NCBI GenBank assembly: GCA_951213105.1
Contig: OX578136.1
Location: 69,115,230-69,179,229 of the forward strand
From: Amaurobius ferox
Taxonomy: Eukaryota > Arthropoda > Arachnida > Araneae > Amaurobiidae
Direction: 5' to 3'
DNA: 64,000 nucleotides
The position numbers and the translations under genes were made by a program. The notes below the pieces were generated by a model. That model was not told the DNA's origin and did not search any database. It saw only the letters and a list, made by a program, of their open reading frames with translations. Shown piece by piece: positions 1 to 64,000 of the stretch (positions are counted from its first letter, which is position 1; each line of letters opens with the position of its first letter).

Positions 1-2880
1 GTTACGGATGCAGTCAAATTAAACATATATTTTTAAACTCATATCTAAAGGGTGATAACAGACGATTGCCTGTGTTGTTGATGATTTATAGTTACACAAC
101 TAAACAAAAGCGCTGCATACATTCACCTGGAAATTCAGTTGTTACATTGTTATCTTAGAAAATGCTTTTTTATTCTTTAAAATTTGACAAGAACTAAGAA
201 ATATTTTTAATTTTTGAAAATAGGATATAATTAAAGGAACTAATAATCCCCATTCCAATATAATATGAACAAAGAAGAACTAATTTACGTTGCATGTATA
301 ATTTTTATCATAAACTAAAGATTAAAGAGCAAATAAATCAGCTGATAAAAAAAAGAGTTTTTCGAAACTGGTGAAAAATATTCAGAATGCATCAAATCAT
401 GTGAAATAAAAAGAACCTAGTCACTATTAGAAGATGGCCTATTATAATACCTCTATATTTAACCAAGTGACCCTATATACGAGATTCTCGGGAAAGTCTT
501 TATATGCCCCAACAACTTTAAAATGAAAGCCTTTCTAAATGTTCACATTAGGCCTTTCTACGATAAAGTGACAATACCCTTATATATCAAAGTGATTTTA
601 TCACACTTAGCGGTGAATTAAAGAAGTTGGAAGAACAAACTCGGAAACAAAGCAAGGTAGAAGGACACACAAGTCAATTACAAAGTTATATAGCATTGTC
701 TAATAAGTATGAATCGACTATAAAATTAGTACATACGGCATTTATGTAACAATAGAGTTATTGGCGAATTGCTGTTATATTCAAGAATGCTAAAGTAAAT
801 AAGACTTACATGCAAATGAAATGTATCCAAATGCCTTCCACCGTCAGTGATGCATATTTGAATTCGAGAAAAATTATTACCGCGTATTCTGACAAACATT
901 GAATGTGTCACCATGTTATAGGCCCTGATGATACGACTTTTGATAAATATTTTATGTACGCTTTTCGTTCGCTCCTGATGCTGATTCCTACTAAATAGAC
1001 GATGCTCAAGAACTCCGAAACTGACTGTCTCTTACCAAATTGGCCTTGTTGTGGATTTCGTTATCCCAACATTTAAATTCATCTCTGGAGGCGCTACAAT
1101 GACTTTTATGGAATCGGACATGTTCACCTTACCTAATGTGCAATGCATACGACATGTGTAATTGCATATATTAATTTAATACGCCAGTTGAAGAGAAAAT
1201 TGTTTTCTAATGCACGACGCGATTCTTTTTGAGCCTAATATTTGAAAGGGGTATAGACATAACTCTGCCATATAACGTTAGGCCTTTATAGGATGGGAAC
1301 TGAAGTAGAATACATAATAGCATATCGTTAATGTTAGAATCAGTATTTTTCTCTCTCTTGTAATTGATATCTTTAACCCTGTCTAGTGTTTGTTATCGAA
1401 AAATTCGGATGTCGAAAATTTAAGACTTCCGATATTTTCAAATTGTAACACGGTGGAATATATCTAGCAATAAATAAGTGTCATTGCAAACGAACTGAGT
1501 TTTATTTATGCACAGTAAATCAAAACATCAGAATATTACTAGTTAAAACTTCTAGTAAAACTTAATAGTCTATATACACAAGTATTTGAGCTAAAAGCTC
1601 GAGTTGAAGTTGTAAATATAATCTATAGGATATCACCTGATGCAATACAGTGGCCTTATTAGGTACAGAAATCTTACCTAATTAAACAGCGTGCACTTCC
1701 GTATATCCACCATTGCTTGGCTGGTATCACGCATGGTGTTATTCGTCACTCTTTAGCAAAACTTGAACACATAGACACTGACTGGTTTGTAAAAGGGTAA
1801 ATGACTGGATATGCATTCAACATCGCACCCGTTGACGAATAAACAACTACGTCAAGTCATAATTACACTTCAAGCTTGTAAATTTAGTAAACTTAACAAA
1901 ACATGTCAGACTATTCCGTCGACCGAGATTCGGTATCTTTTCACTGTACCACGTGCATCATAGTAGAAACTAACGTAACTGCATCAAATGCCGAACTTCC
2001 AATAAAACTGCAGACTGTTTAAGAAACTTCTCAACAGATTACGATCGTTTTACTGATTGCACCAGGCTGATTCCAATTCGAGTATCGGAACATTCCAGAA
2101 CTTTATCGTAACGAAATGAGCAGTTCACAATGAATTTATTAAAGGTTAAATTTCGTTCAGGAGAATCGTGAATCGCGTTTTCCCAACAGTGTTCAATTAC
2201 ACAAGATTATCTCGGTTCGGAGGTTTTGACGCAATATATCTTCACATACAATAGCAGTGGTTCCTGAAGTGCCTGCTAAAAGGCACCCCTAAAAAGCGAC
2301 ATTTCGAAGCAAATAACTGCTAGCTGCGAGCACCTCAGTTGGAAAATATTACAACATATTTTAAAAACAGATTAGAAGGAACGATAAATATAAAGTCAAA
2401 AATTAAATAAATTTTGCAAGTATTTGAGAAATATGAATTACAACTAAAACATGTCAACACGCCCTTGTTAAAAATGGCCTTTAGATATTGTCAATTTATG
2501 TTAGAACTTTATTCAGAAAATGTGGAATATTAATAAAAATTAAAATTGTTTAAAATGTTTTATTTAACAGCGTGATGGGTTGATGAGTAACAAAATTATT
2601 GCACTGTTCAGATGCAGCCCGCGACGTTGGAAACAAACGGACAGCCTTGCAACAAACATATTTTATATGCAGTATATATAATAAAGGTCTTTACAAAATA
2701 GCGAAATAACGATAAATTGCTGAAAATCAGTTATTTTCAGAGTGTTTGCCGAGGCACATTATTCTGTGGCGAAATTGCATGGCTGTACCCCGAGGGAATC
2801 AATTAAAATATTTTTTATTTAGATGTAAAAATAAGAGGTAATTTCAAATAGGCATTAAATAATAAAAACTTGAGCAACAC
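1..2880. other. AT-rich non-coding DNA, nothing recognised
   Basis: I see no convincing coding region, RNA gene or terminal repeat. Short open frames here lack recognisable motifs and match chance expectation in AT-rich DNA. Confidence 0.6.
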
Positions 2881-3108
2881 ATATAAGCACAAATAACACA
2901 ATAATGCAGCATACTGCTGTTTCGAGGATACGTTGAAATCCCCTTCGTCAGTCCAAGAGAATCACCAAACCCGAAGTCCAAAAGAGGAATGGGTGCAAAA
3001 TGAAGTAAGAGAGGGGGGCTATATATCCAAGACCTGGATTAAGAGAGAGCCAATCGGAAAGCAGCATGAAAAATAGTCCAGTGAATCTCAATCAAAAAGT
3101 AACATCCC

Positions 3109-3166
3109 GGACCCCCAAATAGTTGCTCAAGTCCTCGGACGAGTCGGACGGTCTGGGTCTTCAACA
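3109..3166 (+). repeat. Mini-element copy 1 (~58 nt structured repeat)
   Basis: This copy contains the family core: AAATAG, then an internal hairpin (arms around 3129-3140), then GGACGGTC and the conserved 3' end GGGTCTTCAACA. Its 5' stem strand (GGACCCCC) has decayed and no longer pairs fully with the 3' strand. No target-site duplication is evident, so it is probably an old copy. It sits in otherwise unassigned sequence (2,881-3,570). Confidence 0.7.
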
Positions 3167-3587
3167 CGATATTTAGAGTGCGGCAAAACATAACAGGAAT
3201 ATCCCAAGAAGACAAAATAGATGAGGACCAACAAGAATAAATGAGGCCCAATAAGACGAAAAGTACGTTAAAACGTCACATGAGAGCCCCAAAGGAATAG
3301 AATAAAGGGGAAAAATTTAAAGGCCACTCTGCCAGACCGTGGACAAAAATGGAGTGCTGCATAAGTAATCAACTAAATTACTTGAATTTTTCGGGATATG
3401 GAAGACGTCAAAGAAGACAAAATCATAAATCGACGTGCATTTTTGTATGATCCTTTCTGAAGAAAACTCAAAACGGTGATTGATTTGAGCGATTGAAGAT
3501 TTATTAAATTCCTGTTTCATACGTAAACTGAATGAATGGATCAATGAAATTCAACTTCACTTCAAAATAATGCACATAGATGTCACT

Positions 3588-4240
3588 GACATGGGAACCT
3601 CAACTTTTGTTCCGGCTAATTTCAGCTGGAATTGGGCGGAAACGGCAGGTACTAGCGAGGAACTAATGTTCCTGAAATATCTCTTGAATTAAGCGTGGAG
3701 ATACGTAGAAAAAAAAATCCCAAAGTTTACATGGATTTGCATGTTTGGTAGTTCTTATTTGAAGTATAATATGTATATTTATATAGTGTGTGCGGTTAAG
3801 CAGAAACAATGCACATGTGCACAATGTGGTATGAAACAAACGCACATGTGGTATGTTTATGTAAAAATGATGTAATATTAAATTCATGATTGCACATTAT
3901 TTTTGTAATGGAAACCAAATATTTTATTACAAATACAAATTACTGTATGATGAAATTACAATTATTCAACATATTCTTCGCAATAATGATACTTTTCGTA
4001 GAAATCTGTGAAACATAAGGGAGTTTTACAAGAACATCTCAAAAATAGAATGCTAGTATACAGTGCACATTGTGGATTTTCTATAAGGGTGTGGGTGTGA
4101 CGGAAGCAAAATGTCAAAGGAGTTTCAAATGATTGTGGTGAATCCAAGAAATATTTCAGGGCATAGTTTCTCACTAGTACCTACCTTTTCCACCCAATTC
4201 CAACTGAAGCTAACCGGAACAAAGTTGAGGTTCCCTTGTG
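3588..4240. repeat. Fold-back element with ~75-160 bp inverted arms
   Basis: The stretch at about 3,588-3,662 (containing TTCCGGCTAATTTCAGCTGG) recurs as its reverse complement at about 4,172-4,240. Weaker complementarity continues inward: 'cctgaaatatctcttgaatt' near 3,671 faces a matching block near 4,145. No transposase is visible inside. It is probably a MITE-like or fold-back non-autonomous DNA element; the superfamily is undetermined. Confidence 0.6.
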
Positions 4241-4537
4241 AGAATAAGTATGAGTGGATTATCTACAACTAAGCCGTCGGTAATGCCAAGAATTTATTAT
4301 GAAAGATAGATATCCCGCGGTTATTAACTCTGCTTATTTCGAAATCAGCTTTGTCCTTACCCGGCAAAGCTTTCTAGATACCAGCAGAACTTAGTGCAGC
4401 TTTTATATCTAACTAAATTATTCATTTATTATGTAAAATGTTCTTTTAAAATATTATTGGTAGCCATGGACGGTAAGTGAAATATTTCATTTTTAATTTT
4501 TCGCATTCAAACTCTGGGGGGAGATAGAATAATATTA

Positions 4538-5309
4538 TTACTTTCCCTGCAATACATGGTAATGTATAGGGAAAGTATTGGAATCATGTCGAAAATCGCA
4601 ACTTGAGTTTTCGACGGATCTACACGTTTCGAGACCTCTAGAATACGAAAAAACCATTTTTAGCGTGGCGTCTGAGTGTGTGTATGTGTGTCTGTCGGTC
4701 TGTGTGTCTGTCTGTGCAGATTTTGTATCCACTATAACTAAAAAACTAATGGACCGAATTTCACAAAATTTGGTACGTAAGTCACTTGTGGGCGAGTCTG
4801 GTGCTGATTAGTTTTGAGTACGATTTGAGATAAAAGAACCCGCCTATTTTTGCGAAATGGCCCGCAAAAGCTTATATCCACTCTAACTAAAAAACTAATG
4901 GTCCGAATTTCCCAAAATTCGGCAGATGAGTCATTTGTGGGTCCCCCTGGTGCTGATTAGATTTGGTATGATTCGGAAAAAAATAACCTGCATTTTTTTG
5001 CAAAATGGCCCGCAAAAATTGTCCAAATATAAACTAAAGAACTACATATACTCAAATATATCCATTAAATGCTTGTTTAATACGTATTTTTTAGCGAAGA
5101 AAAGAATAAGACCAACCCCATTGCATTAGGACTAGCCGTTCTCGAGATATTTTAGTTTTTCGTATTTTCTGTACGCCACCTTTGAAAATAAGTCCGGTTA
5201 CCGAATGAGAACGAAAATTGAATTAAAAATGAAATAAATTTAATTAAAATAAAGAGAACGTTAATATAAGTCTGCAGGGAAAGTCATGTGCTGCCCACAT
5301 CAGATTTTT
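4538..5309 (+). repeat. Dispersed repeat family R1, copy A
   Basis: This copy opens with an imperfect palindrome (TTACTTTCC ... GGAAAGTATT) and carries a GTGTGT/CTGT-rich tract near 4,676-4,720. It contains two internal paralogous blocks, 'ccaCTCTAACTAAAAAACTAATGG' style, near 4,727 and 4,878. It ends in GGAAAGTCATGTGCTGCCCA followed by CATCAGATTTTT. Other copies lie near 16.1 kb, 61.2 kb and at the right edge. No coding capacity is seen, so it is a non-autonomous family of unknown type. Confidence 0.75.
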
Positions 5310-6519
5310 CCTTTTGGGGTTAATAAGTGCTATCCAAATCGATGCAGTGGAAAAAAACTAATCTGTGAACCCGGGTATAAATAAAATGAATTAAATTTAT
5401 ACTTTAAATGATAGGATTAGTGTCAATATGATATTGAATATCAAAAAGTTATTTCAATTTCCGCAAGTTTCCTTCTCTATTTCGGTATATATAGTGTTTT
5501 GGAATGAAATTATCTGCTTAATTAACTTCTCCCCTCTTTTAAATATTTTGCATATAAACTATATTTCAATGTCTCAAGAAAACTCCGAATGCTAAAAATT
5601 GAAGTATATCAATATGGGCGTGGCCATATGCACAATTGATAATGTCCAGATTATTTACAATTACATATTAGTGTTATTTTCTAAATAATGCTTATTTTCT
5701 ATAACTGGACATAACTGTCAGCATTTTGAATTTGTTTAATTTCTTATAAGAGACAGGGTCTATTTAACCCTAGCTTTGGCTTATTTGCAAATGTGAAGTA
5801 AGTATAAGACCCTTATACACGTATAGGGGGGAGGGTATAGGGTATATATACAGTCACCTCCAAAATGTAAACATTGAATAGTAAATCGTACAGTGTCTCT
5901 TTCAGGGCGTTTTAGCCAGGGAGGCGAATGAAATTGTAAGGAAAGCAAGTTTTATATAAATATATCTAAATACTGTGTCACATAAATAGAAATAAGGCTA
6001 ACATAAAATGTCCCAGGGGTTCCCTCTCCCCCGGAGGTATGCCTAAAAGAAACACTGAAACTGTATATGATTCATGAAATTGCGCATTAATCGTCTCCGA
6101 ATTTCATAGGAAAGTATCATATGTTAATCTGTCATACAATCTCTAATGAGACAAAACGTGTACGGGGTTTTATTTGTTTTTAATTAAACTTCAAAACATT
6201 CATCCCACTACTAGAAAAAAAAGGAAAAAAGATGCTGAACGACTTTAATAATGAATAGTAAAAAAACTTAGAAAACAAAATATAACAATTTTACAGAGTT
6301 TTAGCGGACAAAGGTTTCGTAAATTCAATAACTCTTTATAATATATTGGGTTATTATGGCTATTGGATTTAAAAATTATAAAGAGCATCTAAGATATGTA
6401 ACACACAACTTTCTCTTAGAATTACGACTTTTGATATTCCATTTCTCTGCATTATTTTATTTCTCTGCACTTCGAAGTGAATTTTTTTTTTTCAGTATGA
6501 GTAAAGCGTTTATTTGTCT
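5310..6519. other. Non-coding DNA, nothing recognised
   Basis: AT-rich sequence with short chance open frames only; no repeat termini or RNA genes were recognised. Confidence 0.5.
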
Positions 6520-7193
6520 AATCATTATAGATGATCTGTTAGTTGATCTGAAAGTTGAATATTATTCTAAAATATTCAACTTTCCTTTTTAAAAAAATAC
6601 TTAGTTTCACACTCTATGAGAATTATATTCATCATGGGGGTTCTTTTTTAAGCAACAGTTGGTATCTCACAAGGAGGATGTTCCTCATCATTATTGGATA
6701 ATCTATATTTATACTTCTATGAAAAGAAATTTAATCCAGGGTTGCATAATATGCTTATGTATAGATATTTAGATGATATATTATGTGTATCCCATAATAA
6801 TAACCCTATAGTATTTAATTTTTATCCCAATAATTTAAATTGAATGTAAGTGATAATGACTCTAATGTTGCAAACTGTTTAGATTTAAATTTAAATTTAC
6901 AAAATTGTAATCTGGCTGTAAATATATTTGATAAAAGACAAGATTTTAATTTTAATACTTCTAAAATTCGAAACTTTGACTCTTGTTTGCATATATTAGT
7001 GTTTAGAAATATTATTTCAAATCTGGTTCTTAGAATCAATAAAATTTGTGATGACAATTATAAATTAGTACATTTTATAGAATTATTAAATACTGCAACT
7101 AATAATGCATATCGTCCCAATTTCGTAATTAAAATTATAAACTCAGAGTATCAACTATCACTGGTTAACATCCAAGGCAACTTTCCCCCATAA
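6520..7193 (+). pseudogene. Penelope-like (Naiad-type) reverse transcriptase fragment
   Basis: Across frames this stretch encodes pieces matching the RT of the element at 8,043-10,526: LYENYIHHGG near 6,613, the YLDDILCV catalytic box near 6,768-6,792, then an open frame of 117 codons (6,840-7,193). That frame contains VANCLDLNLNLQNCN and the thumb-like FDKRQDFNFN. Frameshifts separate the pieces. Known of the family: YxDD is the RT motif C. It is in the opposite orientation to the larger element, so it is an independent dead copy rather than its missing part. Confidence 0.75.
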
Positions 7194-8042
7194 TATGTAA
7201 CGTAGTTTGATACTACGATTTGAGCCCCTTATAATGGTGCTAGTGGCATTCTCGTTTATTCAATTCTTTTGTGAGTCACTTTTAGAGTGGATTTATCATT
7301 TACGATCTGTATATCCTGTGTGCCTTACATTATTGGTTGTCCTGTCTCCTGATGCAACTCTCCGAACGGGTTTCAGGGAAGGTCATTTCAACTTGTTCGA
7401 CCCCCCTGGTCTATCCTGTCCCCCTTCTCCCTGAAGCATCTTGGCTTTTTTCACTCTGTTACGGCTGTTCACATATAACACACGTGAAAGCTGGGTTCCT
7501 GCCTCACGGATCACGGTATTTCTTGAATTCCTAATTATTTTTCAATTTTTCCTTTTTTGCTGCTTGTAGTCTGAGTTTTGGCATTTATAGTAACTTACTA
7601 TTGCCAAATCTGAAGCAAGCATGTGTTTGGGTTAATTTGAACTAGATACTCAGACCTGAAGAGGAAACTAAATCTGGTTAATCTCCAAATTTAAGCCAAT
7701 ACTGTTCATTTTTTTCATCGGCTATGTAGCCACTGTTTAATTGCTTTGGTGGTTTTAATATTTCATAATTATATATATATAAATTCCCAAATAGGACAAA
7801 TAGCAATGTACTCTTAAAATTTCTAGATAAGTGACGTAAGTAACGGCCGGGGGGAGTTGCGACCCCCAACACTCCGGTTAAGGCAGTTTTTTCCGCCATG
7901 GCAAACGCTCCCGGTAGCCGATACTCCCTACACTATTTTCTCCATGACTCTTATAAAACCGTAAAAAATTACATACACACATATACACTTTCAATAACAT
8001 GTAAAAATCCAAATGTTTACTATAATACGCTAAAGCATTGTT
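7194..8042. other. Probable 3' non-coding remnant of Penelope-like copies
   Basis: No coding function is recognised. Position suggests this is untranslated sequence of the flanking Penelope-like copies, whose coding frames converge on it from both sides. There is no direct motif to prove that. Confidence 0.3.
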
Positions 8043-9015
8043 TTAAAAGTTTATAAACATATTACAATTTTGTAAATTTAAATTTAAATCTAAAAAATTT
8101 GCAACATTGTCATTATTACTTGCATTTAATTGTAAATTTTTTGGATAAAAGTTTAATACTATAGGGATATTATTATCTGGGGATACACATAAAATGTCAT
8201 CTAAATATCTAAACATGTGCATTTTATGCAAGCTTGGATTAATGTTTTTTTCATAGAAGAGTAAATACAGATTAGCTAACAATGATGAGGCACACACCCC
8301 TTGTGGGATACCAACCTGTTGTTTAAAAAAAGTACCACCATGTTGAATATAATTCTCATAAAGAGTGAAGTTAAGTAATTTTTTAAAAAGAAAATTTGAA
8401 TATTTTAGGTTGATATTATATTTTTCAAAAATTCCTAAAATAATTCTATACAGATCATCTATATTAATATTATTAAACAAATCTTTGAAATCAAAGGTAT
8501 AAATACTATGAATATTAGTAAGAGTTTTCAATTTCTTAACTAATTCAAAGCTGTTTTTTACAATATGACAATTATTTGAGATTTCATCTGACAAGGATAC
8601 TTCATGTAATATTTTTAATAATAATTTTCTAGCATTAGTAATGTAAGAATTATGCCCACTGGTAATGGTTCGAAAAGCAACAGGGGATTTCTGAAACTTG
8701 GGTACTAAAACAATATATGGAATGTTATTACAACTATTTTTTAGATGGATTTGCTTATATTTGGCTGATATTCTATTGTATAAGATTTTAAGGTTAGTTT
8801 TATGTAAATTATAGATTTGATTATTAAGTAAGTGTGACTGAAGGGTATTTTTATAATAATATTTACATATAATTGAGTAGTTACCACTTGCCTTATCGAC
8901 ATATGTAATGACAAAATCATTTTGTATTTCTTTAATATCATTTTTAATTGAATTAAGTTTATATGAATTATTAATTTTCTGATTATATATATAATGATTT
9001 AAGTATTGCTCTATT
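8043..9015 (-). pseudogene. Penelope-like reverse transcriptase domain
   Basis: The open part is 183 codons (8,594-8,043). It shows DFKDLFNNI (palm motif A region), QVGIPQGVCASS (motif B region) and YLDDILCV (motif C, catalytic YxDD). Minus-strand sequence upstream to about 9,015 continues the similarity in shifted frames (FVITYVDKA, then VLVPKFQKSPVAFR). It would copy element RNA into DNA at the nicked target. The C-terminal thumb is cut short at 8,043 and the N-terminal part is frameshifted, so this copy is not expected to be active. Confidence 0.85.
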
Positions 9016-9282
9016 AAGACTCTCCAGGGTTTAAAGGCTTCTACAGGGATTTGATATTTATAACTGATTTTATAGATAAATTTATTTAAGTCAAGAAATA
9101 AACCTTTACATATTAATTTATGTTTAAATTTAGTAGGTATAATTAAATTTAGTAGGTAAGACTCTCCAGGGTTTAAAGGCTTCTACAGGGATTTGATATT
9201 TATAACTGATTTTATAGATAAATTTATTTAAGTCAAGAAATAAACCTTTACATATTAATTTATGTTTAAATTTAGTAGGTAT
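9016..9282. repeat. 142-bp direct duplication inside the Penelope-like ORF
   Basis: The 125-bp stretch 9,016-9,140 (starting AAGACTCTCCAGGGTTTAAA) recurs at 9,158-9,282, with 17 bp between the copies. The unit of 142 bp is not a multiple of three, so the duplication itself breaks the reading frame. The two arms look essentially identical, so it is recent relative to other decay, or an assembly artefact. Confidence 0.9.
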
Positions 9283-9906
9283 ACGGTACTTAGTACCCAG
9301 TAACATCCGTGGTCTTAGTGCATCATAATGAATAATATTTAGATTTCCCGTTATAACATGCCCATGGTGTTTATCTACGAAGTCTTTGTATTTTTCTAAA
9401 TGACAGTGGCAAAATGACTCTTTATCCAATTCATAATCTTGATTAATATCTATTGATTTGGCAATTTGATTATAATTGAAAATATAACGTCCTAGCGGTT
9501 TATCATATTTATAAGCAATTTTAGGATTTACATGTTTGACTGGAAAGTAATTGGAAACCAATTTTAAAAAATTATTTATCTTCAGATTATTTAAGACAGA
9601 ATTAGTGAAATTCAAGGTACAATATTCATTTATTTTAGTATTTTGTTTTGATTCGTCATTGAAGTTTAAGTCTGTGACATATAAATAACCATTAAGATTT
9701 TTACTTCTGGTAATGAGCAAATCATAGAATAAATGTTTAAAATGAATGTTATTAAATGCAGTACTTAGAAAAAGGTTATATACCATATTTAATTGCTGTT
9801 TTTTAATTGCGAAAATCCAGTTTTTACATTGTTTCCAATCAAAAGTAATTTTAAAATTTGCATGTTGCTGAAGGATGGCATTTTTTAGTTCAGATAATGA
9901 GGGCAA
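9130..9906 (-). pseudogene. Penelope-like polyprotein, linker region between nuclease and RT
   Basis: This is a 258-codon frame with no catalytic motif of its own. Residues about 165-205 (CHCHLEKYKDF...HGHVITGNL, then LGTKYRIP) resemble the conserved region that precedes the RT palm in Penelope-like proteins. The frame's C-terminus runs into the first arm of a 142-bp direct duplication and terminates artificially there. Taken with the neighbouring frames on the same strand it is the middle of one interrupted polyprotein, not an independent gene. Confidence 0.7.
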
Positions 9907-10526
9907 TTTTTTATTATATTTACTTGCTCTTTTAGTTCTTTTTGATTTACTTTTATGATTGTTGAAGGAATTATAAATATTATGGTCTTCATTAGGATAA
10001 TTAAAGGACTTTTAACTATATTATGATGATTAAATATTTGATTGAGTCCATATGGAAAAATAGTTTTGTGTGCACAAATGAATTCATTTTCAAGAAACAA
10101 TCTGTCATAGTAATTTTTTTGAATACACAGAATACTAATTTCAATGTTGTCGAACCCATGTTTAGAAAAATGTTCGTATTCAAATTTTGATTCATTAAGG
10201 GTAGTTGCATTATTTGAAAAATTTTTTATGTGATTCCTGTGTACGTTAATTCGGAGGTGCAGAGGGTTGCTGGTTTGACCTATATATGACATATTACATT
10301 TTTTACATTCAATTTGGTAGATACAATTATATGTTTTACAGAAGACATAATTATTGCTACAATTGTTCTGATTACTATTAGCAAACGGACAAGTTTTACA
10401 TCTATTAGAATTACAAGATTTAAATTTAAGTGTGTTATTTAGTGATGCATGGCTGTACGATTGAAAGTTATATGAAGTGAACAAAGAATACTGGCTGGAT
10501 GTACCGAATGAAGATGGAATAGTCAT
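9885..10526 (-). CDS. GIY-YIG endonuclease domain of Naiad-type Penelope-like element
   Basis: This 213-codon frame carries a Cys-rich lead (CNSNRCKTC, about residues 38-46), then [10 protein letters not shown] and YIGQT (about 68-84), followed by [11 protein letters not shown]. The pair 'IYQIEC'/'YIGQT' corresponds to the GIY and YIG halves of the nuclease. The surrounding Cys and His residues fit the CCHH zinc-finger insertion reported for N-terminal Naiad nucleases. The domain should nick target DNA for primed reverse transcription. The frame ends in a 22-nt overlap with the next frame, so the ancestral polyprotein has been split by a frameshift. The N-terminus upstream of 10,526 is unclear. 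Confidence 0.8.
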
Positions 10527-10553
10527 AGAAGAAAAAAGATATTGTTGGTAGCT

Positions 10554-10730
<177 letters not shown>

Positions 10731-12913
10731 TTGATCAGATATAATTTACTAAGAATTTAGTTTGACTGTGAAACAAAAATTTGACTTTATAACAGCTTTG
10801 ATGTAACTTCGTAAGTATTTCATATCCTTTAGACGGCATTGCTTAAAATTCAACCAGAATTTGAGAATAAATTCACGAAACTCTACACATAGGTAATATT
10901 TTATTACATAAACTGATAAATCAAAATTTAAAAAATTGATAAAAATTACATATAGCCTTATATTAAATAATGTTTTCTGTAAAACATTGCTATGTGCAAA
11001 TGATGTATTACATCGAAGTTCATACATACAGTGAAATTGCATTCTACATATGAATAGATTCAAAATCATGTAGGTGATAGAATATCTAAAAATTACCGAA
11101 GCACTACCAAGATGTTTAGTTTTAAACCCTCAAAATATATTTTTTATATTTTTTTTTAATTTTTAAATTATGGTTCAAGAGTCAGAAATCTTTCTACGTT
11201 GTTAATTTATACTTCTAGCATTTTATATTAACTTAAATTTAATTTCTTAGCAGGTATTGATGTTCAACAGTATTGGTACAATTAATTTTGAGAAACTAAG
11301 TTCAAATTATAGGATTACTGAAAAAGAATATTTTTATTTTTAGTGACCAATTAAACTTTTCGATTACAGATATTAAGCTGTGAATTACTAAATTCACCAA
11401 TGAGTATTACTTTAATTGGATGAAGATTTCATGAATTTCATTTATGAGCTTTTTTAAGGTTAAATTTTTTGTATACTACATATGTTTCAATAAAAATGTG
11501 TTTAGTGGTCATAATTTGATATGCATTTAAATTTTGATGTGAAATTTGTTTGCAATTCAATCAATTTTTTTTTAATTTTGCAAGAATGTTTTAAATAACT
11601 TTTACTATGAATCATTATGCAATTTATTAGTGCAGTTTAAACATGATTCCGTATGTACACGTGAGATTAGGTTATGACTTAAATTATAATTTCATGGAAT
11701 AATTAGTCTGAAAGTGAAGACAAATTAAAATAATTATAGCCTGGATGCGAGGATAAATGCAATTGGACTTATGGATTAAATAAGTATCCATTTACTTTAC
11801 TCTATAATGAAAGTTTAAGAGTTATGCAGTTGTATTTTTACAAACCAAAAGTGCTGTCTAAAAAACAAATTCTTATATAAGACACATTGCAAAATAAAAT
11901 GATTTCGAAGAAGAGCATGGCCCTGGAAACGGCAGTTTGTCTTTATAATTTTTATTTAAATCAGTATTAGACATGTTAGAAAGAAGCAAGCAGTCAAATA
12001 TTAATTGAGATATGTCATCAAAACAAACAAGATGGCGTTCGCGCATGCGCAGAAATATTCAGGAATCCGAAACTTGCTAGTGCAGCGTTTTTGATGATTC
12101 GAGAATCCGCAAGCTGTAGACGCTAGTAATATAATGGACACATAAATGTGATTAGCCCAGCTGACACATAAATGGACACATAAATGTGATTAGTAACTGT
12201 GATTAGCAACTTATTTTTAATCATTGAAAACATGATTAAAAATAAGTATATTTTTTATGAATGACGCTACCTCAAAACAAGTAATCAAGTTTATTCACAT
12301 ACTGTTTGTTTTCACAGGCCGAAAAATAAAATAGTCGACCATATCTTGGCATCATGCAGGGTCGATAAAAAGTACTTTTTCTAATACATCAATGAAACTA
12401 TTGATAAAACGATTATAGTACCTTTCTTATTCATACAGATATTGAAAAATGGATTCAAAATCCTTTTGAAGCTGATAAGCTACATAATATATTATATTCC
12501 TATGATCTATTTATTGTGAAAGTAGTATAAATGTAACAATGAGAAATTTTAATAAATTATGTTCTCGTGGGGTTTTCATTGAGAAATCGGAATGAGTTTA
12601 TTAATAAAAGTTTCCGCTTATATTTCACCCATTCCTTTCTTTTAAATGTCGTTTTATATTAATCATAGTCTTACAATCATCAGTATTTTAATTTTCATTA
12701 TTAATACTAGAGTAAAACTTGTGAGAAAATCTGCATAAAAATCTACCATTCTAGCAAATGACCTTTACTGGACTTTCGCAGTTTGTTCAGGTCCCAACAT
12801 TGTGCAACAGTCTCATTCTCATTTCAGAGGAGTAAACCACAGACCTTCGAACTGATCAGCAGATGTTTTAAACATTGAAGCTACCTGGGCACGATTCCAA
12901 CTTCACTTAGAAG
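10731..12913. other. AT-rich non-coding DNA
   Basis: No gene was recognised. Small features: a short local duplication containing TGGACACATAAATGTGATTA near 12,134-12,192, and a hairpin with 16-bp arms (ACTTATTTTTAATCAT) near 12,210-12,248. Confidence 0.5.
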
Positions 12914-13643
12914 TAGGGTGACCAACCCTCCCGGATTTCTCGGGATCTCCGGTATTTGAGATTTTTTTTTTTTGGATCCTCCCTCCTCCCGTATTGAGCT
13001 TCTATTTCTCCCGTATATTTCTTTAAAAAGCTAGAACGCAAAATTTGAATAATATATTATTCCCGCGAAATACATTTCTGTATAAATTGTAGGATTGGGA
13101 ATTACTCTTCTTTGTTTATCGTCTGAGACGTGGGCGCGACTAAGTGTAAATAATTTGCGTGTAAATAAAGAACAAGCAAATAAATGTGTCAAACCTTAAT
13201 AAGATTTTAGGCTTTGTTTTAAGCATTCCAGGGTCAAATGCCCATATTGAAAGAGTTTTTCGCTGATAAGCAGCAAATGGACTGATCAGGGGAACAAAGC
13301 AGCTTACCACTAACTGATGAAGTCAGAGCAAATGATAACAATTAATTATGACTATAGTTGTAAAATTTGTACAAGAAAATATCAAAATGCTTAGTTCTGC
13401 AGCATCAGTGGACCAATACATATAGGTTAGTACTAAGAAGCATGCAAATTTGTACAGTTGTACTCCATATTGTGTCCTGTATAAAATATACATTGTAAAT
13501 TAATTGTTTTGCTTATTATTATCCATTTCATGACCATTTTATGGAGCGACTGTTCGTTGCGCTGCGCCGCGCTGCGCCGCGCTGCTAAAAATTTGTCGAG
13601 ACTATATCTTCCTTAAATTCATGGCCGAAAATTAGTCACCCTA
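12914..13643 (+). mobile_element. Internally deleted hAT-superfamily DNA transposon
   Basis: The ends are inverted (TAGGGTGACCAA at the left; reverse complement of the right end TAGGGTGACTAA). The flanking 8-mers are CTTAGAAG (12,906-12,913) and TTTAGAAG (13,644-13,651), an 8-bp target duplication with one mismatch, as expected for hAT. Near 13,215-13,262 the plus strand encodes LSIPGSNAHIERVFR, matching the conserved C-terminal dimerisation region of hAT transposases. The rest of the transposase is gone. A GC-rich 'gcgctgcgcc' tract lies near 13,557-13,585. Confidence 0.8.
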
Positions 13644-13730
13644 TTTAGAAGTGTATCATGTAATCTCCGCCCTCTGAAGTCCCATCGGTGTGTACATGCT
13701 GATCTGAATGACCACCTTCGTATTCTATGA

Positions 13731-14120
13731 TTTTTAACACTTTACAACAAAGTTGAAAAGTATTTATGACTTTGTTCATTCTGTCTGTCTGTCTGTCTGT
13801 CTGCCGTTAGCGCGATAACTGCCGTAAAAATGACTTAATCAAAATGAAATTTTAGTATGTTCTTCAGACGGTCTGTAGAACCTATGGGAATATAAATGAA
13901 TAATATCACCCAATTAGTTTTGGATTGAACAAGGGTCGAAAAAATGAAATACATTGAGCCCTATGGGACCTAATTTTTCAAACATTTTTTAAGCGGATTT
14001 AAAATTCACAAATTGCTTCGAAAGTTTTAAGTAATATTCAAATTGTTTCATAAAATATATATAAAAAAAATTCAGCGAAATATATTCAGTAGTTTTTTAA
14101 ATAAAAATTAAAATAATAAT
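13731..14120 (+). repeat. Fold-back family R2, left arm
   Basis: It begins TTTTTAACACTTTACAACAA, contains a (CTGT)n tract near 13,780-13,803, and matches the reverse complement of 17,140-17,556 along most of its length. An additional partial terminus in this same orientation occurs at about 15,548-15,620. No protein is encoded. Confidence 0.75.
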
Positions 14121-15111
14121 TACACCTCTTATATGAAACGATCACGTGACCATGATATGAAACGATTACATGACCCACTTCAAAATGATGTATGGCATCC
14201 ATCTTGTTTCAAAATCGTGATTTTTTTAAGTTCTTTTTAATTCATATTGAGTGTTGTATCCGTCCTAAAACTACTGTATTTTTGCCTAAATTTTGTGCAT
14301 CTACATACTGAAACAACGCAATGACAATATATTTGAGTTTAAATGCTCATCTAAATTTGATTATTTCTACAACTAAGCCTATTTTTCACCTATGTAAAAT
14401 GTAAACAGCAAAATATGTAGAATGAGTTGTATTAGAATTCCTGTATTTTTTTAATACAAAATAATTTAGTCCATGGAGTCTGCATGGCTGATATGAATGA
14501 AATAGTAATTGATTTCATAAAGAGAAGGACGATTATTTTCGATGAAGTTTCAAGCATAGAGTTTAATTTTTTGTAGCTCCATGGTCTTAAACAAAATTTT
14601 TAAATAAAATAAATTATTATAGTATTGTGATGAATGAAATGAATGGGAGAAAGTTATGAATGAAATCCTGTTTTTATAGGGAGATATAGGCGTGTTATTT
14701 TTTCTATGACGTCATTTGAATTAATTTCAGTTGTTTTTGATGAAGTTTTCAAATATAATAAATTATCGTAGTATTATGATAATTCTAAAACTATTACCGA
14801 TGAATGTATAACGTTTTAGAGATGTTTAAACCAGGCAATTTATATTTCAATGCCGTCATTTGAATGAAGTTCATTTTTTTCGATGAGGGTTTAAGTTTTC
14901 AAGAATAATAAATTAATGCAGTATTGTGATAAGTTTCAAAATATTACCGAGGAATGTATTGCATTTTAGACTTGTTTAAATAAAATTGCATTGAAGTTGG
15001 AAAGTGTTTTATAATCAATGCTTTAAGCATGATTGATCTTTCTTGTTTAAATCTAAGCTAGTATTCTATGTGGTCGTGATGTTGAAATCAACGATATATT
15101 TCACAGGGCCA
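14121..15111. repeat. Interior of fold-back composite R2
   Basis: Segments of this stretch recur inverted at about 15,640-15,910. For example, the block around 15,005-15,050 (CAATGCTTTAAGCATGATTG) faces the block at 15,650-15,705, and the block around 14,455-14,520 faces that around 15,836-15,905. Two related repeats therefore lie head to head. No coding capacity is recognised. Confidence 0.55.
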
Positions 15112-15300
15112 TTATAAATTCGTAATTCGGTCTTTTTGAGACCCTCCTCGTCTTTGCATTTTACCAGTAGGGTTGATCCGTCAACCACATTGTAAAGGTC
15201 CCGCTGTCTCAGATGGGTATCCAACAGCGGATCTTAGAACCTGGCCAGAAGGTGCTCTAACCATTGAGGTACTCGGATAAGATCCCGACATCTTCTTGTC
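15112..15300 (-). repeat. tRNA-derived SINE
   Basis: On the minus strand from about 15,288, a tRNA-like head contains CTCAATGGTTAGAGCACC, resembling a pol III A box and D arm, followed by GGTTCTAAGATCC, resembling a B box (GGTTCGAATCC). The body then runs to about 15,112. It is inserted in the R2 fold-back composite. The B box has two deviations, and no tail or target duplication could be fixed by eye. Confidence 0.6.
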
Positions 15301-15544
15301 TACATTACTGTAAACAATTTATATTTGGTTTTGCAGAATGAAGAAATCCAGCTGCTTTGTTGAAAACAGATAATTTACTTGCTCAAGTTATTGAAGATTG
15401 CTTTGGTCGACGCTTGTAGTTGTTCTCAGATTGGACTGTGTTGGATTGTTTTGGTATTCTACTATCCATTTTGAGACAGAGTTATTTTGAATAGGATATA
15501 TAGTTTAAAGTAGGTTCCAAATTATAACGAACGTACGTCTGTGT

Positions 15545-15960
15545 ACTATTTTTAACACTTTAAAACATTGATGAAAAGTGTTTATGATTTTGTTCATTCT
15601 GTCTGTTTATCTGTCTGTCCATTTTTTTTGATAAATTGAAAAAAGACAAGAAAGATCAATCATGCATAAGCATTGATTATGAAACACTTTCCAACTGAAA
15701 TGTAATTTCATTTAAAATTTTCTAAAATGTGATTCATTCAGTGGTAATATCTTTTACATTATCACAGAACTACAGTAATTTATTATACTTAAATATTTAA
15801 AACTGTATCGAAATATAAATCATCTGATTCTTTATGCAAAATCAATGAATATTTCATTCATATAACTTGTATTCCAGACTCCAGAGCTAAATAATTTTGT
15901 GTGAAAAAAATTCAGCAATTCTTATGTAATTCATCTTACAATCGCTTGAGATATTTGCAT
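15545..15960. repeat. Second R2 terminus joined to an inverted R2 segment
   Basis: A partial R2 terminus (TTTTTAACACTTTAAAAC ... CTGTCTGT, to about 15,620) is directly followed by an inverted copy of the interior sequence seen at 14,455-15,055. It is a rearranged, non-coding mosaic. Confidence 0.55.
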
Positions 15961-16107
15961 TCTGCATATGTTAAAATTAGGCTTCCTTGAAGAAATAATA
16001 AAAGTTTAGGGATCATTTAAAATCACAACTATTGTAATTGCATAGGCACGGAATTTAGATACACAGATAATACACAGATAATATATATGTGTATGTGTAT
16101 GTACTCA

Positions 16108-16830
16108 AAGTATTGGAATCGTGCCGAGGATCGGAACTCGAATTTTCAAAGTATCTACACGTTTTGGGACTTCTAGAACACGAAAAAACTACTTTTAGGA
16201 AGACGTCTGTGTGCGTAAGGGTGTATGTTTCTGTGTGTCTGTGTGGATATTACATCCACTCTAATTGAAAAACTAATGGACCGAATTTCATACAATTTGG
16301 TAGGTATGTTTTTTGTGGGAAATCCTGATGTTCATTAGATTATAGTACGATTCGTAATAAAAGAATCTGCCTTCTTTGCGAAATGGCCGCAGAAATTGCC
16401 TTTATCCACTCTAGCTAAAAACTAATGAACCAAATTTAACAAAATTTGGTGTATAATATTTCAATAACCGACAAGTGATTTATATACCAAATTTAACAAA
16501 ATTTTGTATATAAGTCATTTGTAGGTTATTCTAGTACGATTCGGGAAAAAGGAATGGGCTATTTTTGCGAAATGGCCAGCAAAAATCGTTATATATAAAA
16601 ATAAAAGACTACGTGTGCTCAATTATATCAATTAAATTCCTATTTTATATGTGATTTTTGACAACAAAAAGAATAAGACTAACCCCATTACTCTAGGACT
16701 AGTCTTTCTGGAGATATTTCAGTGTTTTCGCGTTTTTGCTACGCCACCTTTGACAATAAGTCATAAAAAAAATAGTGAAAAAAATTATAAAAGTGAACGG
16801 GGATTAATTGCGGGTCATTTCGAAAAAAAT
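16108..16830 (+). repeat. Dispersed repeat family R1, copy B
   Basis: It is homologous to 4,571-5,230. It shares AAAGTATTGGAATCGTG, the TACACGTTT block, two CTCTAA(C/T)T...CTAATG paralogous blocks and a segment with CCATTACTCTAGGACTAG. The palindromic head is missing. It lies within the span of the R2 composite. Confidence 0.7.
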
Positions 16831-17139
16831 GTATGATCTATATTTAAAGATCCACCAAATTGCTGTAGAATAAAATGTTCTAAAAATTTAAGCTGTGTAC
16901 CAAATTTTAACTCTCTAGGACGTAGGAAAGTGCATTTAAAATGCCATCAAATAAATTTATCATGAAGAGTTATATAAAATTAAAAAAAAAAGAAAAATTG
17001 TTATCTACCAAATTTACTTTAAAATATGAAGCCACTCCCATATGCAAAACGTTTAAACAAATAGAGAGATACTTATTATATAATATCTCTTTCTTTTCTT
17101 TCTGGAAGATATCCCAAAGTCAGAATTTAATTGAATTTG

Positions 17140-17465
17140 TTTTTTTCCTTATATTAAATATTTTTTTTAATTAAAAAACTACTTAACATATTTTACTGAA
17201 TTTTTTTTTATATATTCTATGGGATAATGTGAATATTTTCTAAAAATTTCGAAGCAATTCGTGAATTTTAAATTTACTTAAAAAATGTTTGAAAAATTAG
17301 GTCCCATAGGGTTCAATGTATTTCATTTTTTCAACCCGGGTTCAATAAAAAACTAATTGGGTGATATTATTTATTTATATTCCCATAGGTCCTACAGACC
17401 GACTGAACAACATACTAAAATTTCATTTTGATAAACTCATTTTTACGGCAGTTATCGTGCTAACG

Positions 17466-17507
<42 letters not shown>

Positions 17508-17556
17508 ATGAACAAAGTCATAAACACTTTTCAACTTTGTTGTAAAGTGTTAAAAA
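17140..17556 (-). repeat. Fold-back family R2, right (inverted) arm
   Basis: It is the reverse complement of 13,731-14,120, including GTCCCATAGGGTTCAATGTA and an expanded (ACAG)n tract at about 17,464-17,509, ending TGTAAAGTGTTAAAAA. The ~3.8-kb span between the arms may be one element with long inverted termini, or two elements in opposite orientation. Confidence 0.7.
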
Positions 17557-18834
17557 CTGAATGTTGCTAATAAACGGAGAATCTTCGGCGTTTGAGTTGC
17601 TAATATCTTTTATGCTATGTTCAAGCAGTTTTTCCCACAGTGAACATAGACAAAATACTGCATTATATTACTTAATACACAATATTGCATTACATTTTCA
17701 CCGTACAAAACATAATATCAGAACAAAGATAATCGAAACTACACTTTAACATTAACTTTGATGCTATTTTTAATACCCATCCAGCCTAGTTATTCTAACA
17801 TATGATCCAATTACTTCGATTCTGGGGGTAAATGGCTTTCAACTGCCATAATTGGTAGAGCAATTTATGACGAGTATAATGCGAATTACTTAATACTACC
17901 CAAGAGTAGTATAATGTTGATAGTTAACCTACTGCATCAAATCCCTTAAAAGTCGCAAATCTTTGTAATATTCAAGTGTGTAAGAATTGTTGGGGTAAAT
18001 TCTATAGATTATTTTAATAAAGAAGAAAATTAACAGTACGTTCAGAGATTGTGTATGCATTATTTAAGTAGAAAGATAATAGAATAATTCTGGTATTCAA
18101 TATGAAAAATCGAATTCTATTAAAAATTGGAAAACATGTTTTTGATTAATGGAATATTCTGTTAATTGGAAAAAGTGCTGCTGAAAAATTAAAAAAGGCA
18201 TCATGAAACAGCATTATGTTAATAAACGAGATTCTGCTGTTAATAAACGAAAAGAAGAGATAGGCAGAAGCTTTGATAACTAACATAAAATCTTTGAAGT
18301 CTGAGCTGCTAGTATTTTTTGTTAAGTTAATTATTACATCAAATATTTAATATACAAAAAACAAGATTAGCAGACATATGTCCGATTATATATTTTAATA
18401 TTACCTCTAACGCGACTTTTAATATCTATTTGACTGTTAATTCGACACACGGTTTAATTACATAAATTCTCGGGCCAAATAATTTTCAAATGCCATAATT
18501 TGTAGAACAATTAATGATAAGGTATTTCACCCAGCCTGATACGAAAGGCTTAATATCACCCTGGAGTGGTATAAAACCGGACAACTTATCGTTACATTAA
18601 ATCTCTTAATGGCTGAAAATCTTTAATAGGCAAGTGTTGAGGAATTGCTATATTCAATTCTGTTTATGTGCTTTTTAGAAAAACAGAACATTACTAAAAG
18701 ACACAGATATATTATACATTCATTACTTATGTATATACGACACTGAAAGTTTTGAGACTGAGGCAGACGATATGCATTAAAAAAAAATTATTGGTCGGAT
18801 ATTTAAATTTGAACTCTTTTATGTCCGCAGACGA

Positions 18835-19985
18835 TAATTTGTGGCAACAATTACAATTTAGCTATCGCAGATAAAATTTTGAGAGAAAAGAAAATGGAGT
18901 TGAAGCGAGAGCATTAGCGAGCTATGATTTCTATGATTTTAAAGTGGGGCTAAATCAAGAGGAATATCTTCAACGTCTACAATTAGCATATGGAAATGAT
19001 TCTCCATCTCGTGCTACTGTATTAGATGGTTTACAGAGTTTAAAAGAGATCAAAATTCTCTCCTGGATGAAAAACACACAGGAAGACCTTTGTAAAATGT
19101 AATCTTAGAAAATATATCGACTATTCGAAAACTGCTAATCGAAGATAATCGCTGTACCTACTAAATGATACAGAAGGAACTTGACATTAAATCCGCAGAT
19201 ATACATAACATTATTCATGAATAATTGCATATAAAAGTATTAGTTTGTTGTTAGGTCCCTCATAATTTAACAGAACACCAAAAAGCGGAGCGTGTCGGAA
19301 TCAGTAAAGCAATCCTAATATTACTCAATGATGGTGGACACAGCATTATTTATAAAATCAGAAATGGTGATGAAACGCACATAGCATTTTTTTGACGCTC
19401 CAACAGCTCAAGAAAGTAATGTATGGGTATTTGATGACGAACCCAAACCAACAATGGTGAAAAGACAACGAGCAATGAAAATGTTAATGTATGCCGTGCT
19501 CTTCAGAAGTACAGGTCTGGTCAAAGTCATGAAGCTAGAGGGACAGAAGACAGTTACAGCTAACTTGTACACCACTAAGTGTCTTCCAGATATTCTTCAG
19601 GAAGTGAATGTTAGGAGACTCATGCTTCACCATGACAGAGTATCTTCTCATTCAGCAAGAATGACAGGTGAATATCTTGAACAAAAAAACATCAAAGTGA
19701 TAGAACATCCACCCTATTCTCCTGATCTTGCCATGTTGAAGACCCAGACCGTCCGACTCGTCCTGAGGACTTAGAGTAACTAGCTGGACGGCCGGCTGAT
19801 CTTGCCATGTGTGACTTTTGACTATTTTTTAATCTAAAAAGAAAATACGTGGGCGTCGTTTTCATTCCGAAGACGAGATTGATGAGGCTATAGCATATAT
19901 TTATTGATTCCAAGAAATGGATGGCTTGAAGCATTTAATATTAGAAAAATTCGCCTACAAAAGTGAATTGATGTTGGAGGGAAGT
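18835..19985 (+). pseudogene. Mariner-family transposase pseudogene
   Basis: The N-terminal helix-turn-helix region is recognisable at about 18,900-19,080 (YDFKVGLNQEEYLQRLQLAY). The catalytic part is in the frame starting at 19,454, with KVMKLEGQKTVTANLY, LHHDRVSSHSAR (second catalytic Asp) and HPPYSPDLAM (start of the third-Asp motif). Directly after that Met the frame is interrupted by a 59-bp mini-element plus a duplicated 15-mer, after which CDF and the C-terminal part resume. Several other stops occur. Inverted termini were not located. It is a dead mariner inserted among the five-block array. Confidence 0.85.
19737..19795 (-). mobile_element. Mini-element copy 2 with exact 15-bp target duplication
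   Basis: On the minus strand it runs GGCCGTCC, AGCTAGTT, an internal hairpin with GTCCTCAGGAC, then GGACGGTC and TGGGTCTTCA. The 8-nt 5' strand pairs with the 3' strand, allowing one G-U pair. CTGATCTTGCCATGT flanks it on both sides (19,722-19,736 and 19,796-19,810). It landed in the mariner transposase between the codons of the PDLA-M and CDF motifs, which gives a clean pre-insertion reading frame. Confidence 0.9.
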
Positions 19986-21560
19986 ATTTTGAACACTCCT
20001 AAGAGTTGGTGAGTTCAACTTGTACCATGTGATTACATCCCATTTTAACGGTATAAAATGCAAGAACAAGAAACATATGACTAGATCTACATTTAAACAT
20101 TACTTCAACATTGACTTTATTTTTAATAGCCATCTAGTCCAGTTAGTTTGACACATTATCCAATCACTTAAGTCTTGGGGGGAACTAACTTTCAATTGCT
20201 CTAAATTGTAGAAGAATTGATGATAAATTTCTTTATCTATCCAGATACGAATGACTAAATACTACTCTGGAGCGATTTAAAGTGGATAGCTGTATCTATT
20301 GCATCACAACTTTAAACTATCAAAAATATTTGTAACATACAAGTGTGAAATAATTGTTGGAATAGATTCTGTAGATGAGTTTGGTAAAGCAGAAGATTAG
20401 TACAGGACACAAATGTATTATCTATTGTATGTATCATGTGTTAAGTGATTTATATATTTGTGAAAGTATTATACATTAAATGGATTATATATTACACCGA
20501 TTATATATTTGTGTATGTATTATGTTTTAAATGGATTATGTATTTATCTATTATATAACTAAAATAGAACAATGTAATTCTGGTATTCATTACAAAATTA
20601 AGTTCTTAATTAATAGAGAACAAGTTGTTGATAAACGGATACAATAAAATATATTTACGTTTAGAAATAAAAAACATTATTTAGATAAACGAAAATATAT
20701 ATAATTCTGTTAAGAATGGAAAACAATCCTTTGCATCTTGTCAGTCACTATCTTTTCTGTTATTAACAAGAATGTTTCAAACACTGCCTATTTTACAGAT
20801 GAATAAGAAAAGCAAATCAATTGATTACTGCAAATCAAGAGCAGCAGGAAGATGGACCAGATCTACATTTCAACATTTTTCAACATTGGCGTTGCTTTTA
20901 ATATCCATCTGGTCCAGTTAATCCGACATATAATCCGATTAATTTAATCCTGGGAGACACATAACTTCCACTTGCTATAAATATAAGAGCAATTAAAGAT
21001 TAATTATTTCAACTAGCTTGATACGAATAACTTAATATCACCCTGGAGTGGTATAAGGGGATAGTTATATCTATTACATTAAAACTCTTGATGATCTGAA
21101 ATCTTTATTACAGACAGGCGGAGAAGAATTGATGGAATAAATTCTGCAGATGATTGGTAAATGTATTGCTTAGTTAAAAATATACAGTTATTATGCAATT
21201 ATTTTAATGATACAAAATGCAAGAACAACAGAAAAATGGACTAGATCTACATTTCAAAATTTCTTCAAAATTGACTTTACTTTTAATATCCACCTGTCTC
21301 CAGTTAATCTGACAGATAATCCAATCAATTAAATCCTGGGGGGATATATAACTTTCAACTGCCATAAATTGAAGAGCAATTAATGATAACTTTTTTCAAC
21401 CAACTTGATACGAATGACTTAATATCACACTGAAGTGAAAGCTATATCTATTACACTAAAACTCTTGATGGCTGAAAATCTCTGCAATTTGCAAACGTGG
21501 AAGAATTGTTGGAATAAATTCTGTACATGTTTTTTTTGTAAATAAAACATTATTACAGGA

Positions 21561-24204
21561 TGCAACTATATTGTATACGTATTGCTTAATTAAAAATATA
21601 TAGTTATTATGCATTTCATCTTGATTTTGAAAGGGAGTGTTACGCATTATTTTACCTGAATAATTCCGTATATGTTGTTGTGGCATTAAATTTTCACTTA
21701 CTAAGGGCCTGTGCAAGATATTAAAAAATAACACGTGTAGAGATCAATACATCCAAATACAATATTTTATCTTGAATAAAAATTTTTGTTTACACATGCT
21801 TACAAGGACTGTTATTTATATACATATTATTTGCCATCGATAGCATTTTATTGTTCTGTATCATATTGCAAATTAAATTAGTATCAAATAATACAATTAT
21901 CAATTATTTGTCTATTTTGAGAAGACAGCCCATTTAATGTCGTTAGGGACATATACATAAGTTATTTTGATCTCACCGTAGTAGGGCTTGTAGATTCCAT
22001 GCGAAGATTAAGTATTCTAGGTGTTAGTAGTATCTGCTATCTTCTCAGCGCAAATTATGCTCAGCGCTAATTATGCTCAACCCTACTGAAGCTGTTCCTC
22101 CAGTAGGATTGATCATAATTAGCATTGTTTCTAAATTTTAGTTAAACCAGTGCACAAATCTCAGCAAGGAAATGTGACGGAATGAAAAATCGTATGTCCA
22201 TGTTAGGAACAGTTTTTACACTATGCCCACTGACCGTAATTGGTCAGTTGTTTTATATCTGTCAATGTGTAGGATTCTTAATGGCCCATCAAAGCAACCC
22301 CTCCCTTGTTCCCAGGGGAGAGTCGTCCTGATTTCACAGACCCTGAAGATATCGTAAATATTGAAAACTATATATTGCAAATTTTGCAACTACACAGAAA
22401 TGTCTTGCATTGAATCTCCAACATTGTAGTTATATGGACTAGTTGGCGAATTTATTACTATCAATCCTTCACTTACTCCTTTGAAAACTACTTATTTTCC
22501 CGTAACGTATGTGAAGATTATTTCGAATTTTAGAGGAAAAATAATTATTTCAGTTACTGAATGGGGCATCATTTGGTCAACTGTACATCGGTGGTTCGAT
22601 TTCGCGCTGAAACACTGAGAGTTTACACATCAAGATCACACACAGTTTTATCACAAAGAAGTCATTACTATTTGAAGTTTAAAAATTTTAAGTTATTAAT
22701 ATTATTACTTATTATTACTGTATTATTTAAGGACATTAAATGCCCTGTCTTCTCTCGAAACCGACAAATTATTGATATTTACATTTTTCATGTTAATTTA
22801 ATTGAGAATACGTTTTTAACAGGCGCATCGGATATATTTAACCTCGGAAGTTAGATGAAGTGAATAACCAAGGACAGAATAATACCGAATTCGAATTTTT
22901 CTCATGAACGGCAAACATAAAATAATGTGACAGTTTCGTTAAACAAGGTGCTATCATGTATAAAAAGCAGCTGAGAGGGAGGTCAAACATATCAGAAGTT
23001 TCGTGTCTGAAATCCGTATGAAGAAGATGTAATATAGAAAGGAAGATATCAGTATCTGAGTGGCTACGTAGATCAGTAGTTAAAAAAAGAAAATGTTTAT
23101 TTTATCAGTTGAAATATATACATTGTTTGATAAAATACGGTAAAATAAACAAGCAAATAGAAAATGAAAGCCGCTTTACTAAACAAAATATATGAGAACT
23201 ACTTCGAAAGCTTCTGGGGGATTAAAGCGAAGTTCAACTCAGCGAAAAGTGAATCCTATATTCGACTCATGGTTCGAATTAAGTAGCCCTTGGAGTGATA
23301 TTCTAAACTAAAGCTATTTTTTTTACCCTGGAGCAAGTTCTTTAAATTTATAATATTGAAACTGCGATTTGGAAAGGCAAAAACAACGATATTTAACTCT
23401 CTGTCTTTAATACGAAATATCGTATATAAAATGAAAGTGATGTGATGCGTGTCAAATATTTGATTTTGGGTTTTGACATGATGTCATATTGCGAGAGCGC
23501 TTGAATAATACATTTATGTAATACATAAGCATTTGTTTCGATGATGTCTGTGTGTTTGTGTTTGCGGTCTGTTTGTCTATCCGTCTGATATCTTTTGAAT
23601 CAATTGAGCCGATTTTGGATCATTCAATTTTGGATTTTGATATATGTCTTGTATCAAACATACTAAAAAATATTTTAAGAAGTAGATTTAAAAGAAGGGA
23701 AAATAAGAAGGGAAAATAAGAAGGGAAGGTGAATAAATCTTGAAAAATGAAAATGGCATACTTTGCAGAAGTTATATATCCAGCATTTAAGTCAACTCCA
23801 TGATTAGGTATATAAGGTATTTCTTTAACCACTGATGTCAGTACTGACGCTTTTTTGGTGTCGAAATAAAGAAAAACATGTATTAATACTGTTTGGAAAC
23901 CTCAACATTAAGGCTTGTATTCGACTATTTGTTAGCAGCTTATCGATGAGAATCTAAAACAAAGTGCGAATTTCATAAGAGCATCAACTCCGTGACACGT
24001 ATTATGTAGACTAAATACATTTTTGAACAAATATTTTTATATAGAGTAATGATTATTATGATTACAAATTTGCTTTTCAAGGACTTTCAATTGAAGCACT
24101 GTTTTTCCTAAAAAAAAGAGCTGCACATGTCTGTTTATTTTCCAAAACGTCAAATACGTGGGCATCAAACCGACGAAATTTCATGGGAGTAACTCATTTT
24201 ATTT
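21561..24204. other. Non-coding DNA
   Basis: No gene was recognised. An imperfect inverted repeat (CTAATTATG ... CATAATTAG, loop near 22,095) lies at about 22,067-22,125. A short direct repeat of AATAAGAAGGGAA occurs near 23,695-23,730. Open frames of 70-97 codons (22,561-22,854 and others) have no recognisable motif. Confidence 0.5.
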
Positions 24205-24257
24205 CGACTCAGACCGTCTGACTTATCCGAATACGTAAGATATCTGTTTGGATGGCC
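24205..24257 (-). repeat. Mini-element copy 3
   Basis: On the minus strand it reads GGCCATCC, AAACAGAT, a diverged internal hairpin, then AGACGGTCTGAGTCG. The outer stem still pairs through most positions, although two differ from other copies. The UCAACA tail has decayed and no flanking duplication is visible, so it is an older copy. Confidence 0.75.
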
Positions 24258-26646
24258 AGGACAGTGCCACTCAATTAAGATCAGAACACTATGCGGCGAC
24301 ATCTTCAGGAATCATACACTCCTGTGTTTGCCACGGAAGGACTTGGAAGGACTTTTCATCTCACAAATTTAACTTGTCCGAACTTAGAGTACACACGGGA
24401 ATTGAGAGCTTTTCATAGCTAGGAATTTTCCCCCTTCTCTTTTACTCCATGGTTCATAATATTATTTTCCATATGAAATCCCTTAACCATATCTGCTGAA
24501 CATATATGCTTGCTCTATATTGATATATTTGTGCATCAAACACAAATAAATCATTTTTTTTTACAATTATTCTGATTTTCTTTAAATGAAAATTCTTTTA
24601 TTTATTAGAATTTCTACATGGTAATTTTTCTATTTAGTTAACGAAAATAACTAAAATGCACGAACTTACACTTTAAATATATAGTATTATAACGATTATA
24701 TAACAGGATTTTCAAAACTGTAGTTCATTAACTGGTAAATTTGCTATAATAGCTTACAGTATATTCTTAGAAAATGAATTATAATAATCTGAAATACTTT
24801 GCCAAACGATGTGTGATAAAATAAAGAATTCGTTTTTTGAAAAGTTTGGTTGATATATTTTAGAAACCGCTTTTTTATTGGATGTTTTCAATTGCATTGA
24901 AGTTTAATTCAATAATTAAAGAAGGAATTAGTAAGAATTAAAAAAATACTGATTAAGACATATGAGGAAAAACTGAAACGAATTATTTCTTAAGTTCAAC
25001 ACAGTTTATATTTTTAGATAAATTCAGCGGTCGGATCTATATGATTTACATTGGAATAAAATGAAATGGTCAAATGTTCGGTAAGACGACTTATCCGAAT
25101 GATCAACTATTTACTAATTTTTTAAAGCGTATCTAGAAGCTATGATTAGGATACATTAAAAAGGTATAAAATTAGAATAGATTACTACTTCTACAAATGT
25201 TTGAATTTGAAATCCGCGTGGAGATGTCATGTCAGTAATATAACATTTCCAAATATGGACATGTAATCTACATTGTACGCTGCGCTGAATGTTACATTGT
25301 GGTCAAATGCATGAGAACAACATATTTCAATGGTGACAGCCATTTGTCGCCATTTGAATTACTATTCAATTTGAATAATGCTTTATAAGAGTAAGGTTGT
25401 ATAACTGCCTATATAGCAATGTCCACAAGCAGATAACACTGGTAGTGTAAAGATCTCACACCATTGTATAAAGGACTTATAGTTAGATCCGTCATATAAA
25501 TCATTCATGACCGTCCCTTGACCTCCAATGTGAGTGGAGCAGTTGAAGCCCAAATAATTTAAGAAATAGAGAAGAAGATGTACAGAGTCTCAGTGGACAA
25601 CATTGTGCAAAAGGGAATCAAGGGTCGTGATAAGAAGCGTGACTACTAACGCCTTAATTTCACTAAAGACCACAAGCGTTGAGGGGATGAATACAAGATT
25701 AAATTAAATAGCCAATAGGAAGGCAGTGTCTGCTGAAAAAAATTGATTTTTTTCGACTTCGACAAAACTCTTCCACTATGTAATTTGCTACATGTTTTGT
25801 CTATTTCTCTTTGTTGCAGAGTTCATTATAATAACTTTTCAAATTTGTCGATAGGGGGGGGGGCTGCAAATTTCTTTGTTCATGCTGGTATGATCACTTC
25901 ATTATAGATAGACCTAACGTATGCACTCATGGATTATGCCTTACAAACTTATTGCGGTGCTTAAGGAATTTCTTCAGAACTTTGTCGCATACGCAAACAC
26001 ATACACAGATTACAAGACGAAATTAAAAAAAATTAAGATCCCTCCATAATTTAATGCTTTGAGAAATTTTAGTTTAGTTCAAATTTCTAAATTTTTATCT
26101 ACCATGTATATTTTAATGCGATTTTATTTATGCCGCTATGAAAATTGAATGCATTTTCAGTCATAGTTAGAAGTTCCAGGAACATATCATATTTACACAT
26201 TTTCCCCAAAACTTTTTGAGATCTGAACGAATAAAAATGTATCACCATTTCAGTCACGTTTCCTTTTCTACGTCACCATATTCGTTTTGCGTTTCATCCT
26301 TTCCAAAAGCAATTGGGAATATATCGAGCCCCGAGGAAATGGGATGGCTAGAGATTATGTGTGACTGGATTATTTTTTAAAGTGCGTTGCATTTTAACAT
26401 TTTCCTTTACCTGGACTTTAGATTAAACTTTAGTTGCGAAAACTTGGATGTGGGCTGCGTATGGGTTGTGCAACATATACGAATGTTTGTTTTTTCTTCA
26501 TTGTATTGGGCTTTAAACATTTTTCCTGTGAGCAGTATTATTTGGATGTAAATAAAGATGGGATGTACTCCTCAAAACATTTGGTGTTAGAGTGTTGAAT
26601 AAATTAACATATATTTTCTTGTCATGCCGTCATAATTACTACACAC
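24258..26646. other. Non-coding DNA
   Basis: Nothing was recognised beyond simple AT-rich sequence, a G8-9 run near 25,854 and chance open frames. Confidence 0.5.
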
Positions 26647-27890
<1,244 letters not shown>

Positions 27891-27997
27891 TCATAAAATT
27901 TTGTACCTTTTTTTATGCAACTTTGTAATTTATTATATATGTCTAAGATCAATATGTAAGGAATAAAAGCCGAGGTCAATGTTTTTGGGATACCTTG

Positions 27998-28268
<271 letters not shown>

Positions 28269-28424
28269 AATATAATAAAAAATCAGTAGAATAATTTATT
28301 GTAATTATGGAATCATGTTATGCGTAATCTATAAGATAAGGAATCTTAATACAATAGTATACTAGTTCATTTTGGTATACTTGCTTGAAACGTTTTTGGG
28401 TTTTGCGAATAAATTTATCAAAAT

Positions 28425-31400
28425 ACTAGCAGCATACCCGTTCTTCGTACGGAGTATATAATATAAAGAAACTTGAAATTCATAATCATGCCCAAATTCT
28501 TATAGTATACTAAATGACGTGTTTAATCAAAATATTCTGTTAAAATATTTAATATAATGCTCCTAAAAAGAAGTTTAAGAATCTCTGTTCTCGCTATATA
28601 AAATTATCTTCATGGACATATCTGAAGAATAAAACATCTTGGACCCCTTATGTAAGCAAATATAAAAAAAAAATATGGAATTGAATCAATATATGCAAAA
28701 TAAAAGCGTTAAAATTGTATGGGACCCGTACTAATTATATACGCGAATATTAGAAAATATAACCTGTATTAGTAGATTACATGTATAAATTGAAAATACC
28801 AATAAACCCGTAATCTTTAAATCTGAAGACAGTCATTTATTCCAATATATGTCAAAATTAAAGTGCTAAAATTATATGGGAAGATATACACGTACTACTT
28901 ATAATGTCCGATTATTAGTAGAAGATTGCCCGTTTTGCAATATGAGTCACAAATATTTTTTGGTAAAATACAACAGACGACGTAATAAATTGAATATATA
29001 ATTAATCCCCTTAATCTTCATACCAGAAGACTGTACTTGATTCCAATATATATGCCAATATATGTCAAAATATATGCCAATATACCTGTACTACTTATAT
29101 TCTCGTAGGTTAGAAGATATACCCGTGCATTCCTAGAACATTACTCGTACAACGTACAATATGCGTGTGTCAGCAATTTTTGCCGCAATAAAACAATGGC
29201 GTAATAACTTCAAAATATCAATAATCCCTGAATCAATAATTCCGGAAAATATCAATAATAATAATGTTTAAACCTTAAGAGTATAATTGATATTATCCAG
29301 TCCAAAATGAAATGGCAATAAAATTTATTTTATATACATATCTTCATTATTCAAATCGGAAGGGATTTAATAAAAATCGCCTGCCGCATAAACACATTGG
29401 ATTTAAATCCGTTGCTAAGCGACATGATATCATTTGCTTCAAATAAATTGGTAGAAAAAATATCGTCTAAATAGTTATATTTCTATGGAACATTTGGCGA
29501 CAGTTTCGTCAAATTAGTGGGACTGTAGAACTGACAGTTCCACTTTGCGACAAATTGACGAAATATCATCACAATACTATCCCCTAACAAAAAACAATTA
29601 ATATCATTTATGTAGCGCAATTTTATCAATTTCAAGATATTTTTATAGATTTGAAAACATTTTTTTCAATTTGGTGACATTTTAAAAATTCGCTAAATGT
29701 ATTACTAAGTAGGATGGTTGGTCTGACAGATAAATGCTAACCAAACATCATTTCAGTACTCTCTTCTAACAAAACAAAAAAAAATTTCATTGATATGTAG
29801 AAGACCCAAGCCACACGACCGACCCGAAGGTTTATGGCAGCTGTTTGTGTGTCGTTTATATCAATTTGGCGACATTTCCGTCAATTTGGCAAAGTTTAAG
29901 AAAAGTTGTCAAATTAGCGATATCCCTCCAAATTCGTAGCTTTGAATTTGCAGATCTGAATGAAACATTCTTATCCCGTTTCAATATACTAAATGAAAGC
30001 ACTACAATTGTATTAGAAGATATACCCGCTCTACTCTTTTTCTGTTTCAACAATCGGCTATATGAATTTATTGGTGAACACAATATATGAGTTTAGTAGC
30101 TAAATACGATATAAGCTTGAAAACTCTTTGCCAAAATAAATGAAATAGATGTACGCAGTCAGCAATTAATATAATTAAAAGAAAAATCAAACCGTCCATT
30201 CATAAGATATACTTTTATATCCATTTATCCATTTATTTATTATTTAAATCGAAAAAAAATAATAAAAACATTAACAAACACATTTAATTTAATTGCGATG
30301 CCGAGCAACATGATATATCCTCCTAAAATGTTAAAATTTATTAACCACTAACAGCACACCCGTTATTCGTACGGAGTGTATAATTTAAAGAAACTTATAG
30401 TTCGCAATCGTGTGCAAATTCTGTTAAAATATTAAATTTATTGCTCCTAAAGAGAAGTTTAAGAATATATGTTCTCACTATGCAAAATTATCTTCACGAT
30501 CAGATCTGAAGAATAAAACATCCTGCCCCATTTTGTAAGCAAATTTACAGAAGAAAAAATAGGAATTGAATGAATATATGCAACCCCGTACTAATTATAT
30601 TGTCGCAGATCAGAAAATATGCCAATGTGTTAGTAGAAGATTACCCGTATTACAATATGCGTCTCAAAAATATTTGCCAAAATAAAAGAGGTGACGTAAT
30701 AAATTGAAAACATCAATAATATCCGTACTCTTTATACCAGAAGGTCGTAATTGATTCCAATATATGCCAATATATATCAAAACATATGTCAATATACCTG
30801 TACTACTTATATTCTCGTAGATTAAAAGATATACACGTGTATTTGTAGAAGATTCGTACAACATACAATATATGAGTTCAAACAATTTTTGTCATAATAA
30901 AATAATTGCATAATAACTTGAAAATATCAATAATCCTTGAATCAATAATCCCCGAAAATATAAATAATAATAATTTTTAAACCTGAAGACCGTAATTGAT
31001 ATTATCCAGTCAAAAATGCTATAAGAAAAATCAAATCGTTCTTTTCTAAAATATATTTTTATATCCATTTATTTATTATTCAAATCGAAAAAATAATTAT
31101 TAAAATTAACAGACAGATTTAATTTAATTGCGTTTCTGAGTAACATGATATAAGATAGAATCTTATAACATGTTAAATATGTTATGTCTTATAACATAAA
31201 CTGCGAAATTAAATAACGATTTTGATTTCTCTATACTTCTCATTGTTCCGTAAAAGCTTGTTTTAAATAAACCATGAACCATGGAGATAGATTTCCCCTT
31301 TAAATCATGTTTCAAACAATTCCTTTTTTCAGAAAGTGACTAATTAACGCAAAAAATCTCCCATCAAACTCAGAGATTAAATTTTAATTCACTTTCAAAC

Positions 31401-31746
31401 GATTTTCAAGCTTTTCGTTTGGAAAAACCACGGAGTTAGGGAGTAGAACTCCTAGGAAAAAGTTCCGTTTTTCATTAATATCTCGACAACCCCAGGTCTT
31501 AGAAACTCGAAACTTGGACAAAATTTATGGGGGGATATTTCAAGGCTATTCACCAAATTTCATTAAATTCGGTTCAGCCATTTTTCCGTGAAGATGAGAC
31601 AAACGAAAATTTTGTTTTTTTACTAATATCTCGAGAACCACTGGTCGTAGAAACTCAAAACACGGATATAATTTTAAGTGGGGCTATTTCTGGGCTACCC
31701 ACAAAATTTCATCAAATTCGGTTCAGCCGTTCTCCCGTGATGGTGT

Positions 31747-31792
<46 letters not shown>

Positions 31793-31815
31793 TTTTCATT
31801 TTTATTTATATAGAT
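28425..31815 (+). repeat. 3.4-kb dispersed repeat R3, copy 1
   Basis: It runs from ACTAGCAGCATACCCGTTCT to TTTTTATTTATATAGAT, and nearly the same sequence recurs at 56,284-59,720. It is internally composite: a second diverged head (ACAGCACACCCGTTATTCGT) begins near 30,345, and paired blocks follow both heads. The last ~300 bp hold two paralogous copies of a segment with AAATTCGGTTCAGCCGTT, then a (GACA)n tract at about 31,748-31,791. No coding motif is seen. Repeats with a CAGACAGA tract before a TATATAGAT end are common in arthropod genomes; I do not know this one's class. Confidence 0.85.
29800..29853 (-). repeat. Diverged mini-element relative inside R3 copy 1
   Basis: On the minus strand: GACACACA, AACAGCTG, a diverged hairpin, CGTGTGGC, then TTGGGTCTTC. 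The order (5' stem, A-rich AACAG bulge, hairpin, 3' stem, GGGTCTTC end) matches the mini-element family, but the stem sequence is different while still able to pair (CACAC with GTGTG). This compensatory change supports a conserved RNA fold. No target duplication is seen. Confidence 0.55.
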
Positions 31816-32826
31816 GTGCATTAAATGAAAGTATTAAATGCGATGAATAATTTGGCTTTTTATGCGCAAAACTAAGGGGCAATTTGAGCGACACTGCTCT
31901 TGTGAATTTTGCTTGTTCCATTTACGAACGTTATGCATGTTCCATTTACCCTTTATGTTTCATTATTTCTTCTTACCTTTGATGTCAACATCGCCTGGGT
32001 TGCCAAGATATACCCATGTTTATGTTTCCTCCATTATATAGTGTTTTAAAAAAATTTCCTGAGAGCAGTGCTGTTTGCATGTAAATAATAATGGTTTATA
32101 CACCTCGAAGCATTGGGTATTAATCATATTTGGTGTTAAAATGATAATCAAATCCTCCCTTTTCTCTCTTGTCATGATGTTATAATTTCCATATATATAT
32201 AATAAAAAATAATAAAGTATCAGTAGAGTAATTTAGTATAAATAAAGAATCATGTTATGAGTGTATTACAAACATATATATAAAGAAATATAACCATTAT
32301 CAAGAAAAAGGGCATAAGTCATGATTATTATCACAATACTTTTCTTTAGATCTCCAAGCGAAGAATGTAATAAAGTTAACATGTGCATCATCGAAATATT
32401 AAACATAAAAATTTCGATGCAAAATTAATTCCTGAATTTCCAAAGAATACGACTTTTCCTTTAAATAATATACATATTCCTTTAAATAAAGCACATAATA
32501 CGTTCCTATTTCTATATTCCAGGAATTATTTTAGATTCTATAATTCATTGTACAATAAATGCAACAAACGGTGAGGTAAAACATTTATGAGGAGATAAAA
32601 TTGAGTGCTTACTCCCTTTTTTTATCTAAAAGTTGCAAGAAAAACAATCTCATATGTCCAATACATGCATATGTACAATCTCATATGTACAATACGCCGC
32701 ATTATGTCCAATACATAATTTTATCTAAAATCAACAAAATTCGAAATTTCTGGGATAACAAATTTTAGTGTTTTCGTATGACACCATCTCACTTAAAACC
32801 ATTAGGTTTAGAGCTACCGATTAATA
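31816..32826. other. Non-coding DNA
   Basis: No gene or repeat terminus was recognised. Confidence 0.5.
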
Positions 32827-34173
32827 CACTCACGGACAATGAAAGTTGCGCACCAAGATGGAAGCATAGGATGGACCTGAAATTTTATTGATGGAAGGAT
32901 ACAGATGAATGATATACAAGGTCACAAAAACATCCTCAATAGCGCATCGCACCGCCTCGTGCTGCGATACAATTAGCAATAGGGTCCGGCATGGTGTTGA
33001 ACAGACGTCTGATGTTATCCTGCGGCAGACGAGTCCAAACCTGTTGGACGTTATGTTCCAAATCCCGAAGTTTGTCGCAACGAGGCAGTTGACGTTTCAG
33101 CTTGTCCTACACATGTTCGATAGGGGCAGGTCATAAAAGTGTCTGGACTGGACTCAGACAGGCCTGGTTGACCTTATCCGTGTGAGGCAGGGCATTATCC
33201 TGATGGAATTGCTCACCTAAGGTCCCAGCTGTGAATGGGATTACATGGGGCCGTAGAATCTCATCCACGTACCGCTGGTCCGTCAGTGTTCCAGCTACCA
33301 CTACTAGAGCGGATCGGCTGTCTTAGGCAATGGCTACCCATCCTGTGAGGCCTGCAGTGTGACTGGTGTATCGCTCGATAACAAGGTTGGGATTGTGGCG
33401 TTATTCAGGGACCTCCACACCCTGAAACGCTGACCATCGGTCTCAAAAACGAAGCGGCACCCATCGCTAAACACCCCACATCACCAATCTGTGGCGTTCC
33501 ACGTTGTTCTGGCTCGACACCAATGCATCAGGAGCCGCCGATGTTCCCGTGTTAACGGGAGCACACGTAAGGAACGCTGGGATTACAGATTCGCTTCCTT
33601 CAGGCGTCTAGATATGGTTCGTGGGCATGCAGGAGGCGCTAAGTCTGCCTGTATCCCGAAATCTGGTCGTCGTGGGCTCTATATGTGCCTGCCGCACGAT
33701 CATTCGATAATCTCTACTCGTGGTATGCCTGGTCCATCCAGAGCCGGTCCTCCGTGTCTGGGTGGTGTTCCGTGACCAGTGCCTCAAACACCGTTGGACG
33801 GTATAGTCCAAACGATCCACGTGACGGGCTATCCGGCGCGCTGACTACCATGCGGTTTTCAGCCCGATGGTCAGGCATTTCTCGAAGTTCGTCAGTTGTG
33901 TATATCAAAGTTTCTGGTAATTGTCCACCATTCTTTTCACTCCGTACTCGTGCTTGCGTCGGCCGAAGCTTCTCGCATTTATGGGGCGTCGACTACATGC
34001 AGGTTTACAAGGCCACTGGCTCATGCTTGCAACGTCAGTCAGGGGTGTGTGGTCATGCGCAATCACACTATGCTGGGTTCATTTACATACCCGACCGCCC
34101 TCTAGCTATTTACATCATTTCACGATTGTACCGTGTTTTCTTCTTGGTGTGCAACTTTCATTGTCTGTGAGTG
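32827..34173 (-). mobile_element. Tc1-like DNA transposon, decayed
   Basis: It begins CACTCACGGACAATGAAAGT and ends with the near-perfect reverse complement (ACTTTCATTGTCTGTGAGTG), flanked by TA on both sides (32,825-32,826 and 34,174-34,175), the Tc1/mariner target. Length 1,347 bp. The terminal inverted repeats match over about 30 bp. The interior is visibly more GC-rich than its surroundings, consistent with a comparatively late arrival from a pool of different composition. Confidence 0.85.
32909..34110 (-). pseudogene. Tc1-like transposase pseudogene
   Basis: On the minus strand the frames contain pieces typical of Tc1 transposases: WCRARTTW and FSDGCRF (first catalytic Asp region) near 33,440-33,520; QDNALPHT (second catalytic Asp) near 33,190; and near 33,060-33,120 PAPIEHV, where the third-acid motif DLxPIEHxWD should lie. 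The C-terminus resembles LPQDNIRRLFNTMPDPIANC near 32,975-33,035. Frameshifts and stops separate these blocks, so no functional enzyme is made. Longer open frames on the plus strand here are shadows. Confidence 0.8.
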
Positions 34174-34708
34174 TATAAGGATACGGAATTTTATGGGAAT
34201 ATATTTTGATTTTATTTAGGTATACAGCATTTTCTGTAGAGAAAAGTAAATCTGCATATATCTCGAGAATATCTCGTGATTACTATTTACAATTGTCTAA
34301 CTTCATTTCTGGTAAAAGGCATTTACAAATCCGCATCTAATTTGAAAATAATGATAATATTTATTTTTTATTTTTATCGCATGCAAATGATATATAATTC
34401 TTTTTTTGAATAAAAATAGCTAACACCAAATGTTAATTAAATGTTCAACATTTTCTAAACGTTTCGACGTTGATCAAGTACCAAAATGTCTTGGGAAAGC
34501 CATTGTGTGCTTGACCGGCTTTGTCTGCTCTCCTCTGAGAGAGTTTTGTTGCAGACTTGCTGCACTGAAGAAGGAAATACATTGATTTCTGAAACATATG
34601 TGAGCTTTTATCCAGTTACTGTATTTTACTTTTATTACTGCATTTTTTACGTTGTGATCCAATTTGTTAATATAAAAGTTACTTGGTCGTAACGTATCTG
34701 GGTAAACA

Positions 34709-35015
34709 CTGTCTATTTCTATCCACATCGTCTACCTTCACACTTAGACACTATTTCTATTATTTTGTTTACCCTCACTGTTAGACACTGTCTACTTTGT
34801 CTACACTCACGTTTAGACACGATCTACTTTGTGCACCCTCACGCATACTGTCTACTTGTTTACTCTCACCCTTAGACACTGTCTACTTTGTCGACACTAA
34901 TGCCCAAATTCTGTCTGCTTTATCTACACTGATGCTTAGACAGTGTTTACTTTGCCTACTCTATACGTTTAGACACTGCCTACGTTGCCCATTCTTTCTT
35001 GCGCTTAGATACTTA
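34709..35015. repeat. Minisatellite, ~36-40 bp unit
   Basis: About eight imperfect copies of a unit like CACTGTCTACTTTGTCTACA + CTCACGCTTAGA, each including a TTAGACA(C/G)TG and a CTACTTTG/TTACTTTG element. The copies differ by substitutions and small deletions. Confidence 0.85.
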
Positions 35016-36817
35016 TAATTCTTACAATATACGATTATTTCCCAGTTATTAAGATTCGAAGTTAAATAATTTTATTTCTTATTTCCGTAAGAATTGCATG
35101 CTTGGAAGGAGAACATATGTGTAAATATTTATTTGAATTATGTGACATACATTTGTTAGCAAATAAATGCAAAGGCTAATTTTGAAAATTCACAATATAT
35201 AATGATTCTAGCGTGAAATATGAGAAACATAAAAGAAAATTATGGATTCGTATGGAGCATGTGTTACCAGAAACTAGTGCTTCATTTAACACGATGAAGT
35301 TATTTATGATTTTCTCCATCTCCTCTCATTGTTTCACTTCGAAACAAGTGGTATTTCTTAATATTCCTTTCTATAAATGTGTTTCAAGCTTTCCTTATAG
35401 TTTAAACAGAACACGTCCTGTTCCGTAAAGAATAAATAAATAATATGTAGATCGTGGTACGTAAACCGAAAATGAGTCATTTATATGTTGTAACGTATAA
35501 GGGTGGTAAGAAAGCACTGCATCATAATGGGATTTTATGACAGAATTGTTTTAGGATGCGTTATAACATAAAACTGATATTTTTATAATGTTTGAAATAA
35601 TTCAAAGAACAACTGGTACTGTGAAAATTAAGCCGAAAAATAATGAATGTGTTAAATAAAGAAACTAATAAATTAATGTAACTAGATACGTTTAAGTTAT
35701 AACAGCATAAATTACTGTCACAATGATCCAGACATTTAGGAGTCGAGATGAATGCTAGATAGCAAATTGTGCAAAAAGTGAGCGTAAAATGATATTTTCA
35801 TCAACAGGAATGACAGTCACAGATGTTAGATATGTGAGACCAGATTTGAGAAAGATTTTGTGAGACAGTTTTATGTTCTTTATTTATTAAAGTTGTAAGG
35901 TTGGACAATGGCAGCAGATGTAACGACGCCAGTTTTTACAAGACTTTGACCCGAGAGGTCAATTAGGCCATAAACCGAAGAGCCTACATATTGCCACGAG
36001 AATGGTTAAAAACGTTGACCAATTATGAAAGATGTCTGAGCGCATTGCTCTAATGTTAACCAATGGTAGCATAAGAGGCATTATAGACCCCAGGCAAAGG
36101 AGGCGGCAACCGAAAGTTCTAGAGTGATATTAAGAACTACTACAGCAACAGCTTTCACGATTACTACGACACATTTCACGATGACTTGGACGGCCATAGC
36201 GACTTTTAATAGAGAGATGCAGTAAAGAAGTATTTTACAAGTTTTGCAAACAAAGTGTTCCTTAGAGATTCCACAGAAATCTCCAATATCCTGATATACA
36301 GAACGTCAACGGCAGATGCCAGATCAACTGCAGTACAATTATCAGTATCACACCCTGAGTTGGTACTAGTACAAAATACTCTGATGTAAGAGTTGAGATC
36401 AATGTCTGAAGACATACTTAAAGGTATGTGTTCCTCAATTATTGTTGAAGGCCATCAATGCATTTTATGCATTTTTAATTAACTGCTCTCACATTTGCTC
36501 TATTCGCAGCAATTTATATGAGCAATTGTTGTATTTAATTTAATAAGTAATCTATGTTGTTGTTAAATTATTTTATTTTAAAGTTTAAATGCTGCAATTA
36601 ATTGTAGTATTATGTACATATATGTAAATATTCTATTCCATGACACGCACTAAAGAAAAATGAGGTGGGTTAGCGCAGTATTTCATATTTCAACGTAATG
36701 TAATTAATTAAATTCAATTAACTTCAACTATTGTTTCGTTTTGTGGAGAATTTAATTTAATATATGTTTTGCATATCTTTTCTTTTTTTCTGCGTCGCAA
36801 AATGTCAAATTGTGCGA
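35016..36817. other. Left flank of the Polinton, non-coding
   Basis: No gene was recognised. Positions 35,722-35,830 hold a copy of a repeat that also spans the Polinton insertion site (see 53,858-53,990), sharing 'CAAATTGTGC' and 'CATCAACAGGAAT'. Confidence 0.5.
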
Positions 36818-36823
36818 GTAGTA
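36818..36823. repeat. Polinton target-site duplication (left)
   Basis: GTAGTA directly precedes the left terminus and is repeated directly after the right terminus (53,858-53,863). Six base pairs is the duplication length known for Polintons. Confidence 0.93.
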
Positions 36824-37448
36824 AGTAGTATCCATTCGCTTGTATGAGCGCACAGACTCTTTTTACACTAAAAAACATGATTTAATAGCTTATTTTATTT
36901 TTTTTTATGAAAAAAAAAGGTCTCGATCCATTTTAATATTAAAAACATGATTTTATAGCTAAAAAAGGTGTATATATACCTTTTTTACATTAAGACCATA
37001 TTTTAACAGTGAATTACTGAACTTTTTCAGTTAAAAAGCTAGACATATAAAATAAGTGCATGAAAAAAGAGGACCTCCAAATGAATGGAAGTCCTCTAAT
37101 ATATTAAAAATGTGTATATATATATCTTTTAACAGTGAATTTTTTAGTTAAAAAGCTTGACATATTAAAAGTATGCAGTGAATTATTTAAAATAAAAGCG
37201 TGAAAAAAGAGGACCTGAATGGAAGCCCCCCTGTTTTTAAAGGGTGGGGTTGAGACCCCCCCATATATTTAATAGAAAATGTTTAACTAAATCTAAACAT
37301 TTTTTATAAAATTAAAAAGAATTATAAAAATATGAATGAAATCATTATGAATTACAAAACATATGTTTAATAAAAAAGATATGATAATTTTATAGTGGGG
37401 GGTGACACACCCCCACTGAAAAATGATTAAGCTTTATCTAATTCATAT
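36824..37448 (+). repeat. Polinton left terminal inverted repeat
   Basis: It is homologous in inverted orientation to 53,238-53,857, and the match reaches into the last ~22 bp of the first gene. Inside are GAGGACCTCCAAATG.../GGAAGTCCTC hairpins, a 'ggtgtatatatacc' palindrome, two copies of a ~130-bp subterminal block (each with 'aacagtgaatt', 'gttaaaaagct' and 'gaaaaaagaggacc'), and a G-rich hairpin GTGGGGGGTGACACACCCCC near 37,396-37,415. These are candidate binding sites for integrase, terminal protein or polymerase; that is inference. Confidence 0.92.
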
Positions 37449-37711
37449 AAGTATTTATCATCAATCATTCCTGAATACTTAAATATATATCTTCCTTTAT
37501 TGATTTTATATATTGATTCATCAGGAATTTTTCCATGTTTATTCGCAAGGTAATACTCTTTTTCTTCAACTTCCACATCTAACTTTACGATTACTGAATC
37601 TCCATATTTAGTATTAATTTTTCTCAATGATATCAGATCATATTCCCCAGGATTTAAATCATTTAATTTAAACGTTTTAGAATAACCTCTCAGTCTATTG
37701 AACTCTTCTAT
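37427..37711 (-). CDS. Small Polinton protein, unknown function, start codon degraded
   Basis: About 94 codons ending in GMIDDKYLYELDKA. From 37,627 the frame extends upstream without stops to 37,711, where the expected start context CTAATAAAT is followed by A in place of G, giving ATA (probably a mutated ATG). The protein has FKLNDLNPGEYDLISLRKIN and TKYGDSVIVKLD, a beta-rich, charged pattern that recalls small OB-like nucleic-acid-binding proteins of mobile elements; this is a guess. Its 3' end lies inside the terminal inverted repeat. Confidence 0.6.
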   Translation of the reverse strand: MEEFNRLRGYSKTFKLNDLNPGEYDLISLRKINTKYGDSVIVKLDVEVEEKEYYLANKHGKIPDESIYKINKGRYIFKYSGMIDDKYLYELDKA

Positions 37712-37727
37712 TTATTAGTAAACATTT

Positions 37728-39106
37728 TTATAAATATAAATTCACCCATTCTTCATAATCTGTAAAACCTCTTTCTTCCATCTCTTTTATAAGTTTTTCT
37801 CTATATTCTTCATCAGACTTTGACTCTCTAAATATTTTTTCAGCTATAATATTTTTGTGTTCATTATCAGAAATTGTAATAGAAACATCAGGATCAAATC
37901 CATTTAGTACATTAATTATTCTAGTTACTTTCCCTACAAAACATTTATCATCACCCTCTTTTAGTTCATCTTTTAACACTTTTACTATTTCATTTTTATT
38001 CTCATTTTTTAAAATTCTATTAAACACAACAACTAATATCTCACTAAATTTAATATTATGGAATTCTACCTCCAGTAAGTGTCTTTTAATTTTTATACCT
38101 AATTCTTTAATGCATTCATCTAAATCATACGTAATTTCTGTATTTAATAATTTTTTGATTGTGTCTCTCAAAGATTTTTGTATATATGTATTATGCACAT
38201 TTTGAGAGCCACTATATACATTATTATGAAATAATTGTCTTCTTAAAATCGGGGGTAAATTTATTTTATTTTCATCATACCATACTTCATCTATTCTAGG
38301 CAAAAATATTAATTCATTTAGAGATGTAATATCATTTTCTCTACTATCTAATAATACTATATTTATTAAATTTTCTATTCCTTCAAGTGAAGTTAATTTA
38401 CTTTTTCTACAATCTAATTCTTTTAAATTTCTTAAATTTTCTATTCCTTCAAGTAAAGTTAATTTATTTTCTTCACAATATAATTCTCCTAAATTTGTTA
38501 AATTTTCTATTCTTTCAAGTGAAGTTAATCTACACGTCATACAATATAATTCTCCTAAATTTGTTAAATTTTCTATTCCTTCAAGTGAAGTTAATTTATT
38601 GTCTCCACAATATAGTTTTTTTAAATTTATTAAATTTTTTATTCTTTCAAGTGAAGTTATTTTATTTCCTTCACAATATAATTCTTCTAAATTTATTAAA
38701 TTTTCTATTCCTTCAAGTGAAGTTAATTTACTTCCTCCACAAAATAATACTTTTAAATTCGTTAAATTTTCTATTCCTTCAAGTGAAGTTAATTTATTTC
38801 CTCCACAAAATAATACTTTTAAATTCGTTAAATTTTTTATGCCTTCAAGTGACGTTAATTTATTTTCTCCACAAGATAATATTTCCAAATTTATAAAATA
38901 TTCTATTCCTTCAAATGACGTTAATTTATTTCCCTCACAATATAATTCTTTTAAATTAGTTAAATTCTCTCTACCTTCAAGTGACATTAAATATTCTATA
39001 CCATCAAGATAATTAAATAAAAAAATAGATATCACTTCAGTAGGATTCTCTATATTTAAGAAAGATATAAATGTTTTTGTATACCATTATTATATATAAC
39101 ATTCAT
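37728..39106 (-). CDS. Leucine-rich-repeat protein of the Polinton
   Basis: A long open frame (435 codons, 39,035-37,728) holds ten consecutive 22-residue repeats at about residues 20-239, consensus LTSLEGIENLTNLKELYCEGNK, i.e. SDS22/internalin-like spacing with a conserved Cys. A non-repeat C-terminal region of ~170 residues follows, including KCFVGKVTRIINVLNGFDPD. The frame opens with GTG; the likely real start is at 39,106 in the context CTAAATAAATG, separated by a frameshift near 39,065. LRR folds bind proteins; a role in host interaction or virion attachment is inference. Repeat units are very similar at DNA level, implying recent expansion or homogenisation. Confidence 0.85.
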
Positions 39107-39133
39107 TTATTTAGAAACATTATTATTAAATAT

Positions 39134-39785
39134 TTATTTTTCATCTTTGTTAGTTAATTGTCTCAAAAAATAAACACATTCTCTCAAGACTTTTTTAACG
39201 TCACAAATCTCTTCAGTAATTTTTTCTCTGTAAGGTTCTATTTCATGATGACCAAACTTTTTATTTAATTCACTCATCTGTATAGCTTGTATTTTTTTCC
39301 AATAAACATTAAAAAAGTGATCAGGTAATAGATCAAATTTGTATTTAATCAAATAACAAAAATCTAATTTATGCATAAATTCTTCTATAAACATTTCACA
39401 ATATGTTTGATATCTAGTTATTTACGACCAATTTATATCATCTTTTATTACTCTCATGGTATCTTCTGAAAGATTTTGAAACATTGATACTTTATATAAA
39501 TCTAAATGATCAGAAAATTTTATGATAAATTCGTTACTTAAAGTTTGATAATGAGAAATGTTTTCCCAATCTACTTTATCTTTACATTTTTCTTTAAAAT
39601 CTTCTGATAATTTTTGATATCTAGAAATTTTAGGCCAATCATCAGGTAGAGCAAATTTTTCAATAAAAGAAATCAGACAGTGATGAATGTTGAAAAATTA
39701 AATCCCAATTTATATGATCTTTAAGATTTCTAATTACATCTTCAGATAAATTATTTCTGGAAAATGCATTCCAATCAATATCCAT
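39134..39785 (-). pseudogene. Polinton protein with W-x-x-I-S/YQ repeats
   Basis: The start is at 39,785 in context CAATAAATG. The frame encodes repeated motifs such as DWNAFSRNNLSED, DWPKISRYQKLSEDF, DWENISHYQTLSNEF and FMHKLDFCYLIKY. One frameshift lies near 39,670-39,690, and an in-frame TAA at 39,422-39,424 separates the C-terminal 86 codons (39,394-39,134), which continue the repeat. Repeats of this W-x-x-I-S / LSExF kind occur in proteins of some large DNA viruses; function unknown. It lies between the fibre-like and LRR genes, among virion or accessory genes. Confidence 0.65.
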
Positions 39786-39818
39786 TTATTGGTGAAAGTA
39801 TTTTAGAAAGGGATTTTT

Positions 39819-40679
39819 TCAATGCATATAAGGTTTTAAAGTGTTTGATTTACCATCGGATTTTATCCATAATGTGATGATATCATTACGTTTACCATAA
39901 GCAAAACAGGTTACTGTATCTGTATTAGCATTTAAAATTTCCTTACCATTGAGTTCTAGTGATATCAGTGGACTTTTATCATATATATATTTACTTTCTA
40001 CTGTATCATATATAGCTATATATATGGAAATTTTCATATACATATCTGCAGTTAATCGCATCTCTTGATCTAGTAATTTAGAACTCATCATATTGAAATT
40101 TACTTTTGTAAATTCTCCATCTGTAAAAATAAGAAAATCATCTTCTACGGTAATCCAGATATCTCTATTATCTAAATATATTTTATTGACAGCATCTTTA
40201 TCATATTCTGGGCCTGCTACATTACCTATTCTTTTATTTTTTGCATCAAATTTATCATTCTGCAATATTACCGAATTTTTTTCAAAATATCTTTTATTCA
40301 CAACGTTTTTATCATCTTTAGGATCTGCTACATTTCCTATTCTTTTATCTTTTACATCGTAAGATTTTCCTTCTGAAGAATGTAAAGTTGTTTCATCTAA
40401 TTCTTTTATTCTCTTACCTGTTTCTTCAGTAAAGGATAAAAAATTCTTATCATATTTAGTTTCTATAAGATCTCTCAATTCAAAATGATTATTTTCTATT
40501 TTATTCAAAACGAAACTTTTATTGGTTAAATCTAAATCATATATAGGATTTTCATAATTTTTTAAAATTCTATTTTCCATATCATAATTTCCATCATCCA
40601 TTAATTTAAAACCTATACCAGGAGGTCCAATAGGCCCTTCTTTCATTTGATTATCATAAGGTGGATAATAAGCACTCAT
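39819..40679 (-). CDS. Collagen/fibre-like Polinton protein
   Basis: Intact 286-codon frame starting at ATG in context CTATAATAAATG. The N-terminus has a short collagen-like GPIGPPGIG (residues ~15-23). Two copies follow of a phage-tail-fibre-type motif, KDKRIGNVADPKDDKNVVNK (~109) and KNKRIGNVAGPEYDKDAVNK (~146). The C-terminal ~110 residues are beta-rich and could be a receptor-binding knob. By position, directly after the major capsid protein, and composition it is a candidate spike or fibre. Function is inferred. It is one of the few Polinton frames here without a lesion. Confidence 0.75.
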   Translation of the reverse strand: MSAYYPPYDNQMKEGPIGPPGIGFKLMDDGNYDMENRILKNYENPIYDLDLTNKSFVLNKIENNHFELRDLIETKYDKNFLSFTEETGKRIKELDETTLHSSEGKSYDVKDKRIGNVADPKDDKNVVNKRYFEKNSVILQNDKFDAKNKRIGNVAGPEYDKDAVNKIYLDNRDIWITVEDDFLIFTDGEFTKVNFNMMSSKLLDQEMRLTADMYMKISIYIAIYDTVESKYIYDKSPLISLELNGKEILNANTDTVTCFAYGKRNDIITLWIKSDGKSNTLKPYMH

Positions 40680-40696
40680 TTATTATAGCATTAATT

Positions 40697-42038
40697 TTAT
40701 GATTTTAAACTCTTAACAATTGTTATAGTTTTATTTTTCAAATTTATAAAACATCTCTTTCTCTCTTCAAAAATAATATAAAACTTATATTCTTTTTGAG
40801 TATTCATTAATCTCTCCCAATTAAATTCAATATCTAAATTATTTAAATCGGTATAGTTTTCATGATAAGTCCAAATAAAAAATAGTATACATTTCTCCAA
40901 AATTCTTCTTATTTATCAAACATCCTGTTTCTGTATTAATATCATTTAATCCTGCATGTAAAAGAGCTTCATACACTCTATTATAATCTTTATTGGTAAA
41001 ATTCGTTTTGTAACGCATAAGAGGAATTTGTTTATTATTAATCATCAACCAGCATTCAGTCATATCTATATTATCAAATATCATGTTATTTTTTTCATAA
41101 TTACCATCCCTTTCAACGTACTGAGGAATAACATAGACACCTAAAACTTTATTTGAGGCTGTAGTTGCTGTGACAGATCCACTATCGCTTTTATAGGGAT
41201 CTACCATCTTAAATCTATATCGATCCCAATTTACCTCTATATCTTTATCAGATAAAAATGATTCCATAAACACGCTTTCTGCAGAATTTTTAAATTCTAT
41301 ATAAGGTAAATGCAAGGTTAAACCTTCAACTACTACCTTATAATTAACATTTTCGACATCAGTATATATCATATTTTTATTTTCATTTCTTTGAATTTCT
41401 ATTTTCACTTCAAAACCAGAAATTACCTTTTCATATTCTCTAAAGAAATCGATTATATCTTTTAAAGGTGTCCATATTTTAATGACATTGCTATCTTTCA
41501 TTAGTTCCCATCTCTTTGCGAATCCTTCGTTATAATCTTTATTCATTTTCAAATTATTAAAAAAATCAGTTATTTTAGCAGTATCTTGTAAAGTACCCTC
41601 ATATTTTAACTCTTTTCGGTCAGCTGAATCAGTTGTATCTAGATAAAAAAATTCATCTTGAGCTTGTGATGTTGTATAATCAGGAGTATAATGAGTTAAT
41701 CTTAAAGCATGATTCATGATTGAAAAATTTGACTGTGTATTTGACTCAATTTCGGTATCTCCTATATGTACTTTTAAAGTTTTGATAAAACCTCCACCAT
41801 TTACCAGACTCACATTTTCGTTTCCAATGGATGATTTATCATTTTTTGTAATTTTCAATTTTTGTTCAAGATATCCTCTAGAATATAAAATTTTTGCTTT
41901 AGTATCATTAATATGAAAAACATAGGTGGCATTCTCATCTGAACTATGTTCTTTTGGGTGAATTTCTCTTAATTCATGACTTTTAATTTGATCATTATAA
42001 TAATAATGAGTATCACTCAAATCATAAATCTTTTGCAT
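40697..42038 (-). pseudogene. MCP: Polinton major capsid protein (double jelly-roll)
   Basis: ATG at 42,038 in context CTTAAATAAATG. The open part (392 codons) shows features of Polinton hexon-like proteins: LVNGGGFIKTLKVHIGDTEI, YTPDYTTSQAQDEFFYLDT, a central WTPLKDIIDFFREY and the late FYLDLS. In related proteins a further ~50 residues follow DLS; here these lie in the next frame (40,860-40,697, ending ITIVKSLKS), so a one-base shift at about 40,862 truncates the protein. It would form the trimeric capsomers of an icosahedral particle. It follows the small ORF at 42,039-42,188 with no spacer. Confidence 0.85.
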
Positions 42039-42188
42039 TTATTTAAGAAGAATTTTTAAACCGCCTCCTTTCTCTTTCATTGAAAATATTTCATTTAATT
42101 TATTCTGTGCTTTAATAATAGGTTCAGTTTACACATTTAAAAATATTTGTATTTTTTTACTTTTTCTATACAATCTATGTTTATTCAT
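42039..42188 (-). pseudogene. Small Polinton ORF between minor and major capsid genes
   Basis: A 50-codon frame starting at ATG 42,188 (context CATAAATAAATG) and ending in TAA directly abutting the MCP start. An in-frame TAA is codon 20. It is very basic at the N-terminus (MNKHRLYRKSKK) and ends MKEKGGGLKILLK. The position between capsid genes suggests a minor virion or core peptide; no homologue is recognised. Confidence 0.5.
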
Positions 42189-42192
42189 TTAT

Positions 42193-42938
42193 TTATGAAA
42201 AAACCTGACTTAACAATTGATATATTTTTTTAACGTACTTATCCTCAAAAATAGGTATAAAATTAAATTCTACAGCACCTTTATTTAAATCAATTAATTC
42301 ACCTTTTTGATTAGTAATCCTCATTTTTATTCTTTCAACAGGATTCGTTTTAACAGGAAAATATATCCAATTATTAAATTCTTTTGAAATTATACTACCA
42401 GGAGGATTTTTATTAACGAAAGAAAAAATGACTTCTGAATTAGTTTGATTTATTAAAGATCCTTTTACAACATCACAGTGAATATAAATATTATCATTTC
42501 CATTGCATATATCAGCTATATGTTCACCTTCAACCTCTGTTTCTTCATCATAACTTCCATATGTCGGTTTTAAAAAGCCAATAATTTTATGAAAGTTACT
42601 TTTTGTAAAATCAATTACTATAACCTTTTTACAGTTTAATAGCTATTCTTTGTCTTGCTTCAATAATACCAAGTTTCACAGGTGGATCCTCACCGAATAT
42701 TTTTATCATATACTCATTTAAACCTCTTATAGTATAATTACCATTTGAGATAACAATTGTTATATCTGTGCCTAATTTATATATTCTAAATATGTTATTT
42801 CCATAATTCTCACTTATATTAAACCATGAAACTTCCATAGAAAATGACTGTAAAGCTATTTTTTTTTAATTTTAGAGGTGCAATAAAATTTACAGTAAAT
42901 TCCTCTGATTTCTCATGACCCTCAGATTTTAATATTAT
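42193..42938 (-). pseudogene. mCP: Polinton minor capsid (penton-like) protein
   Basis: Similarity runs through three frames. An N-terminal segment (EEFTVNFIAPLKLKKNS) is near 42,850-42,920. A middle frame (42,838-42,629) has NNIFRIYKL and ISNGNYTIRGLNEYM. The C-terminal part to the stop at 42,193 has IYIHCDVVKGSLINQ, NPPGSIISKEF and RITNQKGELIDL, typical of single-jelly-roll Polinton penton proteins. Frameshifts lie near 42,835 and near 42,625. The start overlaps the protease stop and now reads ATA. The protein would cap capsid vertices; this copy is non-functional. Confidence 0.8.
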
Positions 42939-43382
42939 CGTTTATACAGAACAAAATTTTCATTATAGTCACTAGGTATTTGTGTAGGAAATGATTTGAG
43001 AACATTTTTAGGTGATATACCTTTATTCCTTTCTCTTATATATTTCATACAAAATAAACCACATTTCACAGATGTAGGTTTCTGTAAAAAACTATCATTA
43101 TGACCTATTTTTGGTTTTTTATTAGATGTAATAAGAAACGATTTAATATTTTTAGGTATATCGTTATATTCACCAAACGGATCAAAATATTCCACATATT
43201 TATATTTAGGATCATTATAATAACAAACCCAATGAGTTCCAGGACCTGTCGATACATCTAAATTAATGATTCCATTTTCAAATTTTCCTATTGTTTTAGG
43301 TAATAAATTTAGAGGTAAATACACCTCTAAATCCTTTTTCATTTTTCATATTTTCTTCAATCATTTTGTTACTAATTCTCAT
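42935..43382 (-). pseudogene. PRO: Adenain-type cysteine protease (Polinton PRO)
   Basis: The open part (135 codons) shows the catalytic layout of the adenovirus/Ulp1-like family: GTHWV (His, ~37), YFDPFG (acidic residue, ~54) and VKCGLFCMKYI (Cys, ~94). The likely start at 43,382 overlaps the TGA of the upstream gene as ATGA; its first ~20 codons (MRISNKMIEEN) are in a different frame, so a shift near 43,330 disconnects them. The enzyme would process capsid precursors. This is the only minus-block gene whose start uses stop-start overlap instead of the TAAATG context. Confidence 0.85.
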
Positions 43383-43745
43383 GGTTGATATATCCCCTTT
43401 CCACGTTTTTTTCCCCCAGATCCGTTTTTTTGTACAGCTGAACTAGCTTATCCAGATAAAGCACCTTTTGCTAATGCTGGAACTGCAAATTTGCCAGCGG
43501 TTATTAAAGAGGGTATAAGTGCTGCCAGAAATGGTAAAAATCCTCCATTTTTATCTAATTGCGTTTTACTGATAGTAATTCTTTTTCCATCATTAATATG
43601 ATTAATTAGAGTTTTAGTTAAATACATCTCATGATTAGGAGTTTTAGATTTTTCTATTTGTAATGTTAGTTCTTCGTTATTTCTAAAAGCTGATTTAAGT
43701 TTATTTTTCTGACCTTCACTCAAATAAACTTTATTTTTTTATCAT
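43379..43745 (-). pseudogene. Polinton minor virion protein, pX/VI-like
   Basis: Start at 43,745 in context TAATAAATG. A run of seven A just downstream carries a frameshift; the frame then continues with LSEGQKNKLKSAF, a polar region, and a hydrophobic Gly/Ala segment GGFLPFLAALIPSLITAG. An in-frame TAA (43,448-43,450) is followed by a basic tail GSGGKKRGKGIYQP ending at 43,379. A polar N-terminus, amphipathic hydrophobic centre and basic glycine-rich tail resemble the adenovirus-pX/VI-like minor proteins seen in Polintons and adintoviruses. A membrane-lytic or core role is inference. Confidence 0.6.
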
Positions 43746-43748
43746 TTA

Positions 43749-44508
43749 TTAACAGAGAAATTGTTTATGATATCGTTGTACATCATTATAAGTCATTTCT
43801 CCATTTTTTAATAACATATCTAACAATAAAACAACCAGATTATACAATTTATTTGATTTACTTCCATTACATATTTTTTCTGTTAAATTTGATAATGCAT
43901 CCACTCCTTTACTAACCTTTATATGTTTACTACTTCGAATTAGATTTAATCTATTCATATAATTTTGCACCATATTTTCTTTATTTTTAATTTCTTCTAT
44001 TTCGTTCTTTTTCTGATTTAATTCCTCCTCTGAAAAATTTTAACCCTAGAAATTGTACTTTTTAAGTTGCCTCTTTTCTTTGATAATCCTTCTTTTAGAT
44101 GTTTAGATTTTGCATACATCTCCTCTAATTTTTCTTGATCGTTTAAAAATACTGAAGGTCAGTATTATTTTTCCTCTTTCAAATATTTTAAATTTAAATT
44201 TTGATCGATGTCATAAGTAATAGATACTAATTCTTTCACAGTTTCAATAGGCTCTTCTATGGATGGAAATGAAATATTTTCAACAACATTTTAAATACTT
44301 TTTACAATCTCTTTATTTGATTTTTCATATTTTTCAATTTCTTGAGTGACTGGTTTATGAAATTCCTCTAAGGTTTTTTGAATACCTAATTTTTCTTTTA
44401 GTTGATCTTCACTATTCTTTCTTATTTCTTTTCTAATTTTGCTAATTTAATTGAATCTTTTATTTGCTTCATAAGTTTTTGTTTTCGTTCTTTTTCTAAT
44501 TTGTTCAT
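43749..44508 (-). pseudogene. Coiled-coil protein of the Polinton, heavily decayed
   Basis: Start at 44,508 in context TATATAAATG. The sequence is Glu/Lys-rich and heptad-like (MNKLEKERKQKLMKQ, EEFHKPVTQEIEKYEKSNKE, NDQEKLEEMYAKSKHLKEG), interrupted by a frameshift near 44,425 and several in-frame stops. The last open part (74 codons, 43,973-43,749) contains SNKLYNLVVLLLDMLLKNGE. It is the first gene of the minus block and diverges from the ATPase. Function unknown; its place in the virion block suggests a structural or scaffold role. Confidence 0.6.
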
Positions 44509-44576
44509 TTATATAATATTAATTTTTTACTGCAGCTAATTTTATTTTTTACTACTGTAAATTCTCTGTTATATAA
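44509..44576. promoter_or_regulatory. Divergent promoter region with mirror-image TATATAAATG
   Basis: Sixty-eight bp separate the start codons of the minus and plus gene blocks. Each start codon is the end of TATATAAATG on its own strand, so the spacer is bounded by CATTTATATA and TATATAAATG. The interior is T/A-rich with CTGCAG in the middle. A TATA-like element this close to the ATG implies a very short or absent 5' leader, or A-tract slippage as in some large DNA viruses; that is inference. Confidence 0.7.
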
Positions 44577-45287
44577 ATGATAAAAATTAAAGATTACACA
44601 GAACCAGATGAGTTACCTGATCCTAATCAACATCCTTTGTTACCTAAACATCCTTTTAGATTGCTTATAACAGGGCCTTCAGGTTCAGGTAAAACAAATT
44701 TACTGTTAAATATGATTTATGATTTTTTAAATTTTGATGCATTATATATATGTGCAAAAGATTTATACGAACCTAAATATTCTAAATTACAAGAATTATA
44801 TACATTGTTTGAAGATATAGAAAGAGAAGATATTTTGAAATGTAAGAAGAATAAGAAAACATTATTATAATTATATGGTAAATACAAATAAGAAGTATTC
44901 TTTTCTTCAGATGATGTTATTATAGTAGATGATTTAAATCTTACATTAAAGAATTTAGTTATTTTCGATGATTGTGTGACTAAGAAAGATCAAAAATCCA
45001 TTCAGGAATTATTTATCAGAGGTAGAAAGAAAAACGCATCTATTATTTATTTATCACAGTCATATTATACAACACCTATCAATATAAGAAAGAACTGTAA
45101 TTACTTTATATATTTCAATCTACAACCAAAAGAAATTCAACAGATTATAAGAGAGATAGATGGTAAATTAAGTACTCAAGAATTCAAACAAATATATAAT
45201 AAAAGTGTTCAAAAACAATACGATTTTTTAATGTTAGATTTAGTGAATCCAAAAATAAGATACAGAAAAATTTTTTATCCTATATAA
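44577..45287 (+). pseudogene. ATP: FtsK/HerA-type genome-packaging ATPase
   Basis: The 236-codon frame is continuous except for two in-frame stops (TAA at 44,868-44,870 and 44,889-44,891). Residues 33-40 form the Walker A motif GPSGSGKT; VIFDDC near 44,962 is the Walker B; a downstream SQSYYTTPINIRKNCNY matches the sensor region of the A32-like packaging family. It would pump DNA into capsids. It starts in context TATATAAATG, and its stop is directly followed by ATG (45,288). There is no frameshift, so only the two nonsense changes inactivate it. Confidence 0.85.
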
Positions 45288-45292
45288 ATGAA

Positions 45293-45685
45293 ATGGAAGA
45301 ATATTTAGAAAAAAGATTGTATATTTACAGAAAGAGTAGAAATTTGTATCATAAGATAAGTATTTCATTATCAGTAAGTAAGGTTATTCTAAGTGGAACG
45401 AGTTTATCAGCAATAGCCTTTCTACCGCTTGCTTTTTAAAGTTTATCCGGTGGAATAGTAGAAGCTATTCATCTAGCATTAAAAATAGCAGAAAGAGAGG
45501 AAGAATATAGACATTGTTATAATTTTTATAAAGAATTCATTAATTCGTTCAAAGCTAAGGATATGACAGAAGAAGAAATTTATATGCGAGAAAAGGACTT
45601 CATAAAAAGTTTAAAATTTAATCCAGTTGAAAAATACGTGAAACAAATGCAATTGAATGGATATAAATTTATTCATCCTAAATAA
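45293..45685 (+). pseudogene. Small membrane protein of the Polinton
   Basis: 131 codons with one in-frame TAA (45,437-45,439). A basic N-terminus (KRLYIYRKSRNLYHK) precedes a hydrophobic segment (VILSGTSLSAIAFLPLAF and on through the stop to SLSGGIVEAIHLALKIA), then a charged C-terminus ending NGYKFIHPK. The TAAATG context lies five bases upstream (ATG 45,288, wrong frame), suggesting a small AAATG duplication moved the start. One or two membrane spans are likely. Function unknown. Its stop abuts the PLA2 start. Confidence 0.6.
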
Positions 45686-46147
45686 ATGAAAGGTGGTGAT
45701 ATTGTTGGACGGTTATAAGATAAAATAAATCCTCCAGAAATGCATTTACCAGGATATCAATATTGTGGTCCATTTACAAAATTAGAAAAAAGATTAAAAA
45801 GAGGTGATCCTGGAATAAATAAAGTTGATAAAGCATGTAAAAAACATGATATTGAATATAATAAAACAAAAGATACAAAAAAGAGACATGTTGCTGATCA
45901 AGAATTAATAGATGATTTAAATGCAATACAAGATCCAACATTTCGAGAAAGATTAGATAGAGGAATTATTAAACCTATTATTAAAGCTTTTGGGTTAGGA
46001 ATATCTCCTAATATGTATTATGTCAAGTGTAAAAAGAAAACCGAAACTAAAAATTATTATGAAACTACTTCTAAAAATAATAAACCAGTTGGTAAAGGTA
46101 TTTGTACAATTTGTGGAAGTAAAAAGAATACTTTTTTAGGAATTTAA
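45686..46147 (+). pseudogene. PLA2: Phospholipase A2 domain fused to zinc ribbon
   Basis: The 153-codon frame begins at ATG in TAAATAAATG. Codon 11 is TAA (45,716-45,718). The part from 45,740 shows the secreted-PLA2 core as in parvovirus VP1: LPGYQYCGPFT (calcium loop, though the usual GPGN reads GPFT) and KACKKHDIEY (catalytic His-Asp), then ADQELIDDL. Residues from ~110 form YYVKCKKKTETK ... ICTICGSKKNTFL, a zinc-ribbon-like domain that in other Polintons I know as a separate small protein; the first Cys of its first pair reads Tyr. PLA2 would help virions leave endosomes. Confidence 0.75.
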
Positions 46148-47151
46148 AAGAGACATATTCTAATCCAGAAACTGGTTATTGTGGTATTCAAGAATTGAAA
46201 AGAAAAACAGGATTACCTAATGTTGAAGAATTTTTGGATGAACAAGATGTATATACTAGATATAAACCTGTCATTCGTAAATTTAAAAGAAGGAGAGTTT
46301 ATGTTCCAAACAGTAATAATCAATTTGACGCTGATTTGTTATTTATAAAAAATTATAGCAAATATAACGATAGAACTAATTATTTGTTAACAGTTATAGA
46401 TGCTTTTAATAAATATGCTTGGGCTTTCCCTATGAAAAGAAAAACATCTGACGCAGTAGTACAAGGTTTTAAACAAGTTTTTAAAGAAAGAAAGCCAAAT
46501 TTCATTTTGACGGATGAAGGTACTGAATTTACAGGAAAACAGACCCAAAAATTATTCAAAGATAATAATATGCATTGGTTTACGACTTATAATAAAGAAA
46601 TAAAATCTGCAATAGCTGAGAGATTTAATAGAAGTATAAGAGAAAAAATTATAAAATATATGCATGCTAACAATACTAAACGATATATTGATGTATTACC
46701 TAAATTACTTAAAAATTATAACAATTCATATCATAGATCAATAAAAATGACACCCGTTGAGGCTAGTCGAGACGAAAATGAATCTCAAGTTTATAAAAAT
46801 TTATATACGAAAAAGATCATGAAAAAACCTAAATTTAAGATAGGGGATAGTGTTAGAATATCAACAATTAAAAAAACATTCAGGAAAATAGATGATTCTA
46901 CATTTATTGAAGAGATTTTTATAGTATCTGAAGTATTAAAAACAGATCCAATTACTTATCGATTACAAGATTTAAACAGTAAAGAAATTGAAGGAACTTT
47001 TTGTGAAAATGAAATGGTAAAATATAATAAAAAAGATGATGTGTATAAAATTGAAAAAATCATAAAAAAGAAAGGAAATAAATATTTTGGAATATGGTTA
47101 GGATATCCAGATGAATTTAATAGTTGGACATCTGATTTATACAATCTTTAA
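46135..47151 (+). CDS. INT: Retroviral-type integrase with chromodomain (Polinton INT)
   Basis: The open frame from the internal Met at 46,195 is 318 codons; the frame extends upstream to about 46,135 with ETYSNPETGYCGIQELKR, which resembles the N-terminus of Polinton integrases but has no ATG, so the start is lost. The catalytic triad is recognisable: FDADLLF (Asp ~47), ILTDEGTEF (Asp ~113), SAIAERFNRSIRE (Glu ~149). The C-terminus VYKIEKIIKKKGNKYFGIWL ... NSWTSD is chromodomain-like. It would join element ends to target DNA, generating the 6-bp duplication. Apart from the start it is undamaged. Confidence 0.88.
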   Translation, partial: FRNLKETYSNPETGYCGIQELKRKTGLPNVEEFLDEQDVYTRYKPVIRKFKRRRVYVPNSNNQFDADLLFIKNYSKYNDRTNYLLTVIDAFNKYAWAFPMKRKTSDAVVQGFKQVFKERKPNFILTDEGTEFTGKQTQKLFKDNNMHWFTTYNKEIKSAIAERFNRSIREKIIKYMHANNTKRYIDVLPKLLKNYNNSYHRSIKMTPVEASRDENESQVYKNLYTKKIMKKPKFKIGDSVRISTIKKTFRKIDDSTFIEEIFIVSEVLKTDPITYRLQDLNSKEIEGTFCENEMVKYNKKDDVYKIEKIIKKKGNKYFGIWLGYPDEFNSWTSDLYNL

Positions 47152-47189
47152 AGATAGATGGTATAATAAAGGTGATCCTTCATTAATAT

Positions 47190-47235
47190 GATGATTTAAC
47201 GGGGTGGGATTTATCACCCCCCCCGATAAATATGA
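47190..47235. other. GGGGTG/CACCCC hairpin after the integrase gene
   Basis: GGGGTG and CACCCC flank GGATTTATC, just downstream of the integrase stop. A similar G-rich hairpin lies near both termini (37,396 and 53,273). It is a possible transcript-end or replication structure; no function is shown. Confidence 0.45.
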
Positions 47236-47265
47236 ATAAAACTGTTATTAAAACGTAGTAAATAA

Positions 47266-47508
47266 ATGAATGTTAACTTTTTTGACGGTGTTGAAATGGT
47301 TGAATCGTTTGATATTTCAGATAATGAAGTTTGAGATAATAAAGTAGCGCATAATTTAAAGATGAAATAAATCTATGATTCTGAAGAAGAATATTTTTAT
47401 GTTATAGACTATGAGAGTTTAAAACAAAGATATAAAAGTAGAATTAGTTATTTTAATCGAATAAAAAGGAGGTATAATATTACTCAAGAAGTTGAGGAAA
47501 TGTTTTAA
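47266..47508 (+). pseudogene. Small acidic Polinton ORF, decayed
   Basis: ATG in context AGTAAATAAATG. The 80-codon frame has in-frame TGA (codon 23) and TAA (codon 35). Readable parts include FFDGVEMVESFDISDNEV and YFYVIDYESLKQRYKSRISY. Similar composition may continue in shifted frames up to 47,681 (KVEKKYEKIWNEFQKMF). No homologue is recognised. Confidence 0.4.
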
Positions 47509-47681
47509 AATTTTTAGATTTTATGTATTATGAGAAATCAGTTAACTATTATTATTTTATGAAAAAGATTTGTGGATATTTTTAATATTGAAAATAAAAT
47601 AAAGGTCCAAAGACTTTGTTCTAAAGTCGAAAAGAAATATGAAAAAATCTGGAATGAATTTCAAAAAATGTTTTCTAATAA

Positions 47682-47930
47682 ATGGAGCTAACAAAAAAGT
47701 GTATACACTGTTTGACTATAAAATCAGTAAATGAGTTTTATACATATCATAGAAATGAAAAAATTTATTTCCAAAGTCATTGTAAATGTTGTGATTCCAT
47801 AATAAAATATAAAAAATTTAATTGTGAATGTGGTATACAATATACCTATACACACAAAAAGAGACATTTAAAAAATATTTATCACAGTAAGCATCTTCCA
47901 GGAAAAATTATTTCAAAAAATGTTTCCTAA
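47682..47930 (+). CDS. Small zinc-binding protein of the Polinton
   Basis: 82 codons, ATG in CTAATAAATG. The first half has KKCIHCLTIKSVNEFY ... SHCKCCDS, a CxxC...CxxC zinc-knuckle pattern often seen in phage and HNH-associated small proteins; the second half has CECG and HLKNIYHSKH, a C2H2-like finger. It starts MELT, exactly like the next frame at 47,934, and the ~34 bp around the two starts are duplicated. It could be a transcription or DNA-binding accessory protein. No lesion. Confidence 0.55.
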   Translation: MELTKKCIHCLTIKSVNEFYTYHRNEKIYFQSHCKCCDSIIKYKKFNCECGIQYTYTHKKRHLKNIYHSKHLPGKIISKNVS

Positions 47931-50900
47931 TAAATGGAGCTCACCTTAAAGTCAAAGACTATTAATGAACTTAGAAAAGGAGTAAAACTATTGAATATTA
48001 AACAACCTAAAGGCTGTAAGAAGGATGATTTAATTAGATTATTAATTAAATATATCAGAAAAACAGGTGAATATAAACCTGTTTTAATGGATTTATTAAA
48101 TCTAGATTTGTCAGCATACTTAGATAAAAAGAAAAAAATATTTATTGAAAAACCTCAAAAACGTAATAAAATTAAGAGAATTTTTGATTCTTTTAATTTA
48201 AGATTTGATAAAAATAGTAATGATTTTAAATCTGTAATTTTCTATCCTGAAGAAAAGTTACTTGAAGAAAATCTTGAAAAGTTATTTACAGAAGATAGAA
48301 AATGTCGTATATGTGGTAAATATTACGAACCTGAAGATAACGAAAAACATATAAAGAAAGACTTAATGATTAAAAGATCAAAACAAAAGAGAAAATGTAT
48401 TAGTTGCGGTATATATTATAAACATTTAGAAAATCACATATCAAGTCGAAAACATAAAAAAGCATTATAAAATGATGAAGGTAATGTAGAAATTAAGGAA
48501 TATGAAACTGCTTATATATCTAGATTAAGAGCATATAGAATTAATAATTGTAATAATATTAAAATCCCTCTAGAATTTTTAGAAGAGAAAAGAAAGGTTG
48601 TAATAAAAAAAATAAAGCAAATTTTGGAAGAATTTAATGGTATAAAGGTAAATTTTAAATTGTTTTGTTTGTATAAATTGAATGAAGAAATTCAAGAATT
48701 TACATTCAAAACTGAGAATCAAATTATATTAAAATCTAATGATTTACATACTTTTTATGATTATGTTATTGACAATTTAATAAATGAATCTGATGATTTT
48801 ATATCAAAAGGATCTGGTTGGAGTCTTGAAGAAATAAAATTTATGGAATTGTGAATAAATAAGTATCAACCCTTGAGAGGATCAAGTTATATTGATTTAC
48901 CTGGAAACATTAAATCTAAACAAGCTATAATAAATGTAAAAAATAAAGATAATAAATGTTTCATGTGGTCTATATTATCAGCAATTCATCCTGTAAAAAA
49001 AGATCCTCTAAGAGTGTCAAAATATGAGCAATATAAAGATGAATTAAATTTTAAAGGAATTGATTTTCCTGTTTCATTAGACAATATTAAGAAATTTGAA
49101 AACTAAATAATATATCTGTAAATGTTTATAGTTATGATGGTTCAATTTATCCACTTAGAATAACTAACAATAAATTAGAAAAACATGTAAACTTGTTTTA
49201 TATGAAAGATGAAAAAAATGATCATTATTGTTGGATTAAAAATATGAATAGTTTGATCAGATCACAAATTACTAATCATCGTATATTTTTATGTGATAGA
49301 TGTTTAAATCATTTTTATTCTGAGGAAAGATTAAAGATACATGAGGAATACTGTAAAGAGAAAGAAGCTGTCACAATTAATATGCCTAAAAAAGATGAAG
49401 TTATTCAATTTAAAAATCATGAAAGAAAAATGAGAGTACCATATACTATATATGCTGATTGAATCTCTCTTACCAAAAATTGATACATGTGAGCAAGATC
49501 AAACTAAATCATATACTGTGAAATATCAATAACATGTAGCAGATGCATTTTGTTATTATATCAAATATGAAAATGAATACTTTAAACCTCCTGTTGTTTA
49601 TAGAGGACCTGATACAATCAAAAAGTTTGTATCTATGTTAAAAGAGGATACTCTTAAAATTGAAAAAATTATAAAAGGAAAAACTAAAAAATATGAAAGT
49701 ATCAAATCAATGATAGAGTTCGATGAAAATCATTATAATAGAACTAATATTTGTCATATATGTGAAAAACAAATCTTAAAGGATGAAAAAGTAATTGATC
49801 ATTGTCATATAACTGGAAAATATAGGGGGTCCTGCTCATAATGTTTGTAATTTAAATTATCAAATTCCAAAATTTATTCCAGTAAAAATCCATAATTTAA
49901 CAGGTTATGATTCTCATTTGTTTATAAAAGAACTTGGATTTGATAAATCAAAAATAGATGCTATACCTAATTCTGAAGAAAAATATATATCTTTCAGCAA
50001 AAAAATAGGAGGTATGAAATTGAGATTTATTGATTTATTTAAATTTATGTCTTGCAGTTTAGATAATTTATAAAAAAACTTGAGACCAGAGAATGAAATA
50101 AATAGATGTCCTCCAAAAATACGGAAAATGAAATATATTAAATACTTAAAATCAAAATTTAGAGAGACATCATTACATTTTCCTGATGATAAATTAGATC
50201 TCATTACAAGAAAAGGTGTATATCCTTATGATTATATGGATTCTAGAGATAAATACAAAGAAACAGAATTACCTTCAAAAGATAAATTTTATAATAAATT
50301 GAATGAATGTAATATAACTGATGAAGAATATAAACATGCTCAACGTGTTTGGAAAGAATTTAATATAAAAAATTTAGGTGAATATACAGATTTATACGTT
50401 AAAACAGATGTATTAATTTTAACAGATGTATTTGAAAATTTTCGAGATGTTTGTTTAGAAACTTATAAATTAGATCTGGATTGGTATTTTACTGCTCCTG
50501 GTTTATCTTGGGATGCAATGTTAAAAATAACAAATGTTAAATTAGATTTATTAAATAATTATGATATGATTCTCATGATAGAAAAGGGTTTAAGAGGAGG
50601 TGTTTCACAATGTTGTAATAGATATGGAAAAGGAAATAATAAATATATGAAAAATTATGATAATAGTAAAGAATCCAATTATTTAATGTATTTAGATGCT
50701 AATAATTTATATGGATGGGCTATGAGTCAATATTTACCATATGGAGAATTTAAATGGTGTAATCGCGATGAAATAAATTATGTTAAACGTGAAGCATATA
50801 ACCATAAAATAAAAGATGATTCAGAGAATGGATATATATTTGAAATTAGTTTAAGATATCCAAAAGTATTACATGATTATCATTCAGATTTACCATTATG

Positions 50901-51036
50901 TCCTGAAAATAGAATTCCTGAAAATTCGAAACAAGGTAAGTTATTAACAACTTTATACGATAAAGAGAAATATGTAGTTCATTATAGAAGTTTAAAACAA
51001 TATTTGAAAATGGGTTTAAAGGCTGTAAGAGTACAT

Positions 51037-51082
51037 TGTTATTGTTATTGAGACCCAGACCGTCCGACTTACCAGAAAGGTA
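51037..51082 (-). mobile_element. Mini-element copy 4, 5'-truncated, exact 16-bp target duplication
   Basis: GGCTGTAAGAGTACAT occurs at 51,021-51,036 and again at 51,083-51,098 within the PolB gene. Between them lie 46 nt that, on the minus strand, read TACCTTTCTGGTAAGTCGGA, then CGGTCTGGGTCTC and an AATAACAATAACA tail. The 5' stem strand is missing, as in 5'-truncated retroposed copies. Removing the insert and one duplicate restores continuity around this point of the coding sequence. Confidence 0.92.
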
Positions 51083-51654
51083 GGCTGTAAGAGTACATAG
51101 AGTATTACAATTTAAACAATTGAATTGGTTGAAAAAATATATAGATTTAAACACTGAAATGAGAAAGAAAGCTGCTAATGATTTTGAGAAAGATTTTTAT
51201 AAATTGATGAATAATTCAGGATTTGGAAAAACTATGCAAAATATAAGAAAACGAATCGATGTAAGATTATGTTGTAATTTTGATCAAGTTAGAAAATTAA
51301 TTGCTAAACCTAATTTCAAATGTAGAACTATTTTTGATGAAAATTTGGTAGCTGTTCACATGAAAAAAACAAAACTATATTTTAATAAACCGATTTATGT
51401 TGGATTGAGTATATTAGATTTATCTAAACATTTAATGTATGATTTTCATTATAATGTCATGAAACCGAGATATAAGGATAATATTAAGTTATTATATATG
51501 GATACAGATAGTTTTATATATGATATTAAAACAGATGACTTTTATGAAGATATGAAGTCTATGTTTGATTATTTCGATACATCTGATTATCAAGTAAATA
51601 ATCTATTTAATATGCCTAGATGTAATAAAAAAGTATTAGGTAAAATGAAAGATG

Positions 51655-51702
51655 ATTCTTCCATAATCACACCGCTATTTAGCGGTGTGATTATGGAAGA
51701 AT
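51655..51702. repeat. Perfect 22-bp palindrome inside PolB
   Basis: ATTCTTCCATAATCACACCG-CT (51,655-51,676) is followed by ATTT and then its exact reverse complement (51,681-51,702). It lies between the polymerase motif C region and the conserved EEFVGLRSKMYS stretch, where related proteins usually have a short acidic turn. Confidence 0.95.
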
Positions 51703-52068
51703 TTGTAGGTTTAAGAAGTAAAATGTATTCAATAAGAATAGAAAAACAGAGTGTTGAAGAATATAATAATACTGAAGAAGATAAAGAAAACCATAAAAAA
51801 TTTGAGACTAAGAAGTCTAAAGGAACTAAGACTAGTACCGTTAAAAACAGAATATCATTTGAAGATTATAAAGACTGCTTATTAAATAAAAAAGATCAAT
51901 ATAGAAACACAGAATTTAATTAGAAGTAAGAAACATGAATTGTATTCAATTCAAGTGAACAAGATAGCTTTATCAGCAAAAGATGATAAAAGATTTATAT
52001 TAGAAGATGATATGAATACTAGAGCTTTAGGACATTATAAAAATGTTTCTAAAAATCATTCTATATAA

Positions 52069-52305
52069 ATGGATGAGTGCTTAGGTGATATTCGAGCATT
52101 AAATTTTACAAATTCTGAAGAAATTTACTATTTGACTTATCTTTGTAAAAAATTTTATGATAAATATGATCATACTAAAAAACCATTATCAGAAAGTTTT
52201 CAAAGGTTGACTGTATTAATTGAAAAGGAAGAAAATGAAGATATTAAATTGAATGGATTAGGAGTTTTATATGTTATTTCAAAGAACTTATTCTATTATG
52301 ATTAG
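52069..52305 (+). CDS. Small Polinton ORF after PolB
   Basis: 78 codons, ATG in CTATATAAATG, directly abutting the PolB stop. Sequence features: FTNSEEIYYLTYLCKKFYDK and PLSESFQRLTVLIEKEENED; helical and acidic, no recognised motif. No lesion. Position suggests translation by reinitiation or from its own TATA-like start context. Confidence 0.5.
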   Translation: MDECLGDIRALNFTNSEEIYYLTYLCKKFYDKYDHTKKPLSESFQRLTVLIEKEENEDIKLNGLGVLYVISKNLFYYD

Positions 52306-52323
52306 CAGGGTATATTTATAAAA

Positions 52324-52405
52324 ATGAGTGCATCTATTTATTTAAAAAAATAGCAAAATGGCCCACCTGGCCCTAGGGGCTGATCTGGAAGTCTGGTTCC
52401 AACAG
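52324..52405 (+). pseudogene. Possible remnant of a second collagen/fibre-like gene
   Basis: ATG at 52,324 (context TATAAAAATG) opens a frame starting MSA, as in the fibre-like gene at 40,679. After a TAG it continues NGPPGPRG up to a TGA. The Gly-Pro-Pro triplets and shared N-terminus suggest a degraded collagen-like protein, but the match is short. Confidence 0.3.
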
Positions 52406-52479
52406 CTGTTTTAGAATTCTAGAACCAGAGTTCCAGAGCACCCCTTGAACCAGGCCCACTGGCCAAGGAAAGGACAATA

Positions 52480-52709
52480 TAAACATATAACATGCAGGAC
52501 ATAGAATCCACAAGATTCAACCCGCCACTTATTATATTTCGATGATTGCCACTCTTTTGGATCAACGACAAGAGTAGCTGACGTCATTTTATGACTCCTG
52601 TTCAATAAACCATCAACCCCGTATTGATTAACAACCTGGGAGAGGTCGGGATTTGAACCTGGGGCCTAGATGTTTATAGCCCCGTACGCTACCTTTGAGC
52701 CATGGGTAC
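52480..52709 (-). repeat. tRNA-derived SINE inserted in the Polinton
   Basis: On the minus strand from 52,709: GTACCCATGGCTCAAAGGTA (A-box-like), then GGTTCAAATCCC (B box, near perfect) followed by a body containing GAACAGGAGTCATAAAATGA. It lies between the last Polinton gene and the right terminal repeat. The 3' boundary and target duplication were not resolved; the body may continue to about 52,350. Confidence 0.65.
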
Positions 52710-53084
52710 AAGAGATATGTTGAACAATTCATTAATATAACCTTTACATTGAAAACTAAAAACAATTTTAAACGAGTCATTTTTGCAAGAATACTTTAAA
52801 AGATCAATAGTTTTAATTTATCTGATCGAAAAATAGCGAAAATAATGTTTATAAAACGTTATAAACTACTTCATTTATAAAGTATTAATCATCAGTAGGC
52901 AGTTTCATTGTTAACTGTTTTATACTGTTTGATGCTGCCATCTAGCAAAAGAAATCTGCAATAAGTTAAATAAATATTATTTTTTCTTCACGCTACGTAC
53001 TACGTTTTCTCTTCACGCTACGTCATCGCTACTTCTACTCAAAAGTAAAAGCCACTTCCTCTCGCAGTGTAGCTGATAAAAAAA

Positions 53085-53237
53085 ATCAAGGTCGCTTTAT
53101 TTTCGCTTCTTAAATGGAAGAGTTCTGAACGAATATGAATTAGATAAAGCTTAATTATTTTTCAGTGGTCGCTTTATATTCGGTCGGTAATCAAGGTCGC
53201 TTTATTTTCGCTTCTTAAATGGAAGAGTTCTGAACGA
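53085..53237. repeat. Direct duplication at the inner edge of the right terminal repeat
   Basis: The stretch starting ATCAAGGTCGCTTTATTTTC (about 53,087) and running to ATTTTTCAGTGG is repeated from about 53,188, the second copy running into the terminal repeat. Its GAATTAGATAAAGCTTAAT part is also the end of the gene at 37,427, so part of the inverted repeat is present three times. Confidence 0.8.
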
Positions 53238-53857
53238 ATATGAATTAGATAAAGCTTAATCATTTTTCAGTGGGGGTGTGTCACCCCCCACTATAAAATT
53301 ATCATATCTTTTTTATTAAACATATGTTTTGTAATTCATAATGATTTCATTCATATTTTTATAATTCTTTTTAATTTTATAAAAAATGTTTAGATTTAGT
53401 TAAACATTTTCTATTAAATATATGGGGGGTCTCAACTCCACCCTTTAAAAACAGGGGGGCTTCCATTCAGGTCCTCTTTTTTCATGCATTTATTTTAAAT
53501 AATTCACTGCATACTTTTAATGTCTAGCTTTTTAACTAAAAAAGTTCACTGTTAAAAGGTATATATACACATTTTTAATATATTAGAGGACTTCCATTCA
53601 TTTGGAGGTCCTCTTTTTTCATGCATTTATTTTATATGTCTAGCTTTTTAACTAAAAAAGTTCAGTAATTCACTGTTAAAATTTGGTGTTAATGTAAAAA
53701 AGGTATATATACACCTTTTTTAGCTATAAAATCCTGTTTTTAATATTAAAATGGATCGAGACCTTTTTTTTCATAAAAAAAAAATAAATAAGCTATTAAA
53801 TCATGTTTTTTAGTGTAAAAAGAGTCTGTGAGCTCATACAAGGGTATGGATACTACT
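53238..53857 (-). repeat. Polinton right terminal inverted repeat
   Basis: Reverse complement of 36,824-37,448 with a few substitutions (e.g. the terminal ATCCATTCGCTTG versus ATCCATACCCTTG) and small indels. Confidence 0.92.
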
Positions 53858-54105
53858 GTAGTAAGTGTAAAATTCTATCTCCATCAACAGGAATTAGTCT
53901 CACAATGATCTAGACAGTTAGGAGTCGAGGTAGATGCTAGATGGCAAATTCGGCAAGCAGTAAGGGTGAAATTGTATCTTCAAGCTAGGAAAAAGGGAAG
54001 CCCTATAGTGACTACCCACATCTAGAATTTACACCAAATAAAATGTACCATGGTGTAATAAACCTATAATAAAAACAGTTATGAATTAATAAAAGGAATA
54101 AAAAT
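53858..54105. repeat. Target duplication and interrupted ~99-bp repeat at the right flank
   Basis: GTAGTA (53,858-53,863) is the right target duplication. The flank continues AGTGTAAAATTCTATCTCCA, TCAACAGGAAT ... CTAGATGGCAAATTCGGCAA, and then starts over at about 53,960 (GTAAGGGTGAAATTGTATCT), a period of ~99 bp. A similar unit at 35,722-35,830 gives an independent picture of the empty site. Confidence 0.7.
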
Positions 54106-54660
54106 CGCTGAAAAAATTTCAAATCTATTAACATGATTTTGAAGATGTGTTTAACAACATTGATTTTCAGCACAACTTTCATTTTATCATTGAATTGTAC
54201 TGCAATTCTGAAGAGTATTACACTTGTCCATTCCGTGCCTTTAAACTTAAAAATCTACTCACATTTATTTTATTCAGTAATTTTATACATCAAGACTCCT
54301 TTACTTATCTGCAACAGTTTGGTATACTGCAGGGAGGAAAATCCTCTATTTTGGCAAATTTACATTTATATTATTATGAAAAATCAATGTATAATTCTAG
54401 TTTCTTGATGCTACGATATATTGATGAGTATATTATTTAGTAGTATTACAGACTACAAAAAATGAATCATAAATTGTGTTAGATTATAATCCACGTAATT
54501 TAGATTTATTATGTGATAATTTAACTTATGATTCTGTAAATGTTTCGGACTATAACATTACGATTAATAAGCATAAACAACCTATTTTAGATTTATATGA
54601 TAAAAAGAAAACTACACGCTAACTACATGTTAAATTCAACACTTTAGCTCATGTCTGCAT
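54106..54660 (+). pseudogene. Penelope-like reverse transcriptase fragment
   Basis: In two overlapping frames: FEDVFNNIDF (palm motif A region, near 54,142), FGILQGGKSSILANLHLYYY (motif B region, near 54,309) and LRYIDEYII, where the catalytic YxDD reads YIDE. Further decayed similarity follows to about 54,660 (QPILDLYDKKK). It is related to but clearly diverged from the copy at 8,043-10,526. Confidence 0.7.
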
Positions 54661-55489
54661 AAAATTGTCTTTAAAAACATATTATTTAATCAGCTTTCAA
54701 GAAAAAAAACACCTGTAATAAACGCATTGCAAAAGACTAAAAATAATAAAATAAATTATATAAAGAACTTTTTAAGGTCCATGGTTTTACTAAATTCACT
54801 AATAACTAAAAAATAATTTTTTGCTATCACAGCATTCTTGGTTACTTGTGACTAAATATAAAATCGTGCAGCGCCCATGAAATAATTGTATTTGAACATT
54901 AACAGAATGTTAAAGAACAATATACGTGATTACATAGAAGTGGCGTACAATAGAGTGATTACTTAGAATTGGCATACAATATAGAGAGTGATTACATATA
55001 ATTCATTTGAATTTCTCTTCGACAATTTTGATTTAAAAATACATTATTCTTATATATGTTATTTCTATGTCCTCACTTCTATTCTCTCTTAAAATACTGT
55101 TAATGTCTAAATATAATTCTTTTATGGGCACCCCAAAATTATATTTTTAGTCATATATGACTAAGAATGTTGTGATAGCTAAAAACTATTTATTCCTGTT
55201 TTGTGCAATTCACCAAAATCGTGTAACTTAGAACTTGCAAAGTATTTTCATATATTTAATTTCATTTATATAATGGTTGTAATACAAATACAACTAAACG
55301 CTATGGAATATTAATGTTTGAGAAAGGCGAGTGTAGACTCACGCTGCATATTCATTTTTACGATAAAAGCTTGCAATTTTATGAATAAATTCTTTAACTC
55401 ATTCTCATATTAGTCAAGTCTCTTCGAATGCAGTTTGGAATATCCTATTTACGATATATCGCCCAGCTATAGAAATTTATTCTATTATA
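54661..55489. other. Non-coding DNA
   Basis: No gene was recognised; short local repeats such as 'gagtgattac' pairs near 54,950-54,990. Confidence 0.5.
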
Positions 55490-56204
55490 CAGGGTGTATA
55501 TAAACTGTTTTGACAAAATAAGAGGGGTGATAGTACCCACCAAGGCGAACAATATTTACAATGGAACCTACGGTCGCATTCCACTCTAAGTGTCAGAAAA
55601 GCGTAAAGTTAAAGTTGAACTTTCAACAGTGAAAAGAAGGTGAATTAACGCAATCATAAGTTGCACAATCCCATTTATTTACACCAGAGGAAGACTCAAA
55701 GTAGATGATCAAAGTGACGGACAAGGGTGCCGTTGCACAATTCACACCGGCGAATGAAGGACTGGCGCACCCTCTCGAAGGCACCTGGTGCCGTGTTTAT
55801 CCTGTACGATGCAACAACGATTCTCGCGACGAGATTTTTTACGGAGTAAACAGGCGTCTTGTACACCAATGATTGTATGGGCCCCCAGAAGAAGAAGTCC
55901 AGTGGGTTGAGGTCCGGTGAGCGTGGAGGCCAAGCCACAGGTCCACTATGTCCAATCCATCGTCCGGGATATGTGGCATTCAAGAAGTGTCGGATAACTA
56001 GAAGTGACGGTGATGTTCTTTAGATGTGATGCACGACAGCCATGTCGTCCGAAGTGGCGACTTGTGTTTGTTAGACGTGCTTCGAAGTTGCTCTTTTCTG
56101 GCACTCAGAGTGGAATGCGACCCTGGGTTCCACACTAAATATTGGTCATCTTGATGGTTACTATCAATCCTCTTATTTTGTCGAAACAGTTTATATACAG
56201 TCTG
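55490..56204 (-). mobile_element. Internally deleted Tc1/mariner-superfamily transposon
   Basis: The left end CAGGGTGTATATAAACTGTT and the right end (reverse complement CAGACTGTATATAAACTG) are inverted, with similarity continuing for ~100 bp, and TA flanks both sides. A minus-strand frame (55,983-55,696, 95 codons) encodes a transposase C-terminus: TYPGRWIGHSGPVAWPPRSP then DLNPLDFFFWG, the third catalytic acid region of an arthropod-wide DDE family. The N-terminal two thirds are missing. Confidence 0.82.
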
Positions 56205-56283
56205 TATAATGAATGCTCATTTCTTATTATTTTAAGAAACAACACCGGGGATAATGTTTATGTAAAAGATATATTTATTAGAA

Positions 56284-59200
56284 ACTAGCAGCATACCCGT
56301 TCTTCGTACGGAGTATATAATATAAAGAAACTTGAAATTTACAATCATGCCCAAATTCTTATAGTATACTAAATGACATGTTTAATCAAAATATTCTGTT
56401 AAAATATTTAATATAATGCTCCTAAAAAGAAGTTTAAGAATCTCTGTTCTCGCTATATAAAATTATCTTCATGGACATATCTGAAGAATAAAACATCTTG
56501 GACCCCTTATGTAAGCAAATATAAAAAAAAAATATGGAATTGAATCAATATATGGAAAATAAAAGCGTTAAAATTGTATGGGACCCGTACTAATTATATA
56601 CGCGAATATTAGAAAATATAACCTGTATTAGTAGATTACATGTATAAATTGAAAATACCAATAAACCCGTAATCTTTAAATCTGAAGACAGTCATTTATT
56701 CCAATATATGTCAAAATTAAAGTGCTAAAATTATATGGGAAGATATACACGTACTACTTATAATGTCCGATTATTAGTAGAAGATTACCCGTTTTGCAAT
56801 ATGAGTCACAAATGTTTTTTGGTAAAATACAACAGACGACGTAATAAATTGAATATATAATTAATCCCCTTAATCTTCATACCAGAAGACTGTACTTGAT
56901 TCCAATATATATGCCAATATATGTCAAAATATATGCCAATATACCTGTACTACTTATATTCTCGTAGGTTAGAAGATATACCCGTGCATTCCTAGAAGAT
57001 TACTCGTACAACGTACAATATGCGTGTGTCAGCAATTTTTGCCGCAATAAAACAATGGCGTAATAACTTAAAAATATCAATAATCCCTGAATCAATAATT
57101 CCGGAAAATATCAATAATAATAATGTTTAAACCTGAAGAGTATAATTGATATTATCTAGTCCAAAATGAAATGGCAATGAAATTTATTTTATATACATAT
57201 CTTCATTATTCAAATCGGAAAGGATTTAATAAAAATCGCCTGCCGCATAAACACATTGGATTTAAATCCGTTGCTAAGCGACATGATATCATTTGCTTCA
57301 AATAAATTGGTAGAAAAAATATCGTCTAAATAGTTATATTTCTATGGAACATTTGGCGACAGTTTCGTCAAATTAGCGACATTTTAAAAAATCGCCAAAT
57401 TTATCGCCAAGTGGGACTGTAGAACTGACAGTTCCACTTTGCGACAAATTGACGAAATATCATCACAATACTATCCCCTAACAAAAAACAATTAATATCA
57501 TTTATGTAGCGCAATTTTATCAATTTCAAGATATTTTTATAGATTTGAAAACATTTTTATCAATTTGGTGACAATTTAAAAATTCGCTAAATGTATTACT
57601 AAGTAGGATGGTTGGTCTGGCAGATAAATGCTAACCAAACATCATTTCAGTACTCTCTTCTAACAAAACAAAAAAAAATTTCATTGATATGTAGAAGACC
57701 CAAGCCACACGACCAACCCGAAGGTTTATTGCAGCTGTTTGTGTGTCGTTTATATCAATTTGGCGACATTTCCGTCAATTTGGCAAAGTTTAAGAAAAGT
57801 TGTCAAATTAGCGATATCCCTCCAAATTCGTAGCTTTGAATTTGCAGATCTGAATGAAACATTCTTATCCCGTTTCAATATACTAAATGAAAACACTACA
57901 ATTGTATTAGAAGATATACCCGCTCTACTCTTTTCCTGTTTCAACAATCGGCTATATGAATTTATTGGCTAAACACAATATATGAGTTTAGTAGCTAAAT
58001 AAGATATAAGCTTGAAAACTCTTTGCCAAAATAAATGAAATTGATGTACGCAGTCAGCAATTAATATAATTAAAAGAAAAATCAAACCGTCCATTCATAA
58101 GATATACTTTTATATCCATTTATCCATTTATTTATTATTTAAATCGAAAAAAAATAATAAAAACATTAACAAACACATTTAATTTAATTGCGATGCCGAG
58201 CAACATGATATATCCTCCTAAAATGTTAAAATTTATTAACCACTAACAGCACACCCGTTATTCGTACGGAGTGTATAATTTAAAGAAATTTAAAGTTCGC
58301 AATCATGTGCAAATTCTGCTAAAATATTAAATTTATTGCTCCTAAAGAGAAGTTTAAGAATATATGTTCTCACTATGCAAAATTATCTTCACGATCAGAT
58401 CTGAAGAATAAAACATCCTGCCCCCTTTTGTAAGCAAATTTACAGAAGAAAAAATAGGAATTGAATGAATATATGCAACCCCGTACTAATTATATTGTCG
58501 CAGATCAGAAAATATGCCAATGTGTTAGTAGAAGATCACCCGTATTACAATATGCGTCTCAAAAATATTTGCCAAAATAAAAGAGATGACGTAATAAATT
58601 GAAAACATCAATAATATCCGTCCTCTTTATACAAGAAGGTCGTAATTGATTCCAATATATGCCAATATATATCAAAACATATGTCAATATACCTGTACTA
58701 CTTATATTCTCGTAGATTAAAAGATATACACGTGTATTTGTAGAAGATTCGTACAACATACAATATATGAGTTTAAACAATTTTTGTCATAATAAAATAA
58801 CTGCATAATAACTTGAAAATATCAATAATCCTTGAATCAATAATCCCCGAAAATATAAATAATAATAATTTTTAAACCTGAAGACCGTAATTGATATTAT
58901 CCAGTCAAAAATGCTATAAGAAAAATCAAATCGTTCTTTTCTAAAATATATTTTTATATCCATTTATTTATTATTCAAATCGAAAAAATAATTATTAAAA
59001 TTAACAGACAGATTTTATTTAATTGCGTTTCTGAGTAACATAAGATAGAATCTTATAACATGGTAAATATGTCATGTCTTATAACATAAACTGCGAAATT
59101 AAATAACGATTTTGATTTCTCTATACTTCTCATTGTTCCGTAAAAGCTTGTTTTAAATAAACCATGAACCATGGAGATAGATTTCCCCTTTAAATCATGT

Positions 59201-59635
59201 TTCAAACAATTCATGTTTTCAGAAAGTGACTAATTAACGCAAAAAACCTCCCATCAAACTCAGAGATTAAATTTTAATTTACTTTCAAACGATTTTCAAG
59301 CTTTTCGTTTGGATAAACCACGGAGTTAGGGAGTAGAACTCCTAGGAAAAAGTTCCGTTTTTCATTAATATCTCGACAACCCCAGGTCTTAGAAACTCGA
59401 AACTTGGACAAAATTTATGGGGGGATATTTCAAGGCTATTCACCAAATTTCATTAAATTCGGTTCAGCCGTTTTTCCGGGACGATGAGACAAACGAAAAT
59501 TTCGTTTTTTACTAATATCTCGAGAACCACTGGTCGTAGGAACTCCAAACACGGATATAATTTTAATTGGGGCTATTTCTGGGCTACCCACAAAATTTCA
59601 TCAAATTCGGTTCAGCCGTTCTCCCGTGATGGTGT

Positions 59636-59697
<62 letters not shown>

Positions 59698-59720
59698 TTT
59701 TCATTTTTATTTATATAGAT
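56284..59720 (+). repeat. 3.4-kb dispersed repeat R3, copy 2
   Basis: Nearly identical to 28,425-31,815 in the same orientation. The clearest difference is ~36 bp present here near 57,377 (a 'gcgacattttaaaaaatcgcc' block) and absent from copy 1, and a longer (GACA)n tract here (about 59,641-59,697). The flanks of the two copies differ, so the boundaries are real element ends, not a larger duplication. Confidence 0.9.
57694..57747 (-). repeat. Diverged mini-element relative inside R3 copy 2
   Basis: Counterpart of 29,800-29,853 with two substitutions. Confidence 0.5.
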
Positions 59721-60334
59721 ATGTATCACATTTGTCAACACACAAGTGCAAGGAGCCAGATAATTTGGCAAATACACATAATGCAATTATTTGGTCCACA
59801 TTTCTCTGAAGATATGGAATAATTATTTGTTCAAAGAACCATAGAGTGTGAGGAAGTAACTCTGTCCTTAACATGATAAATTGCTTTATTTTAAAACAAA
59901 TCATATTTCATTCTATAAATGTACTTTACGCATTGTGGTTATAAACGATGATATAGTATGAAAAGAGTAATCTCTTTCTTCCGAAAAGAATAAATAAGCA
60001 GCATATGGATGATGACATATTAAGCAAAATTGTTCTATTGCAGATTGTTTTTTGGCGAATTTAATTCGAATCGAAGGTTTTTAAAGTGATGTACATATCT
60101 CCTTCTAAAAGTGTATTTTGCGCTTTGTGGTTACTAACAATGACATAGTATGAAAATAGTATATATATATATATATATATATATGGTACCATCATTCCAA
60201 TTAGTGAATATTAGAAACATTTTCATTGTGATCAATCCGTCCAAAGACTCCCAAATTTTCGAATGAATTCTTGAAAAATTCTCAAAAATCTTAAAATTTA
60301 AACACTTGAAAGAAGCAACTCTTTTATATGTAAT
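59721..60334. other. Non-coding DNA
   Basis: Two paralogous ~80-bp stretches (around 59,915-59,975 and 60,105-60,160, sharing 'GTACTTTACGCATTGTGGTTA'-like sequence), then a short (TA)n run near 60,160-60,183. No gene. Confidence 0.45.

Positions 60335-60404
<70 letters not shown>
60335..60404. repeat. Composite (AC)n(AT)n(GT)n microsatellite
   Basis: The tract is self-complementary: an (AC)~13 run, (AT)~8, then (GT)~15, so it can fold on itself. Confidence 0.95.
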
Positions 60405-60406
<2 letters not shown>

Positions 60407-60761
60407 ACGTACGTGGTTTCAGAAATGCTTTTCATATTCATTTTATTCCTTTTATTTTCACTAGATTCCATTTATTCAATTTCCAAATTTCTTGCATAGC
60501 TCATCGTGCTACACCAGGCTTCTGTTTTGCAATTTATTGGGCCATTTACATTATTTCTGTAATACATATTACAGTAGTGTAAACAGAAACGTAGAATCAG
60601 CATTAATGAAACATGTATGGCCCTTGATAACGTACGTGGTTTCAGAAATGCTTTTCATATTCATTTTATTCCTTTTATTTTCACTAGATTCCATTTATTC
60701 AATTTCCAAATTTCTTGCATAGCTCATCGTGCTACACCAGGCTTCTGTTTTGCAATTTATT
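60404..60761 (+). repeat. Direct repeat of ~134 bp
   Basis: The segment from AACGTACGTGGTTTCAGAAA to CTGTTTTGCAATTTAT occurs at about 60,405-60,538 and again at about 60,629-60,761 with almost no differences. Confidence 0.9.
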
Positions 60762-60842
60762 TACCTTTACCTTCAGTTTACAAGCAATTTTCTTTGGTAT
60801 TTCTCGGGTATATATATATTACAAGTAATCATAAAAATCTTC

Positions 60843-60844
<2 letters not shown>

Positions 60845-60889
<45 letters not shown>

Positions 60890-60890
60890 C
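60845..60890. repeat. (TA)n microsatellite
   Basis: About 45 bp of TA. Confidence 0.9.
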
Positions 60891-60955
60891 GTTACTTTCT
60901 TGGTATTTTAATTTTTTAATGTTTTAATTCCCTTTTGTCACACTAGGTGGAGTTC

Positions 60956-61014
60956 GGCCGTCCAAATAGATACTCAAGTCCTCAGGACGAGTCGGACGGT
61001 CTGGGTCTTCAACA
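60956..61014 (+). mobile_element. Mini-element copy 5, full-length
   Basis: GGCCGTCC, AAATAGAT, then ACTC-AA-GTCC-TCA-GGAC-GAGT as an inner hairpin, C, GGACGGTC, TGGGTCTTCAACA. The outer 8-bp stem pairs completely, counting one G-U. Flanks share CACTAGGTGGAGTT / CACTTGGTGGAGCT (60,941 and 61,013), an imperfect target duplication of ~14 bp. Confidence 0.88.
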
Positions 61015-61189
61015 CTTGGTGGAGCTATTTTATTGGGTTTTCTCGTTTAGTCATTTTCTGCTTGTCCATCTCACATTCAACGTTCTTGGCTTGTTTGCAT
61101 TGAAAAAAGAAATCCAAAGATTTCAGAAACTTACGTCTGCTTAATTAATCACTTATCCTTTTTTGCGCCTCATTTTACTCCGTGATCTA

Positions 61190-62107
61190 TTACTTTCCTT
61201 ATATACATAATGTATAAGGAAAGTATTGTGACGGGGTCGAAAATTCGAATTCGAGTTTTCGGCGGGAAAGCACGTGTCAAGCATCCCTGATCACGAATCA
61301 AACATTTTTGAAGTGATGTATCTGTATGTGTGTGTCAGTGAGTCTGTGGAGACGATAACTGCCGAACGAATAGACCGATTCGAACCAAATTTGGTACAAA
61401 AATCACAATCCGTAAACACTGGAAGCCTATTGTTTTTATATGCAATCGAATGTTCAGAACTACCCTAAATTTTCGAGTTAAATTTTGAAAAAATCGTCAA
61501 AAAATCAAAACCGCTAATAAAGTTACGCAAATAGACATTTCTTATATAATTTTTCATTAGAAAACGATTGGCATAAATTATAGAACGCTAACATGAACCG
61601 TTCTCGAGATATTGCACATTTTTCAAAAAAATTATCAAAAAGTTATATAAAATAAAAAAAAAATATATTTCCTATTGAGAAACATGTTCACTTTTCATAT
61701 GTAATACCATGCGATAAATTGGGTGACATCATTCTCGTGGATCTAGCTCGTTCTATTCATGAAAAAAGGTACTTTGAGTAATACATTTGTATTTGAACGC
61801 CAATAGTCATTTATCTGCTGTAAGAATAATTTATTTCTCCGCCCATAACGCTTGCCGAGATTTTGGCGACGAATTTGGCGGAAAGTCGCCAACTTGGGGA
61901 CATTTTTAATTGTTGCCAAATTAACAAAAATCTCGCCAAATGGATAAAAACGACGCTAAATCAATGAAAATGACGACTAATTGAAGAAAATTCAATATCT
62001 TGGAAAAAATATAAGTATTATAACAATAACTTTTTTTTTACTGTAAAAGTAGTAATTTCATTGCATTATATAAGGAAAGTCATGTGTTGCCCACATCAGA
62101 TTTTTTT
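61190..62107 (+). repeat. Dispersed repeat family R1, copy C
   Basis: It begins with a near-perfect palindrome TACTTTCCTTATATACATAA / TGTATAAGGAAAGTA and ends AAGGAAAGTCATGTGTTGCC + CACATCAGATTTTTTT, the same end as copy A. The interior is diverged from copies A and B, so R1 includes subfamilies that share ends only. Confidence 0.78.
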
Positions 62108-63209
62108 ATTAAAGTTATGCTATATTATTATAAATTCATTTGATGTTTTCCGTCTAATTAAATTATGGAAACTAGTTTGCTATTACAAAGCTGTCATAAA
62201 TAGTAGATAATGTGGAAATAGCCAAAAGGAGAAAAATCAATAAGTTTTTTAAAACTTTTAGTCACTTTCATGTTTTCTTTTCAAAATAAATATTGTATTG
62301 TAGAATGATTTTATTGCTCCATTATTTTGAAAGTGAAAGTTATTAGGAAATAATGAAAAAAACTTGTAGGTTTTCAAGAAAGTTTTAATATAAGCTCTGG
62401 AAAGACTAACCATTATAATTGCTATGAAAATGTAATTTAATTTAAATAAACAATGTTTCCATTTGCTTGAGACTGTTTTCCGTTGCATCAAAATTATTAA
62501 AGTTTTATTTGTTATGCTGATTTATTTATTATACTATATCTTTCTGAATAATTTTTCGTTGTGATAATAAATTATTCGCCATTATAGTCGAATGTTAGAT
62601 TGTTTGTTGCCGAGCTTTACTTTTAATACTTCGTTGGTGATATTTAAAAATAGTTCAAGAATTTTAGAAATAACAACTGCACATAGTTTAAGCCAGATAA
62701 AATGAGGTTGTAGCACTAAATTAAAATTTTTGTAGAGTTCAAATTCATTCTGGGATAAAAGTTGTAGTATAGGATAATTATATTCTATATAAAAGTTGTC
62801 TAAAGCAGTAATTATCAATCATTTTTTCTTGACGGAGTCCTTGAAATATTTCGTAAAAACTTTTAGATTCCCTTCTTGACTGACACTGAGGCTTTTTATA
62901 AATTTATATACCAGTCAAAGTTTAACAAAATTTTGTAGAAATACCCTTGTACTTTTGTCCAAAAACACCCTGAAGCAATTTCTTTAAAAACATATTAGTT
63001 TCAGAAATTACCAAATGGAGTGGTGAAAACGAATAAAATGTGTATAATACACAAATTATAACAGCCAATTTCTGATTTTACGGAGCCACAAGGCATATTT
63101 TATGTTATTCGCAATTGTAGGAAAACTGTGCTGAATAATAACTGCCCCATTGCTGAAAATGCTAGTCGTGGAGATGTTCATTAAAAGCCATTACACATAT
63201 ACTGCTGCT
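62108..63209. other. Non-coding DNA
   Basis: No gene or repeat end was recognised. Confidence 0.5.
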
Positions 63210-63280
63210 CCCGACCGTCCAAACAGTTACCTTACACCTTTCTGGTAGGTCGGACGGTCTGGGTTTCAACAACAACAACA
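63210..63280 (+). mobile_element. Mini-element copy 6, full-length with (AAC)n tail and exact 15-bp target duplication
   Basis: ACATATACTGCTGCT lies on both sides (63,195-63,209 and 63,281-63,295). The insert reads GACCGTCC, AAACAGTT, an inner hairpin closed by ACCT/AGGT and containing ACC-TTTCT-GGT, then C, GGACGGTC, TGGGTTTCAAC and (AAC)n. Relative to copy 5 both the outer stem and the inner stem changed on both strands and still pair. This is the youngest-looking copy. Confidence 0.93.
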
Positions 63281-63295
63281 ACATATACTGCTGCT

Positions 63296-63811
63296 TTTGG
63301 GCACAAAAATGATAGAAATTATTTAAATTATCAACAGTACACGTACCAAAGTACCTTGTAAATAACTTTTAAGATATTTTTAAGAACATTTAACAGAACG
63401 CTTATGAAATACTATTTTTGAATGAGAAGTAACAGCTATCTGCGTGGCATTGGAGCAACTGAAAGTCTGTCGTCTTAAGGATTTTGGGATAACTAATATG
63501 TTTATTTACAAGCACAGCGTAAAGAGAAACAATATACAGCAAATAGCTTGAAAACTATCTCGCAAAATCCCTAAACAACTGTCAGGTACAGTGAGAAATC
63601 AATTTAATGCTCTGTTAATTAAAAAATATGATGTGGCCAGCACATGATTTTCGCTGCAGAGTCATATTCACGTTCTATTTATTTCTTCAATTATTCATTA
63701 AATCGAGTTTAATTGCACAAAATAACACTCAACAGTATTTTACATTACATTGAATTTGCACTTTTATTTTAATTTTCATTTTCATTGGGTAACTTATTTT
63801 CAAAAGTGGCG
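63296..63811. other. Non-coding DNA
   Basis: Nothing recognised. Confidence 0.5.
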
Positions 63812-64000
63812 GCGTGGTGAACATGCAAAAAAGAGTATTTCTTGAGAACGGCTAGTCTTAGAGTAATGGGGTCGGACTTATGTCTTAGTCTTCCATCGTC
63901 AAAATTTACGTATAAAACATGCATTTAATTGATATATTTGAGCATAAGTAATCTTTTATTTTAGATATTGGCGATTTTTGCGGTCCATTTTGCAAAAAGA
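63812..64000 (-). repeat. Dispersed repeat family R1, copy D (cut by window end)
   Basis: The reverse complement matches about 5,000-5,170 of copy A (TTTTGCAAAATGGACCGCAA; ATATATCAATTAAATGC; CCCCATTACTCTAAGACTAG). It continues past the window. Confidence 0.75.

Follow-up and report, generated by a model that had tools for sequence, protein, structure and literature searches.

A LINE tail hairpin of about 60 nucleotides, shared with a SINE and also found inserted alone, in the spider Amaurobius ferox

Introduction

A structured sequence of about 60 nt in the genome of Amaurobius ferox proved to be the common 3′ end of a LINE, which encodes an endonuclease, a reverse transcriptase and an RNase H, and of a 289-nt tRNA-type SINE. 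This tail hairpin also moves alone, as was read from 35 of 45 LINE-type copies of one genome. The explanation that best joins these findings, to which we give a probability of about 0.86, is that a LINE 3′ recognition hairpin, shared by a SINE, was inserted by itself; the binding of the hairpin by the LINE protein, its mobilization in trans and the source of the ~62-nt template are the parts that we infer. A tail-only hairpin of this kind would be among the smallest retrotransposed units known, and the natural insertions indicate that a 60-nt hairpin with a CAACA end can suffice as the template for the whole insertion cycle of a LINE.

Units in the window

A preliminary description of the window, that is, of the whole 64,000-nt stretch of DNA that was analysed, had named eight copies of one structured unit. 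All eight were confirmed, and they fit a single profile with a typed type A sequence and the 63,210 copy as nhmmer queries; no others were found in the window. A covariance model built from seven of the eight units recovered the same eight, the copy at 51,037 with an E-value of only 0.0029, and one further hit at E=1.5; this model replaced a loose scan of the window for bulge, stem and tail, which gave 165–214 hits per Markov control. On the sense strand the unit consists of GRCCGTCC, AAAYAGNT, the inner hairpin, C, GGACGGTC and TGGGTCTTCAACA. Two forms that differ in the inner stems were recognized, type A (3,109; 19,737; 60,956) and type B (51,037; 63,210; the old copy at 24,205), with 29,800 and 57,694 as a third, diverged form.

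63195..63209, plus strand: 5′ copy of the 15-bp target-site duplication ACATATACTGCTGCT (from the sequence)
63210..63280, plus strand: type B (SINE-type) tail-only unit (nhmmer, duplication scan, covariance model)
63281..63295, plus strand: 3′ copy of the 15-bp duplication (from the sequence)
60940..60952, plus strand: 5′ copy of the 13-bp duplication ACACTAGGTGGAG, with one mismatch to the 3′ copy
60953..61014, plus strand: type A (LINE-type) tail-only unit, its final ACA common to unit and duplication (nhmmer, covariance model)
61012..61024, plus strand: 3′ copy of the 13-bp duplication, ACACTTGGTGGAG
51021..51036, minus strand: 3′ copy (sense) of the 16-bp duplication ATGTACTCTTACAGCC
51037..51082, minus strand: type B unit cut inside the hairpin, with an (AAY)n tail, inside a Polinton DNA-polymerase-like frame
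51083..51098, minus strand: 5′ copy (sense) of the 16-bp duplication
19722..19736, minus strand: 3′ copy (sense) of the 15-bp duplication ACATGGCAAGATCAG
19734..19795, minus strand: type A tail-only unit inside a mariner transposase gene
19796..19810, minus strand: 5′ copy (sense) of the 15-bp duplication
3109..3166, plus strand: type A unit with a degenerate 5′ stem arm and no readable duplication (nhmmer, covariance model)
24200..24399, minus strand: old 5′-incomplete SINE copy with a type B-like hairpin (24206-24258) at its end
29796..29856, minus strand: diverged member with changed stems and no duplication, its 5′ stem arm perhaps partly target DNA
57690..57750, minus strand: copy of the 29,796 insertion, carried by a duplicated 3.3-kb segment

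The unit at 63210..63280 runs from CCC through the 8-bp outer stem, the AAACAGTT bulge and the inner hairpin to TGGGTTTC(AAC)n, and its match to the SINE is confined to the final ~73 nt. Exact duplications were confirmed at 19,737 and 63,210 (15 bp each) and at 51,037 (16 bp, or 17 counting one more shared base), as was the imperfect one at 60,956 (13 bp, one mismatch), in keeping with the three exact 15–16-bp duplications and one imperfect duplication described earlier. The duplication scan of the window units read none at 3,109, 24,205 or 29,800. In a control, 35 of 3,000 random window places scored 15 or more, and we take many of the longest random-place duplications to be simple repeats.

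The number of independent events had been overcounted by one. The copies at 29,800 and 57,694 both lie inside a duplicated segment of ~3.3 kb (blocks 97–99% identical, flanks 98.5% and 90.5%) and so represent one insertion; relatives of the flanking sequence without the unit lie at 61.9 kb and 185 bp downstream. The copy at 24,205 belongs to a SINE piece of 200 nt (24,200–24,399, E=2.7e-18), whose 3′ end it forms.

When the 19,737 unit and one duplicate are removed, the mariner gene reads HPPYSPDLAM-CDF-stop-LFFNL and aligns straight through to Mos1. The Polinton frames at 50074-51048 and 51084-51920 both hold the duplicated AVRVH, at the end of one and the start of the other; the two frames were read apart and not joined, the name polymerase was given by eye, and Pfam returned no family for either. 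The 5′-truncated copy is the 51,037 unit, which begins within the hairpin and is nevertheless flanked by a perfect duplication of 16 bp. We know of no DNA-transposon mechanism that gives a 5′-truncated copy with a perfect duplication.

Other elements in the window

The Polinton/Maverick element (36894-53788) has long inverted repeats at both ends, and its polymerase gene is broken by the 51,037 unit. Its frames, some of them named by eye, are capsid-like, protease, ATPase-like, integrase and polymerase-like, and it also holds a leucine-rich-repeat-like gene with 66-bp repeats (37731-39086). The best named relatives of its capsid-like protein are spider proteins (48–52% identity, with one unnamed protein at 57%), and the patterns used found no relatives of the Polinton in viral contigs. 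A Penelope-like reverse transcriptase (8046-10745, minus strand) is accompanied by an inverted second fragment (~6640-7190, plus strand), has a 142-bp tandem duplication inside and lies downstream of a frame that, by eye, is GIY-YIG nuclease-like. An antisense frame in 33434-34170 is Tc1-type transposase-like by eye, with no Pfam match to the frames tried. Internal repeats and a (GACA)n terminus mark the duplicated 3.3-kb repeat (28425-31800 and 56284-59700). The Pfam searches covered 20 of the 97 window frames of at least 75 aa, and a scan of the window for reverse-transcriptase motifs found only the Penelope-type frames and two isolated YLDD.

Conservation of the fold

The ~60-nt unit is real, and covariation supports its fold. 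Thirteen of the 16 proposed pairs were predicted unprompted by RNAalifold. In 85 matches to the covariance model, from 70 sources with 60 distinct rows and in an alignment fitted to that model, 91.0% of pair cells were standard pairs; 12 of the 16 pairs had changed on both sides in the same 60 rows, a value reached by 3 of 500 shuffles. Two-sided change cells in this set numbered 116, compared to a shuffle mean of 39.8 with none of 500 shuffles reaching 116, and slid structures were only 22–43% paired. In a seven-row MAFFT alignment, 8 of 16 pairs had changed on both sides (20 of 500 shuffles) in 19 cells (0 of 500), and “further pair types” showed no excess over shuffles (462 of 500). The inner stems alone gave 4 of 8 pairs (110 of 500 shuffles) and 11 cells (0 of 500). 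For single copies the gain in folding over shuffles was modest (z −1.7 to +0.6), and at 29,800 the outer-stem arm overlaps target sequence and speaks weakly for the fold. A further form, with the outer stem GGCCACTC/GAGTGGTC, was seen in L009 and L017.

The remark of the preliminary description that pol III boxes are missing stood, as six patterns searched in six copies gave nothing convincing against shuffles; for internal A and B boxes in tail-only units, the lowest P was 0.05 among 36 tests on the six copies. No match to the units, ribozymes included, was found in Rfam.

The LINE and the SINE that carry the tail

The type A tail was found on two LINEs of the same genome. One of them, L035, encodes an endonuclease (PF14529, APE-like), RVT_1 and RNase_H, has the exact type A tail as its 3′ terminus and lies between the copies of a 15-bp duplication, ACATAAACAACATTA, at TTAC|ACAT. 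The other, L036, has RVT_1 and RNase_H, with a variant tail at its end and the site TTAC|ACACTGCTCTAAA. A third locus, L034, has only the last stretch of the LINE 3′ region in common, and no reverse-transcriptase motif was found in the 8.4 kb fetched upstream of it. LINE copies of 2.8 and 4.7 kb lie between duplications. A search for the LINE family gave 27,660 first-look candidates, of which 115 were scored; the open frame of 1,193 aa without a stop is present in at least 20 copies among those listed, and four of the seven open-frame LINEs listed on contig C1 are followed, ~1.2 kb downstream and in the same orientation, by an exact type A core.

In folding, the terminal hairpin is joined by a second one just upstream in the 3′ ends of L034, L035 and L036, with a short pyrimidine linker between them; in the minimum-energy fold of L035 the linker is also paired, and L036 does not surpass shuffles in folding (z −0.6). 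Among named proteins, the best relatives of the LINE reverse transcriptase come from spiders (40–51% identity). Another very abundant LINE type (L037-L066) shares ~27–33% identity with the tail-bearing LINE in the reverse transcriptase, and RVT_1 of all kinds gave 59,917 first-look candidates in the genome.

The SINE lies upstream of type B tails in L007, L008, L018 and L031, and measures 289 nt in the last. It has a tRNA-like head with A and B boxes recognized by eye, the B-box-like sequence being GGTTCGATTCC. The head matched the Rfam tRNA model over its full length at 20.8 bits, below the cut-off of 29, and ARAGORN called no tRNA in five SINE loci. The tail is common to the LINE (type A: L035, L036) and the SINE (type B: L031), with the same fold. 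Most type B cores carry more of the SINE, with 29,660 matches having CTTCCC upstream, in a search whose core was shortened by 4 nt, compared to 34,656 cores, and truncated type B copies end at scattered places, several of them inside the hairpin. In L078 (G000:C1:20375430-20375610), 12 letters like the start of the SINE head are fused to 18 nt of LINE linker and a type A tail, which looks like a template switch.

Abundance in the genome

The genome searched comprised 3,564,777,782 bases (3.56 Gb) in 276 contigs. The exact type A core (28 places) had 2,199 matches and the exact type B core (33 places) 34,656, with none for the reversed-pattern controls of both. Six 10-kb stretches set beforehand held seven members at E≤0.1, compared to eight in the 64-kb window, and this 60-kb sample would correspond, with a large error, to some hundreds of thousands of members, old and young, in the genome. 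The exact unit patterns were absent from the viral and prokaryote collections, and a looser 17-mer found three viral contigs, which scored as chance.

Insertion of the tail alone

Thirty loci (L004-L033) were the best matches to one 60-nt query without flanks, taken from 1,106 first-look candidates of which 40 were scored, and are therefore young and mostly of one sub-variant. They were classed by reading, with up to two mismatches or a one-base gap allowed per duplication. The gap from the duplication to the stem of the main unit was 0–3 nt in 20 of the 30 and 6–9 nt, with a TTTCCC-like linker, in five; LINE-like 3′ sequence lay upstream in two (L009, L029), and three were unreadable in microsatellite (L005, L010, L011). 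Among the 15 exact type A places on contig C1, ten have no LINE sequence upstream. In seven of these ten a duplication is visible 2–6 nt before the stem (L074, L075, L079, L081, L083, L086, L088), in L085 none was seen, and for L082 and L084 the sequence fetched is too short to show one. The LINE-attached places on C1 are L073, L076, L077 and L087, in which the LINE runs through all of the ~109–116 nt fetched upstream, and L078, with 18 nt.

In total, 35 of 45 type A units lack a LINE or SINE body and 32 have a duplication 0–9 nt before the stem, a tail-only fraction that may be too high and is not a genome-wide estimate, as the TTCCC-context class (396 of 2,199), which may be richer in LINE-attached copies, is absent from the 15 places on C1, where L073 had been chosen for the LINE lying upstream. 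The TTCCC context was itself tried as a separator of tail-only from LINE-attached type A copies and failed, since the young LINE has a different linker. The seven matches in the 60-kb systematic sample included no tail-only type A unit; five were SINE copies, one was cut inside the hairpin and one continued into LINE-like sequence.

The copies are not all pieces of a single longer repeat with conserved flanks. Duplications occur at many loci outside the window, and in most type A copies read they directly abut the 60-nt unit. The suggestion that the unit is the end of a larger element holds for several copies (24,205, which is a SINE, and the LINE- and SINE-attached copies of the genome), but not for most of the type A copies read. 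Of the origins first offered, a minimal LINE-recognized RNA fits best, as the unit is the terminus of a LINE and most type A copies read consist of the unit alone.

Target sites and their re-use

A table was made of 35 typed sites occupied by the LINE, the SINE or a type A or type B unit, a list that favours clear duplications, and 34 of them were found. In nearly all of them the 5′ copy of the duplication starts with ACA (A in 33, C in 33 and A in 31 of the 34 at +1 to +3); C or T stands at +4 in 31, C at −1 in 27 and T at −3 in 25, giving the consensus TTAC|ACAY at dispersed sites. The RNA itself ends in ACA, so that annealing between primer and tail may strengthen this signal. An ACAY preference is also known for the Waldo elements of the R1 clade. 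Duplication lengths, by reading, were 14 bp in 14 cases, 15 bp in ten, 13 bp in seven and other values in three, with a range of 12–17 bp; 31 of the 34 thus fall at 13–15 bp with a mode of 14, most of them from SINE or tail-only insertions and two from LINEs. The LINE is the likely machine, because the tails, the target motif and the duplication length are shared. Target-primed retroposition, proposed at the start, is supported by the duplications of 12–17 bp, the shared target TTAC|ACAY, a truncated copy with an intact duplication and the occupied sites in the mariner and Polinton genes.

Insertion sites were also re-used. In 12 of 38 sources, at least two same-strand units share the 3′ flank (9 of 12 letters), compared to 20 of 2,996 cross-locus pairs in the null, with L010, one of the 12, lying in repeats; L007, L018, L020 and L033 have the look of shared flanks by eye. 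Five different members (type A, SINE and three diverged) occupy ACACTTATAGTATC in L017, and five type A units follow each other ~73 bp apart in L030. The order of divergence is mixed, the best match being the 5′-most unit in L017 and the 3′-most in L030. Eight units among the 15 places on C1 are flanked by a SINE tail at an ACACC site, including five of LINE type (L073, L076, L077, L078, L087), for which only 9–16 nt of 3′ flank were seen. An exact type B core precedes L076 by 343 bp, and L008 and L018 are further cases of a SINE-tail site. The same SINE-tail letters 3′ of the five LINE copies suggest that the young LINE may target its own SINE.

Proposed mechanism and alternatives

In the proposed mechanism, the LINE protein would bind the tail hairpin and nick DNA at TTAC|ACAY, where the primer end would anneal with the end of the RNA (..CAACA). 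Copying of the RNA into the site would produce duplications of ~14 bp, and slippage on the tail would give (AAC)n. A hairpin copied alone with 0–9 nt of 5′ linker would leave a retroposon of ~62 nt ending just below the outer stem, the tail-only unit being presumably mobilized in trans by the tail-bearing LINE. The type A hairpin would be the recognition form of the LINE and type B the covarying form of the SINE.

Three sources of the ~62-nt template were ranked. A cut or nuclease-trimmed tail RNA comes first, as a tentative preference short of an even chance, followed by a stop of reverse transcriptase before the upstream hairpin, which is possible, and then by a self-standing 62-nt source transcript, which is rather doubtful. 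Cutting in single-stranded RNA would give 5′ ends in the linker, as would a stop at the upstream hairpin. A linker length that follows the sub-variant in four loci would fit separate source RNAs, with L026 as an exception. Were the tail-only unit to come from a source transcript of its own, we would know of no smaller self-standing retroposon family.

The tail-only units could instead be LINE and SINE copies of the ordinary 5′-truncated kind, namely the shortest in a continuous spectrum of truncation. The identity of the tails to LINE and SINE 3′ ends, the LINE copies of 2.8 and 4.7 kb between duplications and the units cut inside the hairpin (51,037; L023, L033, L071) agree with such a spectrum. 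A continuous spectrum is difficult to reconcile with the ends on C1, which are bimodal (ten of 15 without LINE, four running on, one at 18 nt and none between), or with the 20 of 30 loci ending 0–3 nt from the stem, a peak that so far is sharp at the hairpin base in 45 copies, and this explanation was judged unlikely. Slightly better placed, if still improbable, is a family of independently transcribed small RNA genes of ~62 nt, a true minimal SINE mobilized by the LINE in trans. It would account for the sharp 5′ end and for the 6–9 nt linker of all four TTGCTC/GGATGAG loci (L014, L016, L023, L032), a small sample. Internal pol III boxes were not found, however, L026, of another sub-variant, has a linker of 7 nt too, and both TTACTC sub-variants also occur on LINE 3′ ends (L009/L034, L029/L035).

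Neither a host RNA nor a DNA transposon explains the units well. A processed host small RNA, snoRNA- or miRNA-like and turned into pseudogenes by an unrelated LINE, was among the origins first considered, and a discrete stem with a 3′ overhang is what such an RNA would have; with no Rfam match and the RNA being the 3′ end of the LINE (L035, L036) and SINE of the same genome, it is highly improbable. An outer inverted repeat of 8–11 bp near both ends recalls the terminal inverted repeats of a foldback DNA transposon (MITE), whereas the duplications are of no fixed length (12–17 bp), the (AAC)n tail varies in length and the identical tail sits on LINEs. This candidate was rejected as next to impossible, being refuted by 51,037 and L071, which lack the 5′ repeat and still have duplications. 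Our preferred reading remains a LINE recognition hairpin, shared by the SINE and inserted alone.

A more tentative idea, possible though we would not favour it, is a three-level chain of parasites on one hairpin, with the LINE, the SINE that copies its tail and a free-living tail-only retroposon of ~62 nt, in which the SINE tail is also a landing site for the LINE and the tail-only units. If true, one motif would serve as the ticket in RNA and the target in DNA.

Comparison with known systems

Compared by database name, the named proteins nearest to the LINE reverse transcriptase include several labelled R1DM or R1 and others labelled jockey. A 62-nt RNA together with a defined target (TTACACAC) would be a convenient substrate for target-primed reverse transcription in vitro, and repeat libraries with a length floor would miss units of ~60 nt. 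A literature search by title, with subscription papers mostly outside it, found no tail-only family of LINE hairpins and no serial SINE insertions.

Stringent-type LINE/SINE pairs (eel UnaL2, zebrafish ZfL2-1/ZfL2-2) likewise have a shared 3′ tail with a stem-loop and a repeated 3′ end, and in the present pair, too, the tail stem-loop is conserved as a structure. The zebrafish ZfL2 proteins read the loop of the tail and need the stem as a stem whose sequence is exchangeable (PMC4176376). Covarying stems, with a bulge and an end that are mostly constant, fit such loop reading with an exchangeable stem, and at least three stem sets with a near-constant end offer a natural sequence series for how a LINE protein reads its RNA. 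Unlike in UnaL2 and ZfL2, the hairpin here has an 8-nt bulge and a second stem, and the tail alone makes up most of the type A copies read.

R1 elements make duplications of 14 bp and stand in tandem arrays with this duplication between neighbours, new copies entering the duplication of an older one (PMC2718515). The present family resembles R1 in its ~14-bp duplications and its serial insertions separated by the duplication, and differs in having an RNase H domain and in using dispersed TTAC|ACAY sites and SINE tails instead of the 28S rDNA. The tailless retropseudogenes of therian mammals are likewise very short retroposed RNAs with ends in single-stranded regions and with duplications (PMC5322556). 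They lack the 3′ end and come from RNAs of the host mobilized by L1, probably through internal priming, whereas here the 3′ end is constant and the 5′ end is cut. Finally, the 289-nt element resembles the tRNA-derived SINEs with LINE tails in its body, its LINE-like tail and a head that, judged by eye, has tRNA-like A and B boxes, and the tail-only units differ from these in having neither head nor body.
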